64,000 nt of DNA from a virus, in IMG/VR virus record IMGVR_UViG_3300020469_000033, positions 1 to 64,000 of that record; one strand, written 5' to 3'. A program made the translations under genes and the position numbers. The notes beneath the pieces were generated by a model that saw only the letters and a list, made by a program, of their open reading frames with translations, was not told where the DNA came from and made no database searches. This document shows positions 1-64,000 of the stretch, piece after piece (the first letter of the stretch is position 1; every line of letters starts with the position of its first letter).

Positions 1-191
1 ATTATTTTCTTTAGTTTTTTATTGTTTTATAAATTTTTATATATTTATTCTTACAATAACCCACGTCTATGTGGGTTCCGTTGGTTAATGAATACTAACT
101 TTTAATGTTTAGTTACCGAACAACCAATTTACACTATTCTATATTGAGGTTCCTCAAATAACTTCAGCAAATTTTAAAAGTAACAAGTAAA
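1..191 (+). promoter_or_regulatory. Leader upstream of prohead core gene
   Basis: No gene is visible here. TATATTTA at 40-47 matches the promoter-like element found before other genes in this window, and a TTG lies at 22-24, 15 nt upstream, slightly short of the usual Bacteroidota spacing. A hairpin with stem AACCCAC/GTGGGTT spans 59-77 in part (perfect stem about 58-77). It is not followed by a T run, so it is not a classical terminator; it may act in the leader of the transcript. The leader before the ATG at 192 is A-rich without a clear Shine-Dalgarno sequence. Confidence 0.35.
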
Positions 192-1382
192 ATGGCAAAT
201 TCAAAATTGTTAAAAGAAGCAATTGCTGATGCTAAAGCTGTAAGAGAAACTGCTATCGCTAACGCTAAGATTGCACTTGAGGAAGCATTTACTCCAAGAT
301 TACAATCTATCCTATCAAAGAAGCTACAAGCTGAAATGGAAGGTGATGATGAAGAAATCGAAGAGGAATTAGATTCAAGTGATATTGGTAGTGGTGATGA
401 AGAAACTCCAGTTGAACCATCAGATGTTGCATCTGACGCACACACAGAACTTGGACCTGAATCTGAAGAAGAAACTGCAGAAGTAGGTGATGAGTTGGAA
501 GAAGGTGAAGGGCATGATGATGACGAAATCGAAGAAGCTAAAGTCTCTGAAGAAGAAGAGGTAGAAGAAACTGTTTCTGAAGAAGAAGAAGTAGAAGAAG
601 GTTCTCACGAAGGTGAAGAAGATTCTATGGACGAAGAAGAAGAAGTAGAAGAAAACTACAAAGAAGAAGAAGAGATGGAAGAAGAAGATGAGTTAGATTT
701 AGAAGCTATCATCAAAGAATTAGAAATGGATATGGAAGATGAAGAAGAAGTTTCCGAATTGGAAATGGATTCTGAAGAAGAAGTATCTGAAGAAGAAGAG
801 GATGAAGTTCACGAAGAAGAATCTGAAGAAGCAGAAATGGAAGAATCCGAAGAAGAGGAAGTTGAAGAAACTATCTCAGAAGAGGAAGAAGAAATGGATG
901 AAGAAGAAGATATCGACTTGGATGAAATCCTTAGAGAAATGGGATACGGAGAAGAAGAAGAAATGGAAGAAGAAGTAGTAGCTGAAGAAGAAGCTAACGA
1001 AGAGGTAGTTAAACTACAAACTGAGTTAGAAGAAGCTTACAATACTGTGAAATCTTTAAAATCTACTATCAACGAAGTAAACCTTCTTAACGCAAAATTA
1101 TTATACGCTAATAGATTGTTCAGAGCTTATAACTTAAACAATGAGCAAAAATCTAAAGTTGTTGAAAACTTAGACAGAACATCATCTGTTAGAGAAGTAA
1201 AATTAGTTTACGCTACGTTGGCAGAATCAATGAATTTTACAGGAACTGAGAAGAGAACTAAGAAAGTTGTAGCTGAAGCTGCTTCTAAACCAGTTGCTTC
1301 AACTGCACCTGCAAAAGAAATTATTTCTGAAAACACAAATACGTTAGCCGAAAGATTTAAACAATTGGCTAATATTAAATAA
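192..1382 (+). CDS. gp22: Prohead core scaffolding protein, gp22-like
   Basis: This 396-residue protein is the likely internal scaffold around which the capsid shell assembles. Residues about 50-275 are an extreme run of Glu and Asp with repeated EEEEVEE-type units and almost no hydrophobic residues. Residues about 290-360 are a helical segment (LNAKLLYANRLFRAYNL, then VREVKLVYATLAE) that matches the C-terminal signature I know from gp22 proteins of marine T4-like phages. It lies 28 nt before the major capsid gene, the usual gp22-gp23 order. In T4 this protein is digested by the gp21 protease during maturation; a gp21 homologue is not in the window. The family assignment is firm, while the exact role of the acidic repeat is inferred. 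Confidence 0.85.
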   Translation: MANSKLLKEAIADAKAVRETAIANAKIALEEAFTPRLQSILSKKLQAEMEGDDEEIEEELDSSDIGSGDEETPVEPSDVASDAHTELGPESEEETAEVGDELEEGEGHDDDEIEEAKVSEEEEVEETVSEEEEVEEGSHEGEEDSMDEEEEVEENYKEEEEMEEEDELDLEAIIKELEMDMEDEEEVSELEMDSEEEVSEEEEDEVHEEESEEAEMEESEEEEVEETISEEEEEMDEEEDIDLDEILREMGYGEEEEMEEEVVAEEEANEEVVKLQTELEEAYNTVKSLKSTINEVNLLNAKLLYANRLFRAYNLNNEQKSKVVENLDRTSSVREVKLVYATLAESMNFTGTEKRTKKVVAEAASKPVASTAPAKEIISENTNTLAERFKQLANIK

Positions 1383-1410
1383 TTAACTAACATTAAAAAG
1401 GAAAAATAAA

Positions 1411-3012
1411 ATGGCAAATTTTGATTTATCTAAACTAATGGAAGGAAAGAACCCACAAGCTGTAATGTTGAATGAAACAAGACAACTAAAAGGTAAATGG
1501 GAACAAACTGGACTTCTAGAAGGTTTAAATGAAAAAGAGCAAGGCGCAATGTCTGTTCTTTTAGAAAACCAAGCAAAACAATTGCTTGATGAGGCATCTC
1601 AGACTGGGACAGCCGCAAATAGTGAAGAGTGGAGTGGTGTAGCCCTTCCTCTTGTTAGAAGAATCTTTGGTGAGATTGCTTCTAAAGAATTCGTTAGTGT
1701 ACAACCAATGAACTTACCTTCAGGACTTGTATTCTATCTAGATTTCAAATATGGTTCGGAAAATGGTGGAAAACTAAAGCACGAATCTTTATTTGGTAAC
1801 TCAGGTTCATTAGGTTCAGGTAGAACTGGTGAAGCTGCTGGTGGTTTATATGGTAATGGTGCATTTGGATATTCTATCAATGAAGATTCTGTAAGTGTAG
1901 CAACTGGTGCTCAAACTTGGGCTTCTGCTTCACATGCTGATATAGGATTTGATGGTGCATTATCTGCTTCTGTTGAAGTTGGTGATATCCAAAAATTAAC
2001 TATTGCTAAATCTGATATCTCAGCTACTGCTGATGTAGATGCAATTGCATCTTTCGCTGTAAGTGGTACTGATATTAATGGTGCAAACTACTCTCAATTC
2101 AACAAAGTTGATGGTGATAACCTTATATTCTTCGTTGGAACATCTGCTGCTGTAGATGCAAACGCTGTAACTGTTAAGTTTTCTCATATCCCTGCTGATT
2201 ATAACAGAGGTGACTTTGAGCAATCTTCATTTACATCTCCTGGTCCAGCAACTGGTGATGACCTTCAGATTCCTGAAGTAGACCTAGAGTTGAAGTCTGA
2301 AGCAATTGTTGCTAAGACTAGAAAACTAAAGGCTGTGTGGACTCCTGAGTTGGCGCAAGACCTTAACGCTTACCACTCAATCGATGCTGAAGCTGAATTA
2401 ACTTCTATGTTATCTGATTACATCTCATTAGAGATTGATTTAGAAATCTTAGATATGTTAAAATCTAACGCTTTAACTGTTGAATACTGGTCAGCTACAA
2501 TAGGTGAAGAGTACAATGGTTCATCTTGGTCAGCTGGTAGTTCTGCTGTTGCTTACCAAAAGAACACTTGGTTCCAAACTTTAGGTACTAAATTAAACAA
2601 AGTATCTAATAAGATTCACCAATTGACTTTAAGAGGTGGAGCTAACTTCGTAGTTGCTTCTCCTGATGTATGTACTATCTTAGAATCAATCCCTGGATTT
2701 AGTGTATCAGCTGATAAAGATGCAATGTCTTTCGCTGCTGGTGTAACTTCAGTAGGTGCGATTGCTAACAGATACACAGTTTACAAAAACCCTTACATGA
2801 CTTCAAATGAAATCTTGTTAGGATTTAGAGGAAGCAACTTCCTAGAAACTGGTGCTGTATATGCTCCGTATGTACCGTTAATCATGACTCCATTAGTGTA
2901 TGACCCTCAAAACTTCACTCCAAGAAGAGGAGTAATGACGAGATACGCTAAGAAGATGGTTAGACCTGAGTACTATGGTAAGATTTTTGTTAAAGATTTA
3001 CAATCTATCTAA
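1411..3012 (+). CDS. gp23: Major capsid protein, gp23-like
   Basis: The 533-residue product forms the capsid shell. The N-terminal segment reads LVRRIFGEIASKEFVSVQPM followed by LPSGLVFYLDFKYG at about residues 87-115, a hallmark of T4-type gp23. The length is close to T4 gp23 (521). Residues 59-61 are Leu-Asp-Glu followed by Ala62, which fits the LxE-Ala cleavage rule of the T4 prohead protease and sits almost where T4 gp23 is cut (after residue 65), so residues 1-61 are a likely propeptide. A Ser/Ala/Gly-rich segment at about 160-270 may be a surface insertion. The start follows an A-rich leader with AAAAAGGAAAAATAAA. A strong terminator follows the gene. Confidence 0.95.
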   Translation: MANFDLSKLMEGKNPQAVMLNETRQLKGKWEQTGLLEGLNEKEQGAMSVLLENQAKQLLDEASQTGTAANSEEWSGVALPLVRRIFGEIASKEFVSVQPMNLPSGLVFYLDFKYGSENGGKLKHESLFGNSGSLGSGRTGEAAGGLYGNGAFGYSINEDSVSVATGAQTWASASHADIGFDGALSASVEVGDIQKLTIAKSDISATADVDAIASFAVSGTDINGANYSQFNKVDGDNLIFFVGTSAAVDANAVTVKFSHIPADYNRGDFEQSSFTSPGPATGDDLQIPEVDLELKSEAIVAKTRKLKAVWTPELAQDLNAYHSIDAEAELTSMLSDYISLEIDLEILDMLKSNALTVEYWSATIGEEYNGSSWSAGSSAVAYQKNTWFQTLGTKLNKVSNKIHQLTLRGGANFVVASPDVCTILESIPGFSVSADKDAMSFAAGVTSVGAIANRYTVYKNPYMTSNEILLGFRGSNFLETGAVYAPYVPLIMTPLVYDPQNFTPRRGVMTRYAKKMVRPEYYGKIFVKDLQSI

Positions 3013-3041
3013 GATAGAGTTTAACTTTATATAAAATGAAT

Positions 3042-3073
3042 AAAGAGGGGTTCGAAAGTTCCCCTCTTTTTTT
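3042..3073 (+). terminator. Rho-independent terminator after capsid gene
   Basis: The stem AAAGAGGGG/CCCCTCTTT (3042-3050 with 3061-3069) encloses a 10-nt loop and runs into a T tract. It separates the head genes from the neck operon. Confidence 0.9.
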
Positions 3074-3098
3074 ATGTCCTCACTAAAAATACTATTCT

Positions 3099-3119
3099 TA
3101 TATTTCTTTATATTTATAG
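3099..3119 (+). promoter_or_regulatory. Putative promoter element before neck genes
   Basis: Two overlapping candidates, TATATTTC (3099-3106) and TATATTTATAG (3109-3119), lie 28-41 nt before the ATG at 3147. The second is the recurring motif of this genome. No TTG is seen at the expected upstream distance. Position after a terminator and before an operon supports a promoter role. Confidence 0.5.
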
Positions 3120-3146
3120 ATACGATACTAAAGAGAGGAATAATTT

Positions 3147-4295
3147 ATGGCAGTAGAATACATATACCCTGGTTCATCATCATTCTCAGTAGGGGATACT
3201 CCATTTGGAACTTTTGATTCGGATGCAATATTCGCAGTAGATGCCCCAAAAGTAGCTAATTGGTGTGCAAAACGATTAGGATACCCCGTCCAAAATGTAG
3301 AATTGGTTGATGAAAGTTTATTTGCTTGTTTTGAAGAAGCTACTTCAGAGTATGCTTCGCAAGTAAATCAGTTTAACATTAGAAATAACTTAGATACATT
3401 AAAAGGAAACCCAACGGGTTCAAATTACAGTGGACAATTAGTTCAAGGTTCAAATTTACCTGATTTAGTAGCCATTTCAGATGCATATGGTACACTTTCT
3501 GGTGTTGGTGGTAATACCGATATTCAAAAAGGTTCAATTGATTTAGTAGCTGGACAACAAAACTATGATTTAGATACTTTATGGGCAAACGTAAGTGAGA
3601 GTTCTAATAGAATTGATGTAGTAAAAGTATTTCACGAAGCAACTCCAGCAATTAATAGATTCTTTGACCCTTACTCGGTAAGTGGACAAGGAACTCTTAA
3701 CTTAGTTGATGAATTTGGATTTGGTTCGTTCTCACCAGCAGCACAATTTGTATTGATGCCACTTTATGAAGATTTATTAAGAATTCAAGCTATTGAATTT
3801 AATGACCAGTTCAGAAAATCAGCACACTCATTTAATATCGTAAATAATAAATTACAAATTTTCCCAATCCCAACAACTACTGGTAGATTATGGTTTGAAT
3901 ACTTTGTTAGAAATGAATTTATTCAAAACTCAACAAACGTAACTTCGGATGTGGTTTCTGACTACTCAAATGTTGGCTATGATTTTATTCCATATAGTAA
4001 AATAAATGATGTTGGTAAACAATGGATTAGAAAATATTCACTTGCTCTAGCTAAAGAACTATTAGGAGCAATCAGAGAAAAATATAGTTCAGTACCTATT
4101 CCTGGTTCCGAAATATCGTTGGATGGAGCAGCATTAAGAGCTGAGGCTCAAACTGAAAAAGATGCTTTGATTGAACAACTCAGAGAAAACTTAGAAGAGT
4201 TAAGTAGAAAAAATCAGTTTGAAATTAGAAATAACGAATCTAATTATCAGCAAGAAATGTTACGAAAAGTTCCACTAACGATATACACCGGATAA
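3147..4295 (+). CDS. Neck / head-completion protein, gp13-like
   Basis: This 382-residue protein is probably the head-tail connector component that docks on the portal, as gp13 does in T4. The N-terminal third (WCAKRLGYP at about 32-40, then SLFACFEEATSEYASQVNQF at about 57-76) resembles connector-type helical domains in marine T4-like phages. The C-terminal part, residues about 310-380, is a charged helix probably forming a coiled coil. It opens an operon of tightly spaced genes directly after the capsid terminator; the start has GAGAGGAA nine nt upstream. I rest the assignment on position and overall pattern, not on a decisive motif; another neck or virion protein is possible. Confidence 0.55.
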   Translation: MAVEYIYPGSSSFSVGDTPFGTFDSDAIFAVDAPKVANWCAKRLGYPVQNVELVDESLFACFEEATSEYASQVNQFNIRNNLDTLKGNPTGSNYSGQLVQGSNLPDLVAISDAYGTLSGVGGNTDIQKGSIDLVAGQQNYDLDTLWANVSESSNRIDVVKVFHEATPAINRFFDPYSVSGQGTLNLVDEFGFGSFSPAAQFVLMPLYEDLLRIQAIEFNDQFRKSAHSFNIVNNKLQIFPIPTTTGRLWFEYFVRNEFIQNSTNVTSDVVSDYSNVGYDFIPYSKINDVGKQWIRKYSLALAKELLGAIREKYSSVPIPGSEISLDGAALRAEAQTEKDALIEQLRENLEELSRKNQFEIRNNESNYQQEMLRKVPLTIYTG

Positions 4296-4296
4296 A

Positions 4297-4752
4297 ATGC
4301 CAAGATTCGCATTAGATAGAGATATAAGATTCTTTGAATCTATTTCAAAGGAATTAGTAGATGCTGTGATTGAAACAACAGTAGTTCTATTCAAGCTCTC
4401 TATTGAAGATATATCAACAAACCTTTATGGTGAATCCCTAAACAAATCTTATTATCAAGGTACTGAATGTACTGCTGTAATTGAAAGAGATGATTCTTCG
4501 GTTTCATATGAAGGATTTGGTGCTGATAGTGGACAAAACGTAGAATTTAGATTTAATAGAGTTACTCTAAAAGGAAAAGGATTCTATCCAGAGATTGGTG
4601 ATATTATTAAACACAATGATGCATATTTTGAAATCGATAATGTGAGAGAGGACCAATTAATTGGTGGACAAAGTGGAGAGAAATTCTCAATCATTGCATC
4701 AACATTTATGACAAGAAGAAGTTCTATTCAAACTGAAATGAGAGTTATATAA
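4297..4752 (+). CDS. Neck protein, gp14-like
   Basis: The product has 151 residues and is mostly beta by pattern. A segment reading GDIIKHNDAYFEIDNVREDQ at about residues 106-125 resembles the part of marine gp14-type neck proteins that ends in a GD-I-x-F/H..YFEI pattern. T4 gp14 is longer (256), so this would be a short form. It starts 1 nt after the preceding stop codon and its own stop shares one base with the next ATG (TAATG), which suggests translational coupling of neck components made in fixed ratio. A generic head-closure protein is the main alternative. Confidence 0.45.
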   Translation: MPRFALDRDIRFFESISKELVDAVIETTVVLFKLSIEDISTNLYGESLNKSYYQGTECTAVIERDDSSVSYEGFGADSGQNVEFRFNRVTLKGKGFYPEIGDIIKHNDAYFEIDNVREDQLIGGQSGEKFSIIASTFMTRRSSIQTEMRVI

Positions 4753-5882
4753 TGAATAAGAAAGAAACAAATAGAGCATTACAAAGAGGTATAGATAAGG
4801 AGTACACTAAAGGTGTTAAACTTTTAGATGTAGATACTACTATTGCTGAATATATGGTGGATACTGTGATACCTGATGTTGAAGAACATGGTAATCAAGT
4901 TAAAGTTCCTTTATTATATGGTAATGCTGAACGATGGAATAATGCTAGAGCAAAAGGATATCTGAGAGACCAAAGAGGTAAGATTCAGATTCCATTAGTA
5001 ATGTTCAAAAGAAACTCTATCGAAAGAGATACAAACTTAGCACAATTTAAAGATGTAAATACATTACCAGCTTATAGAAAATATTCTAAAAAGAATAGAT
5101 ACGAAAGATTTTCATTACAACCAGATGCTCAAAAAGCATTTGAACAATATGAAGTTTCAGTACCTGATTATGTAACTGTAACTTATGAGGTAATGATTTG
5201 GACATCATTTACCGAACATATGAATACCATAGTCGAAGCATTTCAATATGCAACTGATAGGTATTGGGGAAGTGAAAAGGGATTCAAATTTAGAACTCGT
5301 ATTGATTCATTTGATAACCAACAAGAAGTAGGAGAAGGTTCAGAAAGAATCATTAGAACTTCCTTTACAATGGTAGTTAATGCATACCTACTTCCAGAAA
5401 CATATGATGAGAAACCAACTGTTAAAAAATCATTCACTCCTAAAAAAGTTGTATGGGGTATAGAAACTGACTTAACAGGTATGAGATTCTCAAATCCTAA
5501 TATTTATAATGAGTATCAGAACGTTATAGATTTTGTAGCAATTAGGGGTTCTAAAGATGCAAATATTAATAAGAGTTTATATCCTGATGAAACAGCAGAT
5601 GGTGTAACAAATAAGTTTTCTTATTTCTATTTAGAAAATTCTGAATTACCTATTTTACCACAAGAACTAAGAGGTACATTTGATACTAAAGGTTGGTTTA
5701 GAATCTATATTAATGGAGTGTTTATAACACCAAATGCATACACTTATACATTTGATGGTAGTATAAACAGAATATTATTTAAATTGGATAATACTCAAGC
5801 TTTTGAAAGTGGTGGTGAAATTACATACATTTTGGATTCTCAAGATGAAGTTTCTGTAACTGGTAAATTTATTGAATTATGA
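4752..5882 (+). CDS. Tail sheath stabilizer / tail completion protein, gp15-like
   Basis: This 376-residue protein likely caps the head-proximal end of the tail. The central region, about residues 135-215, reads VPDYVTVTYEVMIWTSFTEH and then INTIVEAF-like and FRTRIDSF segments. This is the beta-alpha-beta pattern (strand, then a helix ending in a query-like IVEQ/IVEA, then strands) that characterises gp15 proteins. T4 gp15 is 272 residues; the extra C-terminal 150 residues here look like a separate beta domain with GWFRIYINGVFITPNAYTYT at about 316-335. It overlaps the upstream stop by one base and the next gene by an ATGA overlap. The assignment is moderately supported by the pattern and the neighbours. 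Confidence 0.5.
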   Translation: MNKKETNRALQRGIDKEYTKGVKLLDVDTTIAEYMVDTVIPDVEEHGNQVKVPLLYGNAERWNNARAKGYLRDQRGKIQIPLVMFKRNSIERDTNLAQFKDVNTLPAYRKYSKKNRYERFSLQPDAQKAFEQYEVSVPDYVTVTYEVMIWTSFTEHMNTIVEAFQYATDRYWGSEKGFKFRTRIDSFDNQQEVGEGSERIIRTSFTMVVNAYLLPETYDEKPTVKKSFTPKKVVWGIETDLTGMRFSNPNIYNEYQNVIDFVAIRGSKDANINKSLYPDETADGVTNKFSYFYLENSELPILPQELRGTFDTKGWFRIYINGVFITPNAYTYTFDGSINRILFKLDNTQAFESGGEITYILDSQDEVSVTGKFIEL

Positions 5883-6283
5883 ACATATTTACTTTAAAAA
5901 ATATTCTAAAAGAGGTAAACGCACCTAATACATTTTCAGGTGTTCCTTCTGATAAAAATGGTGGAGATAGATATGAATTTTATCATCCACTTTATTGGAT
6001 TTTTAAAGTTGAAAATATGAGAATAAAAACTTTAGATTCAAGATTAAAAGATAAAAGAAAACCGCATGCAAGATTTGATGTTTTTATGTATTTATTAACA
6101 GATGACTCTCAAGGTGAATTATTCGTTAGAAGTCAAGATTATGTTTACGAACAAGTTGGAAATGATTTCTATGTAAAAATGAAAAAAGAAAACTTTCCAT
6201 TAGAAGATAGAAATGGAGACCCTTGGTCTTTCTCTACTGATGATAGGATATTTATAAAAGGTGATATTGAAAGAGTTAACTAA
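5879..6283 (+). CDS. Unknown virion-region protein, 134 aa
   Basis: I do not recognise this protein. It has 134 residues, no signal peptide or membrane segment, and a basic central stretch (RLKDKRKPHARFDVFMYLL, about residues 56-74). The C-terminal half is rich in aromatic and charged residues. It starts inside the end of the gp15-like gene with an ATGA overlap and its stop overlaps the next ATG by one base, so it belongs to the neck and tail-completion transcription unit. Position suggests a small structural or assembly factor linking the neck genes to the fibre genes. Confidence 0.8.
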   Translation: MNIFTLKNILKEVNAPNTFSGVPSDKNGGDRYEFYHPLYWIFKVENMRIKTLDSRLKDKRKPHARFDVFMYLLTDDSQGELFVRSQDYVYEQVGNDFYVKMKKENFPLEDRNGDPWSFSTDDRIFIKGDIERVN

Positions 6284-6768
6284 TGAGTAGAAAGGTTCCA
6301 AACATATACACAGGTAATACAGTAAAAAAGAGAGATAGACAATCTTTCAAAAATTTTGTATTGGAAGTAATAGAAGATACGTTTATCAATGAGTTTACTC
6401 CAACCTCATCATCTTTGGATTCTGCTACTCAAAAATTATTTACTTTATTTTTAGGTTCTAAAGATGGTAACAATGATGGTGATTTATTGGATAGAGTAGA
6501 TATAGAAGGATATAGATTTGTATATGAAGATTTACAAGTAGATAACGCATTTGATTATTTAGATGTATTTCTTTATGGAGTAAAGCAAGATAGAACTAAA
6601 TATAATGTAAAGTTATATGATGGTGAGGGAACTGAATTATTATCAGGTCAATACGCTAGTGGTTCAAAAGAAATTAGAATGATATTTAATGAAGATATCA
6701 CAAGAGTACCGTTGGAAGTACCAACAAACGCATTTACAATTAAGGGTAAAATAGTAGAAATAGAATAA
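6283..6768 (+). CDS. Unknown virion-region protein, 161 aa
   Basis: The 161-residue product is not recognisable by motif. An N-terminal helix (residues about 18-40) is followed by beta-rich sequence with VDIEGYRFVYEDLQVDNAFD at about 75-94 and a final strand pair near TNAFTIKGKIVEIE. The pattern resembles a compact beta-sandwich. Its start shares one base with the upstream stop, and the 5931-residue fibre gene begins 4 nt after its end. That fixed coupling makes a role in attaching or assembling the giant protein on the tail plausible, but this is inference. Confidence 0.8.
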   Translation: MSRKVPNIYTGNTVKKRDRQSFKNFVLEVIEDTFINEFTPTSSSLDSATQKLFTLFLGSKDGNNDGDLLDRVDIEGYRFVYEDLQVDNAFDYLDVFLYGVKQDRTKYNVKLYDGEGTELLSGQYASGSKEIRMIFNEDITRVPLEVPTNAFTIKGKIVEIE

Positions 6769-6772
6769 AGGA

Positions 6773-9700
6773 ATGGCAAGATTAATATCCAGAAAACAGG
6801 TAGAAGAGATACAGGATTTTATTAGGGATACCTCCTTTGCGCAAGGTGTATCTATATCTGGCTCTTTACTTGTATCTCAAAGTTTTACTTTAGGTTCAGA
6901 CCCTTCTGAAAAATCTACTATAACTGGTTCAGTTGAATTAAGTGGTTCACTTACTATTGATGGACCTCTTAATGTAGTTGGTGACCAAGCATTAGAATTA
7001 ACATCATCCGTTTCATTAGAATCGTTAGATTCAAGATTATTTGGTGGAATCAAACCTGAAGATTTCGGAGCAATGGATGCTACTATTTATGTATCTTCAA
7101 CTTCTGGTGATGATACAAATGATGGTAGAACACCACAATTTCCATTAAGAACTGTAAAAAGAGCTGCTGAATTAGCAACTGCGGGAGATGATGGTAGATT
7201 TGGGTTACCAACTGGTTCTTTATTTACTGGTTTTGCAATTGAAGTATCTGCTGGAACTTACTTAGAAGAAAACCCAATTGAACTTCCAAAGAATACAACT
7301 GTATGGGGAGCTGGTTTAAGGGTAACTAAGATTGTAGCTAAAAACGAAAACGAAGATTTATTTTGGGTAAATAGTGGATGTTACCTTTCAGAGATGACAT
7401 TTGCTGGATTGAGAGTATTTCCATCAGTAGATAACTCTCGAAGTGGTTTCGCAATTGCATTCGCACCAAACTCATTTATTACAACATCTCCTTATGTTCA
7501 GAACTGTTCGATGATTTCGAATCAGGAGAACTCATTCTTAGAAGCATATGAGGATATTCCTGCTGGTGGTGGTGGATTGAATGTAGATGGAAATATAATC
7601 CATCCTGATTCACCTCTTGCTTCAATGGTATTGGATGCATATACACAAATCGCACCTAATGGTGTGGGTTGTCAAGTTGTAGGTAGAGGATTTATTCAGT
7701 TGGTATCCTTCTTTACAAACTTCTCAGCATATTCTGTAAAGGTATTAGATGGTGGACAAGCAGTACTTCTAAACTCAAACACATCGTTTGGTGATTTTGG
7801 TATGTATGCTAGTGGGTCTAGGTTTATTACTGGTAGTGGTGGTAACTTAGAAGCATTTAATAGAGTAAGAGATGGTTATACAATTATTATTGATACAATT
7901 GAGGATGGGTTAACTGCAATACCTGAATTTGTACCAAATACAAATGATGGTATCAAAGTAACTGATGAATTACAACAATTTAGTAGTAATAATTCATCTG
8001 ATAAAGTTGCAGAACAGGCAAAATCAGAATATAGATTAGTTTCAAACATTGTATCAAGTGGTATAAGTAATATTCCATCTTTATTAGCTAAATCAGCAAC
8101 AAGAGGATATAACACTGGTTCGGTTTGGAATGTATCATTTGGAAATCAAATAACAGGTTCAACATCAGCAACCTCTACTGAATTAGCAATAATCGAAGAT
8201 AGATTTGATAAAGTAAAAGAAACGTTAGAAATTGGAGCTAGAGCAACTGCTAGTTATACTTTAGTAGATAATATAGATGGTTTAGTAAAAGTTGGAAATG
8301 AAACTCCTTATATAACTTCAGATGCAACAACTCAAACTGAAGTTGATATAATTAATAGAAATTATAATTCTGTTTTACGAATAGTAGAGTTTGGACTGGA
8401 TGATACTGATAATCCATTACCACCAATTACATCATCAAATGCTGGTAATATAAAAATAACTGAAACACCTCAATTTATTACTGATATTTCTTCAAGTGCA
8501 GAAGTAAGAAATAAGATTAGTTCTTCATTTGCAACTGTTTATAGAATTTTAGAATTAGGTTCAGATTATGCACCTAGTATTATTCAAAGTTCTTCATTTG
8601 AAAATCCATCAATTGATTATCAAAATGGATACAATGCATTATTAGGTAATTTATCATTTATTCAAGAAGAAACAATAGCATATCTTTCTTCATCTTGGAG
8701 TACATTTGATTATAATGAAACAACTTGTAAAAGAGATTTAGGGTATATTGTAAGTGGTGCAGCTCACGACTTATTATATGGTGGTAATGAAGAATCCGTT
8801 TTAAATGGAAATTTCTATTACCTATATCCATCAGAAGCAACATCATCACAAAAACAACAAACATTAGATGCTATTAGATATGCTGGTGGAATAGCAGAAA
8901 GGGTGATTGGTGATGTAACCTATGTAGAGCCATCTGTAAATGTTATAAACGGATATGATTTATTAACAAATAATAAATTATTTATACAAAATCAGGTAAT
9001 TTCTTATGTATCATCTTCTTGGAGAAACTTTGATTATGATGAAGATAAATGTAAAAGAGATGTTGGACATATTATAGATGCAGTTTCAACTGATTTAAGA
9101 TATGGTGGTAATGAACGAAGTAGAATAGCTGGTGAGTTCTATTACCTATACCCATCAACTGCTACAACAACACAACTATTACCAACATTAGATGGTATAG
9201 AGTGGGCAAGAGATTTATCTAAAAAATTAGTTGTTAAAGATACATTCGTAACGGCATCAGCAATCATACAATCAACATACGATTTAATTGTTGAAAATAG
9301 AAGTTTAATTCAAGAAGAAACTGTAAACTTTATTGATACTCAGTTTCCTAACTTAGTTTACCTAAGAGATAAATGTAAAAGAGATACTGGATTTATTGTA
9401 GATGCAGTTGCAACTGATTTATATTATGGTGGTAATCAAAAATCAGTTAGAGCTGGATTATACTATGGTGAAATTCCTTCGAAAGTAAATGGAGACCAAC
9501 TAAATGAAACTGTTGATGGTATTTCTTACGCTAAATCATTTATTGATAAAGTAATTGTAAATGAAATAGTAGAAGCTCCAGCGGTAATTGATAACACATA
9601 TTCAAGAGTTAAAGTTGGTAATATTCTACCATTCTCATCATCTTTGGTATCTGGTAGTGAAACTGAAAAAGTAAAAGTTAGTTCTTCATTTGGATTAGTT

Positions 9701-12700
9701 GAAGATATTATTAAGCAAGGTGAAGATTCATTACTTGCAGCTATTGCTGGTAATACACCTAATTTAGAATGGACATTAGAAGAGCCAAAGTTAGTTAGTA
9801 GTACAACATTAATAACCTCATCGATAACTGCTAGTAATAGTGAACTTAGTAGTATTTCTCAATCATTCGAAATAGTAACTACGATTATAGAAAGTGGAAG
9901 CTCAATAACTTCAGATATAGTTGTTGGATTTGCACCAAATGGTTTACCTATTTCTCAAGTTGGTATTCCTAAAAATTCTTATGGTGATAACTTAATAACA
10001 ACTACAATTGGTACAACATTACCAAATGATATAGTAGAAGTTTCAAATGTAAAAGATGGAATTAAGTTTAATAACAATTCACAATATACATCTTCTATAT
10101 CAGCATCAACTCCAATTTCATCAGAAATTTCAGAATCATTTAGAACTGTAATTGATATTGTTGAGTATGGAATTAGTGGAAGTAAGGAAATATCAGGTTC
10201 AGCTAATTCTTCATCTTATTTTGAAGTTGTTTCTTTACCAAACGATTCAACTGCATTTTATATTAATGATAATCAATTAAAATACTTTGATGGTAGAGAA
10301 GGATGGAGATTAGGTGGAGAAGATACTGGTTCTTTCTTGGGTTCTAAAAAAGACCCAACGTTAACATTGGTTAGAAATGAAATGTACACTTTCTCTGTTA
10401 ATGATTTAGGTTTTGAAGATATTAATATTAATGCACCATTCTTAATTAAAACCAAAAGAACTGCTGGTACTACATATGATGTATATGAAAGTATTGGTTT
10501 AATAAATAATGGTATTACATTTGGTACGATAACATTTACTCCTTTAGTAGATACACCTGATACACTTTTCTATGTGAATCCAACAAATGTTTCGGCTAGT
10601 GGTGTAATAAACATTGTAGATAGTTTACCATTATCATCTGAGCAGGAATTTGTTTATGTTCCAACTAAAGGTGAATTTGAAAAAGTAGTAAACACTAAAA
10701 ATAATATAAAAGTAACTGATGGTGTACAATATACTTCATCCTTAGATGCTAGTGTTTCTGATAGAAATATAGTAAGTGGAGGATTCAGTACGGTAGTTGG
10801 GATTCTAAAAAGTGGTATAGATTCTTATACACCAACAACAGCAACGTATAATCCAGCTGATGGTGAGTTTGTAATGACTATTTCTCAACATGATTTAGAT
10901 GTTAATGATAGAATTTATTTAAGACCAGAATCATTCGTATTCACTTGTGATATGGATGGTAATAGAACTGAGCATAAATTACCTTCAGTTGGACAACCCG
11001 CATACAATAAACAATTAACAATAAATTCAATAACTGATAATACCATAAGTGTAAACGTTGGTAAATCAGGTCCGAATATAGAATTCAATCCAACTAACGC
11101 AAGTTATGACCCATTAACTGGAAATTTCGTTGCAACTGTTGGTAAACATACTTTAAGTGTTGGAGAAGGTATTATACTTTCACCAGAAGCATTTGCATTC
11201 ACTTGTGATATGGATAATGACCAGGCGGTTAAATCATATCCAAGAGTTGGTATTGACCCATTTGCAGTTCGTTCTATTCCAATTACTTCGGTAACTGATA
11301 CAACAATGACGTTTAACGTTGGAGCATCGGGTCCAAATAAATACTTTACTCCAACATCTGCATCTTATAATGCATTGACTGGTGATATGATTGTAACTGT
11401 TGGACAGCATGGTTTAGGAGTTGGAAGAAGTGTAGTATTAAAAGATGAATCATTCGCATTTACTTGTGACCAAGATTCAGATGCTACAACACATTCGTAT
11501 CCAAGACCAGGTTCTGACCCATATGCTGGTAAATCGATAGAAATTAAATCAGTTGGAAATACTCAACACACACCAACTGATGCTCCTTATAACGCATCAA
11601 CTGGAATTGTAACTTTAACTATTGCTGGACATGGATTTAGTAATGGAGATTATGTTAAGGTTGATAATGGAGCTTTAATCTATACTTGTGTATTGGATGG
11701 AAACACTGTTCAAAAATCTTATCCAAGAGCTGGATATGATTATCCAAGTGGAAGATGGTTAGAGATTTCAAATGTAACAACTAATACATTTGATATTAAC
11801 ATTGGAGCATCATCATATAAATCAGCACATACATTTGTATCGGCAACTACTGGTGGTATAAGAAGGCAAACTGGTACATTTACAATAAATGTAGGAGATG
11901 GTGGAACGGCATCAAACTCTTTACATACATTTGTATCAGCTTCATCAAACGCTGTGAAGCATGAACCACAATCAGTTCACACATTTGTATCTGCATCGAG
12001 AAAAGCTATTAAACACTTACCTCAATCAGTTCATACTTTTGTTAGAACAAACAAAGATTCAGTAAGTACTTTACCAATTCTAACTAAAAACATTGAAGGT
12101 TTAGTTAAAAGAAGTGATGCAACTCAATTTACTTCTTCATTAGTTGGTTCAGAAACTCTTATATCTAAATTATCATCTTCATTTGAAACTGTATTAGATA
12201 TTATAGAATTTGGAACTGGTTCTACTCCAACAACAGCAACTTATGACCCTGCTGATGGTGATTTTGTAATGACTATTCCAAATCACAAATTTAGAAAAAC
12301 TGATAGTATCTATCTAAAACCAGAATCATTCACATTTACTTGTGAAATGGATGATAACAAAACTGAACACAAATTACCTTCAGTTGGTCAACCTGCTTAC
12401 AATACTAAATTAGGAATTAAATCTGTAACAAATAATACTGTAACTGTAAATGTTGGTAAATCAGGTCCTAATGTACAATTTAATCCAACTAACGCATCTT
12501 ATGACCCAGCAACTGGAGAATTTGTAATAACAACTGGTACACATACTTTAAGTGTTGGTGAGGGAATTATATTAGATACTGAATCATTTGCTTTCACTTG
12601 TGATATGGATAATGACCAATCAGTTAAATCTTACCCTAGATTGGGTATAGACCCTTACGCTGGTCGTTCAATGATTATAACTGATGTTACCAATAATACA

Positions 12701-15700
12701 ATGACTGTAAATGTTGGTATCTCAGGTCCTAATAAATATTTTACTCCATCTGATGTTAATTATAATGCATTGACTGGGGAAATGGTATTGACAGTAGGTC
12801 AACATGGATTGGGTGTAAGTAGAAGTGTAGTATTAGAAAATGAATCATTCGCATTTACTTGTGACCAAGATGGTGATTCTACAACTCACTCTTACCCAAG
12901 AAGTGGTTCAGACCCATATGCAGAACAATCGATAAAAATTATTTCAGTTGGAACTACATCACATACTCCAACAAATGCACCATACAATCCAACAACTGGT
13001 ATCGTAACACTCACAATCTCTAATCATGGATTCTCTAATAATGATTATATAAAAGTTGATGATGGTGCATTAACTTATACTTGTGTATTAGATGGAAACA
13101 CAACTCAGAAATCTTATCCAAGAGCTGGATATGATTCTCCATCTGGAAGATGGTTACAAATTTCAAATGTAACAACTAATACATTTGATATTAATATAGG
13201 TTCATCTTCTTACACTGGAGCACATACATTTGTATCTGCTACAACTAATGGAATAAAAAGACAAGATGGTACATTTACAATTAATGTAGGTGATGGTGGA
13301 AGTGCAAGTGGTTCAATCCATACATTTGTATCTGCATCAACAAATGCAGTTAAGCATGAACCACAATCAGTTCACACATTCGTATCAGCATCTTATGGAG
13401 CAGTTAAACATCTACCACAATCAGTTCACACATTTGTTAGAACTATAAATGATTCGGTAACTGTAATTCCTCCACAAATTGATAATACTGAAGAAGCAAT
13501 CGCAGTAACAACTGAAACTCAGTTTACTACATCTTCTATCTCAGCATCAGCTGCAGATATAGAATTTATTTCTGGGGCATTTGATATTGTAACTAAGATT
13601 ATAGAATTTGGAAGTGGTTCTTATGAATCATCATCATTGTATGGTAGTGAGGTAACTGCTTCATCAACTGTTGCAGCTTACAACTTATTAAAATCAAATA
13701 TTGATTTCATAAAAGAAGAAACAATAGCATACTTATCATCTTCTTGGTCAACTGCATCATATGATGAAGATAAATGTATGAGAGATGTTGCTGGTATTGT
13801 TAGTGGAGCAGCTGAAGATTTAATTCACAATGTTTACTCAGCATCTATCTTTAATGGTAAGTTCTACTTAGAGTATCCATCACAAGCACAAGGTTCACAA
13901 TTGAGTCAAACGATTGATGGAATTCGATACGCAAGTAGGGTAGCACAAAAAATAGCATCGAATGTAACATTCTCAAATCCAGTTCAAGATAGATTAGATA
14001 CACAAACAATTATAAACAATAATAAAGAGTTTATTAAAGAAGAGGGAATTGCATTCCTATCAGCTTCTTGGAGTGATTTTGATTATCCAGAAGAAACTTG
14101 TAAAAGAGATATCGTACACATCTTAGATGCATCAATTACTGATATTGTTTATGGTGGTAACGAAAGAACAATTAATGCTGGTATATTCTATTATAAATTC
14201 CCATCTGAAGCAACTGGTTCTCAACTATTCCCAACTTTAGATGGTATTGAATATGCTGGTGAAGTTGCACAAAAAGTAGTAAGTGGAGCAGTATTTACAC
14301 CACTATCTTCAGATAAAGTAAATGCTTATAACTTAGTATTAGAAAATAGAGATTTAATCCAAAATGAAGTAATTGAATATGTTTCATCTTCTTGGAACGC
14401 AGCTGATTATGATGATGTAAAATGTAAGAGAGATACTGGATACATAATAGATGCAGCAATTACTGATTTATTGTATGGTGGAAATGAGAGAAGTATAATT
14501 GCTGGAGATTTCTATTACAAATATCCATCACAAGCACAAGGTTCACAATTAGACCAAACTGTTGATGGTATAGTTCATGCTCAAAGATTATCTGATAAGG
14601 TAATGAGTAATACTATATTAGTAAATCCATCAGTAGAAAGAGAAGGATTATATCAAACGATAGAACAAAATAGAGAATTGGTTCAAGCTGAAGTAATTGC
14701 TTACATTTCATCTTCTTGGGTTGGATTTGATTATGATGAAGCTAAATGTAGTAGAGATGTTGGACACATCTTAGATGCTGTATCTACCGATTTAAGATAT
14801 GGTGGAAATGAAAGAAGTGTTATTGCTGGTGAGTACTATTACTTATATCCATCAGAAGCAACAAGTGTTCAAAAAACACAAACTATCGATGGTATCGTAC
14901 ATGCAGCTAACTTAGTTCAAAAATTAATTCAGAATGTAGTATTAGTACAACCTTCAGAAACTAAATTAAGTATTTGGAATACGATTAGAGATAATAGAAC
15001 TTTAATTCAAAAAGAAGTAACTGAATACATTGATTACACATTCCCATTCTTTACATATAATAGAGAAAAGTGTAGAAGAGATGTTGGACACATCTTAGAT
15101 GGTGTTGCAACCGATTTCTTATGGGGTGGTAATCAACGAAGTATTAAGAGTGGAGAATTTTATTACTTATTCCCATCTGAAGCAACTACCGTACAAAAAG
15201 TAGAAACTATTGAGGGTATTGTATATGCTAAGAATTTAGTTAGAGATATAATTACACAAAAAACATTTACTCCAACAACAGCAACTTATGACCCATCAAA
15301 TGGAGACTTTGTAGTTACTATTTCTAAACATGGTTTAGATGTTGGGGATGAAATTTGTATAAGACCAGAATCGTTTGTATTCACTTGTACAATGGATAAT
15401 AATAGAACGGAACATAAATTACCATCAATTGGACAACCAGCATATAATAATAAATTAAAAGTTAAATCGGTAACCGAAGATACTATAACTGTGGATGTTG
15501 GTAAATCAGGTCCTAATGTAGAGTTCACACCTTCTTCTGCATCTTATGACCCAGCAACTGGAGAATTTGTAATCACAACTGGTAATCATAGTTTAAGTAT
15601 TGGTGAGGGTATCGTATTAGATACTGGTTCATTTGCATTCACTTGTGATATGGACAATAACCAATCTGTTAAATCTTACCCTCGATTTGGAATAGACCCA

Positions 15701-18700
15701 TTTGCAGGTCGTTCAATGATTATAACTGATGTTACTGATACAACAATGACTGTTAATGTTGGAGTATCGGCTCCGAATAAATTATTTACACCAACTGATG
15801 TTGATTACAACGCATTGAGTGGTGATATGGTTGTAACTGTTGGACAGCACGGATTAGGAGTAGGAAGAAGTGTAGTATTAGAAAACGAATCTTTTGCTTT
15901 CACTTGTGACCAAGATGGTGATACATCTGTTCACTCTTACCCAAGATTAGGTTCAGACCCATATGCGGAACAATCAATTGTAATAAATTCAGTTGGAACT
16001 ACATCCCATACTATAACTAATGCACCTTATGATGCATCTACTGGTGATGTTACTATAACAATCACAGGACATGGATTTAGTAATGGAGATTATATCAAAC
16101 TTTCTGATAATTCTCTAACCTATACTTGTATATTAGATGGTAATAGTGTTGAGAAATCATATCCAAGACCTGGTTATGATTACCCATCTGGAAGATGGTT
16201 AGAAATTTCTAATGTAACAACTAATACTTTCGATATTAACATTGGTTCATCATCTTACACATCAGCTCATACTTTTGTATCAGCTACAACAAATGGTTTA
16301 GAAAGACAAACTGGAACATTTACAATAAACGTTGGAGATGGTGGAAGTGCAAGTGGCTCAATACATACATTTGTATCAGCATCAATAAACGCTGTAAAAC
16401 ATTTACCACAATCAGTTCATACTTTTGTATCAGCTTCTAATGGAGCAGTAAAACACCTACCTCAGGCAGGTCATACTTTTGTTAGAACTCAAAATAACTC
16501 AATAAGTGTTTTATCTCAATTAATAACTAAAACTCCATCTAAAGTTTCTAATAGTGATGGAAATATAAAAGTAACATCATTTAATTCAGTATCTTCATCA
16601 ATTGCATTGAGTGGTTCATATCAAACTGAAGTTAGTGAATCATATGATATTGTAACTGGAATTATAAAAACAGGTATTGAATCATTCACACCTAAAACAG
16701 CAACTTATGACCCTGCTAATGGTGATTTCTTAATGACTGTACCTAAACATAATTTACATAGTGGTGATAGTATCTATCTAAAACCTGAATCATTTGTATT
16801 CACTTGTGATATGGATGGAAATAGAACTGAGCACAAACTTCCATCAATTGGACAACCTGCTTATGATAATAGATTAACAATTAAATCAACAACATCAGAT
16901 ACTATAACTGTAAACGTTGGTAAATCGGGTCCAAATGTAGAATACAATCCATCAACTGCATCTTATGACCCAGCAACTGGGGAATTTGTTGTAACTGTAG
17001 CAAGTCATAGTTTAAGTATTGGTGAAGGTGTAGTAATGTCACCTGAATCATTCGCATTTACTTGTGATATGGATAACGACCAATCAGTTAAATCCTACCC
17101 AAGAGTTGGTATTGACCCGTATTCAGTACGTTCACTTCCTCTTACGGCTGTAACTGATACTACAATGACATTTAATGTAGGAGTATCAGGTCCGAATAAA
17201 TATTTCACACCTGTATCTGCTTCTTACAATTCTCTAAGTGGAGATATGACTCTAACTGTTACTGAATCATTCGGATTGGGTGTTGGTAGAAGTGTGGTGT
17301 TAGAAAACGAATCATTTGCATTCACTTGTGATATGGATAGTAACGTAACTACTCATTCTTATCCAAGAAGTGGTTCTGACCCATACGCTGAGCAATCAAT
17401 AAAAATCACTTCAGTTGGAACTACTTCTCATAGTGTAACCGATGCACCATATGATTCTGCAACTGGTGATGTAACTATTACAATAGCTAACCACAATTTC
17501 AATAATGGAGATTACATAAAATTAGATGATAATTCTCTAACTTATACTTGTGTATTAGATAAAAATATAACTACAAAATCTTACCCAAGACCTAATTACG
17601 ATTATCCAAGTGGAAGATGGTTAGAAATTTCAAATGTAACAACTAACACATTTGATATCAATATAGGTTCTTCACCATATGTAGGTTCACATACATTTGT
17701 ATCAGCAACTACTAATGGATTGAAGAGACAAGATGGAACGTTTACAATTAATGTAGGAGATGGTGGAAGTGCTTCTGGTTCATTACATACATTCGTATCA
17801 GCATCCAATAGAGCAGTTAAACATGAACCTCAATCAGTTCATACTTTTGTATCAGCTTCCAATGGGGCATTGAAACATTTACCTCAATCAGCTCATACAT
17901 TTATTAGAACTCAACGAGATTCAGTAAGTACTTTACCTATATTAACTGAAAATATTGAAGGATTAATTAAAATTAATGATACATCTCAATTTACTTCTTC
18001 ACTAAGTGGTAGTGAAGTTGAATCAGCATTTGTAACTCGTAGTGTAGGGTTTATTAATGATATTATTAGATTCGGAACCGATGATACACCATTTGCATTA
18101 GCTAAGTGGTTTGATGATACATTAGATACTCCACAACAACTAACAACTGGTTCTTATGTAACTGCTAGTGGTACTTATGTAACTGATACTGAATTTGGTA
18201 TTGTAAGTTCATCATTTGGAGAAATTATTAATATCATAGAAAATGGTACAGGTTCATTTACTCCAACAACAGCAACTTATGACCCATCAAATGGAAACTT
18301 TGTAGTTACTATTCCAAATCATACTTTGGATATTGGAGATGAAATTTATATAAGACCAGAATCGTTTACATTTACTTGTACGATGGATGGGAACAGAACT
18401 GAACACAAATTACCTTCAGTTGGACAACCTGCTTATACTAATAAATTAGAGATAACAGCAAAAACTACTGATACTATAACTGTAAATGTAGGAGCATCGG
18501 ATCCTGATATTGAATGGACTCCAACTAATGCAACTTATGACCCTGCTAATGGTGATTTCGTAATTACAACTGGAACTCACACATTAAGTGTTGGAGAAGG
18601 TATAGTATTAAGTACTGGTTCATTTGCATTTACTTGTGATATGGATAACAACCAATCAACTAAATCTTATCCTAGATTTGGAATTGACCCATTCGCTGGA

Positions 18701-21700
18701 CGTTCAATGAAACTTACTTCGGTAACTTCAAATACAATGACGGTAAATGTAGGTATATCAGGTCCTAATAAATACTTTACACCAACTACTGCATCATATG
18801 ATGCTTTAAGTGGTGATATGACTCTAACTGTTACTGAATCATTTGGTTTAGGAGTAGGAAGAAGTGTAGTATTAGAAAATGAATCTTTTGCGTTCACTTG
18901 TGACCAAGATGGAGATGCTACAACTCACTCTTATCCAAGAAGTGGTTCTGACCCATACGCTGAACAATCAATTGTGATTACTTCGGTAGGTACAACATCG
19001 CATACTCCAACAAACGCTCCATACAACTCAGTAACAGGTGTAGTAACACTAACAATCGCCAATCACGGATTTAGTAATGGTGATTATGTTAAAGTTGCTG
19101 ATAACGCATTAACTTATACTTGTGTATTAGATGATAATACAACTACTAAATCATATCCAAGACCTGGTTATGATTACCCATCTGGAAGATGGCTAGAAAT
19201 TTCTAATGTAACTACGAATACATTTAATATTAATATTGGTGCATCATCATATATAGGAGAACACAAATTTATATCAGCTGCAGCAAATGGTATTGAGAGA
19301 CAAACTGGTACATTTACAATAAATGTAGGTGATGGTGGAAGCGCTTCAGGTTCATTACATACATTCGTATCAGCTTCAGCAAACGCTGTTAAACATGAAC
19401 CTCAATCATTACATACATTTGTATCTGCATCTAAAGGAGCAGTTAAACATTTACCTCAGGCAGGTCATACTTTTGTTAGAACTGAAAATAACTCAATAAG
19501 TATTTTACCAAAATTAGTAACTAATGCTGAAAACAATATTAAAGTAACTTCAGCAAATCAGTTTACTTCTTCTATTGTAGGTTCATCAATTGAAATTAAT
19601 AAAGTAAATACATCAGTTGGTATAATTGAAAATATATTACAAAATGGATTGGGTGTTAAACCAAACGTTGTTAAAAATAACTCTGATGTTGATAACTTAA
19701 TTAAAGTTACTGACGCAGTTCAATTTACATCTGAATCATTTGGAGATAGATTACAACAAAGATTAATTTCATCATCAATTGCAATTGTAACTAATATTGT
19801 TAAAAATGGAACTGGTTCATTACCAACTGTTGTTGAGTATGGAGCTCCATCAGAATCACCAACAACAATTGCAGCATATAACTTATTAAAAGAAAATATT
19901 GGATTTATTCAAAGTGAATCAATTGCTTATTTATCATCTTCTTGGTCAACTGCATCATATGATGAAAGTAAGTGTAGTAGAGATATAGGAGGAATTATAA
20001 GTGGGGCAGCTGAAGATATGTTGTATAACGCAAATTCTGCATCTATATTCAATGGTAAATTCTACTATGATTTCCCATCTCAGGCACAAGGTGCACAATT
20101 ACAACAAACTTTAGATGGTATTAATTATGCTGGTAGATTAGCAGAAAGTATTGTAAGAGGATATACGTTCCAAACTGCATCCGCAGTAGTTAGTGGTTCT
20201 TATGAATTGATTAGAAATAATAGAGAATTTATTCAAAATGAAACAATTGAATTCTTATCATCTTCGTGGGATGGATTTACTTATAATGAAATAACTTGTA
20301 AAAGAGATATTACTCATATTATAGATGCAGTTTCTACTGATTTATTATATGGTGGAAATGAAAGAAGTGTGAATGCTGGAGATTATTATTACAGATTCCC
20401 ATCAGCAGCTATTAGTGGTGGTGTACCAAATGAAAATAGACAAAAAGACCCAACTGTAACTGCTATTGATTATGTACAAAATATAGTAACTGAAATAGTA
20501 AGTGGAGCTGTTTTCCAAACTGCATCAAATGAAGTTGAATTTGTTTATGATACAATTAGAGAAAATAGAGAATTCTTACAAGCTGAAACTGTAGCATTCG
20601 TAAACGCTAAATATCCAAACTTTGAATACAATGAATTAAGTTGTAGTAGAGATACTGGATTCATAATTGATGCTGTTGCTACTGATTTAAGATATGGTGG
20701 AAACCAAAGAGCATTAACTGCTGGTGAATTCTATTATAGATTCCCATCTGAAGCAACTGGTAATCAATTAGATGAAACTACTGATGCATTAATCTATACT
20801 AAAGATTTAATTGAAAAATTAGTTAACAAAGAAACATTATTTGTTCAAACAGGAAGTTTGAATACTGATAATGGAATTAAAGTAACTTCATTCTCACCAG
20901 CAACTGGTAGTAGTATAACTGATGTTACTATTTTTAACACAATTTCATCTTCATTCGCAATTGTATCAGATGCAATAGCTAATGGAAAAGCAGATTCAAC
21001 TCCAACTAACGCAACTTATGACCCATCAAATGGTGAGTTTGTATTAACAATTGAAAGTCATTCTTATACTGAGGGTGAGGGTATATACTTATCACCTGAA
21101 TCGTTCACATTTACTTGTGATATGGATAACAACAAAACTGAAGATAAATTACCTTCAGTTGGACAACCTGCTTACAATAATGAATTAGAAATTCTTTCAA
21201 AAACCAATAATACTATAACTGTTAACGTAGGAGCGTCTGGACCTAATGTAGAATTTAATCCAACAACTGCATCTTATGACCCAGCAACGGGTGAATTCGT
21301 AATGACTGTTGAAAGTCATAGTTTAAGTATTGGTGAAGGTATCATTTTAGATATTGAATCATTTGCTTTCACTTGTGATATGGATAATAATCAATCAGTT
21401 AAATCATATCCAAGAGTTGGTATTGACCCATTCGCTGGACGTTCAATGAAGATAACGGATATTACTGATACTACAATGACTGTAAATGTTGGTATTTCGG
21501 GTCCAAATAAATTCTTTACACCATCGGATGTTGATTACAACGCATTAAGTGGTGATATGATTGTAACTGTTGGACAGCATGGTATAGGTGTTGGTAGAAG
21601 TGTAGTATTAGAAAATGAATCATTCGCATTTACTTGTGACCAAGATGGTGATACATCTGTTCATTCTTATCCAAGAAGTGGTTCTGACCCATACGCTGAA

Positions 21701-24568
21701 CAATCAATAGTTATTACTTCAGTTGGAACTACATCACATACTGTAACTGATGCTCCTTATAACGCATCAACTGGTGATGTTACTATAACAATAGCTAATC
21801 ATAATTTTAGTAATGGTGATTATATCAAATTAGATAATAATTCTCTAACTTATACTTGTGTATTGGATGGTGATACTGTTGAAAAATCATATCCAAGAGC
21901 TGGAATAGATTATCCAAATGGAAGATGGTTAGAAATTTCTAATGTAACTACAAATACGTTTGATATAAACATAGGTTCTTCCTCATATACAAACACACAT
22001 ACATTTGTATCGGCTACAAATGATGGATTAGAAAGACAAACTGGTACATTTACAATAAATGTAGGAGATGGTGGAAGTGCTTCTGGTTCGGTACACACAT
22101 TTGTATCTGCATCAACAAACGCTGTAAAACATCTACCTCAATCAGTTCACACATTCGTATCAGCATCAAATGGAGCAATTAAACATTTACCACAATCAGT
22201 TCACACATTTGTTAGAACTGAGCAAAATTCAGTAAGTGTTGTTCAACCTGCATTTGAATATGGTTCATTATTAACTGGTTCTGATATTCTAACTACATAT
22301 GGATTGATTACTGAAAGTGTACCATTTATACAAAATGAAGTTGTAGAATATATTTCTTCTTCGTGGATAGGATTTGATTATGATGATGTTAAGTGTAGAA
22401 GAGATGTTGGATTTATTGTAAATGGTGTAGCAGAAGATTTAAGATATGGAATCGTATCTCAATCAGTAGTAAACGCTAAGTTCTACTATCAATTCCCATC
22501 TGAAGCTAATGGAACTGGTTCTCAAGCTCAACAAACTATTGATGGTATCAATTACGCATCACAATTAACTGAACAAATCGTTAAAGGTGTAACATTTGAT
22601 TTCCCATCAGCTCAAATATCAGCATCAGTTGAATTAATTAGAAATAATAGAGAGTTTATTCAATCTGAATCAATTTCTTACCTAAGTTCTTCTTGGGAAG
22701 GGTTTGATTATGTAGAAGCAACTTGTATGAGAGATGTTGGACATATTTTAGATGCAGTATCTACTGATTTACTTTATGGTGGTAACCAAAGAAGTAAGAT
22801 TGCAGGAGAATACTACTACAAATATCCTTCATCAGCAACATCAACTCAATTAGAACCAACTACAACGGGTATTAAGTACGCGGGTGATGTGGCAAGTAAA
22901 TTAGTACAAAACGAAATATTCGTAACGGCATCGGCTGAGAGATTAGCTGGAAATAAAGTTCTTTTAGATAATAAAGAATTTATTCAGAATGAAGTAATCG
23001 CTTACATCTCATCTTCTTGGAGTACATTTGATTACAATGAAGATAAATGTAAGAGAGATACTGGATATATCTTAAATGGTGTAGCAACGGATTTCTTATA
23101 TGGTGGAAATGAAAGAGGTAGAGTAAATGGTGAGTACTATTACTTATACCCATCAGATGCAACTGTTAATTACCAAACTAATCCAAACGGACAATTAAAT
23201 CAAACAATTGATGGAATTAACTACTCTGCTAGATTGGCTGAAAAAGTATTAGAAAATACAATATTCGTTTCACCAACATCTGAAGTATCTGCATCGGCTG
23301 AATTACTAAGAAACAATAGAAGTTTCGTACAAAATGAAACTATCGAATTTATATCATCTTCTTGGAGTAATGTAACTTACAACGAAGATAAATGTAGAAG
23401 AGATACTGGATATATAATTGATGCAGCTGTAACTGATTTAGTTTACGGTGGAAATGAAAGAAGTAGAGTAGCTGGATTATACTATTGGAGATACCCATCA
23501 AGAGCAACTAAGGGTGGTACTCCATCAGAAGCTAATCAGTTAGACCCAACAATTGATGGAATTAGATTTGCTAATGGAACTTCACAAAATGTAGTTCAAA
23601 ACTTAGAATACATAAATCCATCAGCTGAAATTAAAAATGGTGTTCAGTTATTAAGAGATAACACAACATTTATACAAAAAGAAACAATCGCTTATCTAAG
23701 TTCGTCTTGGAGTGAGTTTGAATACAACGAAGTTAGTTGTAGTAGAGATTTAGGATACATCATAGATGCAGTAGCAACTGATTTAACATATGGTGGTAAT
23801 GCTAGAGCAGTACAAGCAGGTACATTCTACTACTATATTCCTTCAATCGCAACTACGGAACAAAAACCACAAACAACTGATGGTATTGATTTCTCAAAAG
23901 GGTTGGCTGAAAAGATAATCAAACAACAACAATTAGTATTCCCATTCTTATTAAATAAAAATGGAGCTAATGCACTTAGAGCGGAGAAAAAAGTATTACA
24001 AGGTAAGGCAATATCGTACACAAATGCGGCATTCCCTACTTTTGATTACAATGAAGAAAAATGTTATAGAGATACTGGATTTATTTTAGATGCTATCGCA
24101 ACTGATATCATCTATGGTGGTAATGAGAGAAGTATCAGAGCGGCTGAATCGTATTACAATGGAGTGTATGGAAGTGCAGCTGTTGTTATTAACGAACAAA
24201 AGAAAGAAACTGCAGAAACTAATAGATATTTAAGAACTCAATTCCAATTCGCTGCTAGACAAGCGCCTGTTGAAGAGTTTGGTTCTTTAATTATTACAAC
24301 TGGACATGATTTCTCTTACGCTGGTGCTGGTGTAACTTATAAAGCATTACCTCCTAACCAAGGTGGTGATGGTGTACCTGATCCTGATAAGGAAATTACT
24401 GAAATTGGTGGAGGTAGAGTATTCTTTACTTCTGGTAACGAACTTGGTGACTTTAGAATTGGTGGAGGTCTTGTTATTAAACAAGCTTCTGGTACATTAG
24501 AGGGTAGAACATTCTCTAAATCGTTATTCTCACTTGTAACACCATTCTCATTAGCACTGCAGGATTAA
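6773..24568 (+). CDS. Giant modular virion adhesion/structural protein, 5931 aa
   Basis: This single uninterrupted frame is 17.8 kb long. In order it shows: a short GSVELSGSLTI-type N-terminal segment; a right-handed beta-helix-like domain at about residues 100-380 (YVSSTSGDDTNDGRTP, then VSAGTYLEENPIELP), well known in marine T4-like phages; linker repeats; three helical repeats (about 613-943); a cupredoxin-like domain without metal ligands (about 1148-1290); and then alternating helical groups and beta blocks. In all there are 17 helical repeats with a CxRD...YGGN core and six blocks of four beta repeats with an FTCxxD core. The last 120 residues (GGGRVFFTSGNELGDFRIGG) match the C-terminal domain of cyanophage giant virion proteins. 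It is presumably a long fibre or surface-decorating protein of the baseplate. Exact attachment and ligand are unknown. Confidence 0.9.
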   Translation: MARLISRKQVEEIQDFIRDTSFAQGVSISGSLLVSQSFTLGSDPSEKSTITGSVELSGSLTIDGPLNVVGDQALELTSSVSLESLDSRLFGGIKPEDFGAMDATIYVSSTSGDDTNDGRTPQFPLRTVKRAAELATAGDDGRFGLPTGSLFTGFAIEVSAGTYLEENPIELPKNTTVWGAGLRVTKIVAKNENEDLFWVNSGCYLSEMTFAGLRVFPSVDNSRSGFAIAFAPNSFITTSPYVQNCSMISNQENSFLEAYEDIPAGGGGLNVDGNIIHPDSPLASMVLDAYTQIAPNGVGCQVVGRGFIQLVSFFTNFSAYSVKVLDGGQAVLLNSNTSFGDFGMYASGSRFITGSGGNLEAFNRVRDGYTIIIDTIEDGLTAIPEFVPNTNDGIKVTDELQQFSSNNSSDKVAEQAKSEYRLVSNIVSSGISNIPSLLAKSATRGYNTGSVWNVSFGNQITGSTSATSTELAIIEDRFDKVKETLEIGARATASYTLVDNIDGLVKVGNETPYITSDATTQTEVDIINRNYNSVLRIVEFGLDDTDNPLPPITSSNAGNIKITETPQFITDISSSAEVRNKISSSFATVYRILELGSDYAPSIIQSSSFENPSIDYQNGYNALLGNLSFIQEETIAYLSSSWSTFDYNETTCKRDLGYIVSGAAHDLLYGGNEESVLNGNFYYLYPSEATSSQKQQTLDAIRYAGGIAERVIGDVTYVEPSVNVINGYDLLTNNKLFIQNQVISYVSSSWRNFDYDEDKCKRDVGHIIDAVSTDLRYGGNERSRIAGEFYYLYPSTATTTQLLPTLDGIEWARDLSKKLVVKDTFVTASAIIQSTYDLIVENRSLIQEETVNFIDTQFPNLVYLRDKCKRDTGFIVDAVATDLYYGGNQKSVRAGLYYGEIPSKVNGDQLNETVDGISYAKSFIDKVIVNEIVEAPAVIDNTYSRVKVGNILPFSSSLVSGSETEKVKVSSSFGLVEDIIKQGEDSLLAAIAGNTPNLEWTLEEPKLVSSTTLITSSITASNSELSSISQSFEIVTTIIESGSSITSDIVVGFAPNGLPISQVGIPKNSYGDNLITTTIGTTLPNDIVEVSNVKDGIKFNNNSQYTSSISASTPISSEISESFRTVIDIVEYGISGSKEISGSANSSSYFEVVSLPNDSTAFYINDNQLKYFDGREGWRLGGEDTGSFLGSKKDPTLTLVRNEMYTFSVNDLGFEDININAPFLIKTKRTAGTTYDVYESIGLINNGITFGTITFTPLVDTPDTLFYVNPTNVSASGVINIVDSLPLSSEQEFVYVPTKGEFEKVVNTKNNIKVTDGVQYTSSLDASVSDRNIVSGGFSTVVGILKSGIDSYTPTTATYNPADGEFVMTISQHDLDVNDRIYLRPESFVFTCDMDGNRTEHKLPSVGQPAYNKQLTINSITDNTISVNVGKSGPNIEFNPTNASYDPLTGNFVATVGKHTLSVGEGIILSPEAFAFTCDMDNDQAVKSYPRVGIDPFAVRSIPITSVTDTTMTFNVGASGPNKYFTPTSASYNALTGDMIVTVGQHGLGVGRSVVLKDESFAFTCDQDSDATTHSYPRPGSDPYAGKSIEIKSVGNTQHTPTDAPYNASTGIVTLTIAGHGFSNGDYVKVDNGALIYTCVLDGNTVQKSYPRAGYDYPSGRWLEISNVTTNTFDINIGASSYKSAHTFVSATTGGIRRQTGTFTINVGDGGTASNSLHTFVSASSNAVKHEPQSVHTFVSASRKAIKHLPQSVHTFVRTNKDSVSTLPILTKNIEGLVKRSDATQFTSSLVGSETLISKLSSSFETVLDIIEFGTGSTPTTATYDPADGDFVMTIPNHKFRKTDSIYLKPESFTFTCEMDDNKTEHKLPSVGQPAYNTKLGIKSVTNNTVTVNVGKSGPNVQFNPTNASYDPATGEFVITTGTHTLSVGEGIILDTESFAFTCDMDNDQSVKSYPRLGIDPYAGRSMIITDVTNNTMTVNVGISGPNKYFTPSDVNYNALTGEMVLTVGQHGLGVSRSVVLENESFAFTCDQDGDSTTHSYPRSGSDPYAEQSIKIISVGTTSHTPTNAPYNPTTGIVTLTISNHGFSNNDYIKVDDGALTYTCVLDGNTTQKSYPRAGYDSPSGRWLQISNVTTNTFDINIGSSSYTGAHTFVSATTNGIKRQDGTFTINVGDGGSASGSIHTFVSASTNAVKHEPQSVHTFVSASYGAVKHLPQSVHTFVRTINDSVTVIPPQIDNTEEAIAVTTETQFTTSSISASAADIEFISGAFDIVTKIIEFGSGSYESSSLYGSEVTASSTVAAYNLLKSNIDFIKEETIAYLSSSWSTASYDEDKCMRDVAGIVSGAAEDLIHNVYSASIFNGKFYLEYPSQAQGSQLSQTIDGIRYASRVAQKIASNVTFSNPVQDRLDTQTIINNNKEFIKEEGIAFLSASWSDFDYPEETCKRDIVHILDASITDIVYGGNERTINAGIFYYKFPSEATGSQLFPTLDGIEYAGEVAQKVVSGAVFTPLSSDKVNAYNLVLENRDLIQNEVIEYVSSSWNAADYDDVKCKRDTGYIIDAAITDLLYGGNERSIIAGDFYYKYPSQAQGSQLDQTVDGIVHAQRLSDKVMSNTILVNPSVEREGLYQTIEQNRELVQAEVIAYISSSWVGFDYDEAKCSRDVGHILDAVSTDLRYGGNERSVIAGEYYYLYPSEATSVQKTQTIDGIVHAANLVQKLIQNVVLVQPSETKLSIWNTIRDNRTLIQKEVTEYIDYTFPFFTYNREKCRRDVGHILDGVATDFLWGGNQRSIKSGEFYYLFPSEATTVQKVETIEGIVYAKNLVRDIITQKTFTPTTATYDPSNGDFVVTISKHGLDVGDEICIRPESFVFTCTMDNNRTEHKLPSIGQPAYNNKLKVKSVTEDTITVDVGKSGPNVEFTPSSASYDPATGEFVITTGNHSLSIGEGIVLDTGSFAFTCDMDNNQSVKSYPRFGIDPFAGRSMIITDVTDTTMTVNVGVSAPNKLFTPTDVDYNALSGDMVVTVGQHGLGVGRSVVLENESFAFTCDQDGDTSVHSYPRLGSDPYAEQSIVINSVGTTSHTITNAPYDASTGDVTITITGHGFSNGDYIKLSDNSLTYTCILDGNSVEKSYPRPGYDYPSGRWLEISNVTTNTFDINIGSSSYTSAHTFVSATTNGLERQTGTFTINVGDGGSASGSIHTFVSASINAVKHLPQSVHTFVSASNGAVKHLPQAGHTFVRTQNNSISVLSQLITKTPSKVSNSDGNIKVTSFNSVSSSIALSGSYQTEVSESYDIVTGIIKTGIESFTPKTATYDPANGDFLMTVPKHNLHSGDSIYLKPESFVFTCDMDGNRTEHKLPSIGQPAYDNRLTIKSTTSDTITVNVGKSGPNVEYNPSTASYDPATGEFVVTVASHSLSIGEGVVMSPESFAFTCDMDNDQSVKSYPRVGIDPYSVRSLPLTAVTDTTMTFNVGVSGPNKYFTPVSASYNSLSGDMTLTVTESFGLGVGRSVVLENESFAFTCDMDSNVTTHSYPRSGSDPYAEQSIKITSVGTTSHSVTDAPYDSATGDVTITIANHNFNNGDYIKLDDNSLTYTCVLDKNITTKSYPRPNYDYPSGRWLEISNVTTNTFDINIGSSPYVGSHTFVSATTNGLKRQDGTFTINVGDGGSASGSLHTFVSASNRAVKHEPQSVHTFVSASNGALKHLPQSAHTFIRTQRDSVSTLPILTENIEGLIKINDTSQFTSSLSGSEVESAFVTRSVGFINDIIRFGTDDTPFALAKWFDDTLDTPQQLTTGSYVTASGTYVTDTEFGIVSSSFGEIINIIENGTGSFTPTTATYDPSNGNFVVTIPNHTLDIGDEIYIRPESFTFTCTMDGNRTEHKLPSVGQPAYTNKLEITAKTTDTITVNVGASDPDIEWTPTNATYDPANGDFVITTGTHTLSVGEGIVLSTGSFAFTCDMDNNQSTKSYPRFGIDPFAGRSMKLTSVTSNTMTVNVGISGPNKYFTPTTASYDALSGDMTLTVTESFGLGVGRSVVLENESFAFTCDQDGDATTHSYPRSGSDPYAEQSIVITSVGTTSHTPTNAPYNSVTGVVTLTIANHGFSNGDYVKVADNALTYTCVLDDNTTTKSYPRPGYDYPSGRWLEISNVTTNTFNINIGASSYIGEHKFISAAANGIERQTGTFTINVGDGGSASGSLHTFVSASANAVKHEPQSLHTFVSASKGAVKHLPQAGHTFVRTENNSISILPKLVTNAENNIKVTSANQFTSSIVGSSIEINKVNTSVGIIENILQNGLGVKPNVVKNNSDVDNLIKVTDAVQFTSESFGDRLQQRLISSSIAIVTNIVKNGTGSLPTVVEYGAPSESPTTIAAYNLLKENIGFIQSESIAYLSSSWSTASYDESKCSRDIGGIISGAAEDMLYNANSASIFNGKFYYDFPSQAQGAQLQQTLDGINYAGRLAESIVRGYTFQTASAVVSGSYELIRNNREFIQNETIEFLSSSWDGFTYNEITCKRDITHIIDAVSTDLLYGGNERSVNAGDYYYRFPSAAISGGVPNENRQKDPTVTAIDYVQNIVTEIVSGAVFQTASNEVEFVYDTIRENREFLQAETVAFVNAKYPNFEYNELSCSRDTGFIIDAVATDLRYGGNQRALTAGEFYYRFPSEATGNQLDETTDALIYTKDLIEKLVNKETLFVQTGSLNTDNGIKVTSFSPATGSSITDVTIFNTISSSFAIVSDAIANGKADSTPTNATYDPSNGEFVLTIESHSYTEGEGIYLSPESFTFTCDMDNNKTEDKLPSVGQPAYNNELEILSKTNNTITVNVGASGPNVEFNPTTASYDPATGEFVMTVESHSLSIGEGIILDIESFAFTCDMDNNQSVKSYPRVGIDPFAGRSMKITDITDTTMTVNVGISGPNKFFTPSDVDYNALSGDMIVTVGQHGIGVGRSVVLENESFAFTCDQDGDTSVHSYPRSGSDPYAEQSIVITSVGTTSHTVTDAPYNASTGDVTITIANHNFSNGDYIKLDNNSLTYTCVLDGDTVEKSYPRAGIDYPNGRWLEISNVTTNTFDINIGSSSYTNTHTFVSATNDGLERQTGTFTINVGDGGSASGSVHTFVSASTNAVKHLPQSVHTFVSASNGAIKHLPQSVHTFVRTEQNSVSVVQPAFEYGSLLTGSDILTTYGLITESVPFIQNEVVEYISSSWIGFDYDDVKCRRDVGFIVNGVAEDLRYGIVSQSVVNAKFYYQFPSEANGTGSQAQQTIDGINYASQLTEQIVKGVTFDFPSAQISASVELIRNNREFIQSESISYLSSSWEGFDYVEATCMRDVGHILDAVSTDLLYGGNQRSKIAGEYYYKYPSSATSTQLEPTTTGIKYAGDVASKLVQNEIFVTASAERLAGNKVLLDNKEFIQNEVIAYISSSWSTFDYNEDKCKRDTGYILNGVATDFLYGGNERGRVNGEYYYLYPSDATVNYQTNPNGQLNQTIDGINYSARLAEKVLENTIFVSPTSEVSASAELLRNNRSFVQNETIEFISSSWSNVTYNEDKCRRDTGYIIDAAVTDLVYGGNERSRVAGLYYWRYPSRATKGGTPSEANQLDPTIDGIRFANGTSQNVVQNLEYINPSAEIKNGVQLLRDNTTFIQKETIAYLSSSWSEFEYNEVSCSRDLGYIIDAVATDLTYGGNARAVQAGTFYYYIPSIATTEQKPQTTDGIDFSKGLAEKIIKQQQLVFPFLLNKNGANALRAEKKVLQGKAISYTNAAFPTFDYNEEKCYRDTGFILDAIATDIIYGGNERSIRAAESYYNGVYGSAAVVINEQKKETAETNRYLRTQFQFAARQAPVEEFGSLIITTGHDFSYAGAGVTYKALPPNQGGDGVPDPDKEITEIGGGRVFFTSGNELGDFRIGGGLVIKQASGTLEGRTFSKSLFSLVTPFSLALQD
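7075..7910 (+). other. Beta-helix-like domain of giant protein
   Basis: Residues about 100-380 contain ISV-type short strands with the opening YVSSTSGDDTNDGRTPQFP, the turn AGTYLEENPIELPKNTTVWG and a Gly/Asn-rich ladder. This is the pectate-lyase-like solenoid that marine T4-like phages carry in tail-spike-like proteins. No enzymatic residues can be named from sequence. Confidence 0.7.
8610..9590 (+). repeat. Helical CxRD/YGGN repeats, group 1 (3 copies)
   Basis: Three copies of about 95-110 residues share a helix (FIQEETIAYLSSSW), an acidic turn, CKRDxGxIxDA, DLxYGGN and a closing FYYLYPS..QxxTxDGI segment. Copies differ at many residues and at synonymous sites, so they are old duplications. 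Confidence 0.9.
10826..13470 (+). repeat. FTCxxD beta blocks 1 and 2
   Basis: Two tandem blocks of about 415 residues, joined by a short linker. Each has four beta repeats with cores (F/Y)TCxxD followed by YPR or KLPSVGQPAY and a NVGxSGPN-like end, then three HTFVSA/HTFVRT tails separated by AVKHxPQS. Confidence 0.9.
13655..15255 (+). repeat. Helical CxRD/YGGN repeats, group 2 (5 copies)
   Basis: Five consecutive copies of the helical repeat. The first lacks YGGN and has LIHNVYSASIF in its place, like the first copies of groups 3 and 4, which suggests that this variant marks the N-terminal cap of a group. Confidence 0.9.
15265..16510 (+). repeat. FTCxxD beta block 3
   Basis: One four-repeat block directly fused to the end of helical group 2 without the linker sequence that precedes the other blocks. 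It ends with HTFVSA tails and an HTFVRT close. Confidence 0.9.
16687..19510 (+). repeat. FTCxxD beta blocks 4 and 5
   Basis: Two blocks that share a one-residue-longer variant in their third repeat (LTVTESFGLGVGRS in place of VTVGQHGLGVGRS). The shared variant indicates that one of the two arose by duplication of the other after the remaining blocks had separated. Confidence 0.9.
19860..20835 (+). repeat. Helical CxRD/YGGN repeats, group 3 (3 copies)
   Basis: Three copies; the first again lacks YGGN (MLYNANSASIFNGKFY), the second has an insertion after its FYYRFPS-like segment (AISGGVPNENRQKDP). Confidence 0.9.
20996..22250 (+). repeat. FTCxxD beta block 6
   Basis: The last four-repeat block. 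It has the shorter VTVGQHGIGVGRS form and passes straight into helical group 4. Confidence 0.9.
22255..24175 (+). repeat. Helical CxRD/YGGN repeats, group 4 (6 copies)
   Basis: The longest helical run, six copies ending just before the C-terminal domain. The first copy has DLRYGIVSQSV in place of YGGN; the last has an altered first helix (LRAEKKVLQGKAISY). Confidence 0.9.
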
Positions 24569-24596
24569 TAAAAAAAAGTGAATAAAAATAAAAGAA

Positions 24597-24609
24597 ATAT
24601 TTATATAGG
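24597..24609 (+). promoter_or_regulatory. Putative promoter-like element
   Basis: ATATTTATATAGG lies only a few bases before the ATG at 24612. It matches the recurring motif; if it is a promoter element the transcript would be almost leaderless, so a translation-initiation role is also possible. Confidence 0.3.
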
Positions 24610-24611
24610 AT

Positions 24612-25472
24612 ATGGCAGAAGAATTAATACCACTAAACGCATTTAAATCCGTACTTACCACTTTGACAGGTGATGATGATGTAGTATATTCAGCTCCAAA
24701 AGGAGTTTCTACTATTTTATTATCTGCTCAAATAACGAATACTGGAACTACAGATGAACCCGTTACTATTAGTATAACAAGTAATAGGGATTTGCCAGTT
24801 CCACAAGTAGATTCAATAAGTAATTCGGGTAGTTTTTTAAGCGCATCCGCACTTATAGCTAAAAATCAAACATTTTTAGAAAAAGAATCAGCGGCATACA
24901 CAAATTTTCAAAACAATTTAACACAAATTCCATTTAGTTTTACATCTTCTTTCTTTGAAGGATATGTTAGAACTGCTGTGGATGGTGTTGAGGCGGATTT
25001 AATCGAAGGAGGAACACTTCAGAGTAAAAAAGCAGCTCTTTCTTATTATAATAAGAACGGAGAAATCTTAATACCTAATGATTATTATACAGCATCTTAT
25101 CAATCGATAGATTACGCTAATTTATTAGTACAACAAATACTTATTAATGAATCTGTAACGGGTTCAATTGATATACCTAGATTATATCAAGATAGTGTTA
25201 CACAATCTTTTGATAATACATTAATAGCAGAATCAGGTTCAATCAGTGCTTCAGTTAATTTGTTTGATGCAATATCTGATACCATATCAAATCCAACGAG
25301 AGTTGAACAAGAACCCGTTGATTTAATTACAAATGTAACGATACCTGCTGGAGATTCATTATCACCGATTGTGGCGGGTAAATTAGTATTAGAACAACAA
25401 TTTTCACTAATTGTATCAGGTTCTACCGATTTAACGGTAATTCTATCGATACTTGAAAGTGCAAACGAATAA
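24612..25472 (+). CDS. Small beta virion protein with inserted helical repeat
   Basis: The product has 286 residues. The N-terminal 60 residues (VVYSAPKGVSTILLSAQITN) and the C-terminal 60 (VTIPAGDSLSPIVAGKLVLE, then DLTVILSILES) together match the 110-residue protein encoded at 38044-38376, with the same strand order. Between them, residues about 75-200, sits a degenerate copy of the helical repeat found in the preceding giant protein (LIAKNQTFLEKESAAY, then DGVEADLIEGGTLQSKKA), lacking the CxRD cysteine. So it looks like a domain insertion into a small beta fold. Its place between two giant genes suggests a fibre-associated or adaptor protein. Confidence 0.75.
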   Translation: MAEELIPLNAFKSVLTTLTGDDDVVYSAPKGVSTILLSAQITNTGTTDEPVTISITSNRDLPVPQVDSISNSGSFLSASALIAKNQTFLEKESAAYTNFQNNLTQIPFSFTSSFFEGYVRTAVDGVEADLIEGGTLQSKKAALSYYNKNGEILIPNDYYTASYQSIDYANLLVQQILINESVTGSIDIPRLYQDSVTQSFDNTLIAESGSISASVNLFDAISDTISNPTRVEQEPVDLITNVTIPAGDSLSPIVAGKLVLEQQFSLIVSGSTDLTVILSILESANE

Positions 25473-25495
25473 TTATATATTAAGAACACAAATAA

Positions 25496-28400
25496 ATGAG
25501 CCAATTATTAAGCGGAAAGGTTAAAGTAATAAGGCCCTCCGATGTATCGGAGAATAGATATGAATATCTAAGGCTGAATGAGGCTGAACCAAACTTAGGT
25601 GTACCTGAGAGTGGTTCACTTTCTTCTGGTTCTATTGCTCTTGTTGCTTCTGATGCTGATGGTAATCGTTTATTTGTTACAACACTTCAATTAGAGCAAG
25701 TTACTGGTTCATTTAGTGGTTCATTTAGTGGAGATGGTTCTGAATTAAATAACCTTCCAGAAGCAGTAAGATTATTATCAGGTTCTGCATCAGCATCAAT
25801 TTCACCAAATACTGGATTCTTAGTAAATGTATCATCATCATTTGATGGTGATGTAGATGTAGATGGTGATGTAAGAGTTACTGGTGATTTAATTGTTGAT
25901 AATCGTATTGTAGCTAGAGAATTAATTGTAGAAATTATTTCCTCTTCAGTTATTTTTTCATCTGGTTCAAATATCTTTGGTGATGAACTTACTGATAAGC
26001 AAGAATTTACAGGTTCAGTTGGAATTACTGGTTCATTAGAAATAAATGGTGATACAAATGTTACTGGAGGATTTAGTGTAGAAGGAACATCATCTTTATC
26101 AGATACTATAATAGTAGGAATAACTGAATTAAGTGGTTCTACATTCGCAAGTGGAACTATTGAATTAAATAGTGGTTCATTCTTTAGTGGTAGTGGTGAG
26201 GGATTATTTAACATTCCAAAATCAGCACTAGCACCTGATGCATTAGTTACTCCAATCATAGCAACTGGTTCAGTAAGTGCATCTGTTGATGATTCTGGAT
26301 TCTTTAGAGTATTTGGTAGTAGTTCAGTAACAACTGAATTAAGTGGTTCACTTTTAGTTAGTGGAAATATAGAATTAAATAGTGGTTCTTCATTTAGTGG
26401 TAGTGGTGAAAATCTTTTTAACATTCCAAGAACTGCACTTACCGATGATGCATTTGATTCATCAAGAATCGTAACAGGTTCAGTAACCGCATCTTTAGAC
26501 CCATCTGGAGTTTTTAAGGTAGAATCAACTGGTTCAGTAAAATCTGAATTTAGTGGTTCAATATTTGTAAGTGGAGCAGTTCAACTTAATAGTGGTAGTA
26601 TATTTAGTGGTAGTGGTGCTAATCTTTTCGATATTCCTCGTTCAGCACTTACCGAAGATGCATTAGAAACGAATTTAATTATTAGTGGTTCAGTAACTGC
26701 TTCCGTATCACCTGATACTGGTTTTGTAGTAAACTCATTAGATAGTGGTTCTACATTTACAGGTTCAATATTTTTAAGTAGTGGTTCATTTATTTCTGGT
26801 AGTGGTGAAAAATTATTTAATGTACCATTAGCAGCACTTTCAGATGATGCTCAAGACGCTGTTGAAGCAGTTCTTGCTTTTGAAGCTGGTTTATTAGCAA
26901 CTGGTAGTGTAACTGCATCGGTTTCTGATGCTGATGGATTTGTTGTAAAATCCGAAGCTAGTGGTTCAACATTTAGTGGTAGTTTAAGATTAAGTAGTGG
27001 TAGTATATTTAGTGGTAGTGGTGCAGAGTTATTTGATATACCAAAATCAGCACTTACTGAAGATGCACTTATTACAAATAATATTAGAAGTGGTTCAGTA
27101 ACCGCATCAGTTTCTCCAAACTTTGGATTAGTTGTAGAATCAGAATTAAGTGGTTCTACTTTTACAGGTTCTGTATTTTTAAGTAGTGGTTCATTCTTTA
27201 GTGGTAGTGGTGAACAATTATTCAATATACCAAGAACTGCATTAACGGATGATGCACTTATTTCGAACTTAATATCTACTGGTTCAGTAACCGCATCGGT
27301 TTCAACTGATGGTTTCTTTAGAGTACAATCAACGGCTTCAGTAACAACTGAATTAAGTGGTTCGGTATTTGTTAGTGGTGCAGTTCAATTAAATAGTGGT
27401 TCAAAATATAGTGGTAGTGGTGAAGATTTATTTGATATACCATTCTCAGCACTTTCTAATGATGCACAAGAATCAATTGAAGCGTTAGTATCGAGAGAAG
27501 CAGTTTTTATTGGAACTGGTAGTGTAACTGCTTCAACTGATGATAATGTATTTAGAGTAACCTCAATAGATAGTGGTTCTATATTTAGTGGTAGTGTTCA
27601 ATTAAGTAGTGGTAGTGTATTTAGTGGTAGTGGTGCGGAATTATTTGATATACCAAAATCTGCGTTAGTTGAAGATGCACTAATTTCTAATTTAATCACA
27701 ACTGGTTCAGTAACCGCATCGGTTTTACCCGATGGTACATTTAAAGTATTCGGAACAGGTTCAGTAAAATCTGAATTTAGTGGTAGTGTTTCTATAACAG
27801 AAACATTAGATGTTCCAAAAATTATAGCTGATGAAATTACTGGTTCATTTAGTGGTTCATTTAGTGGTGATGGTTCGGATTTAAATAATATCCCTCAATC
27901 AGCACTTTCTGAAGATGCTGTTAGAATTGCTAGTGGTTCAGCAACCGCATCTATTTCACCTAACTTAGGATTTGTAGTAAATACATCAGCTTCTATACAA
28001 GGTGATTTAACAATTGATAATGATTTAACTGTTGTTGGTAGAATTACAGCTAACGAAATATTTACTGATTTTATTTCATCATCAATAATTTATTCTTCTG
28101 GTTCAAATATATTTGGTGATAATACTGGAAGTGATAAACAAACATTATTTGGTGATACTTCTATATTTGGTAATTTAACATCAAGTAAATTTATAAGTTC
28201 CAGTGGATTTGTTGGGGATGGTAGTGGATTATTTAATATTCCACAATCAGCACTTTCAGAGGATGCACCATTAATATCAAGTGGTTCAGTAACCGCATCA
28301 GTTTCTCCAAACTTTGGATTTGTAGTAAAATCTGTTGAAAGTGGTTCAATATTTAGTGGCTCTTTATTTGTAAGTGGAAATGTACAACTTGATGTTAGTT

Positions 28401-31400
28401 CATCATTTAGTGGTAGTGGTGCTAATTTATTTGATATTCCACAATCTGCACTTTCTGAAGATTCTCCAAGAATATCAAGTGGTTCAGCAACGGCATCTAT
28501 TTCTCCAAACTTAGGGTTTGTTGTAAATACATCAGCATCTTTTGATGGTGATATTGATGTAAGTGGAACTGTATCTGCATCTATTTTTAGTGGTAGTGGT
28601 GAATCTTTATTTAATATACCTCGTTCAGCAATTACAGATGAAGCATTTAGAATTGTAAGTGGTTCAGTAACTGCATCGGTTCATCCGACTAGAGGATTTG
28701 AAGTAAACTCAACTGGTAGATTTGAAGATGATGTAACTATTAGTGGTAGTGTATTTATTTCATCATCAAATCAAATAAAAGATAATTTAACAAAAATAGT
28801 TACTGTTGGTTCAACTGATGATGGTAACAAATATTTTATAGATGGACAAATACATCCAGATTTATATTTAGTAAGTGGTAGTACATATACATTTGACCAA
28901 TCAGATACATCAAATGAAACTCACCCATTAAAATTTTCTACAACATTAAATGGTATTCATTCTTCTGGAACTGAATATACTTCAAGTGTAACTACTGGTA
29001 GTATTGATGCTGGAAGTGCAGGTTCTCAAGTTAGTATATTAATAACATCAGAAACACCAACTCAACTTTACTACTATTGTTTGAATCATGGTGGTATGGC
29101 TGGGTCAGCTGTTATTAATGTTGTTAATGAATTCCCATACTTAGATTCACGAATTGAAGATAATCTAAGAATAGATGGAACATTAAATGTAACGGAATCA
29201 ATTACTACTCCAAAGATTATAGCTGATGAATTTAGTGGTTCGTTTAGTGGTAGTGGTAGAGATTTATTTGATATTCCATTATCGGCACTTTCCGAAGATG
29301 TAATTCAACGAAGTTTTATAGCTAGTGGTTCTTTTACCGCATCAATTGCACCTGATGAGGGATTTGTAGTAAATACATCTTCATCTCTTCAAGGTGATGT
29401 TGATATATTAGGTGATACTACTATAACTGGTTCTTTAGTAGTTTCATCATCTATTTTATTAGAAAATATACCAACAAGTCGTTCAGTAATAATATCAGAA
29501 AGTAGGTACTTTATAGATGGTGTTGGTAAAGCAACATTTAAAACTATTAAAGATAACCCTTATTATTTTGATTTATCAGATAGTTCTAATGCTGGATTTG
29601 ATTTCAAAATTTCAGAAAATTTAGATGGTACAAATTCTGACAGTGGTTCTCAATACTTTATTAATGTAGTTAGTAGTAGTGTAAATCCTGGTGCTAATGG
29701 AGCTTTCTTAACGATTACCCCATCAGCTAGTGCACCATCACAATTATATTATTACGCAGCACAATCAGAATCATATGGTAATGTATTTAATGTATTAGGT
29801 ACAACTCCAGAAGTAACAACTAACATTCTCAAAGGAGATGTAGATGTAACTGGTAGTTTTGATGTAAGTGAAAAAATAACAGCTAATAAAATAGAAGCTG
29901 ATGAAATTAGTGGTTCATTCTCTGGTTCATTTGTAGGGGATGGTTCTCAATTAACAAATGTACAAGCTGATTTATCACCTGTAATTGCTAGTGGTTCTGC
30001 TACGGCATCGGTTGAGAGTGGAGAATCGTTTGTAGTAACGGCAATAAGTGGTTCAGAATTTAAATCATCTTTAGATGTAAGTGGTAGTGTATCAATAGGA
30101 TTCTTAACTGGAAGTAAAAATTTATCAGTAACTGGTTCGGTTGATATTGCTGAATCTGTAAGTGCATCATTCTTTGTTGGTGATGGTTCTCAATTAACAA
30201 ATGTACAAGCAGCAGCTGCTCCTCTTATCTCAAGTGGTTCTGCTACGGCATCGGTTGCTAGTGGTGATACATTTGTAGTAACTGCACCAACTGGTGGAGC
30301 AGTATTCACTGGTTCAATTGTAACATCTGGTTCAATAACTGTTGGTGGTGGTGGAGTATTTACTGGTGATGGTAGTGGTTTAACAAATATTGATATTGCT
30401 AATTTATCACTAAACGTAACTCAGTTATCAAGTGGTTCAGCAACTGCATCTTTATCGGAAACTGAATTTAAAGTATTTAACGAAACCTCATCAATTGCAG
30501 TAGATTCATCATTTAGTGGTTCAGTTATTATTTCTGAATCTTTAGATGTTGGTGGTATTATTACTGGTGATGGTAGTGGGATTACAAACATTGATATTGC
30601 TAACTTAGCAATTGATTCATCAAAAATATTTACTGGTTCGGTAACTGCATCAGTTGACCCATTAGGTTTCTTTAGAGTTGAAAACTTAGATTCAAATATA
30701 AACTCAGGTTCAGTTAAAGTAGAAATTAGTGGTTCTCTACATGTTTCTCAATCAATAACAGCATCTTTATATAAAGGTGATGGTGGTGGATTATTTAATA
30801 TTCCATTAGATGCACTTGAAGATTTAGAATTAGATAGAATTGTATCTGGTGCTGCTGAAGCAAGAGTAGACCCTACTGCTGGTTTAATCGTAAATAAACC
30901 AATTAGTGGTACATTATTTACTGGTGATGGTGGGGGATTATTTAATATTCCTGCAGAAGCATTAGAAGATTTAGAATTAAATCTTATCATAAGTGGTGGT
31001 ATTAGTGCATCGGTTGATAATATAGAAGGGTTTAGGGTATTTTCTCCAACAAGTGGTTCTACTTTTATTGGTAATATAGAAATACCATCTGGAAGTGGAT
31101 TCTTTAGTGGTAGTGGTGAGGGATTATTTAATATTCCTGCTGATGCTATTGAAGGATTAGACCAAAGTAGAATACTTAGTGGTTCTGTAACCGCATCGGT
31201 TACTCCTGATGATGGATTCGTAGTTAGGTCAATAGATAGTGGTTCAACATTTTTCGGAGATGTAACCTTCCAAAACGATGTAAGTGCATCTAAGATAACT
31301 GTAACGGATGAAATATTCTCACCAAGAATTACATCATCATTCGTAGGTTCATACCAAGGTGAAAATGTTGGTATAGATGTACCTGATGATTTAGATATTT

Positions 31401-34400
31401 TAGTATTTGATGCAGATGCAAACAAATTTAGACCTGTAACACAATTTGGTGATACTGCTGTATTCCCATTCTCAGATGTAACTCAGGTAACATTCCAACA
31501 CAATTTCGCTATTGATTATCCAGTAGTTCAAATTTATGAAACTGGTTCAAATGGACAGATTATTCCACAAGCAATAGAATCAATCGATAGTTCATCGGTT
31601 AGAGTAACATTTAGTGGATTGACAAGTGGACAAGCAGTAATTGGTACTGGTGGTAGATTAGCAGGATTTGTACAAGGTAGTGATGTAGTAGGTTCAGTAT
31701 TATCAGCATCATATGCTAGAAACGCTGATTTAGCTCAAACTGCATCAAACTTATTTGGATTCGATTCGGCATCTCTTGCTGAGATTGCTAATTTAGATAA
31801 CTATATACAAAATGACCAAACGGCTTCAATGACTGTACTTTCAGCATCATATGCTGAAACTGCTTCATTCGCCGTAAACGCTGGTGATTTTAATACTGAT
31901 AACTTTGTAAGAACTGACCAAACGGCATCGATGACTGTACTTTCAGCATCATACGCTCTTTCAGCATCTTATGCTATAAACGCTGTATCTGCTGAAGATT
32001 ATGTAAGAAATGACCAAACGGCATCGATGACTGTACTTTCAGCATCTTATGCAGCAACTGCTTCATTCGCTTTAAATGCTGGTGATTTCTTAGGAGAAAA
32101 TTTCTTACCAAATACTGGTACTGGTTCATTTGTTGGAAGATTTGAAGTAAGTGGTAGTTTAGTATCATCTGGTAGTACACAATTTGTAGGATTACAAACT
32201 GGTAGTTCAGATACAGTTTTAGTTATTGATGAATCAACTGGAAAAGTTTTCAAAAGAGATGTAACTGCTGTAAGTGGTACATCTGGTACTGGTGGTACAT
32301 CGGGTTCTTCTGGTAGTAGTGGTACTACTGGAACGGCTGGTTCATCTGGTTCAAGTGGAACTTCTGGAACTGCTGGTACAAGTGGTAGTAGTGGAACTGC
32401 TGGAACAAGTGGTACTGCTGGTACTTCTGGTTCAAGTGGAACAGGTGGTAGTAGTGGGACAAGTGGTAGTAGTGGAACCGCTGGAACAAGTGGTAGTAGT
32501 GGAACTTCAGGTTCATCTGGTACTTCTGGTTCAAGTGGAAGTAGTGGTACTTCTGGTTCATCGGGTACTTCTGGAACAAGTGGAACGAGTGGTAGTAGTG
32601 GAACTTCAGGAACGTCTGGAACATCTGGTTCTTCCGGCTCAAGTGGTTCTTCTGGAAGTAGTGGTACATCTGGTACTGCTGGTACATCAGGTTCAACTGG
32701 TACATCTGGAACATCAGGTTCGTCTGGAACGAGTGGTACATCTGGTACTGCTGGTAGAGAAGGTGGAGCTTTGTTCATTGTTAGAACACCAGGTGGAAAC
32801 AATTATACAATAGATGGATATAGTGGAAACCAACCATCATTAACTCTTGTAAGGGGTGAATTATATTACTTTGATGTTTCAAATGTAAGTTCATCACATC
32901 CATTTGCATTAAGATTAGAATCTGGTGATAATACAACTGTGCCTGGTACAACAAATAATGATGCAGGAGCTGGAGTTCATAGTACTTCTACTTTAATAGA
33001 ATATAGAGTTCCTGAAAATGCTCCTAATAACATATATTACCAATGTAGTGTTCATGGTTCAATGCTTGGAACAATAAACATTGTTGATAAATACGGAACA
33101 TCAGGTACATCTGGTTCAAGTGGAACTTCAGGCTCATCTGGTACGGGAGGTTCTTCTGGAACATCAGGTTCATCTGGTTCAAGTGGTATAAGTGGAAGTA
33201 GTGGAACTTCGGGTACATCTGGTTCAAGCGGAAGTAGTGGTAGTGGAGGTACATCCGGTTCATCGGGTTCATCTGGTTCAAGTGGAAGTAGTGGTACAAG
33301 CGGAACAAGTGGAAGTTCTGGTACAAGTGGTACAAGCGGAAGTTCTGGTTCAAGTGGTTCTTCTGGAAGTAGTGGAACAAGCGGAAGTAGTGGAAGTAGT
33401 GGTACGAGTGGACAAGAAGGTTCTTCAGGTTCAGCTGGTACTTCTGGTTCATCGGGTACTTCTGGTTCTTCTGGTTCGACAGGTACTAATGGTACATCAG
33501 GTACTTCTGGAACAAGTGGAACAAGTGGAGCAGAAGGTTCATCAGGTTCGGCTGGTACATCTGGAACTTCAGGTACAAACGGAACATCAGGTTCATCTGG
33601 AACAAGTGGAAGTAGTGGTACAAGTGGTACTTCTGGAACAAGCGGAACAACTGGAACTTCTGGAACAAGTGGAACGTCTGGTAGTGGAGGTTCAGCAGGT
33701 ACATCGGGTACATCTGGAACTTCTGGAACAACTGGTTCTGAAGGAACTTCTGGTACATCTGGAACGAGTGGTAGTAGTGGAACAAGTGGTTCTGATGGAA
33801 CGAGTGGTAGTAGTGGAACTTCTGGTACATCTGGAACGAGTGGTAGTAGTGGGACAAGTGGTTCAGCAGGTACATCGGGTACATCTGGTTCTAATGGAAC
33901 AAGTGGTTCAGCTGGTACTTCTGGTACAACTGGTACATCAGGTACATCAGCTGAGGGAAGTAGTGGAACGGCTGGTACTTCTGGAACAAGCGGAACAACT
34001 GGAACTTCAGGTTCAGCAGGAACAAGTGGTACATCTGCTGAAGGAAGTAGTGGTACATCAGGTACATCTGGAACAAGTGGAAGTAGTGGTACAAGCGGAA
34101 CAAGTGGAACATCAGGTTCTTCTGGTACATCCGCAGAGGGAAGTAGTGGAACAAGTGGAACTTCTGGAACAACTGGAACAAGCGGAACAACTGGAACAAG
34201 TGGTAGTTCTGGTACATCAGCTGAAGGGAGTAGTGGAACATCAGGTACATCAGGTACAAATGGTACTAGCGGAAGTAGTGGGACAAGTGGTTCGGCAGGT
34301 TCGTCTGGTACAAGTGGAACTTCAGGTTCTTCTGGTGTAGATGGAACATTCTTCGGTTCATCTGGTTCAAGTGGAACCGCAGGTTCATCGGGTACTTCTG

Positions 34401-36253
34401 GATTAGGAAGTGATGGTACATCTGGAACAACTGGATTAGATGGAACGTTCTTTGGAAGTAGTGGTACTTCTGGAACATCTGGAACCAGCGGTAGTAGTGG
34501 CTCATCTGGTACTGCTGGCTCTTCAGGTACAACTGGTACATCGGGTATTGATGGAGAAAATGGAGCTAATGGTACAAATGGTACTTCGGGTTCATCTGGA
34601 CAAGATGGAACTAACTTTGGTACTGCTGGAACTTCTGGAACGAGTGGTACAACTGGAACATCAGGTTCTTCTGGTACAACTGGAACTTCAGGTTCTTCTG
34701 GTTTAGATGGAACTAATTTTGGTACGGCTGGTACTTCTGGTACGAGTGGAGCAGGTACATCTGGTACAAGCGGTGAGAGTGGTAGTAGTGGGACAAGTGG
34801 TACAACTGGTACATCAGGTGTTGATGGAACATTCTTCGGTTCATCAGGTACGGCTGGTACTTCTGGTACTTCTGGTGCTGGAACATCAGGTAGTAGTGGG
34901 GTAAGTGGAACGAGTGGAACAAGCGGACAAGATGGAACATTCTTTGGTTCAGCTGGTTCATCTGGAACAACTGGTACTGGTGGTTCATCTGGCTCATCTG
35001 GTACTTCATCAACTGCTGGTACATCGGGTACAACTGGTACTTCAGGTTCTTCTGGACAAGATGGAACATTCTTTGGAAGTAGTGGTACACATGGTACTTC
35101 GGGAACTTCAGGTTCAACAGGTACCGCTGGTACTGCTGGTACTGGAGGTTCATCAGGTACTTCTGGAACAACTGGTACAAGTGGTATTGATGGAACTTTC
35201 TTTGGTTCATCTGGTTCTTCTGGTACGCGTGGTACGAGTGGAGAAAGTGGAACATCTGGTGTAAGTGGAACTGCTGGTTCATCAGGTACTTCTGGACAAG
35301 ATGGTACTTTATTCGGAAGTAGTGGTTCAAGCGGTACAAGTGGAATAAGTGGTTCTTCTGGTACGAGTGGAGAAAGTGGTTCAGCTGGAACATCAGGTAC
35401 TTCTGGACAAGATGGTACTTTATTTGGAAGTAGTGGTAGTAGTGGTACGAGAGGTACTGCGGGTTCATCGGGTTCGTCTGGTACTGCATCAACGGCTGGT
35501 TCATCTGGAACGGCTGGTACATCTGGTACAAGTGGTTTAGATGGTACTTTATTCGGAAGTAGTGGTAGTAGTGGAACAGGTGGAACTTCTGGTTCTTCGG
35601 GTACATCGGGTATAACTGGAGAGGGTGGTTCATCAGGTTCGTCTGGTACTGCTGGTACATCTGGTTTAGATGGTACTTTATTTGGAAGTAGTGGTACGAG
35701 TGGTACAAGTGGAACTTCTGGTTCATCAGGTGAAACTGGTTCTTCGGGCTCATCTGGTACATCTGGTTCAAGTGGATTATTAAATGTAGATAATGATGCA
35801 GAAGATAGAGTTGTTACTATGGAAGGTGATGGAACTGCAAATGCAGAAGCTAATTTAACATTCAATGGTAATTTATTAGATGTAACTGGTGATTTAGATG
35901 TAAGTGATGCTACATTCTCTACAAGATTCCACGAAAACTACTACGATATAGGTAATTCAAGTGGAACAACAAATATAGATTTAACTGAAGGTAACAACTT
36001 TAGAATCAATAGAACTGGTAGTATAACAATTTCTCTTTCAAACGCACCAACAGGCCCTCGTGCAATTGGATTTACATTGGTGTTGGAAGATGGAAGTGGT
36101 GGTACTGCAACTGTAAGTTGGCCTGGTATAATACAATGGGCTAATGGAGCAGCACCAACACTAACAGCAAATGGAAAAGATATATTAGTATTCTATACTT
36201 ATGATGGGGGGAGTACATATTATGGATTCCTAAGTGCAAACAATGTAAGTTAA
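25496..36253 (+). CDS. Giant fibre protein with collagen-like tracts, 3585 aa
   Basis: Residues 1-70 (LSGKVKV..., NRYEYLRLNEAEPNLGVP, ALVASDADGNRLFVT) match the N-terminal domain of marine phage fibre proteins. Residues about 80-1895 hold about 21 copies of an FSGSGxxLFxIPxSAL module alternating with SGSVTASV...GFxV strands. Three cupredoxin-like domains lie at about 1099-1212, 1336-1437 and 2425-2534. Four DQTASMTVLSASYA units span about 2100-2200. Gly-Xaa-Ser/Thr triplet tracts span about 2261-2420 and 2534-3427. A globular end of about 155 residues closes the protein. The triplet tracts probably make a trimeric collagen-like shaft; the C-terminal domain would then be the tip. The ligand is unknown. 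Confidence 0.9.
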   Translation: MSQLLSGKVKVIRPSDVSENRYEYLRLNEAEPNLGVPESGSLSSGSIALVASDADGNRLFVTTLQLEQVTGSFSGSFSGDGSELNNLPEAVRLLSGSASASISPNTGFLVNVSSSFDGDVDVDGDVRVTGDLIVDNRIVARELIVEIISSSVIFSSGSNIFGDELTDKQEFTGSVGITGSLEINGDTNVTGGFSVEGTSSLSDTIIVGITELSGSTFASGTIELNSGSFFSGSGEGLFNIPKSALAPDALVTPIIATGSVSASVDDSGFFRVFGSSSVTTELSGSLLVSGNIELNSGSSFSGSGENLFNIPRTALTDDAFDSSRIVTGSVTASLDPSGVFKVESTGSVKSEFSGSIFVSGAVQLNSGSIFSGSGANLFDIPRSALTEDALETNLIISGSVTASVSPDTGFVVNSLDSGSTFTGSIFLSSGSFISGSGEKLFNVPLAALSDDAQDAVEAVLAFEAGLLATGSVTASVSDADGFVVKSEASGSTFSGSLRLSSGSIFSGSGAELFDIPKSALTEDALITNNIRSGSVTASVSPNFGLVVESELSGSTFTGSVFLSSGSFFSGSGEQLFNIPRTALTDDALISNLISTGSVTASVSTDGFFRVQSTASVTTELSGSVFVSGAVQLNSGSKYSGSGEDLFDIPFSALSNDAQESIEALVSREAVFIGTGSVTASTDDNVFRVTSIDSGSIFSGSVQLSSGSVFSGSGAELFDIPKSALVEDALISNLITTGSVTASVLPDGTFKVFGTGSVKSEFSGSVSITETLDVPKIIADEITGSFSGSFSGDGSDLNNIPQSALSEDAVRIASGSATASISPNLGFVVNTSASIQGDLTIDNDLTVVGRITANEIFTDFISSSIIYSSGSNIFGDNTGSDKQTLFGDTSIFGNLTSSKFISSSGFVGDGSGLFNIPQSALSEDAPLISSGSVTASVSPNFGFVVKSVESGSIFSGSLFVSGNVQLDVSSSFSGSGANLFDIPQSALSEDSPRISSGSATASISPNLGFVVNTSASFDGDIDVSGTVSASIFSGSGESLFNIPRSAITDEAFRIVSGSVTASVHPTRGFEVNSTGRFEDDVTISGSVFISSSNQIKDNLTKIVTVGSTDDGNKYFIDGQIHPDLYLVSGSTYTFDQSDTSNETHPLKFSTTLNGIHSSGTEYTSSVTTGSIDAGSAGSQVSILITSETPTQLYYYCLNHGGMAGSAVINVVNEFPYLDSRIEDNLRIDGTLNVTESITTPKIIADEFSGSFSGSGRDLFDIPLSALSEDVIQRSFIASGSFTASIAPDEGFVVNTSSSLQGDVDILGDTTITGSLVVSSSILLENIPTSRSVIISESRYFIDGVGKATFKTIKDNPYYFDLSDSSNAGFDFKISENLDGTNSDSGSQYFINVVSSSVNPGANGAFLTITPSASAPSQLYYYAAQSESYGNVFNVLGTTPEVTTNILKGDVDVTGSFDVSEKITANKIEADEISGSFSGSFVGDGSQLTNVQADLSPVIASGSATASVESGESFVVTAISGSEFKSSLDVSGSVSIGFLTGSKNLSVTGSVDIAESVSASFFVGDGSQLTNVQAAAAPLISSGSATASVASGDTFVVTAPTGGAVFTGSIVTSGSITVGGGGVFTGDGSGLTNIDIANLSLNVTQLSSGSATASLSETEFKVFNETSSIAVDSSFSGSVIISESLDVGGIITGDGSGITNIDIANLAIDSSKIFTGSVTASVDPLGFFRVENLDSNINSGSVKVEISGSLHVSQSITASLYKGDGGGLFNIPLDALEDLELDRIVSGAAEARVDPTAGLIVNKPISGTLFTGDGGGLFNIPAEALEDLELNLIISGGISASVDNIEGFRVFSPTSGSTFIGNIEIPSGSGFFSGSGEGLFNIPADAIEGLDQSRILSGSVTASVTPDDGFVVRSIDSGSTFFGDVTFQNDVSASKITVTDEIFSPRITSSFVGSYQGENVGIDVPDDLDILVFDADANKFRPVTQFGDTAVFPFSDVTQVTFQHNFAIDYPVVQIYETGSNGQIIPQAIESIDSSSVRVTFSGLTSGQAVIGTGGRLAGFVQGSDVVGSVLSASYARNADLAQTASNLFGFDSASLAEIANLDNYIQNDQTASMTVLSASYAETASFAVNAGDFNTDNFVRTDQTASMTVLSASYALSASYAINAVSAEDYVRNDQTASMTVLSASYAATASFALNAGDFLGENFLPNTGTGSFVGRFEVSGSLVSSGSTQFVGLQTGSSDTVLVIDESTGKVFKRDVTAVSGTSGTGGTSGSSGSSGTTGTAGSSGSSGTSGTAGTSGSSGTAGTSGTAGTSGSSGTGGSSGTSGSSGTAGTSGSSGTSGSSGTSGSSGSSGTSGSSGTSGTSGTSGSSGTSGTSGTSGSSGSSGSSGSSGTSGTAGTSGSTGTSGTSGSSGTSGTSGTAGREGGALFIVRTPGGNNYTIDGYSGNQPSLTLVRGELYYFDVSNVSSSHPFALRLESGDNTTVPGTTNNDAGAGVHSTSTLIEYRVPENAPNNIYYQCSVHGSMLGTINIVDKYGTSGTSGSSGTSGSSGTGGSSGTSGSSGSSGISGSSGTSGTSGSSGSSGSGGTSGSSGSSGSSGSSGTSGTSGSSGTSGTSGSSGSSGSSGSSGTSGSSGSSGTSGQEGSSGSAGTSGSSGTSGSSGSTGTNGTSGTSGTSGTSGAEGSSGSAGTSGTSGTNGTSGSSGTSGSSGTSGTSGTSGTTGTSGTSGTSGSGGSAGTSGTSGTSGTTGSEGTSGTSGTSGSSGTSGSDGTSGSSGTSGTSGTSGSSGTSGSAGTSGTSGSNGTSGSAGTSGTTGTSGTSAEGSSGTAGTSGTSGTTGTSGSAGTSGTSAEGSSGTSGTSGTSGSSGTSGTSGTSGSSGTSAEGSSGTSGTSGTTGTSGTTGTSGSSGTSAEGSSGTSGTSGTNGTSGSSGTSGSAGSSGTSGTSGSSGVDGTFFGSSGSSGTAGSSGTSGLGSDGTSGTTGLDGTFFGSSGTSGTSGTSGSSGSSGTAGSSGTTGTSGIDGENGANGTNGTSGSSGQDGTNFGTAGTSGTSGTTGTSGSSGTTGTSGSSGLDGTNFGTAGTSGTSGAGTSGTSGESGSSGTSGTTGTSGVDGTFFGSSGTAGTSGTSGAGTSGSSGVSGTSGTSGQDGTFFGSAGSSGTTGTGGSSGSSGTSSTAGTSGTTGTSGSSGQDGTFFGSSGTHGTSGTSGSTGTAGTAGTGGSSGTSGTTGTSGIDGTFFGSSGSSGTRGTSGESGTSGVSGTAGSSGTSGQDGTLFGSSGSSGTSGISGSSGTSGESGSAGTSGTSGQDGTLFGSSGSSGTRGTAGSSGSSGTASTAGSSGTAGTSGTSGLDGTLFGSSGSSGTGGTSGSSGTSGITGEGGSSGSSGTAGTSGLDGTLFGSSGTSGTSGTSGSSGETGSSGSSGTSGSSGLLNVDNDAEDRVVTMEGDGTANAEANLTFNGNLLDVTGDLDVSDATFSTRFHENYYDIGNSSGTTNIDLTEGNNFRINRTGSITISLSNAPTGPRAIGFTLVLEDGSGGTATVSWPGIIQWANGAAPTLTANGKDILVFYTYDGGSTYYGFLSANNVS
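28800..29125 (+). other. Cupredoxin-like domain with complete ligand set
   Basis: Residues about 1100-1212. His1143 (in THPLKF), Cys1195, His1198 and Met1201 (YYYCLNHGGM) reproduce the His...Cys-x2-His-x2-Met ligand arrangement of type-1 copper sites of the amicyanin class. Confidence 0.6.
29500..29800 (+). other. Cupredoxin-like domain, ligands lost
   Basis: Residues about 1336-1437 align with the neighbouring domain, but the HPL position reads FDF and the YYYCxxHxxM segment reads YYYAAQSESY, so all four putative copper ligands are absent. Confidence 0.6.
32276..32757 (+). repeat. Collagen-like Gly-Xaa-Ser tract 1
   Basis: About 160 residues of uninterrupted Gly triplets (GTS, GSS, GTA, GTG). 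Codons for Gly, Ser and Thr are mixed, so the DNA is not a simple tandem repeat. Confidence 0.9.
32767..33090 (+). other. Cupredoxin-like domain between collagen tracts
   Basis: Residues about 2425-2534 separate two triplet tracts. His2468 (SSHPF), Cys2517, His2520 and Met2523 (YYQCSVHGSM) give the same ligand pattern as the intact domain upstream. Confidence 0.65.
33096..35775 (+). repeat. Collagen-like Gly-Xaa-Ser/Thr tract 2 with regular interruptions
   Basis: About 890 residues of Gly triplets without proline. Four SAEGSSG breaks occur at about 33950-34240, and twelve GxDGT(F/N/L)FG interruptions occur between about 34334 and 35670, usually 100-135 nt apart. Each of the latter inserts one residue between glycines. 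Confidence 0.9.
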
Positions 36254-36262
36254 TGAATAGTT

Positions 36263-37189
36263 ATGAGTATAGCAAGACGTTTAATTTCAATAGAAGCAGG
36301 ACAAGTGAGACCTTTTAAATTTACAATACAAACTGGAGGAGCAAATACACAATTTGAGTTGCCCCTAACTTCACCTGGTGGAAAACAACCTAATATAGTT
36401 GTTGACTGGGGTGATAGTAGTGGTACAACTACAATATTACAAACTCTTGATTCTGGTAGATTCCATACATATTCAACTGCTGGTACTTATCAAATTATAA
36501 TTAGTGGATATTGTCCAGGTTTTAATGTGAATAACAATTCATCATATAAAGGATTATATCGTTCAGTTGATGATTGGGGAGGTATTGATTTTGAACAAAT
36601 TGACTTTTTTGGATGTATTAATTTAACAACAATCCCATCAGATGTTTCTAATAATGCAACCTTAAACGAAGGATTAAATACTGTACTTAGATTTAACTCT
36701 ACATTTAGACAAACTGGAATAACAATAATTCCAAATGGTTTATTTGATTTTTCATCAAATGTTACTTCTTTTGTTAATACATTCGTATTTTGTACTGGAA
36801 TTTCATCGATACCAAGTGGATTATTTGATAATAATACAAATGTAACATCTTTTTCTGGTACATTCAATGCATGTTTAACTTTAACATCAATACCAAGTGG
36901 ATTATTTGATAACAATACACAAGTTGTAAACTTTGAATCAGTATTTAGGAATTGTAGGTCAATAACCGCAATTCCATCAAACTTTTTTAGTAACAACCAA
37001 TCGGTTACAACATTCTCTAATGCATTTAATATGGCAACAACAGCTAACTCATTAGGTGGAGCAACTCCAACTGATACACCAAGTGGTGATGAAATTTTTG
37101 AAAGAACTCCAACACCTATTGGTACTGATTGTTTTGCATTTTGTAGTGGTTTAACTAATTTTGGTTCGATACCAGCAACATTTAAATAA
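36263..37189 (+). CDS. BspA-like (DUF285-type) repeat protein
   Basis: The 308-residue product starts with a PKD-like segment of about 90 residues (NIVVDWGDSSGTTTI, then FHTYSTAGTYQIIISG). From about residue 120 it carries about five repeats of 24 residues built on TSFxxTFxxCxxLTSIPSGLFDNNTN. That pattern is typical of the BspA/DUF285 leucine-rich-like surface repeats found in Bacteroidota, mycoplasmas and some phages. It lies between two giant fibre genes and just before a tail-fibre chaperone gene, so it is probably a fibre-tip or receptor-binding component. It starts 9 nt after the preceding stop. The family call is good; the ligand is not known. Confidence 0.8.
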   Translation: MSIARRLISIEAGQVRPFKFTIQTGGANTQFELPLTSPGGKQPNIVVDWGDSSGTTTILQTLDSGRFHTYSTAGTYQIIISGYCPGFNVNNNSSYKGLYRSVDDWGGIDFEQIDFFGCINLTTIPSDVSNNATLNEGLNTVLRFNSTFRQTGITIIPNGLFDFSSNVTSFVNTFVFCTGISSIPSGLFDNNTNVTSFSGTFNACLTLTSIPSGLFDNNTQVVNFESVFRNCRSITAIPSNFFSNNQSVTTFSNAFNMATTANSLGGATPTDTPSGDEIFERTPTPIGTDCFAFCSGLTNFGSIPATFK

Positions 37190-37195
37190 AATATT

Positions 37196-37654
37196 ATGTA
37201 TCTAAAAGTATCAGGTTCAACTATAACATATCCATATTCGGTTCAAAATTTAAAAATTGATAATCAGAATACAAGTTTTCCAACAATTATCACAGATAGT
37301 TTATTGGAAACTTTTGGTGTATATAATGTTGAATTAAAAGATAGTGGTTATGACGATGATTACACTAAAGATGTAGTAGAAGTAACTCCAACTTTATCTG
37401 GTTCAGTATATGTACAAACATATGAAATATCAGATGCAGATGAAGCTACAATAAATACAAGAAAAGAAATAAAGTGGTCTGATATAAGAGATAGTAGAAA
37501 TACATTATTGAGTAATTCTGATTGGACTCAATTTCAAGATTCACCAATCACAGGTTCTCAACTAACTGATTGGCAAAATTATAGACAATCTTTAAGAGAT
37601 GTAACAACACAATCAGACCCTTATAATATTGTATGGCCTACAAAGCCATCTTAA
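37196..37654 (+). CDS. Tail-fibre assembly chaperone-like protein
   Basis: A 152-residue protein. The last 55 residues carry the consensus RNxLLxxSDWTQxxDSP, then WxxYRQxLRDxTxQ and a closing IVWPTKP. This is the signature of the phage tail assembly chaperone family (PF16778 type), which help fold or trimerise neighbouring fibre proteins. The N-terminal 95 residues are a less conserved beta region. Six nt separate it from the BspA-like gene, which makes that protein or the adjacent giant fibre its likely client. The C-terminal match is clear; the client is inferred. Confidence 0.8.
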   Translation: MYLKVSGSTITYPYSVQNLKIDNQNTSFPTIITDSLLETFGVYNVELKDSGYDDDYTKDVVEVTPTLSGSVYVQTYEISDADEATINTRKEIKWSDIRDSRNTLLSNSDWTQFQDSPITGSQLTDWQNYRQSLRDVTTQSDPYNIVWPTKPS

Positions 37655-37671
37655 AAGGTAAAAGATATTTA

Positions 37672-37705
37672 TTTGATATTTATATCAAAGAAAACGATAA
37701 TTATC
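37672..37705 (+). promoter_or_regulatory. Inverted repeats before small fibre gene
   Basis: TTTGATA/TATCAAA (37672-37678 with 37683-37689) encloses TTTA and contains the recurring ATATTTATA motif. The perfect palindrome GATAATTATC (37696-37705) ends one base before the ATG at 37707. They may be a promoter with an operator or structures at the start of the message; no regulator is identifiable. Confidence 0.35.
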
Positions 37706-37706
37706 A

Positions 37707-38039
37707 ATGAGAATAGACCAACCTAGTTTTTCCGGTTCGATTACACAAGCTCCTTCGGCATACGCTGATTTGAGTGGTTCATTCACTGGTTCATTTACAG
37801 GTTCACTTAGTGGTTCATTTATTGGTGATATTACAGTTGAGCAGGCTGAATTTAGTAATTTAACTGTAAAACAAACATTAAACGTTGGTACGGAAAATAC
37901 TGATGGTGGTGTAAATATTATTAATAGTGGTTCAGTTCAAGTAAGTGGTTCAATAAATGTAACAAATGGAAACGCATTTACAGTTGAAGGTGTAGATGTA
38001 TTAGATTCTGCGTTGGCATTTTCAATAGCATTAGGATAA
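37707..38039 (+). CDS. Small fibre-like protein, 110 aa
   Basis: The protein is low in complexity, with SGSFTGSFTGSLSGSFIGD at about residues 23-41, then beta-rich LTVKQTLNVGTENTDGGVNI. The same SGSF(S/T)G strands occur in the N-terminal parts of the fibre proteins at 25496 and 38387. It could be a detached fibre segment or a short fibre subunit. It is preceded by two inverted repeats and followed 4 nt later by the next gene. Confidence 0.7.
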   Translation: MRIDQPSFSGSITQAPSAYADLSGSFTGSFTGSLSGSFIGDITVEQAEFSNLTVKQTLNVGTENTDGGVNIINSGSVQVSGSINVTNGNAFTVEGVDVLDSALAFSIALG

Positions 38040-38043
38040 AGAT

Positions 38044-38376
38044 ATGGCAAATGTATTTAAAAATAGTATAAAAGGACCTGCAGGAACAGGTGGATTGAGT
38101 GTTTATACAACACCAGCTGCAACATCAACAACTGTGATTGGTGTAAATGTAGCAAATATTGTATCTCAAAACATTTATGTAGATGTACAAATAACCGATA
38201 ATTCTGCTAGTGTTACTAAATATTTAGTAAAAGGAGCAGTTATCCCAAATGGTTCATCGGCAGTTTTAGTTGGTGGTGACCAAAAAGTAGTTTTAGAGGC
38301 AAACGATTCAATAACAGTGACATCTAATGTTAATAGTTCGGCAGATGTTATTTTATCAGTATTAGAGATATCATAA
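38044..38376 (+). CDS. Small beta virion protein, 110 aa
   Basis: The pattern VYTTPAATSTTVIGVNVANI, then VKGAVIPNGSSAVLVGG and DVILSVLEIS describes a small all-beta protein that I know from marine T4-like phages, where it lies among fibre genes. It is the uninterrupted version of the fold split by an insertion in the 286-residue protein at 24612. Function is not established; a capping or adaptor role on fibres would suit its location next to giant fibre genes. Confidence 0.75.
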   Translation: MANVFKNSIKGPAGTGGLSVYTTPAATSTTVIGVNVANIVSQNIYVDVQITDNSASVTKYLVKGAVIPNGSSAVLVGGDQKVVLEANDSITVTSNVNSSADVILSVLEIS

Positions 38377-38386
38377 ATAGAGGTTA

Positions 38387-41300
38387 ATGGAATACGGAGG
38401 AAAGAACCCAAACGGAATCAATCAGGTCAGTCAAAGTTTACTTTCGATTGATGTTCAAGGTGTAGAACAAGCAACTATATCTACATCTTCGGTTGATATC
38501 AATACGTCTTTAAATGTAGATAATAGTGTAACTGCATCTTCTTTTAGTGGTTCTTTCAGAGGAGATGGTTCAGAATTAAATAATATACCAACATCAGCTC
38601 TTACTGGTGATATAGCAAGAATAGCAGAAGGTTCAGCAACCGCATCAGTTGAAAGTGGAACTACATTTGATGTAACTGGTAATACTACAATAACAGGTTC
38701 ATTAAATATAAGTTCAAATGTATCAGCATCAAGATATGATGGTGATGGTAGTGGTTTATATAATGTACCAGCATCAGCATTAGGTGATATCGATAGATTA
38801 AAATCAGGTTCAGCAGAAGCTGTAATTTCTGAAAATAAAGGTTTAAGAATAAACACAGGTACTACAATTGATAAATTTTTAATTGTAACTGGTAGTGGTA
38901 TTTTTAAGAATAATGCACAAATAGATAACGATTTAACAATCGGAAACGATTTATCAGTAGGTGGAACAATAACATCAACTGAATTAATAACAACATTTAT
39001 TTCATCATCAGTAATTTACGCATCGGGTTCGAATGTGTTTGGTGATGAAAGTACTGATTCACATCAATTTACAGGTTCAGTATTAATTAAAGATTCGGTA
39101 GTAATTCCAGTCTTTAGTTCAGAACCATCTGGTGGTGTAGTTGGACAATTATATTATAACTCAACTGATACTAACATATTTAGATACACAGGTTCAGAAT
39201 GGGAACCAGCAGCTGGTACTGCTGGAACATCTGGAACATCTGGAACGTCTGGTACATCTGGAACATCTGGAACTTCTGGAACTTCTGGAACAAGTGGTAC
39301 ATCTGGTTCATCTGGGATAGATGGTACTGATGGTACTTCTGGTAGTAGCGGTTCAAGTGGAAGTAGTGGAACTTCAGGTACATCTGGAACATCTGGCACA
39401 TCTGGTTCTTCTGGTTCTTCTGGTTCATCGGGTTCTTCTGGCTCATCGGGTTCATCTGGAACCGATGGTACTGCAGGAAGTGGAGGTACAAGTGGAAGTT
39501 CTGGTTCATCTGGTTCAAGTGGAACAAGTGCAACAAGTGGCTCATCTGGAAGTAGTGGTTCATCTGGAAGTAGTGGTTCATCTGGAAGTAGTGGTTCATC
39601 TGGTTCTTCTGGTGCAGATGGAGTTGATGGTGTAGATGGTGTAGATGGTGAAGATGGAACAAGTGGTTCGTCTGGGATAAGTGGAACATCTGGTTCAAGT
39701 GGTTCATCTGGAAGTAGTGGTTCTTCAGGTTCATCTGGTTCTTCAGGTGTTGGTGGAGCTCAAGGTACATCTGGTTCATCTGGTTCTTCAGGTTCATCTG
39801 GTTCAAGTGGTTCATCTGGTATAGATGGTACTGATGGTGAAGATGGAACAAGTGGAAGTAGTGGAAGTAGTGGTTCTTCGGGTACATCTGGAACATCTGG
39901 TTCTTCTGGTTTAACTGGAGCTGGTGGTGGTGATGGTACTCCAGGTACTGCTGGTAGTGGAGGAACATCAGGTTCTTCTGGCTCATCAGGTTCATCTGGG
40001 AGTAGTGGAACAAGTGGAACAAGCGGAACAAGTGGAACAAGTGGTTCGAGTGGAGTTGATGGAGCAGCTGGTGTAGTAGGTTCTGATGGTACAAGTGGAA
40101 GTAGTGGTTCTTCAGGTTCTTCTGGAAGTAGTGGTAGTTCTGGTTCTAGTGGTAGTTCTGGTTCAAGTGGTTCAAGTGGAACATCTGGAACAAGTGGTGT
40201 TTCTGGAGCTGAAGGTTCTTCAGGTTCTTCTGGAAGTAGTGGTAGTTCTGGTTCAAGTGGCTCAAGTGGTTCTTCTGGTTCATCGGGTTCATCGGGTTCT
40301 TCTGGAACAAGTGGTACATCTGGAACAAGTGGTACATCTGGAACGTCTGGTACATCTGGAACTTCTGGAACTTCTGGAGAAAGTGGTACAGATGGATTAT
40401 TAGCATTAACAGGTAATACTGATAATGGTGTAATCACACTTAATGGTTCAGCACCAAACGGAACTGTTGAAAGTAATCTTACTTTTGATGGTACAACATT
40501 AAACATAACAGGTAATCTGAATGTAACAGGTACTCAAACAATTGTGAATACCGAAACTATTCAGTTAGCAGATAATATTATAACTCTTAATTCAAACTTT
40601 ACAACTGGTACTCCTTCGGAGGATGGTGGTATTGAGATATTAAGAGGTTCTTCAGCAACTAAAAAATTCTATTGGAGAGAATCAATAGATTCATGGTACG
40701 CTGATGATGATTTAACAGCAACCGGGAACTTAAATGCAAGAGGTGGTACATTAATCTTAGATGAAACGGTTGGAGCAATAACTAAAATTACTAATGAGAA
40801 TAATCTATCGATTTATTCAGACCATTTAGTAAACTTTATTGAAAGTGATGCAAGTAACACAAGAGCAGTATTTGGATTAAATGGAAGTGGTAACTTTACA
40901 TTTGGACAAGGTACATTAAATACATCATATACGATGTATGTTGCTGGTACATTCTACTCAAACACAGTAGATACTGGACAAGGTGCAACTGAGGTTTATT
41001 TAATGAACCAAAATGTTCGTACATCTGATGATGTAACTTTTGATGATGTTACAGTAGGTAGTACTTCAAAGAGTGCAGATTCAGTAGTTCGAGTTCTTGC
41101 AGGTGATTCTAATAAAGCAGGTTTTGAAGCATACGGTAACTCACAAGGTACTGGTTACCTTTATGTAGGACAATCATCAACTTATGGTGGTGGTATTTCT
41201 TACAATGGAGATGGTTCACCTGGATTTATCAATGGTGAAACTTCAGATAGAATTACATTCTTTAATAGAGAAGCTGGTACAAATAATGAAGTATTTAGTT

Positions 41301-44300
41301 ATTCATATAGTGGAACAACCGTAGCTTTCAATGGCACAATAACCGCAGCAAATATTAATACTGGACAAGGTACAACTGAGGTTTATTTAATGAATCAGAA
41401 TGTTCGTACATCAGATTCACCTCAATTTGCTGGACTAAACTTAGGTAATGGTAATTTAAATACTGTTGAAAACATATATTTAGATGATAGAATTTATAGT
41501 CAAGGTGATACCGATACTTATTTACAATTCCATGATGCTAATCAATTTAGAATTGTTACTGGTGGTACAGAAATGTTGGAAGTTAACGATACTTACGTTA
41601 AACTTGGTGCCTCTTTAAATGCAAATAACCAACAACTTCTTAATGTTGAAGATATTGGATTAAATGACCGTATTTTCCACGATGGTGATACTAACACATA
41701 CATTCAATTCCAATCTGCAGATAATTTTAGAGTTGTAACTGGTGGTGGTGAACGATTAGAAATAAATAATAATGAAGTACAAGTAAAAAATAATTTTAGA
41801 GCATATGGTGGTGGTTCAATTGATACATCGCCTGATGGTACAACATTTGCAAATACAATTGGGGGTGGTTCTAATAGTAGAGTAATTAATTTTGAAGGAC
41901 CATCTAACTCAGTATCAACTTGGTACACATCTGGTAATACAGCTTTAGGTGCTATTGACCAAAACTCTTCATATATGAGTATGTGGCAGAACTTAGGTTC
42001 TGGTTGGGCAGAGCAAATGAGAATTTATAGAGGATATGTTCAAGCTAATAACTCATTTAGAGCACCTATTTTCTATGATTCAAATGATACTGCGTATTAT
42101 GTAAACCCAAATGACTTCTCTAATTTTGGTAAATCAAATGGACCTGTAATGCAAATTACTAAAACTGGTTCAGCTCCCGGAAACAATACAACTTTAATAG
42201 TAGAAAATACATACGCAAATCATTCTTGGGGTGTTGTTCAAGAAATAAGAGGGGGTGGTATTTCTGGAACTGATAGACCTGCTTTATTATTCTCATCACC
42301 ACTAACTTCACAAACTTGGACAAGTGGTTATTACCAAACTTCAGATTCTTACGCTATTACATCTAATCGAGGATATAGAAATGGTGGTTGGGGTAGTTGG
42401 AGAATGTTAGTAGACTCAAGTGGTAATGTAGAAGCTGCAGGTTCATCAAGAGCACCAATATTTTATGATTCTAATAATACTGGAACTTATGTAGACCCTA
42501 ATACAACAGGAGTATCTTTTCAAACATTAGGTCAAGTAAGAACTACTAGAGCAGATGGATTTAGAGTTGATAGTGCATCATATGCTAGAATAGATTTGGA
42601 TTCTAATAATAATTGGTCTTATATAAGATTGCAAGATAATGGAGCAGTTTCTTGGGATATTGCATCATATAATGGTGGTAATTTAGAACTAAGACCAGGT
42701 GGAGGTAGTTCAAACAGAACTTATTTCGATAGTAGTGGTAATTCATACTCCGAAACTTCTAAAAGAGCACCAATATTCTATGATTCAAATGATACTGCTT
42801 ATTATGGTAATTTTGCTTCAACTTCTAGATTATATCATGCAGAAAACACATATGGTAGTGAATTCATACATAAAAAACATTCTGGTTCTGATTTTACATC
42901 TGGTACATTAGTACAAACTGATATTACATCAAATACTACAAACGGAGCATCGTTTGTATTAGAAGCAACTGGTAAAAGTTATTCAGCAGACTCACCATTT
43001 AACTTTATGGTACAGGGTTATCTATATGCTAACACTATTATCAACCATTCTGGTTTACATTTAGGTAAAGCTGGATTCTCTACAATGAAGGTATTTGATA
43101 ATGGTGGTACACTTGCATTCTGGTGGCCAAGAGTATCTTATTGGAATTCATTTGAAGTAAGAGTAAGGGATGCTGGTGGAAGTGCAAGAAATAGAGTAAC
43201 AAATATTAGTAATTCAACCGAACCTTCATCTTCTAAGAAGGTAACGGTAACAATGAGAGCTGTACCAATTGGTGGAACTACAACAAACGCACAAGATATG
43301 TACGCACCTCGTTATTACGATAGTGATAACACTGCTTACTATGGTGATTTTGCATCAACATCTGTAATGAATAATGTTCAAGTAAATGGACAATTAGATA
43401 TTAGAGGATATATTGATGCTGATTCTAATGACCCTATTGAGATTTACGCCAATATGGAATTCCAAGACAACCAAACTTTAAGATTTGGTAATGGTTCGGA
43501 TTTAAGAATTTGGCATGATGGGTCAAACCACTATTTTAAAAATTATAATCATGGTGAAGGTGATTTCTACTTCCAAGGTGAAGATAATGAAGGAACAAAC
43601 CATGCACTTTTTTACTTAATTACTGATACTTCTCGTCCTTATCTACAATTATTCGAAGATGGAGCAGAAAGGTTAAGAACTATATCAACAGGTGTTAGGG
43701 TTTATGGTGAATATCAAATTAATGATTCAAATACTCAGTTAGAAGAAGGTGGTGGTAATTCTCTAAGAATGAGAACCAACTATGGATATGTTGATATGGG
43801 GCCAATGAATAGTTCATACGCACATTTCCAAACCGATAGAGGATTATTCTACTTCAATAGACAATTAAGAACTGATGGTGGTATTTCGGCATACGATACT
43901 AATGATTATGCATACTATCCAATTTATTATGATTTCAATAATACAGGATATTATGTAAAACCATCATCTGATACTAGATTACATCATCTTTATGTTGAAG
44001 GTGGACATGGTGATACTCGAATTCAATTACACTACAATAATGGTAATGATATTTACGATGCTCATTTAACACTTTGGGCATCTGAGCCAGGTATCACTTA
44101 TGATAACACAGGTATTGGTGGTAACATTAATTATAGTGGACAATATTATGGTAGACAGACTAATAGTAACCCTTATGGTGCATATGTAAGATTCGATGTA
44201 AATAGTGGACACGTTGAAGCATGGACAACAACTGGTAGTGCTGGTAGTTCTGGTGGACAAGGTACAAGACAATGGTATGTAAATCAAGCTGGTGATGCAT

Positions 44301-47300
44301 ATACAAGAAGTTCAAATAGAGCACCAATTTTCTATGATGTAAATAACACTGGATTCTACGCAAATCCAGCATCTCAATCTAATTTTAATACTCTTACTTT
44401 AACAGGTAATAGAATTGGATTCATCAACACATCATTTGATGCTGAAATTAGAGTATCTGATGCTAATCCAAATGGAACTGGTGCAGAATTTGTATTTTAT
44501 GGTGATACTGGTGCTAATAATGCACAACTTACGGCAGAAGTAGGTAACTTTACTGCAAATGTAAGAACACCTATAATGTATGATTCCAATAATACAGGAT
44601 ATTATTCAGACCCTAATGGTACATCTAGATTAAATTCAATAAACGCAAATGAAATAATTGTTGATGGATTTGAAATAGCAGATACCGCATCAAGAAGTGT
44701 AAGTGCAGGACAATGGGTAACTATTGCTACGGGAAGTGGTAGACAATATGCTACCTTCAATGTGTGGGATACTAATAGTAGTAGACATGGTTCGATGTCA
44801 TTTACTGCTGGTATTTCTTATGGTCAACAAGGTACAATTACTATGTTAGGTAAATCTTGGTATAGTTCTAATGGTATTTTTAATAACATTAGAATTAGAA
44901 AAAGTGGTACATATGATACTCATTACTTACAAATTTATATAAGAACTTCTGGTACATTATATTACGCAATAACAAATAACTTCCAATCTCCTGGTTGGTC
45001 ATTAACAACATCAGGAACAGGAAATCCTGGTTCAACAACAGCATGTGAAGTAGTACCTGATTCATATCCAGGTCTTGCTACTAACAGAAACATTTATAGT
45101 GGTCAAAGTGTATATGCTGGAGAATACATGTACGCACAAAGATTTTATGATTCCAATAGTAATAGTTTCTACTTAGACCCAGCCTCTACATCTTATTTAA
45201 ATGATGTAAGAGCAGATATTTACTATGATAGAAATAATACATCATACTATGGTAACTTTGCTAGTACATCGTACTTTAATGATATTCGACCAAATATCAT
45301 GTATGATAGAAATGATACTGGATTCTATGTAAACCCTCGAAATAATTCTAGAATGAGTGGTTTACGATTGAGTGGTATTGATAATCAAGCTTCTGGTGAT
45401 GATGCACTATTATGGTTAGATAAACCAAATAATAATGACTGGGGTATTATCTTAACTGGTGATGATGATTATGGTATTGACCTTAGAATGGCATCAACTA
45501 ACAACTATGCAATAAGAGTGTTAAGAGGTGGTAGTGAAATGTTTAGAGTAAACTCTGATTACGCATATCACTACTCAGATATGAGGTCTCCAATCTTTTA
45601 TGATTCATCAAATACTGGATATTATGTAGACCCTGCATCTTTCTCAAATCTTAATAGTGGTTTAAGAGCAACTGAAATCTATGCAAGAAACTGGTTCAGA
45701 AATGATAATAGTGGTGAAGGTTTATATAACCAATCAACTGGAATGCATTGGTATTCTGATTCATCATCTCGTTGGAGAGCATATTCTGGTTCTTCTACAT
45801 CACAAATTTTATTCACAACATCTGGTAACAATGCTAGAGGATATGTTTACGCAACTAACTCAAATGAAATTGGTTTCTTAGACCAAGGTGGAAGTTGGGC
45901 AATCAGACACCAAAATGATAATGGTACTTATTTCTATACTGATGGTAGTTCATTAGAATTTAGTGTTGGTAGAGATACAGTAGGTGGTAACTATGGTACT
46001 GTTAGAACTCATTCTACTAGAGGTGGATGGGGTGGATACTCTATTAATGGTGGATGGGTGTTTATGCACGACCATTCAAACGCAGCTGGTATCTATAATG
46101 ATTATGAAAATGAGTGGGCTATATTAATGTATAGAAACTCATATGTGGAACTAAGATACAATGGTACTTGGGAACAAAGAACTCAAAGTGGATATGTACA
46201 AGCGCGAGGTTCTTATAGAGCACCACTTTTCTATGATTCAAATGATACTGGATATTATGTAGACCCTAATTCAACTGGACAAGCTGCAAGATTTAGAGGA
46301 AGAATTTATATTGGACCAAACAATAGTTGGGGAAGATACTTACAAGTCGGTGGTAATGGTAGAGAATTCGTAAACAATTCATCGATTGCATCGGTAGTAA
46401 CTACAAATGGTAACTTACACTTAGATTCAGCTAGTGGATATACTACATATATTAACTACTATGATGGTGGAACAACAATATTTGGTACTGGTTCAAATAA
46501 TGAAGTAGCGAGATTAAACTCAGATTACTTTAGACATAATTCTGATGTAAGAAGTCCACTTTTCTATGATAATAACAACACTGGTTATTATGGTGATTTT
46601 GCATCTACAACAATTACCAATGTAACAAGAGCAAATTACCTTAGTAATAGATATGATGTATCTACAGACCATCAATTTGGTATGTATTTCTCATCTGGTA
46701 GAAGTACTGCATACGCTATTTATAGAGAAGGTGGTGGATGGTCTTATAGATATCCTGATTTAAGAATCGCATTCCATACTGGTATTAAGTTTGGAGCAAA
46801 CGCATCTTACAATGGTATGCGTTTCTACAACGATTACAATATGGCAACGCAGGTCATGTCTGTTAACAACTCTACTGACCCATTAGGTACAAATAACGTA
46901 TATGTTAACTACAACCTACAAGCAGGTTCTTCATTAAGAGCACCAATTATTTATGATTCAAATAATACTGGTTATTATTTCGATGGTGCATCTGCACACT
47001 CTACGAGATTCGAAGGTGTGAGTAATAGAACGATGGCTTACATAGGTCAGCCGGGTCATACAAGAAATAGTGGTGAATATTATAGAGCTAGACCTCGTCA
47101 AACCAGTGATACTAACTATTGGACTGGTGCATTTGGATGGGGTAGACAAGATATGAACGTTGTTTCAACTTGGGGTTCTGGTTTCATTGATTCTTGGAGT
47201 AATCCAGGTAACCAACCTTCAGGTACATCTCACTGGGTAGGAATGCAGGCATTCCATTATCGTAGTTCGAACACTGGTGGTTACGGATGGCAGATGGTTG

Positions 47301-48208
47301 GTGGACCAATTACTAACTTGAGATTCAGAAGTTCTTGGAGTGGATGGAGAAGTTGGAGAACTATTCCTGTTCTTGATGAGAATAGTAGTAATGGTGGTTC
47401 AATGTATGCTGGTAGATATTACGATTCAAATAATACTGGATACTATGTAGACCCAGCATCAACATCAAATCAAAGTAGTATATATGTAAACAACTGGTTT
47501 AGAGCTAGAAGTTCATCAGGTCTTTACTTCCAAGATAGAGGATGTGGATTACGTGCTGTAAGAGATGAAGGTGGACAGTATGGTACTGTTGCAACTTATG
47601 GTTCGGATGTAGGTGGATACGAAGGATGGTCTATTGGTGGTAGAATTGTGTTTATGCACGATATGAGTTCTGCTAATGGTATTTACAATGATGTAAATAA
47701 CGAATGGCACATGCTTAACTATCGAAACGATAGAGTAAGATTATACTATAATGGTGCTGAAAAAATAAGAACTGAATCATATGGTGCATATGTTATTGGT
47801 TCAATGCGTTCATCATCTGATATAATCGCTTACTATTCTGATATGAGATTGAAGGATAAGGAAGGTGATATTGAAAATGCTCTTGATAAAATTGGTAAAT
47901 TAAATGGTTTCTATTATAGAAATAATAAAGAAGCTAATGCAATTGGATATGAAGGAACTGAACTACAAATAGGTGTATCCGCACAAGATGTTAAAGAAGT
48001 TCTTCCTGAGATTGTTAAACCAGCACCTCTTGCAGAACAATTGGGGTATGATTATATGACAATTCAATATGATAAGTTAACTCCTTTATTAATTAACGCA
48101 GTGAATGAACAAAACGATATAGTTAAATCACAAAAAGAAGAAATTGAATATTTAAAATCAGAACTCTCAGAAATGAAAGAGATGATGAAAGAATTATTAA
48201 ACAAATAA
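38387..48208 (+). CDS. Giant tail fibre with collagen-like tract and S74 chaperone, 3273 aa
   Basis: The N-terminal 270 residues carry fibre strands shared with the gene at 25496 (SFRGDGSELNNIPTSAL). Residues about 277-670 are a Gly-Xaa-Ser triplet tract. A VTGTQTIVNTETIQLADNII head-like segment follows. From about residue 1225 to 3025, fifteen copies of (A/S)P(I/L)(F/Y)YDSNNTGYYVDP alternate with variable domains, a pattern common in cyanophage fibres. The C-terminal 123 residues are an intramolecular chaperone of endosialidase (peptidase S74) with Ser3151 and Lys3156 as the expected self-cleavage dyad, closing in a coiled coil. This should be a homotrimeric receptor-binding fibre that sheds its chaperone after folding. 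The start follows a GAGG-type site. Confidence 0.93.
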   Translation: MEYGGKNPNGINQVSQSLLSIDVQGVEQATISTSSVDINTSLNVDNSVTASSFSGSFRGDGSELNNIPTSALTGDIARIAEGSATASVESGTTFDVTGNTTITGSLNISSNVSASRYDGDGSGLYNVPASALGDIDRLKSGSAEAVISENKGLRINTGTTIDKFLIVTGSGIFKNNAQIDNDLTIGNDLSVGGTITSTELITTFISSSVIYASGSNVFGDESTDSHQFTGSVLIKDSVVIPVFSSEPSGGVVGQLYYNSTDTNIFRYTGSEWEPAAGTAGTSGTSGTSGTSGTSGTSGTSGTSGTSGSSGIDGTDGTSGSSGSSGSSGTSGTSGTSGTSGSSGSSGSSGSSGSSGSSGTDGTAGSGGTSGSSGSSGSSGTSATSGSSGSSGSSGSSGSSGSSGSSGSSGADGVDGVDGVDGEDGTSGSSGISGTSGSSGSSGSSGSSGSSGSSGVGGAQGTSGSSGSSGSSGSSGSSGIDGTDGEDGTSGSSGSSGSSGTSGTSGSSGLTGAGGGDGTPGTAGSGGTSGSSGSSGSSGSSGTSGTSGTSGTSGSSGVDGAAGVVGSDGTSGSSGSSGSSGSSGSSGSSGSSGSSGSSGTSGTSGVSGAEGSSGSSGSSGSSGSSGSSGSSGSSGSSGSSGTSGTSGTSGTSGTSGTSGTSGTSGESGTDGLLALTGNTDNGVITLNGSAPNGTVESNLTFDGTTLNITGNLNVTGTQTIVNTETIQLADNIITLNSNFTTGTPSEDGGIEILRGSSATKKFYWRESIDSWYADDDLTATGNLNARGGTLILDETVGAITKITNENNLSIYSDHLVNFIESDASNTRAVFGLNGSGNFTFGQGTLNTSYTMYVAGTFYSNTVDTGQGATEVYLMNQNVRTSDDVTFDDVTVGSTSKSADSVVRVLAGDSNKAGFEAYGNSQGTGYLYVGQSSTYGGGISYNGDGSPGFINGETSDRITFFNREAGTNNEVFSYSYSGTTVAFNGTITAANINTGQGTTEVYLMNQNVRTSDSPQFAGLNLGNGNLNTVENIYLDDRIYSQGDTDTYLQFHDANQFRIVTGGTEMLEVNDTYVKLGASLNANNQQLLNVEDIGLNDRIFHDGDTNTYIQFQSADNFRVVTGGGERLEINNNEVQVKNNFRAYGGGSIDTSPDGTTFANTIGGGSNSRVINFEGPSNSVSTWYTSGNTALGAIDQNSSYMSMWQNLGSGWAEQMRIYRGYVQANNSFRAPIFYDSNDTAYYVNPNDFSNFGKSNGPVMQITKTGSAPGNNTTLIVENTYANHSWGVVQEIRGGGISGTDRPALLFSSPLTSQTWTSGYYQTSDSYAITSNRGYRNGGWGSWRMLVDSSGNVEAAGSSRAPIFYDSNNTGTYVDPNTTGVSFQTLGQVRTTRADGFRVDSASYARIDLDSNNNWSYIRLQDNGAVSWDIASYNGGNLELRPGGGSSNRTYFDSSGNSYSETSKRAPIFYDSNDTAYYGNFASTSRLYHAENTYGSEFIHKKHSGSDFTSGTLVQTDITSNTTNGASFVLEATGKSYSADSPFNFMVQGYLYANTIINHSGLHLGKAGFSTMKVFDNGGTLAFWWPRVSYWNSFEVRVRDAGGSARNRVTNISNSTEPSSSKKVTVTMRAVPIGGTTTNAQDMYAPRYYDSDNTAYYGDFASTSVMNNVQVNGQLDIRGYIDADSNDPIEIYANMEFQDNQTLRFGNGSDLRIWHDGSNHYFKNYNHGEGDFYFQGEDNEGTNHALFYLITDTSRPYLQLFEDGAERLRTISTGVRVYGEYQINDSNTQLEEGGGNSLRMRTNYGYVDMGPMNSSYAHFQTDRGLFYFNRQLRTDGGISAYDTNDYAYYPIYYDFNNTGYYVKPSSDTRLHHLYVEGGHGDTRIQLHYNNGNDIYDAHLTLWASEPGITYDNTGIGGNINYSGQYYGRQTNSNPYGAYVRFDVNSGHVEAWTTTGSAGSSGGQGTRQWYVNQAGDAYTRSSNRAPIFYDVNNTGFYANPASQSNFNTLTLTGNRIGFINTSFDAEIRVSDANPNGTGAEFVFYGDTGANNAQLTAEVGNFTANVRTPIMYDSNNTGYYSDPNGTSRLNSINANEIIVDGFEIADTASRSVSAGQWVTIATGSGRQYATFNVWDTNSSRHGSMSFTAGISYGQQGTITMLGKSWYSSNGIFNNIRIRKSGTYDTHYLQIYIRTSGTLYYAITNNFQSPGWSLTTSGTGNPGSTTACEVVPDSYPGLATNRNIYSGQSVYAGEYMYAQRFYDSNSNSFYLDPASTSYLNDVRADIYYDRNNTSYYGNFASTSYFNDIRPNIMYDRNDTGFYVNPRNNSRMSGLRLSGIDNQASGDDALLWLDKPNNNDWGIILTGDDDYGIDLRMASTNNYAIRVLRGGSEMFRVNSDYAYHYSDMRSPIFYDSSNTGYYVDPASFSNLNSGLRATEIYARNWFRNDNSGEGLYNQSTGMHWYSDSSSRWRAYSGSSTSQILFTTSGNNARGYVYATNSNEIGFLDQGGSWAIRHQNDNGTYFYTDGSSLEFSVGRDTVGGNYGTVRTHSTRGGWGGYSINGGWVFMHDHSNAAGIYNDYENEWAILMYRNSYVELRYNGTWEQRTQSGYVQARGSYRAPLFYDSNDTGYYVDPNSTGQAARFRGRIYIGPNNSWGRYLQVGGNGREFVNNSSIASVVTTNGNLHLDSASGYTTYINYYDGGTTIFGTGSNNEVARLNSDYFRHNSDVRSPLFYDNNNTGYYGDFASTTITNVTRANYLSNRYDVSTDHQFGMYFSSGRSTAYAIYREGGGWSYRYPDLRIAFHTGIKFGANASYNGMRFYNDYNMATQVMSVNNSTDPLGTNNVYVNYNLQAGSSLRAPIIYDSNNTGYYFDGASAHSTRFEGVSNRTMAYIGQPGHTRNSGEYYRARPRQTSDTNYWTGAFGWGRQDMNVVSTWGSGFIDSWSNPGNQPSGTSHWVGMQAFHYRSSNTGGYGWQMVGGPITNLRFRSSWSGWRSWRTIPVLDENSSNGGSMYAGRYYDSNNTGYYVDPASTSNQSSIYVNNWFRARSSSGLYFQDRGCGLRAVRDEGGQYGTVATYGSDVGGYEGWSIGGRIVFMHDMSSANGIYNDVNNEWHMLNYRNDRVRLYYNGAEKIRTESYGAYVIGSMRSSSDIIAYYSDMRLKDKEGDIENALDKIGKLNGFYYRNNKEANAIGYEGTELQIGVSAQDVKEVLPEIVKPAPLAEQLGYDYMTIQYDKLTPLLINAVNEQNDIVKSQKEEIEYLKSELSEMKEMMKELLNK
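39215..40393 (+). repeat. Collagen-like Gly-Xaa-Ser tract 3
   Basis: About 394 residues of Gly triplets, richer in GSS than the tracts in the gene at 25496, with GVDGVDGVDGEDG and GIDGTDG acidic islands in place of the GTFFG interruptions. Confidence 0.9.
42060..47460 (+). repeat. YDSNNTGYYVDP fibre repeats (15 copies)
   Basis: Fifteen copies of a 14-16 residue motif at irregular spacing; five copies end in GNF/GDF instead of VDP/VNP. The segments between them differ greatly, suggesting exchangeable domains framed by constant hinges. Confidence 0.9.
47837..48205 (+). other. Peptidase S74 autoprocessing chaperone domain
   Basis: Starts at Ser3151 in SDMRLK; Lys3156 is at +5, the spacing of the Ser-Lys dyad in endosialidase chaperones. 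Cleavage before Ser3151 would free a 123-residue fragment whose C-terminus is a Glu/Lys-rich coiled coil. Confidence 0.85.
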
Positions 48209-48212
48209 TAAA

Positions 48213-48455
48213 ATGGCAATAGAAAAAGAAATAGTTTTAAACAAATTAGAAATTAATGTCAATACACCACATCTTGAGGTAATAAAAAGAATATCATTTA
48301 TTGAAGATGGGGTGGAGATTAACAGAAATCATACAAGTACTTTTTATCAATTTGATAATGAAGCACATTTGTATGTAAGTGAATCTACATTTATTCAAAC
48401 GATTTGGTCAGAAGTATCAAGTAGTTTTGTAGAAACATCTGGAAGTATATCTTAA
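48213..48455 (+). CDS. Small phage protein, 80 aa
   Basis: The 80-residue product has the pattern EVIKRISFIEDGVEINRNHT at residues about 21-40, which resembles small proteins that accompany fibre genes in marine T4-like phages. There are no membrane or catalytic features. It begins 4 nt after the S74 fibre gene and is the last gene before the promoter-containing gap at 48456-48550. Role unknown. Confidence 0.75.
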   Translation: MAIEKEIVLNKLEINVNTPHLEVIKRISFIEDGVEINRNHTSTFYQFDNEAHLYVSESTFIQTIWSEVSSSFVETSGSIS

Positions 48456-48457
48456 TA

Positions 48458-48516
48458 TTTGTGTTTAACTAAAATTAGTTATATTTATAGGTGATTGTTT
48501 TCCGTTTGGGGAACAA
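48458..48516 (+). promoter_or_regulatory. Putative promoter and leader hairpin
   Basis: TTTG (48458-48461), 18 nt, then TATATTTA (48480-48487) fits the Bacteroidota TTG/TAnnTTTG arrangement. The 19 nt TTATATTTATAGGTGATTG (48479-48497) recur exactly at 63339-63357. Downstream, TTGTTTTCC/GGGGAACAA (48495-48503 with 48508-48516, two G-U pairs) forms a 9-bp hairpin in the leader, without a T tract. Confidence 0.55.
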
Positions 48517-48550
48517 CCTATATACTTATATATATAAAAAGGAAAATAAA

Positions 48551-48931
48551 ATGGCAGTAACTTATTCTTGGGGTGTAACCCAAATGACTAAAAAAACAGT
48601 AGGTTCTTACGATAACGTAATTTTACACGTTAGATGGACATGTACTGGAACTGAAGGTACTACTGGTACTGAAGGTAGATTTATAGGAGCAACTCCAATT
48701 GATTTTGATTCGGGTTCAGCTGATGAATTTGTAGCTTTCGGAGAATTAACTGAAGAGTTAGTAGCAGGATGGGCTTCAGCTTCAGTAACACATCCATCAT
48801 CAGGATACTGGGACCACATCTCAGAACAAATCCAAAATAAGATTGATGAAGTTGATGATGCTACTGAAGAAATAGGAGAAGGAGACTTACCTTGGTCAAC
48901 AGGTTCAGTAACTCCAACACCTGAAGTTTAA
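48551..48931 (+). CDS. Conserved small phage protein, 126 aa
   Basis: I chose the ATG at 48551, preceded by AAAAAGGAAAATAAA, over an upstream in-frame ATG at 48491 that would place the promoter element in the coding region. The protein (TYSWGVTQMTKK, then RWTCTGTEG, GATPIDFD, ELTEELVAGW, YWDHISEQIQNKID) matches a family I know from marine T4-like phages without a defined function. The pattern suggests a small soluble beta-alpha protein. It lies directly before the sheath gene with its own putative promoter, so it is probably made at a high level with the tail. Confidence 0.8.
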   Translation: MAVTYSWGVTQMTKKTVGSYDNVILHVRWTCTGTEGTTGTEGRFIGATPIDFDSGSADEFVAFGELTEELVAGWASASVTHPSSGYWDHISEQIQNKIDEVDDATEEIGEGDLPWSTGSVTPTPEV

Positions 48932-48961
48932 TTGTTGGTTTCAAACTTTTAGTTATATTTA
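48932..48961 (+). promoter_or_regulatory. Putative promoter before tail sheath
   Basis: TTG (48932-48934), 19 nt, then TATATTTA (48954-48961), again the Bacteroidota-like layout, 45 nt before the sheath ATG. A GGAG Shine-Dalgarno-like site follows at about 48995. Confidence 0.55.
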
Positions 48962-49005
48962 TAATAGTAATAACTAAATTGTTTATTAAATAATACGGAG
49001 ATAAT

Positions 49006-51300
49006 ATGGCAGAAAGAATTGTATCACCCGGTGTATTCACAAGAGAGAATGATTTATCATTCCTAGCACAAGGGGTTGGAGAAATAGGAGCAGCGTTTAT
49101 TGGACCTTTCAAACAAGGGCCAGCGTTTGTTCCCACAATCGTTAGAACTCAGAGTGAGTTTGAGGATAAATTTGGTACTCCTGATGGTACTTATTACACA
49201 GAATATGCAGTACAAAACTATCTTAGAGAAGCAGGTACGGCAACTATTGTAAGAGTAGCAGGAGTAGGTGGTTATAACCAAGCAAACCCTATTGGTATTG
49301 CAGTAACTGGTTCAGCTGGATTGAAATTAATTTCAACTCTTCACTCTACTCATAATGGTGATGAAGAAGTTGGATTTAGTGGATTTACCATATCTGATGG
49401 AAATGCAACAGGTTCATTTGTTGTTAGTGGTAGTGGTATTGGAGAAGTATCTTCTTCTTTATTATCAACTGATAACAATGATGTAACTGATGTATTTGGT
49501 TCTAATGCAAGAGGTTCTAAAGATGCATACACTTATACTTACTTTAAGAATGCATTTGATGGAATCGAAGATAAAAATGTAGTAGAAGCAGTTGCACTAC
49601 CAACTCAGAACTTTACTTACGATGCTAGTACGGCAGCAACACCATATGTAAAATCACAACTAATCTCCGGTGAAAGATATGACCTATTTAAGTTCTATAC
49701 TTTAGGACATGGTAATGGTGAAAACAAAAGATTTAAGATTTCTATATCTGGTGTTAAGGCAGCAGGTGAAGATGGAGGAACTGATTACTCAGTATTTAGT
49801 GTAACTGTTCGTTCTTATAATGATACTGATAAAAGAAAAGTAGTATTAGAAACATTTAGTAATGTAAACTTAGACCCATCATCTCCAAACTATATTGCAA
49901 GAGTAATTGGTGATAGATGGAATACTATTGATTCAAATGGTAAAATTACTGAAAATGGTGATTGGATAAACAACTCTAAGTATATTAGAGTAAAAGTAGG
50001 AGAGCAAGGTTCTTACCCTGTATCTGCTGCACCATTTGGACATGGAGCATACTCTAATCCAATTAAAGCAACTGATGAAACTATTGTTCCAGTAGCTGTT
50101 TATCAAACTGGTTCAATCGCTAACACAAGTGGTAACCCACAATATTATGCTGGATTTGATTTTGAATCAATTGGTATAAAAGATGATAACGCTAACTATA
50201 TGAAACCTCTACCTGAAAGTGTAGGAGTTGGTTCTAACTTAGCTTTTGGATTTGATGGAAATGTAAGTGGAGTTGGATTATCATTAGAAATGACTGGTTC
50301 AGCAACCGCTGATATGATTAAGAGACAATTCTCATTAGGATTCCAAGGAGGATTTGATGGAATGAGCCCGAATAGAGAAATCGCTTTAGGTTCAAACATT
50401 TCAGCTGGAAATTCGCAAGGTTTAGCTTTAACTGATTCTACTGCTAGTGGTTCAGTTGCATACGCTAAAGCTGTTAACGCAATTTCAAACGCTGATGAAT
50501 ATGATATTAATATGGTAGCAACACCGGGTATTATAAGAAGATTACACCCAGCAGTTGTTACTGATGTGATTGATATGGTAGAAGCTAGACAAGATGCATT
50601 CTATATTACTGATTTAACTTCAGTAAACGATACAATCGCACAAGTTACTACTCAAGCTAACTCAATTGATTCGAACTATGTAGGTTCTTATTATCCTTGG
50701 GTTAAGACAGTAGATACAAATACTAACAAACTAATCTCAGTACCACCTTCAGTACTATTACCTGCTGTGTACGCAGCGAATGATGCTATTGCAGCTGAAT
50801 GGTTCGCACCTGCTGGTTTAAATAGAGGAGGTATTATTGGAGCAGTTTCAGTATTGAATAGATTAACACACTCTGAAAGAGATACTTTATATGAAAACAA
50901 AGTAAATCCAATCGCAACTTTCCCTGGACAAGGTATTGTAGCATTTGGACAAAAAACGTTGCAAGATAAAGCATCAGCATTAGATAGAATCAATGTAAGA
51001 AGATTGTTAATCAACGTTAAGAAATTTGTGGCATCTACATCTCGATTCTTAGTATTCGAACAAAATACGGCATCGACTAGAGGTAGATTCATCAACACTG
51101 TACAACCTTACTTAGAAGGTATCCAACAAAGACAAGGATTGTACGCATTTAAAGTAGTTATGGATGAGACTAACAACACACCTGATGTTGTTGATAGAAA
51201 CATATTGGCTGGACAGATTTTCCTACAACCTGCTAAGACCGCTGAATTCATTGTAATTGATTTCAACATCTTACCAACTGGAGCATCATTCTCAGCATAA
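49006..51300 (+). CDS. gp18: Contractile tail sheath protein, gp18-like
   Basis: The 764-residue product is the contractile tail sheath. It starts MAERIVSPGVFTRENDLSFL, followed by GAAFIGPFKQGPAF at about residues 29-42 and an FGTPDGTYYTEYAVQNYLR segment at about 56-74. This is the standard N-terminal signature of T4-type sheath subunits. The C-terminal third (AAEWFAPAGLNRG, GIVAFGQKTL, NVRRLLINVKKFV) is the conserved inner domain that packs on the tube. It is longer than T4 gp18 (659), with the variable middle enlarged. TACGGAG lies eight nt upstream of the start. The tube gene follows, as expected. Confidence 0.97.
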   Translation: MAERIVSPGVFTRENDLSFLAQGVGEIGAAFIGPFKQGPAFVPTIVRTQSEFEDKFGTPDGTYYTEYAVQNYLREAGTATIVRVAGVGGYNQANPIGIAVTGSAGLKLISTLHSTHNGDEEVGFSGFTISDGNATGSFVVSGSGIGEVSSSLLSTDNNDVTDVFGSNARGSKDAYTYTYFKNAFDGIEDKNVVEAVALPTQNFTYDASTAATPYVKSQLISGERYDLFKFYTLGHGNGENKRFKISISGVKAAGEDGGTDYSVFSVTVRSYNDTDKRKVVLETFSNVNLDPSSPNYIARVIGDRWNTIDSNGKITENGDWINNSKYIRVKVGEQGSYPVSAAPFGHGAYSNPIKATDETIVPVAVYQTGSIANTSGNPQYYAGFDFESIGIKDDNANYMKPLPESVGVGSNLAFGFDGNVSGVGLSLEMTGSATADMIKRQFSLGFQGGFDGMSPNREIALGSNISAGNSQGLALTDSTASGSVAYAKAVNAISNADEYDINMVATPGIIRRLHPAVVTDVIDMVEARQDAFYITDLTSVNDTIAQVTTQANSIDSNYVGSYYPWVKTVDTNTNKLISVPPSVLLPAVYAANDAIAAEWFAPAGLNRGGIIGAVSVLNRLTHSERDTLYENKVNPIATFPGQGIVAFGQKTLQDKASALDRINVRRLLINVKKFVASTSRFLVFEQNTASTRGRFINTVQPYLEGIQQRQGLYAFKVVMDETNNTPDVVDRNILAGQIFLQPAKTAEFIVIDFNILPTGASFSA

Positions 51301-51318
51301 TATAAAAATTTGAACAAC

Positions 51319-51331
51319 TAATATTTATTAG
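51319..51331 (+). promoter_or_regulatory. Promoter-like motif before tail tube
   Basis: TAATATTTATTAG is a variant of the recurring element and is near-palindromic. It could supply extra transcription for the tube gene, which is needed in high copy number. Confidence 0.3.
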
Positions 51332-51352
51332 TATAAAGAGGAAAATAAAAAA

Positions 51353-51841
51353 ATGGCAGAAGTATTAGAATTTAACGAAATGATGTTCACCAACTTCGAA
51401 CCGAAGATGAAGAACAGGTATATCATGGAGATTGATGGAATTCAATCTTACTTGATAAAAACTGCAGCTAGACCATCTATCAATTTCGAAACTGTAAAGT
51501 TAGACCACATCAACACTTATAGAAAACTACAAGGTAAAGGTGAATGGCAGGATATCACAATTACATTATATGACCCAATCGTTCCAAGTGGAGCACAACA
51601 AGTGATGGAATGGGTAAGATTAGGATACGAATCTTTAACTGGTAGAAAAGGATACGCAGATTTCTACAAAAAAGATATCGATTTTTATATGCTAGGACCT
51701 GTTGGTGATAAGATTGAACAATGGAAGTTAAAAGGTGCATTTATTCAGGCAGCTAACTTTAATGATTTAGATTTTACATCTAATGACCCAGCTGATATCG
51801 AATTAACTCTTTCATACGATTACGCAATATTAGAATTTTAA
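51353..51841 (+). CDS. gp19: Tail tube protein, gp19-like
   Basis: The 162-residue protein polymerises into the inner tail tube. Its length equals that of T4 gp19 (163). Features include RYIMEIDGIQSYLIKTAARP at about residues 22-41, then WQDITITLYDPI and FYKKDIDFYMLGPVGDKIEQW, typical of the tube beta-barrel family. An A-rich leader with GAGGAAAATAAAAAA precedes the ATG. A terminator follows, closing the sheath-tube unit. Confidence 0.95.
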   Translation: MAEVLEFNEMMFTNFEPKMKNRYIMEIDGIQSYLIKTAARPSINFETVKLDHINTYRKLQGKGEWQDITITLYDPIVPSGAQQVMEWVRLGYESLTGRKGYADFYKKDIDFYMLGPVGDKIEQWKLKGAFIQAANFNDLDFTSNDPADIELTLSYDYAILEF

Positions 51842-51873
51842 GATATTATCCACTACTATCTATATATTTGAAG

Positions 51874-51900
51874 AAGGTTCTCTTAGTGAGAACCTTTTTT
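51874..51900 (+). terminator. Rho-independent terminator after tail tube
   Basis: The stem AAGGTTCTC/GAGAACCTT (51874-51882 with 51888-51896), 5-nt loop, ends in a T run. Confidence 0.92.
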
Positions 51901-51958
51901 CGTTTTATAACTTTTTTATTTTGATATACTTATATATACAAACAAATAAAGGTTAATT

Positions 51959-52732
51959 ATGAACGAAAATAAATTTGATTTCCCAACTGAGGTAGTAGAT
52001 TTACCATCAAAAGGATTAGTTTATCCAGAAGGACACCCATTAAGAAAGGGTAATATTGAGATTAAATATATGACAGCAAGAGAAGAAGATATTCTTGCAT
52101 CTCAATCTCTAATCAAAAAAGGTGTAGTATTAGATAAGTTATTCGAATCAGTAGTAGTAGAACCAAATGTAGATATCAATGATATCTTTATTGGTGATAA
52201 AAACGCAATCCTGTTAGCAACTAGAGTATTGGGATATGGTTCAGAATATAAAGTAGAAATAACTGACCCATCTACATTAGAAGAGCAAGAGGTAAGTATT
52301 GATTTATCTAAGGTAAAAACAAAAGATTTTAATGAATCATTATTAAATGGTGAAAATCTTTATAAATTTAAATTACCAAAAAGTGGGGCAGAGTTGGAAT
52401 TCAAACTTCTAACACATGGTGATGAAAGTGAAATCACAAAAGAAAACCAAGCATTAGCTAGATTATATAAAGGAAAGGGAGATACTACATTTGATGTAAC
52501 AACTCGTTTGAAATATATGATTCAATCGGTAGATGGTAATGAAGATAGGGGATTCATTACTAAGTGGGTATCAAACTCATTCTTAGCATTAGATACCAAA
52601 GCATTCAGAAAATATGTAAGAGAAATCAGTCCAGATATGGATTTAAAATTCAACTTTGTATCAGAGTTGACGGGAGAAGAGGAGGCTCTCGATATCCCCT
52701 TTGGGGCCGGGTTTTTTTACCCTTCCGAGTGA
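51959..52732 (+). CDS. gp26: Baseplate hub/assembly protein, gp26-like
   Basis: The 257-residue protein opens with FDFPTEVVDLPSKGLVYPEG, continues with IEIKYMTAREEDIL (about residues 34-47), and has TTRLKYMIQSVDG at about 180-192. This is the signature of the T4 baseplate-protein family PF12322 (gp26-like), known in marine phages. The protein ends IPFGAGFFYPSE. A second frame opens at 52671 and continues conserved-looking sequence to 52925, so a longer form probably exists through frameshifting at the T7 run 52712-52718. In related tails such short/long pairs act as assembly chaperones for the tape measure, whose gene lies downstream. Confidence 0.85.
   Translation: MNENKFDFPTEVVDLPSKGLVYPEGHPLRKGNIEIKYMTAREEDILASQSLIKKGVVLDKLFESVVVEPNVDINDIFIGDKNAILLATRVLGYGSEYKVEITDPSTLEEQEVSIDLSKVKTKDFNESLLNGENLYKFKLPKSGAELEFKLLTHGDESEITKENQALARLYKGKGDTTFDVTTRLKYMIQSVDGNEDRGFITKWVSNSFLALDTKAFRKYVREISPDMDLKFNFVSELTGEEEALDIPFGAGFFYPSE
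52671..52729 (+). other. Candidate programmed frameshift window
   Basis: The +1 frame (equivalent to -2) is open from 52671, just after an in-frame TGA at 52668, and the gp26 zero frame stops at 52730-52732. Inside lie a purine-rich AGGAGG (52680-52685), a GC-rich hairpin CCCC-TTT-GGGG (52696-52706), GGG-T7-A-CCC (52709-52722), and zero-frame codons GGG TTT TTT TAC. Phe-tRNA on TTT could re-pair after a +1 or -2 slip. The local GC content is unlike the flanks. Confidence 0.5.
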
Positions 52733-52925
52733 TTACTCGATTAAATTACATAATCAAATTTGGGAGCTGGTTAACTTTGGTAATGGATTTACTTGGAGAG
52801 ATGTTTACTTCATGCCAATACAATGGAGAAAGTTCTACTTCAATAAGTTATTAGACCTCAAAAAGAAAGAAGCAGACGAATACAAAAAAGCAGAACGTAA
52901 ATCAAAAGTAAGGGTTAGGAAATAA
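52701..52925 (+). CDS. C-terminal extension of gp26-like protein, shifted frame
   Basis: The frame encodes about 68-74 residues: LPSDYSIKLHNQIWELVNFG, then WRDVYFMPIQWRKFYFNKLL and a Lys/Glu-rich end. Such a helical domain with a short (MP)(I/V)xxRxF(Y)xxKL stretch is typical of tail assembly chaperone long forms. The only start codon before 52812 in this frame is a TTG at 52701 without a well-placed ribosome-binding site, so I favour expression as a fusion made by frameshifting in gp26. A terminator directly overlaps its end. A sequencing error in the T7 run, making one continuous gene, is the main alternative. Confidence 0.6.
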   Translation: MGPGFFTLPSDYSIKLHNQIWELVNFGNGFTWRDVYFMPIQWRKFYFNKLLDLKKKEADEYKKAERKSKVRVRK

Positions 52926-52941
52926 TCCTTACTTTTTTTTT
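52904..52941 (+). terminator. Rho-independent terminator after gp26 extension
   Basis: AAAAGTAAGG (52904-52913) pairs with CCTTACTTTT (52927-52936) across a 13-nt loop, continuing into an 8-T run. It overlaps the last codons of the extension frame. Confidence 0.8.
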
Positions 52942-52945
52942 ATCC

Positions 52946-52956
52946 AATATTTATAG
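52946..52956 (+). promoter_or_regulatory. Promoter-like motif
   Basis: AATATTTATAG lies directly after a terminator and 28 nt before the ATG at 52984, which supports a promoter role for the baseplate operon. Confidence 0.45.
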
Positions 52957-52983
52957 TAGTATAAAACTATAAAGAAACTAATC

Positions 52984-53187
52984 ATGTCAAAAAAAGAAAT
53001 AAATGAACTAAATATGGTTTCTCGATTCATAGGAGACTTTTTCGATGGATTGCAAAAAGGTACTGCTAATAGAATAATTAAAAAAGCATCTGATAGAGGC
53101 TTACCAAAATCTTTTACAGATAAAATGGAAAAAATTAGAAAAGAAAAAGCAGAATTAGATGACCTTATAAAGAAATATTCAAAATAA
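52984..53187 (+). CDS. Small helical protein, 67 aa
   Basis: This 67-residue Lys-rich protein is predicted to be all-helical (VSRFIGDFFDGLQKG, then DKMEKIRKEKAELDDLIKKYSK), with the second half a short amphipathic coiled coil. It is the first gene after a terminator and promoter-like motif, 8 nt before the tape-measure gene. Position suggests a tape-measure partner or chaperone; nothing in the sequence proves it. Confidence 0.75.
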   Translation: MSKKEINELNMVSRFIGDFFDGLQKGTANRIIKKASDRGLPKSFTDKMEKIRKEKAELDDLIKKYSK

Positions 53188-53195
53188 ACTACTAA

Positions 53196-55433
53196 ATGGC
53201 ACAAAGTAGAGCTGATTTATTAAAAGAGATAAAATCTCTTCAATCTGAAATAAATAAGATTGAAGCTGCTGGTAGTGCCATTACCAAAGAACAAGTAAAA
53301 CAACAATCTGACCTAAAAAAAGAATTAGTAGCTACTGCTAAAGAACTTAAAAAGGTAAATGATACAAGAAACGAAGCATTAGCTTCAGAAGAATCTTCGA
53401 TAAAATCTATTTCAACTATATATGATAACCTAAGTACTTCTCAGAAAAAAACTTTAGATATAACATCATCAACTCAAGATAAAAACTTCCAAAAATCAAT
53501 GGATGTTATGTCTTTGAATCGTGATATCGCAAGCTTAACAAAGGATGATGAATATCAAAGATTAGCATTAACATCTAAAAGAGATGATATAATGAAATCT
53601 CTTGATGGTAGAAGTAAAAGTTTAATAAAAAATCTAAAAGAACAAAACTCAATAGCAGATACGTTATCAAATATATCTGAGGAGGAACAAGAAGCTCTTG
53701 AAAAACAAAAAGCAGCACAAGAAGCATTAAAATCTTCAATGCAAGCCATAACAGAAACTGCTGAAACATTTGTTACTAATCTAAAAAGTGCAGAAGGTAT
53801 AACTGGATTGCTATTAATAGGTGGTGGAAAGTTTTTTGGTAAACTATCCGAAGTAAATAAAGAATTAGGGCAAGTTGGTGAAGGTTTAAGTGGAGCAGCT
53901 GGTAGTGCAACTGTATTAAGTTTTGCATTTGGTGATTCTGCAGAAACTCTAAAATCATTATCTGCCGAAATGGGTGGATTGGAAGATGCTACATTTGGAG
54001 CACAACTTCAAACTAACTTAATGGCTAATAATTTAGGTATTAGTGGTGCCGAAGCAGCAACATTAAGTGGTTCTTTAGCTAGGTTAAATGGTGGTTCATT
54101 AGAAACTGCTGGTAATCTCGCAGCTGGTAGTAGAGAATTCGCTAGAATGAATAACATACCAGTTTCTCAATTAATGGGTGATGTTGCTGGTTCAACTGAA
54201 GAGTTTGCACTATTTGGAAAAGATGGTGGTAAAAATATATTACAAGCTGCTGGTTATGCTGCTAAGTTAGGTACTAATATGAGTACCATTAGTGGTATAG
54301 CAGATGGATTACTTGATTTTGAATCATCTATTACCAAAGAATTAGAATTGGGAGCAATGTTAGGTAAAAACATTAATCTTGATAAGGCTAGACAATTAGC
54401 AATGGAAGGTGACTTAGAGGGTATGATGAAAGAAACATTAAGTTCACTTGGTGGTATTGATGCATTTAACAAAATGGATTACTTCCAAAAGAAAGCTACG
54501 GCAGATTTATTAGGTGTATCAGTTGCAGAACTTGGAAAGATGGCAGCAAACCAAGAAAAAGCACAAAACATATCTAAATTAATGAATGGTGATTTCTCTA
54601 ATATGGGAGAATCACTTAAAGCAATAGTAGCTGAAGTTGGACCTAAAATGATGAGTTGGGCTGGTGGATTCCTAACAATGTCAGCTCAGGCAGGTCAAAC
54701 TTGGACAGCATTTGGTGGTGGTATTTCAAAAACATTAGGTAAACTAAAAGGTATGGTTGGTTTAGGGAAGAAAGCAGCAGGAGCTGCAACTTCCGTAGCA
54801 GGTTCAGCAACTGAATCAGTAGCTGGTAACGTTGGTAAAGTATCTAAAGGTGGTGGAATCGGTGGAATGATGAAAGGAATGGGTGGTGGACTCAAAGGAT
54901 TAGCAAAGGGTGTTAGTGCATTTGCTTCCCCACAAGCTCTATTAGGATTAGCTGCAGTAACTGGAGCAATTATTGGTATTGGATTCGCACTTAAAATAGC
55001 AGCACCTGGTATTAAAGCATTTGGTGAAGCTATTGGTAACATTGTAGTATCAGTAGGTACAGCCGTTGCAAAAGTATTTGGTGGATTGGGAGATTTCTTT
55101 GGAAAGATAGCACAAGTAGCAACCCCAGAACTAGCATTATCCGTATTAGGATTAGCTGGTGGATTTGCTGCACTAACCGCATCTTTAGTAGGATTCTCAG
55201 TTGCTGGTATAACGGCAATTCCAGCAATGATGGCTGTTTCAGCATTTGGAGCAGCGAGTTCCTTATTAGGTTTAGGTGGTGATGCTGGAGGAGCTGAAGA
55301 TAATCCAGCTTGGGTAGAAGAATTGAAAACAACATTTAGAGAAACAAAAGATGTTTATATAGATGGAGGAAAAGTTACATCAGCGATAGCAAGTAGAGTA
55401 AATAAGATAGGAAGTAATTCATACGCAATATAA
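53196..55433 (+). CDS. Tail tape-measure protein
   Basis: The 745-residue product has the layout of a tape measure. The first 130 residues are long Lys/Glu/Gln helices (LKEIKSLQSEINKIEAAG, then KELVATAKELKKVNDTRNEA). The middle is Gly/Ala-rich helix. Residues about 575-697 contain several hydrophobic Ala/Gly segments (LLGLAAVTGAIIGIGFAL, VLGLAGGFAALTASLVGF) able to insert in a membrane. At 1.5 angstrom per residue it would set a tail of about 110 nm, near T4 (gp29, 590 residues). Its place between the gp26-like gene and the tube-initiator gene fits. The sequence itself is too diverged for a firm gp29 call. Confidence 0.72.
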   Translation: MAQSRADLLKEIKSLQSEINKIEAAGSAITKEQVKQQSDLKKELVATAKELKKVNDTRNEALASEESSIKSISTIYDNLSTSQKKTLDITSSTQDKNFQKSMDVMSLNRDIASLTKDDEYQRLALTSKRDDIMKSLDGRSKSLIKNLKEQNSIADTLSNISEEEQEALEKQKAAQEALKSSMQAITETAETFVTNLKSAEGITGLLLIGGGKFFGKLSEVNKELGQVGEGLSGAAGSATVLSFAFGDSAETLKSLSAEMGGLEDATFGAQLQTNLMANNLGISGAEAATLSGSLARLNGGSLETAGNLAAGSREFARMNNIPVSQLMGDVAGSTEEFALFGKDGGKNILQAAGYAAKLGTNMSTISGIADGLLDFESSITKELELGAMLGKNINLDKARQLAMEGDLEGMMKETLSSLGGIDAFNKMDYFQKKATADLLGVSVAELGKMAANQEKAQNISKLMNGDFSNMGESLKAIVAEVGPKMMSWAGGFLTMSAQAGQTWTAFGGGISKTLGKLKGMVGLGKKAAGAATSVAGSATESVAGNVGKVSKGGGIGGMMKGMGGGLKGLAKGVSAFASPQALLGLAAVTGAIIGIGFALKIAAPGIKAFGEAIGNIVVSVGTAVAKVFGGLGDFFGKIAQVATPELALSVLGLAGGFAALTASLVGFSVAGITAIPAMMAVSAFGAASSLLGLGGDAGGAEDNPAWVEELKTTFRETKDVYIDGGKVTSAIASRVNKIGSNSYAI

Positions 55434-55439
55434 TATATT

Positions 55440-57188
55440 ATGCCAACATTAGAAGAATTATTTAAAAGTAGACAACTTCCCTCACAAGGTGGTAAAACCG
55501 CTGAAGAAGCATATGCTATACGAAATTCAAAAGATATTCGTATTTCAGCAGCTGACCCATTTGTGAATACAGTTGGTATGTCATTGGCTAGATTAGCTAG
55601 AAAAAATTTAGGAGCTAAAGGAAGTGAAACTCTTTTAGAAGAAGAAGTAACAGGAGCTAGATTAATAAGAACGGCATCAATGCCATTTATATATGGTAGT
55701 GAATTACCAAGATTAACACTTAGAACTACTACACTTTTGGATACAATGAGAGCAGCAACTGGTGGTGATGATGGTGGTGGTGGTCCATTGGGTAATCTTA
55801 TCAAAAAAGGTAGAGATGCAGTACTTAATAGTAAATTCTTAGGAATTCCACAAACAATAATACCAACCAAAGTAGCTACTAATACTACAATTAAAGATAC
55901 TTTAAAAAGTGGTGAAATTCAAAAAAACTATTTAGAGGTATTAAAAAAAGCAAAAACTGACGGTACTGGGAAACCATTAGGTCAATTTCTAAAAGGCACT
56001 GGTGGTGGTAATATAAAAGATATTGGTAAACAAGCATTAGGTAGTGCAATAAAATTAGGAAAAGATAGGTTAAGAGAAGGATTATTCGGAAAAGCTGGTA
56101 CAACCGGATTCAATGGGGCATCGTTAGTAGGTTTAAAAAATACAACAACAAATTATGGTAGTATTGATAGTGCCACTGGTGTAACAATTGCCCCCGCAGA
56201 TGCAGATGGGATAATAGATGCTAAAGGCTTAATGTACTCCAAAACATTTAATCTAAATATACCATTAAATAAAGATGGTAAAGATACAAGAGTTGGTTTA
56301 GATAAAAATAAACAAAATGACCCAAATCCTAACAAACTAGATTTTAGTGATATATCAGATGAAGGTGGATTGGGTGGAAGGTATTCAAAGGCTCTAAAAG
56401 ATTTAGATACCCCAAATAAGATATTATTCAGTTCAAACCCTGATAGAAAAGGAAAATCATTTGCAAGTAAGATTAGAGGACCAATATCAAAAAATGATTT
56501 TATAGAAAAGAAAAGAGGTATGGGTCAAATTGCTGATACTATTAATAATACCAATATCTTTGAAGGTGAAACTCTTACATTAGGTGATGGAACAACTTTA
56601 GATGAACAAGATTTTGTACCATTAAAATTTACCTCAATACATAGAAATAAAACTGTACAATTTAGAGCAACATTAAGTGGATTGAGTGAAACACTTTCTC
56701 CATCTTGGGATTCTCATAAGTTTATTGGTTCACCATTCAGTAATTACACATATAGTGGAATAGAAAGAAGTGTAACTTTTAATTTTAAAGTTTATTCATT
56801 AAATGCAGTAGAACATAAAATTGGATGGGATAAAATTAACTTTTTAAATTCATTAGTATTCCCACAAGGGTATTATGATTCATCTGCAGTAGTTCCACCA
56901 TTTATTAGATTAACAATTGGTGATTTATATAAAGGTAAATTATCATTTATAGAATCTTTATCACATACATGGGATGATAATACTCCTTGGAATGTAACTG
57001 ATAAAGAAAAAACAGTATTATCGAATGCAGTAGGAATTATAACAGGTACTCCTGAGAATGCTGATATAGATATGAAAGGATATCGATTACCAATGATTAC
57101 TGATGTATCAATGACTGTTAAATTTTTAATAGGTAGAAATAATACATCAGGTAGAAAATTCTATTCATTTGAACCTCAAAGTAAATAA
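55440..57188 (+). CDS. Baseplate tube initiator/cap, gp48/gp54-like
   Basis: The 582-residue protein has a loosely conserved N-terminal 390 residues and a C-terminal domain (about 395-582) with SNYTYSGIERSVTFNFKVYS, NFLNSLVFPQ, PPFIRLTIGDLYKGKLSFIE, SLSHTWDDNTPW and RLPMITDVSMTVKFL. The sequence of strand-rich region, FIRLTIGDL, LSxTWDD and a closing ISV strand matches the tube-like fold of T4 gp48 and gp54, which start tube growth on the hub. It is larger than either (364 and 320). It starts 6 nt after the tape-measure gene. I cannot tell which of the two it replaces; there is only one such gene in the window. Confidence 0.6.
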   Translation: MPTLEELFKSRQLPSQGGKTAEEAYAIRNSKDIRISAADPFVNTVGMSLARLARKNLGAKGSETLLEEEVTGARLIRTASMPFIYGSELPRLTLRTTTLLDTMRAATGGDDGGGGPLGNLIKKGRDAVLNSKFLGIPQTIIPTKVATNTTIKDTLKSGEIQKNYLEVLKKAKTDGTGKPLGQFLKGTGGGNIKDIGKQALGSAIKLGKDRLREGLFGKAGTTGFNGASLVGLKNTTTNYGSIDSATGVTIAPADADGIIDAKGLMYSKTFNLNIPLNKDGKDTRVGLDKNKQNDPNPNKLDFSDISDEGGLGGRYSKALKDLDTPNKILFSSNPDRKGKSFASKIRGPISKNDFIEKKRGMGQIADTINNTNIFEGETLTLGDGTTLDEQDFVPLKFTSIHRNKTVQFRATLSGLSETLSPSWDSHKFIGSPFSNYTYSGIERSVTFNFKVYSLNAVEHKIGWDKINFLNSLVFPQGYYDSSAVVPPFIRLTIGDLYKGKLSFIESLSHTWDDNTPWNVTDKEKTVLSNAVGIITGTPENADIDMKGYRLPMITDVSMTVKFLIGRNNTSGRKFYSFEPQSK

Positions 57189-57191
57189 TAG

Positions 57192-57482
57192 ATGGCAAGT
57201 AGATACGAAAATAATAAAAGTAAAAAACTAAATGATGGTAGAGTAGTATATCGTTCTAATATATATCCTAAAATACCATTAAGAGATGATGATGTTTATG
57301 TAGCTACTGAAACTGGTGATAGATTAGATACTCTAGCATATCAGTACTATGAAGATGCATCCCTATGGTGGATAATTGCATCGGCAAATAATATACATAA
57401 TGCTCCATTTGGTTTAAAAGATGGTACAATTTTAAGAATACCACAAAACTATATTGAGATATTAGTAAACTTTAGTGAATAA
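57192..57482 (+). CDS. LysM-type baseplate wedge protein (gp53/gpX-like)
   Basis: This 96-residue protein is largely one LysM-like unit: ETGDRLDTLAYQYYEDASLW at about residues 40-59, followed by IIASANNIHNAP and GTILRIPQN. Phage baseplates use such domains in T4 gp53 and in the P2 tail protein X; the order hub-tube-LysM-hub fits either. It lacks a signal peptide, so it is structural rather than a secreted wall enzyme. Four nt separate it from the tube-initiator gene. Confidence 0.75.
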   Translation: MASRYENNKSKKLNDGRVVYRSNIYPKIPLRDDDVYVATETGDRLDTLAYQYYEDASLWWIIASANNIHNAPFGLKDGTILRIPQNYIEILVNFSE

Positions 57483-57487
57483 CAGTT

Positions 57488-59797
57488 ATGGGAACATTTC
57501 CAAAATTTTCAAATATTGCGGGATATGCTACGAAAACCTTAGAAAGTAGAAAACGTAGTGTATATAACGTATCTAAGTTAAATGCTTGGGTAAGAGTAAC
57601 ATCTGCCGTTTCTGGTAATAAGGGAGATGGGTTGACATTAGTATCTAATCCAAATTTTAGATTATTTGGAGCTGCTGGTGTTTCTTCTATTTATGGAATT
57701 AATAAACAAAGTGGTACTATTGGTGAAACTTGGGGAGGTTCCCCAATAAATCCATCAGAGGGGCAAGGTTATAAACCTTCTCCAATTATTGAATCTATTG
57801 AAATAGATGAGGGAGCTGGTAATTTAAGTAGAAAAGCTAATTTTACAATTAAATGTTTTTCTAAAGACCAAATGGAATTAATAACTGAATATTTTCAAGA
57901 ACCAGGATTTACTGTATTTTTAGAATGGGGATGGAATACACCAGACTCTATGAAAGGTTTAGTAAAAAAATTAAATGCAAACAATATAGCTAATTTTCAA
58001 AATTTCAAAAATCTAACAACCAAAAGAGAAGCATCTAAAGGACAATATGATAATTATTTAGGATTTATAACTGGTGGAGGAATTGCAACTGAAGGTGAAA
58101 ATTGGACTGTTGAAGTAAAATGTACGGGGTTCACCGAATTACCAGCCTATTTAGTAAATGGTGATAATTCTGGTGATGCCATTGATAAAAAATCTAAAAA
58201 AGAACCTGATTATAAAAATTTAAGTCTTGAAACTGATTTAAATATAAAACGATGGATGTTTGCTTATAACGCATTACCATCTAATAGAAAAACTGCAGAA
58301 ATTAAATCATTGGCTACTAAAACTGATGATTCCCTTAGAAAAGTACCAATAGCACAAGCAGTTAACTATATAAACTTTGATGAAACGATTACTGATAGTT
58401 TAAACAACAAAGCAGATGGAACTGCTGTTGGAAGATTCTTTGGTGTAGGTGGTTCAAAAGAAAAGGGTGAGGATGGTAACACAGAACGTATAGAAATCCC
58501 TGCAGGTACTAAAATAGTTGGTAGTGAAAAATTTATAAGATTTGGTACTCTTATGAAGATAATGAACCAAATGATTATAAAGGGTTTAAAAATAGGAAAA
58601 AAGACAGTTTCTATGGAAATCCACTCAGAGCATACTATATGTTCAGCTTATCCAAATATATTTAGTACTGATAAAAGTAAGTTATTAATACCAAATATAA
58701 AAACACCAAGATTTAGTTTTCTTGATGCTAAAAATAATACAAAATCATTAGAAGCAATACCATCACCACCTGAAGATTGTTCGATAGAATATGATGGTAG
58801 AAAAATACAATTTCCTTTTGAAAACGCTATTAATGGTGGTTCTGTTTTAGTTGATGGTACATCCTATGATTTACAATATAAAGATGGTACTACACCAGCA
58901 AGTGAATGTATAGACAAACCACAAGGTAAATGGGGGTTTTTAGATGATTTATATGTAAACTTTGATTTCGCATCGGGTATTATGGGAACAAGTAACTTTA
59001 CAGTAAAAGATGCTCTATATCAAATTCTAAATGGAATGTCCTCCGCTGTAAATGATTTATGGAATTTTCAGATTATGGAAACAACTTTGGAAAATGATAA
59101 GGGAAAATTAAAAAAGGGAGACCAAATAATCACAATACAAGAAACTAATTTTACATATAAACCAAAAGTAAACCCATATACATTTAATTTAATAGGTACT
59201 GATTCTATTTTCAAAGATGCTTCGTTAAATTTGGATATGAGTGCTGCTAAGATGAATCAAGTTATCGGTTCAAGATTGGCAAAAAAAATTAATGGTGAAA
59301 CTCAACCGCTTTTTGGTAGATTAGACGCAGGTAATATTACTGATTTAGTTTTAAAAGAAATAGATTCTAGAAAAGAAGCACCAATAGAAGAAAAAAGCGG
59401 AAAAGAAACAGATGAAGAACTAAAAGAAAAGAATTACGCTAATTTTTTAGGTAAAATAGGTACATATCCTAAAGTACAATTTGAAAAAAAGGATATAAAA
59501 CCTAAGTATGTTGTGCAAGAAAAAACTTATGCATCTGTTTATGATGATAAACAATTGCTAAAAATGGCTAAATCTGATATGGAAGAAGAAGAAGGTGTAT
59601 CCATTTTATTACCAATTAATTTTACATTTACTGTATATGGTGTTAGTGGTATAAAAAGAGGAGACAGGTTTGCTGTAAAAGGTATCCCAGCAAAATATGA
59701 AAAGCAGGGATTTTTCCAAGTTTTAGGTGTAAAACATACTATTCAAGGAATGGAATGGCTTACTGAAGTTGAAGGTGGATTTAGAAACAATACATAA
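57488..59797 (+). CDS. Baseplate hub protein, gp27-like
   Basis: The 769-residue protein contains IESIEIDEGAGNLSRKANFT (about residues 100-119), then a QMELITEYFQEPGFTVFLEW segment and GWNT, and near the C-terminus VYGVSGIKRGDRFAVKGIP, GFFQVLGVKHTIQGMEW and VEGGFR. The opening barrel and the closing strand pattern (GDRF...F.V..V.H.I....W.T...GGFR) are typical of gp27 / gpD-type hubs in contractile tails. It is twice as long as T4 gp27 (391), with a Lys-rich insertion at about 620-690. It has no obvious lysozyme or metallopeptidase motif. The stop shares one base with the next ATG. Confidence 0.65.
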   Translation: MGTFPKFSNIAGYATKTLESRKRSVYNVSKLNAWVRVTSAVSGNKGDGLTLVSNPNFRLFGAAGVSSIYGINKQSGTIGETWGGSPINPSEGQGYKPSPIIESIEIDEGAGNLSRKANFTIKCFSKDQMELITEYFQEPGFTVFLEWGWNTPDSMKGLVKKLNANNIANFQNFKNLTTKREASKGQYDNYLGFITGGGIATEGENWTVEVKCTGFTELPAYLVNGDNSGDAIDKKSKKEPDYKNLSLETDLNIKRWMFAYNALPSNRKTAEIKSLATKTDDSLRKVPIAQAVNYINFDETITDSLNNKADGTAVGRFFGVGGSKEKGEDGNTERIEIPAGTKIVGSEKFIRFGTLMKIMNQMIIKGLKIGKKTVSMEIHSEHTICSAYPNIFSTDKSKLLIPNIKTPRFSFLDAKNNTKSLEAIPSPPEDCSIEYDGRKIQFPFENAINGGSVLVDGTSYDLQYKDGTTPASECIDKPQGKWGFLDDLYVNFDFASGIMGTSNFTVKDALYQILNGMSSAVNDLWNFQIMETTLENDKGKLKKGDQIITIQETNFTYKPKVNPYTFNLIGTDSIFKDASLNLDMSAAKMNQVIGSRLAKKINGETQPLFGRLDAGNITDLVLKEIDSRKEAPIEEKSGKETDEELKEKNYANFLGKIGTYPKVQFEKKDIKPKYVVQEKTYASVYDDKQLLKMAKSDMEEEEGVSILLPINFTFTVYGVSGIKRGDRFAVKGIPAKYEKQGFFQVLGVKHTIQGMEWLTEVEGGFRNNT

Positions 59798-60147
59798 TGG
59801 ATAACGATAGATATAAAGAAATAGCAAGTTCACAATCGTATATTATTGGAGATGTAACACCATTTATTCCAACTATAACCGATAGACAATATCAGAGAGG
59901 ATATATACAAAGGTGTTTTGTACAAAAATCTAATGATTCCTCATCTAATATATTCGAAGTTTCAGTAAATGAAATTAATCGATATAAAGGTAATCCCTTT
60001 TATATTCAGACAAAATTAGATTGGAGAATAACTGGAGACCCTATCGAAGTAAAGAAATCTAATTCAATATCATTACAATTAGCATCTGAGGATATCCCCA
60101 AAATTTCATTGTATTTACCAAATCTTTTACAATTTCATAAAAAATAA
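59797..60147 (+). CDS. Unknown protein at end of baseplate operon, 116 aa
   Basis: I do not recognise the family. The 116 residues are strand-rich (YIIGDVTPFIPTITDRQYQR, then IFEVSVNEINRYK, ISLQLASEDIPKISLYLPNL) and contain no Cys. The TAATG overlap with the hub gene suggests it is a co-translated hub or wedge partner. No terminator follows; the promoter for the polymerase-like gene lies just downstream. Confidence 0.75.
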   Translation: MDNDRYKEIASSQSYIIGDVTPFIPTITDRQYQRGYIQRCFVQKSNDSSSNIFEVSVNEINRYKGNPFYIQTKLDWRITGDPIEVKKSNSISLQLASEDIPKISLYLPNLLQFHKK

Positions 60148-60179
60148 TTTGGATATTACAAATATTTTTCTTATATTTG
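60148..60179 (+). promoter_or_regulatory. Bacteroidota-like promoter before polymerase gene
   Basis: TTTG (60148-60151), 20 nt, then TATATTTG (60172-60179) is a full match to the TTTG/TAnnTTTG consensus of Bacteroidota housekeeping promoters. The -7 element ends 4 nt before the ATG at 60184, so the transcript would have almost no leader. Confidence 0.6.
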
Positions 60180-60183
60180 TTAG

Positions 60184-61467
60184 ATGATTGTAGTAGAATC
60201 TAATAAAGAGAAAGAGAATTTTATGCAAATGTGGGAAAACAATCCCTCAATTGTAATTCCTATATGGTCTGATTTGGATAAACATCCAATGAACAATGAA
60301 CTTGCCTTCTTATTCGTAAGAGTGGGAAAAACTGACTTTATTCTCATATATAATCATATTGATGGTAAATCCCACCATTTAGACCTTTCAACCTCAACAC
60401 AACCAAAATGGGTATGGAATAAGAAAGGCTTATTACAAACTGATACAAATATACAAAATATTTTTGATATATCCAACTATTACTTCTTTGAAAAGAATCA
60501 AACTATACCTTATGAGGTACAAAATCAATCGTTTATCTCACATTATATCCGAATGGGTATAAGAGATGGTTTAGGAAAGATAGCACCTATAATGAAATGG
60601 GGAGAGTATTTAAAATCATTTGTTGATAATATAAGTAGTACTATTCCCCCTCCCGATTTATCTCCTAAAAGTTGGGTTGATAATACGATGATTCCTCTAT
60701 TATCTCAGATTGAACGATATGGGGTTCGGGTCGATGGAGGAAAATTTTTTGATAGATATCCACAAGCTACTAAACATTTAAACAACAATATCGTATATAC
60801 CGAATATAACCCATATACTATTACATCCCGTCCTTCCAACCGATTTGGGGGAATCAACTTCTCTGCTTTAAATAAAAAGGATGGAACGAGAGAAGTATTT
60901 ATTCCCAAAGATGGGCACATATTCCTACAAATGGATTATGATGCCTATCACCCCCGAATCATAGGTAAGTTGATTGATTACGAATTACCCGATACTTCGG
61001 TTCACCAATGGTTAGCGGACCAATATGGTGTTGATTATGGTGAATCTAAAGGAATTACATTCCAACTCCTTTATGGTGGGATACCCGAAGAATTCGATTC
61101 TATTCCTTATTATAAGAAGGTTAGAGAGTACATCGATGAAATGTGGGGTAACGCATCCAAAAAAGGTTATGTATCGACTTACAATCGAAATATACCCCTT
61201 AGTTCGATAGAAGGTTTGAATCCACAAAAAGTATTCAACTATTTACTACAAGCAACTGAAACTGAGTTAAATATGGATACAATGAGGAAAGTGTTGGAGT
61301 TTATTGAACAAACCGACATTGAGTTAAGTTTATACACTTATGATTCATTCTTATTTTCTTTTCCATTGGATACTCCTAAAGAACAAGCCCTTAAATTAAA
61401 AGAAATTGTAGAAAGTAATGGGTTTCCTATAAATGCTAGTTGGGGAACGGATTACTCAAAACTTTAA
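60184..61467 (+). CDS. Short family-A DNA polymerase-like protein
   Basis: The 427-residue product shows the three palm/finger motifs of family A polymerases in order. Motif A is QMDYDAYHPR with Asp251; motif B is KGITFQLLYGG with Lys289, Phe293 and Tyr297; motif C is YTYDSFLF with Asp387. These match E. coli Pol I Asp705, Lys758, Phe762, Tyr766 and Asp882. Departures are: His256 where Pol I has the Glu710 steric gate, Tyr285 in place of Arg754, and YDS instead of HDE in motif C. No clear exonuclease DxE motif is seen in the first 150 residues, which may be a vestige of that domain (VIPIWSDLDKHP). The protein is far shorter than T7 gp5 (704). It may be a replicative, repair or regulatory polymerase. 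Confidence 0.75.
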   Translation: MIVVESNKEKENFMQMWENNPSIVIPIWSDLDKHPMNNELAFLFVRVGKTDFILIYNHIDGKSHHLDLSTSTQPKWVWNKKGLLQTDTNIQNIFDISNYYFFEKNQTIPYEVQNQSFISHYIRMGIRDGLGKIAPIMKWGEYLKSFVDNISSTIPPPDLSPKSWVDNTMIPLLSQIERYGVRVDGGKFFDRYPQATKHLNNNIVYTEYNPYTITSRPSNRFGGINFSALNKKDGTREVFIPKDGHIFLQMDYDAYHPRIIGKLIDYELPDTSVHQWLADQYGVDYGESKGITFQLLYGGIPEEFDSIPYYKKVREYIDEMWGNASKKGYVSTYNRNIPLSSIEGLNPQKVFNYLLQATETELNMDTMRKVLEFIEQTDIELSLYTYDSFLFSFPLDTPKEQALKLKEIVESNGFPINASWGTDYSKL

Positions 61468-61476
61468 TATTTATAG
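61465..61476 (+). promoter_or_regulatory. Promoter-like motif
   Basis: TAATATTTATAG begins inside the stop codon of the polymerase gene, 19 nt before the ATG at 61495. TAGGAAGAG just upstream of that ATG is a plausible ribosome-binding site. Confidence 0.35.
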
Positions 61477-61494
61477 AATATAGGAAGAGTTACT

Positions 61495-63318
61495 ATGAAC
61501 AAAAACGAATTAATCAAAGAATTATTATCTGAGTTATCTTATCGTTCTAACGAAGGATACCCTATGTTAGATAATAGAGAACAAATATCTATTCTAGCTG
61601 AGATATTAGATGAGTGGGGATATACCAAAATCAAAAACGAATTAATTGAAAATCTTTTAGAAGCAGATGATAAAAAATTTACTGCTACAAAGAAAGATAC
61701 AAACCAAACAGTAGCATTTGATAGTGAAGAAGCAAGAGATGCAGCGATTGAAAAGGGAACTCATACTAAGAAAGAAGATTCTGAAGAAGATGATTCTAAA
61801 AAAAAGAAAAAAGATATGTTTTCCTCAGAAGCTGGATATGAAGCTCCTGATTTAAAAAAGGATGATGATATTGATACAACTCCCAAATCAAAAAATTCAA
61901 AACTAAAAAAATTACCAAAAGAAGAATCAATTAAAATAGACCACAATTCAGCTGATAAGTCTCTTATGATGACTAAGACAGAAGCTAAAGCTCAAGCTCA
62001 ACGAACAAAAGCTGGTGAAACACAAAATGTTGGAGCTGGGACACCTGAATCAAGAGCTGGTGAAGCTATGGTTCATAAAGGTTTAAGATTATTACAAAGT
62101 GGTAAATCATTGGAAGAAATAGAAGAGGAGTTTTCTAAAATAGTAAATTCAGATGACCATATATTAAATTCTAAAACAGGTAAAAAATGGGTATCATCTA
62201 CATTATCTAGTTTAAAAAAGATAGATGAGGTTATTGGGATAGAAAATATTCAAGATGTTGCATGGGATACTGATGCTGGTAGAATAGCTATTGGTGTAGA
62301 CCCTAATTTAGAAACATCATCGGATATGTTTGTTAGAACTAAAGATGGTAAAAATATTGGGTTATCTCTTAAAAAAGATGGAAATGTATTCTTAAATAAT
62401 GGTGGTTGGGCCAAACAATCTAAATTATTATTAGGTGATTTAAAATCACAAATGGGTAATGAATCTCATAAAAAATTATCTGAAGCAATGTCAATTAAAG
62501 CATATGAGGATGATTTAACTGATAGGTTTAAATCTATCAGTAGTACTATTACAGTAGATACTATTAAAGAAGATTTTGAAAGATTAAAGAATGAACCTGA
62601 AATATTGAAAAAATATTTTGGTGGTTCAAATCAACCGATATACTTTAGAGAAATGGAAAATCCAGAAGTATTACATAGAAATATGGTTAATGGTAATTTG
62701 AGTAAGTATCAACAAAAAGTTTTAGCTAAGTTAACTCAAGCTTATCATAAAGAGGAATATAATCATTTAAGAAAATCTGAAGATGCATTAACTGAAAGAA
62801 CATTTAATATATTGAACTCTGATAAAGAAGCCAAAGAAGGTATGAATAAACATATCATAAAATCAATGCACATTACAGAAACACTGGGATTAAATAAAAC
62901 AGTCAAAGAAGGTGGCGTAGATGGGTTCCAAACAATGTATGGTATTGAACCAGATGGTGCTGTATTAAATGAACAAACATTGATTACTTTATTTGGTTCT
63001 AATTTCCAAAATATATTACAAGAGCAAATAAAAGAGGTTAGAGATGGTAAAAAATCAGTTAAAGAATTAGAAAAAGCTATTTCTGATTCAATAGAAATTG
63101 ATTATGAATCTGGTCAAATTTTATTTAAACATGAATCTCAAAAAAAGTTCCCATTATTTAAATTACAAGGTAGAGCTAGAGGTATAGGAGCATCTCCTAC
63201 AATGGAAATGTTACAAACTCCATTTATGGCCCATGCACTAAAGATGGGTACATTCAATACCGATGAGTGGGATACAAAATCATTAGAAAGATTTAAAAAA
63301 GATATAGAGTTTATTTAA
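61495..63318 (+). CDS. Unknown 607-aa protein with nuclease-like segment
   Basis: Residues 1-55 form a helical domain (NKNELIKELLSELSYRSNEG, then EILDEWGYTKIKNELIENLL) that I have seen at the start of several marine T4-like phage proteins. A KFTATKKDTNQTVAFDSEEA motif and a highly charged Lys/Glu/Asp linker follow, to about residue 160. At about 277-305 the sequence DMFVRTKDGKNIGLSLKKDG, followed by VFLNNGGW, resembles the Asp...(S/E)xK core of a PD-(D/E)XK nuclease. The remaining 300 residues are helical and unrecognised. Function is uncertain: an internal head protein, a nuclease or a replication-associated protein are possible. Confidence 0.6.
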   Translation: MNKNELIKELLSELSYRSNEGYPMLDNREQISILAEILDEWGYTKIKNELIENLLEADDKKFTATKKDTNQTVAFDSEEARDAAIEKGTHTKKEDSEEDDSKKKKKDMFSSEAGYEAPDLKKDDDIDTTPKSKNSKLKKLPKEESIKIDHNSADKSLMMTKTEAKAQAQRTKAGETQNVGAGTPESRAGEAMVHKGLRLLQSGKSLEEIEEEFSKIVNSDDHILNSKTGKKWVSSTLSSLKKIDEVIGIENIQDVAWDTDAGRIAIGVDPNLETSSDMFVRTKDGKNIGLSLKKDGNVFLNNGGWAKQSKLLLGDLKSQMGNESHKKLSEAMSIKAYEDDLTDRFKSISSTITVDTIKEDFERLKNEPEILKKYFGGSNQPIYFREMENPEVLHRNMVNGNLSKYQQKVLAKLTQAYHKEEYNHLRKSEDALTERTFNILNSDKEAKEGMNKHIIKSMHITETLGLNKTVKEGGVDGFQTMYGIEPDGAVLNEQTLITLFGSNFQNILQEQIKEVRDGKKSVKELEKAISDSIEIDYESGQILFKHESQKKFPLFKLQGRARGIGASPTMEMLQTPFMAHALKMGTFNTDEWDTKSLERFKKDIEFI

Positions 63319-63338
63319 TTAACCCTAAAAATATTCTA

Positions 63339-63357
63339 TTATATTTATAGGTGATTG
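63339..63357 (+). promoter_or_regulatory. Promoter-like motif, exact repeat of 48479-48497
   Basis: TTATATTTATAGGTGATTG is identical over 19 nt to the element before the gene at 48551 and lies 21 nt before the ATG at 63378. No TTG is present at the upstream distance. Confidence 0.5.
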
Positions 63358-63377
63358 ATTAATATATAAAAAAATTT

Positions 63378-63779
63378 ATGAAAACACAATTATTGTGTAC
63401 ATTTACTTCAAAGGATGGGTTACAAAAGACTCTGCAGGATATCAGAGAGACTTATGTGATAGTGTATAACTATATCTATATCTTACAGAATAAGTCAAAC
63501 TTAGATGAACTTTACGTTACCTATAATATTAATACGGAGTTCAAACCACCACAACCTTTAGAAGATACAATACTAATACACAGAAAAAAAGAATCAAATA
63601 CGTTATATACTATTAACGCATTAAACCAGTTAGTGAGAGAGGAAAATGGTGGTGTATTAGATAAGACATTTGTAATAGATTGGCAAAAATTTAGAAATTC
63701 AATAATACTTACAAATACTGAAGGTACTAAACGTATTCAAACTCGTATTTTTGAGGTTATCGAATTTAATCAAAAATAA
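63378..63779 (+). CDS. Conserved small phage protein of unknown function, 133 aa
   Basis: The 133-residue product has the pattern CTFTSKDGLQKTLQDIRETY, then YIYILQNKSNLDELYVTYNI, ILIHRKKESNTLYTINALNQ and FVIDWQKFRNSIIL. I recognise it as a family present in marine and Bacteroidota-infecting T4-like phages, often near replication genes, without a known function. The HRKKExNTLYTINAL segment is the most conserved part. It has its own promoter-like motif and is followed 10 nt later by the last, partial gene. Confidence 0.75.
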   Translation: MKTQLLCTFTSKDGLQKTLQDIRETYVIVYNYIYILQNKSNLDELYVTYNINTEFKPPQPLEDTILIHRKKESNTLYTINALNQLVREENGGVLDKTFVIDWQKFRNSIILTNTEGTKRIQTRIFEVIEFNQK

Positions 63780-63789
63780 AAAATAAGAA

Positions 63790-64000
63790 ATGGCAAAATT
63801 CACAAGAGAACAAATCGAAGAAGCATTAAATTGTAATGGGTATAAATACTTTACAAGTGATAAAGGATATGATGTTAACATCGTTGGTATTAGAAATTCC
63901 GATACATATGGTGAAGTAACAAATAAATTTGATGATACTCTTACAATATCTTACAAAGATTCAGATGGAAAGTGGGTTTATAACGAATATAAAGCAACAA
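63790..64000 (+). CDS. Partial CDS at window end, conserved phage protein
   Basis: The frame opens at ATG 63790 and stays open for 70 codons to the end of the window. Its start (MAKFTREQIEEALNCNGYKY, then DVNIVGIRNSDTYGEV, KFDDTLTISYKDSDGKWVYN and EYKAT) resembles the N-terminal part of a family I recall from Bacteroidota phages, with a conserved VGIRNxDT and a DxLxxSYxDxxGxW core, in some cases annotated as a wall hydrolase or lysis-associated protein. Only about 70 residues are available, so the function stays open. Confidence 0.7.
   Translation, partial: MAKFTREQIEEALNCNGYKYFTSDKGYDVNIVGIRNSDTYGEVTNKFDDTLTISYKDSDGKWVYNEYKAT

Follow-up and report, generated by a model that had tools for sequence, protein, structure and literature searches.

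The window analyzed here, the first 64 kb of a 75,252-base virus record, comes from a virus that infects marine bacteria. On inspection, the record is T4-like, with capsid, scaffold, sheath, and baseplate proteins, and with ssb-, uvsX-, and helicase-like proteins downstream. The 607-aa open reading frame singled out in a preliminary description of this DNA does lie at 61495–63318 on the + strand; we divide its product into an N-terminal module (N-module), a linker, and a cargo (Table 1). The PF00476 match of the gene immediately upstream is below the curated cut-off; its 427-aa product matches only part of the DNA polymerase A family and could be a subunit of a split polymerase like the one with annotated subunits A and B in phage S-CREM2. 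Elsewhere in the window we noted a 5931-aa open reading frame among the structural genes (6773–24568), and a 3273-aa protein (38387–48208) that a long SSG/TSG repeat run and numerous 'RAPIFYDSNNTGYYVDP'-like repeats mark, by eye, as a tail fibre. Further along the record, a 510-aa protein (L011:2756–4288; record 65756–67288) resembles, by eye, a flavin-dependent tryptophan halogenase.

Table 1. Features of the locus, of its flanking genes, and of the capsid gene in the window.
Feature	Position	Strand	Basis
607-aa protein: N-module, linker, and predicted nuclease cargo	61495..63318	+	ORF list; relatives from contig scans
N-module, residues 1-58, three predicted helices (3-17, 28-40, 44-59)	61495..61668	+	AlphaFold model; common to proteins with unrelated cargo
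Candidate prohead-protease site L54-L55-E56/A57 (slash, cut point)	61654..61665	+	Sequence; cleavage rule from PMC9026906
Linker mini-domain, residues 61-93, predicted strand-strand-helix	61675..61773	+	AlphaFold model
Charged low-confidence linker, residues 94-133	61774..61893	+	AlphaFold, pLDDT <50
Cargo, residues 140-607, predicted PD-(D/E)XK-type nuclease	61912..63315	+	Conservation, AlphaFold, and structural alignment
E190, candidate helix-A acid	62062..62064	+	Kept in 36/36 rows with a letter
D277, candidate metal ligand	62323..62325	+	Kept in 37/37 rows
S291-L292-K293, candidate motif III (SxK)	62365..62373	+	S and K kept in 37/37 rows
DNA polymerase A-like palm protein, conserved left slot border, upstream	60184..61467	+	PF00476 E 4.3e-07, synteny
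133-aa protein, conserved right slot border, downstream	63378..63779	+	Synteny
Major capsid protein, candidate site L59-D60-E61/A62	1411..3012	+	Sequence; gp23 identity by inspection

The preliminary description had likened residues 1–60 to the starts of other virion-region proteins. Inside the record this did not hold, as the N-module occurs there once; across phages it did, with the module heading many different proteins. It was present in 196 of the 204 loci examined (the window counted, as L010), exactly once in each. Searches for the first 58 residues alone, made with two sub-alignments, brought in 74 loci and the best 80 of 189 relatives. Pfam gave no hit to the N-module that would mark it as a MuF domain. 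The same description had taken NLLEAD, which occupies residues 53–58, for a prohead-protease site. According to PMC9026906, the T4 gp21 prohead protease follows an L/I-x-E rule, which the LLE/A of the window protein fits (here and below, a slash marks the cut point), and the implied propeptide of 56 residues falls within the 7–65 range given there. The phage's own capsid protein carries a matching candidate, LDE/A, at residues 59–62. Among 135 distinct N-modules, 86 contain [LI]xE, whereas shuffling the same 16 residues 500 times gave 55.9 on average and at most 74; the excess is weak because the rows are related. Across these modules, the candidate site is partly conserved, not universal.

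Next, we considered the cargo. The segment DMFVRTKDGKNIGLSLKK, residues 277–294, had been read as the Asp...SxK core of a PD-(D/E)XK enzyme. Two scans of uncultured viral contigs yielded relatives at nine and then 48 loci; no relatives were found in bacterial or archaeal contigs, and tblastn with three family members against named phages gave no match. In alignment A2, which comprises 37 rows with identities down to 26%, D277, S291, and K293 were invariant throughout, as were E190, W257, and D258 in all 36 rows with a letter, and this conservation argues that the Asp...SxK motif is not a chance string. The helix acid E190, D277, and the motif III lysine K293 occur in PD-(D/E)XK order, and Ser replaces the second acid; the motif first noticed is hence real and conserved, but a variant, D...SxK, and not the canonical (D/E)xK. 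HinP1I and MspI, as far as is known, also lack the usual second acid (QxK, NxK). The window protein had no significant match in Pfam, PHROG, NCBIfam, PADLOC, or PDB sequences; the PD-(D/E)XK superfamily is known for families without sequence-profile matches.

An AlphaFold model built with A2 (mean pLDDT 83.8, pTM 0.70) shows three helices within residues 1–59 and a strand-strand-helix piece at 62–86. In the cargo, modelled with confidence after the low-confidence linker, E190 lies within a helix, D277 just before strand 278–282, and S291–K293 on the next strand (287–293). Foldseek found no match to this model in the PDB at E ≤ 0.001. When Foldseek's best chains were re-aligned with VIA, HinP1I ranked first (Z 7.7 over 213 residues, rmsd 4.6), followed in rows 2–7 by ACE1 (5.8), MspI (5.7), ACE1 (5.3), and AdnA (4.8, 4.4, 4.4). 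Each of these seven matches is weak singly, and a Z of 7.7 is in the common range for models without a clear match, so the evidence for the fold is that four families, all of which we take to be PD-(D/E)XK nucleases, top one list while the right residues are conserved. A nuclease fold of the cargo is thus supported by prediction. Regarding the nuclease core of the preliminary description, family searches by HMM recognized none, and structure prediction pointed, through weak matches, to PD-(D/E)XK enzymes as the top neighbours of a model with an invariant E190/D277/SxK set.

We then compared the surroundings of the gene across loci. Since either the module or the window's protein had served to recruit these loci, the synteny counts are conditional on that: a DNA_pol_A-like neighbour lies upstream in 174 of 196 loci, and a homologue of the 63378 gene lies downstream in 168 of 170 complete loci, covering every cargo class but that of a Flavobacterium phage. 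The two right-border exceptions are one class 0 locus (classes are described below) and this Flavobacterium phage, whose module protein instead has terminase, portal, protease, and capsid genes nearby. The first aligned base of the right-hand gene was at, or no more than 108 bases from, the cargo stop codon in 166 of the 168 loci, and 184 and 372 bases away in the others. There is therefore no room for an immunity gene between the two, and an adjacent cognate immunity gene on the downstream side is absent between the cargo and the right-border gene.

Comparing pairs of loci at the DNA level located the exchange. L098 and L103 share 98.98% identity over −76..+413 relative to the gene start and 99.36% over the 2187 bp that begin at the stop codon, and the cargos between are unrelated. 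For L019 and L088, the corresponding values are 96.9% (to base 383) and 93.0% (stop codon onward). All seven of the seven pairs examined show this pattern, with differing identities, and the right-hand break of the swapped block is the stop codon. The swap breakpoints, together with 18 cargo classes, reveal a constant N-terminal domain joined to exchanged C-terminal domains. The locus is a polymorphic cassette of which the window protein represents one allele, with a swap architecture in a fixed slot. Metagenome misassembly is an unlikely cause of the cargo classes, which recur in up to 89 contigs.

The 18 classes were obtained at the BLAST level from 134 of 135 distinct complete proteins, one having been dropped before cargo clustering because its cargo was shorter than 150 residues. 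They contain 66, 15, 13, 8, 6, 5, 4, 4, 3, and 2 members, plus eight singles, and the window protein belongs to the largest. Profile comparison merged classes {0,1,4}, {3,15}, and {2,13} at probability >70, leaving 14 groups. Every one of the nine multi-member non-HNH classes has a D with S-x-K 8–25 residues further on, each conserved in ≥90% of rows. This count was made after the pattern had been noticed and says little about classes with only two to four sequences. PDB comparison of the class 1 cargo model (pLDDT 83.6) retrieved no nuclease (best Z 4.3). Its top viral match, A0A6J5M8Y9, is also that of the window model, and this supports a kinship between classes 0 and 1. Judged by their residues, classes 3 and 15 are HNH nucleases: H118, N135, and N144 are invariant in 12 rows that include cyanophage relatives, Cas9 HNH chains are matched weakly (E 0.03–0.07), and Pfam HNH matches two of the 12 members of the set (best E 0.0052). 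Class 8 weakly matches the PADLOC model PD-T7-3 (E 5e-06). In a huge phage, the protein in the same slot (L052) has the module and an acidic tail, without a recognisable nuclease.

Two further arrangements were noted. A 1576-aa form (L042:4722–9449, and also L048) begins with the N-module and ends with a window-type nuclease; its middle part, ParB/Srx-like by eye (DGHHRWAA), matches phrog_2859 (E 1.2e-19), a family of unknown function, and the protein has a second linker copy. In Flavobacterium phage immuto (QQO92110; L051:11995–13056), the N-module precedes a different nuclease-like pattern (GKGE...GDV...IEIK).

Packaging, cleavage, injection, and target of the window protein are what we infer from these data and from relatives of the cargo; packaging into the head is proposed on the basis of the LxE site, of T4-like leaders on cargo relatives, and of a sister cargo domain found in virions. 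Regarding the leaders, a window-type nuclease (L009) has a short T4-like one, MKSFKSLFLSE/D, and HNH proteins of cyanophages carry others (..LLSFLSE/AAD in ACG-2014f, ..YQLYE/AEL in S-CRM01). Regarding virions, PMC10665884 lists gp12 of Synechococcus phage S-CREM2 as a virion protein, with 28 unique peptides by mass spectrometry, places both gp12 and gp14 among 52 virion proteins, and gives its authors' view that gp12 is possibly encapsulated. The HNH profile of classes 3 and 15 matches gp12 (30.7 bits in a single-sequence search). Moreover, a linker profile made from module proteins alone matches gp14 (E 0.0004) and, weakly, gp12 (E 0.025), which are its only matches at E ≤ 1 among 1036 S-CREM2 ORFs. 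Linker types were gathered by hand-written regular expressions, the matching type comprising 10 segments and the two smallest types (four segments each) being left out of the search; the window protein's own linker differs from the type in these virion proteins.

Nuclease cargo in a phage head has precedent. As reported in PMC9026906, fusion to IPIII or to its targeting sequence lets EcoRI and staphylococcal nuclease be packaged and delivered by T4, and packaged staphylococcal nuclease digests the packaged DNA once calcium is added from outside. The calcium result implies that, as long as its metal is missing, a nuclease carried in the head can leave the phage's own genome intact.

Upstream of the window's N-module and capsid genes there is no T4 late promoter consensus. 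The word TATTTATA, picked post hoc from enriched words, occurs 14 times in the record, nine times within 70 bases before structural-side genes (61495 and eight others, 9/30) and before 0/14 replication-side genes over the same distance; its reverse complement never falls within 70 bases before structural-side genes. It is possibly a late promoter of the window phage. Among relatives, only 8 of 128 N-module genes are preceded by it, compared with 44 of 97 ssb genes, and we set it aside as evidence.

Collectively, these results lead us to propose, with a probability of roughly 0.55, a polymorphic effector gene of marine T4-like phages, whose module packages an interchangeable nuclease that is injected with the DNA. 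The constant N-terminal module (about 56–58 residues) would most likely bring the protein into the prohead core, where the prohead protease may remove it at LLE/A, as in T4 internal proteins. The cargo, a putative PD-(D/E)XK-type nuclease with a candidate active site of E190, D277, and S291-x-K293, would be injected with the phage DNA and would cut nucleic acid in the newly infected cell, with host DNA, a resident element, or a competing phage as possible targets. Recombination between the module/linker and the stop codon would swap the cargo, both flanking genes staying in place. More tentatively, at slightly less than even odds, the locus may be a single polymorphic weapon slot, in which a new virion-targeting module is combined with interchangeable injected nucleases that recombination exchanges under an arms race against the defences of hosts or against rival phages. 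That the nucleases of such a weapon slot comprise several D-SxK lineages as well as HNH enzymes is a proposition that we hold just as cautiously.

The slot adjoins the polymerase-like gene and ssb/uvsX, which makes an intracellular role in replication or on host DNA the main rival. The protein would then be a non-packaged nuclease for phage replication, recombination, or host-DNA breakdown, its N-module docking onto a replisome partner, and the fixed position beside the DNA_pol_A-like gene, with ssb and uvsX downstream, fits this. We nevertheless consider such a role unlikely: swappable, unrelated cargo would be unusual for a replication enzyme, the huge-phage protein in this slot has the module yet no recognisable nuclease, the Flavobacterium phage has its module protein near terminase, portal, protease, and capsid genes, and cargo relatives bear T4-like leaders. 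A nuclease that completes heads or trims DNA ends in the manner of T4 gp4 would suit a predicted nuclease in a T4-like phage with baseplate genes not far away. Yet in S-CREM2 an annotated head completion nuclease, gp205, exists separately from the virion HNH protein, and a housekeeping step is not expected to tolerate exchange between HNH and D-SxK enzymes, so that we regard this role as very improbable.

Only a little more credence, and still a small one, goes to the cargos being selfish homing-type endonucleases that invade the slot and spread themselves. HNH is a common homing fold, and exchange is exact and at one site. Nonetheless, the cargo sits in frame behind the same module, the module-to-stop stretch is replaced and not inserted, the cargo-less huge phage is the single candidate for an empty site, and most classes are not HNH. 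Least probable of all is that the protein has a nuclease-like fold but no catalytic activity and serves in DNA binding or as a structural component; Ser at the position of the usual second acid and the lack of a recognised nuclease family would agree with it, but D277, K293, and E190 are invariant down to 26–30% identity, and the HNH sister cargos keep their H-N-N residues.

If the proposal of a packaged and injected effector is right, T4-like phages possess polymorphic toxins of their own kind, in which a portable module tags proteins for delivery. The slot would also supply a range of uncharacterised nucleases, their exchange being legible at the DNA level, a sequence handle to predict injected proteins of uncultured phages, and a direct test of whether phages use injected nucleases to compete or to beat defence. 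A limited literature search found no earlier description of the module or the slot by title or abstract.

In concept, the slot comes close to MuF polymorphic toxins and polyvalent proteins, with delivery like that of T4 internal proteins. Among enzymes, the type II restriction enzymes HinP1I and MspI are among the best structural neighbours of the window model; the window cargo has no detectable sequence similarity to them, and its catalytic pattern is D...SxK. S-CREM2 gp12, annotated as a CRISPR-associated endonuclease Cas9/Csn1, has the HNH domain of classes 3 and 15 and a similar linker and is found in virions, whereas this cyanophage protein has a different leader, and its fold differs from that of the window's cargo. 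T4 IPI–III and Alt, which carry a capsid targeting sequence, resemble the window protein in having an N-terminal leader that ends at L/I-x-E in a T4-like phage. They are packaged, injected effectors, which for the window protein is a proposal. By contrast with their leaders of 10–19 residues, the module here is about 57 residues long and predicted to be folded, and the cargo is a predicted nuclease, exchanged between unrelated classes.

MuF polymorphic toxins, as described in PMC5576092, likewise combine a constant phage N-domain with variable C-terminal effectors and are proposed to be delivered with DNA. They are reported there from temperate phages, mainly of Firmicutes, whereas the slot here is in T4-like phages, has an apparently different N-domain, and has flanks and breakpoints that are visible at the DNA level. 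Unlike typical polymorphic toxins, MuF toxins included, the cargo here leaves no room for an immunity gene before the next gene. Lastly, polyvalent proteins are, according to PMC5512222, large multidomain phage proteins encoded near late genes and thought to be injected; the long L042 form is similar, whereas a single cargo in one fixed slot is the norm here.
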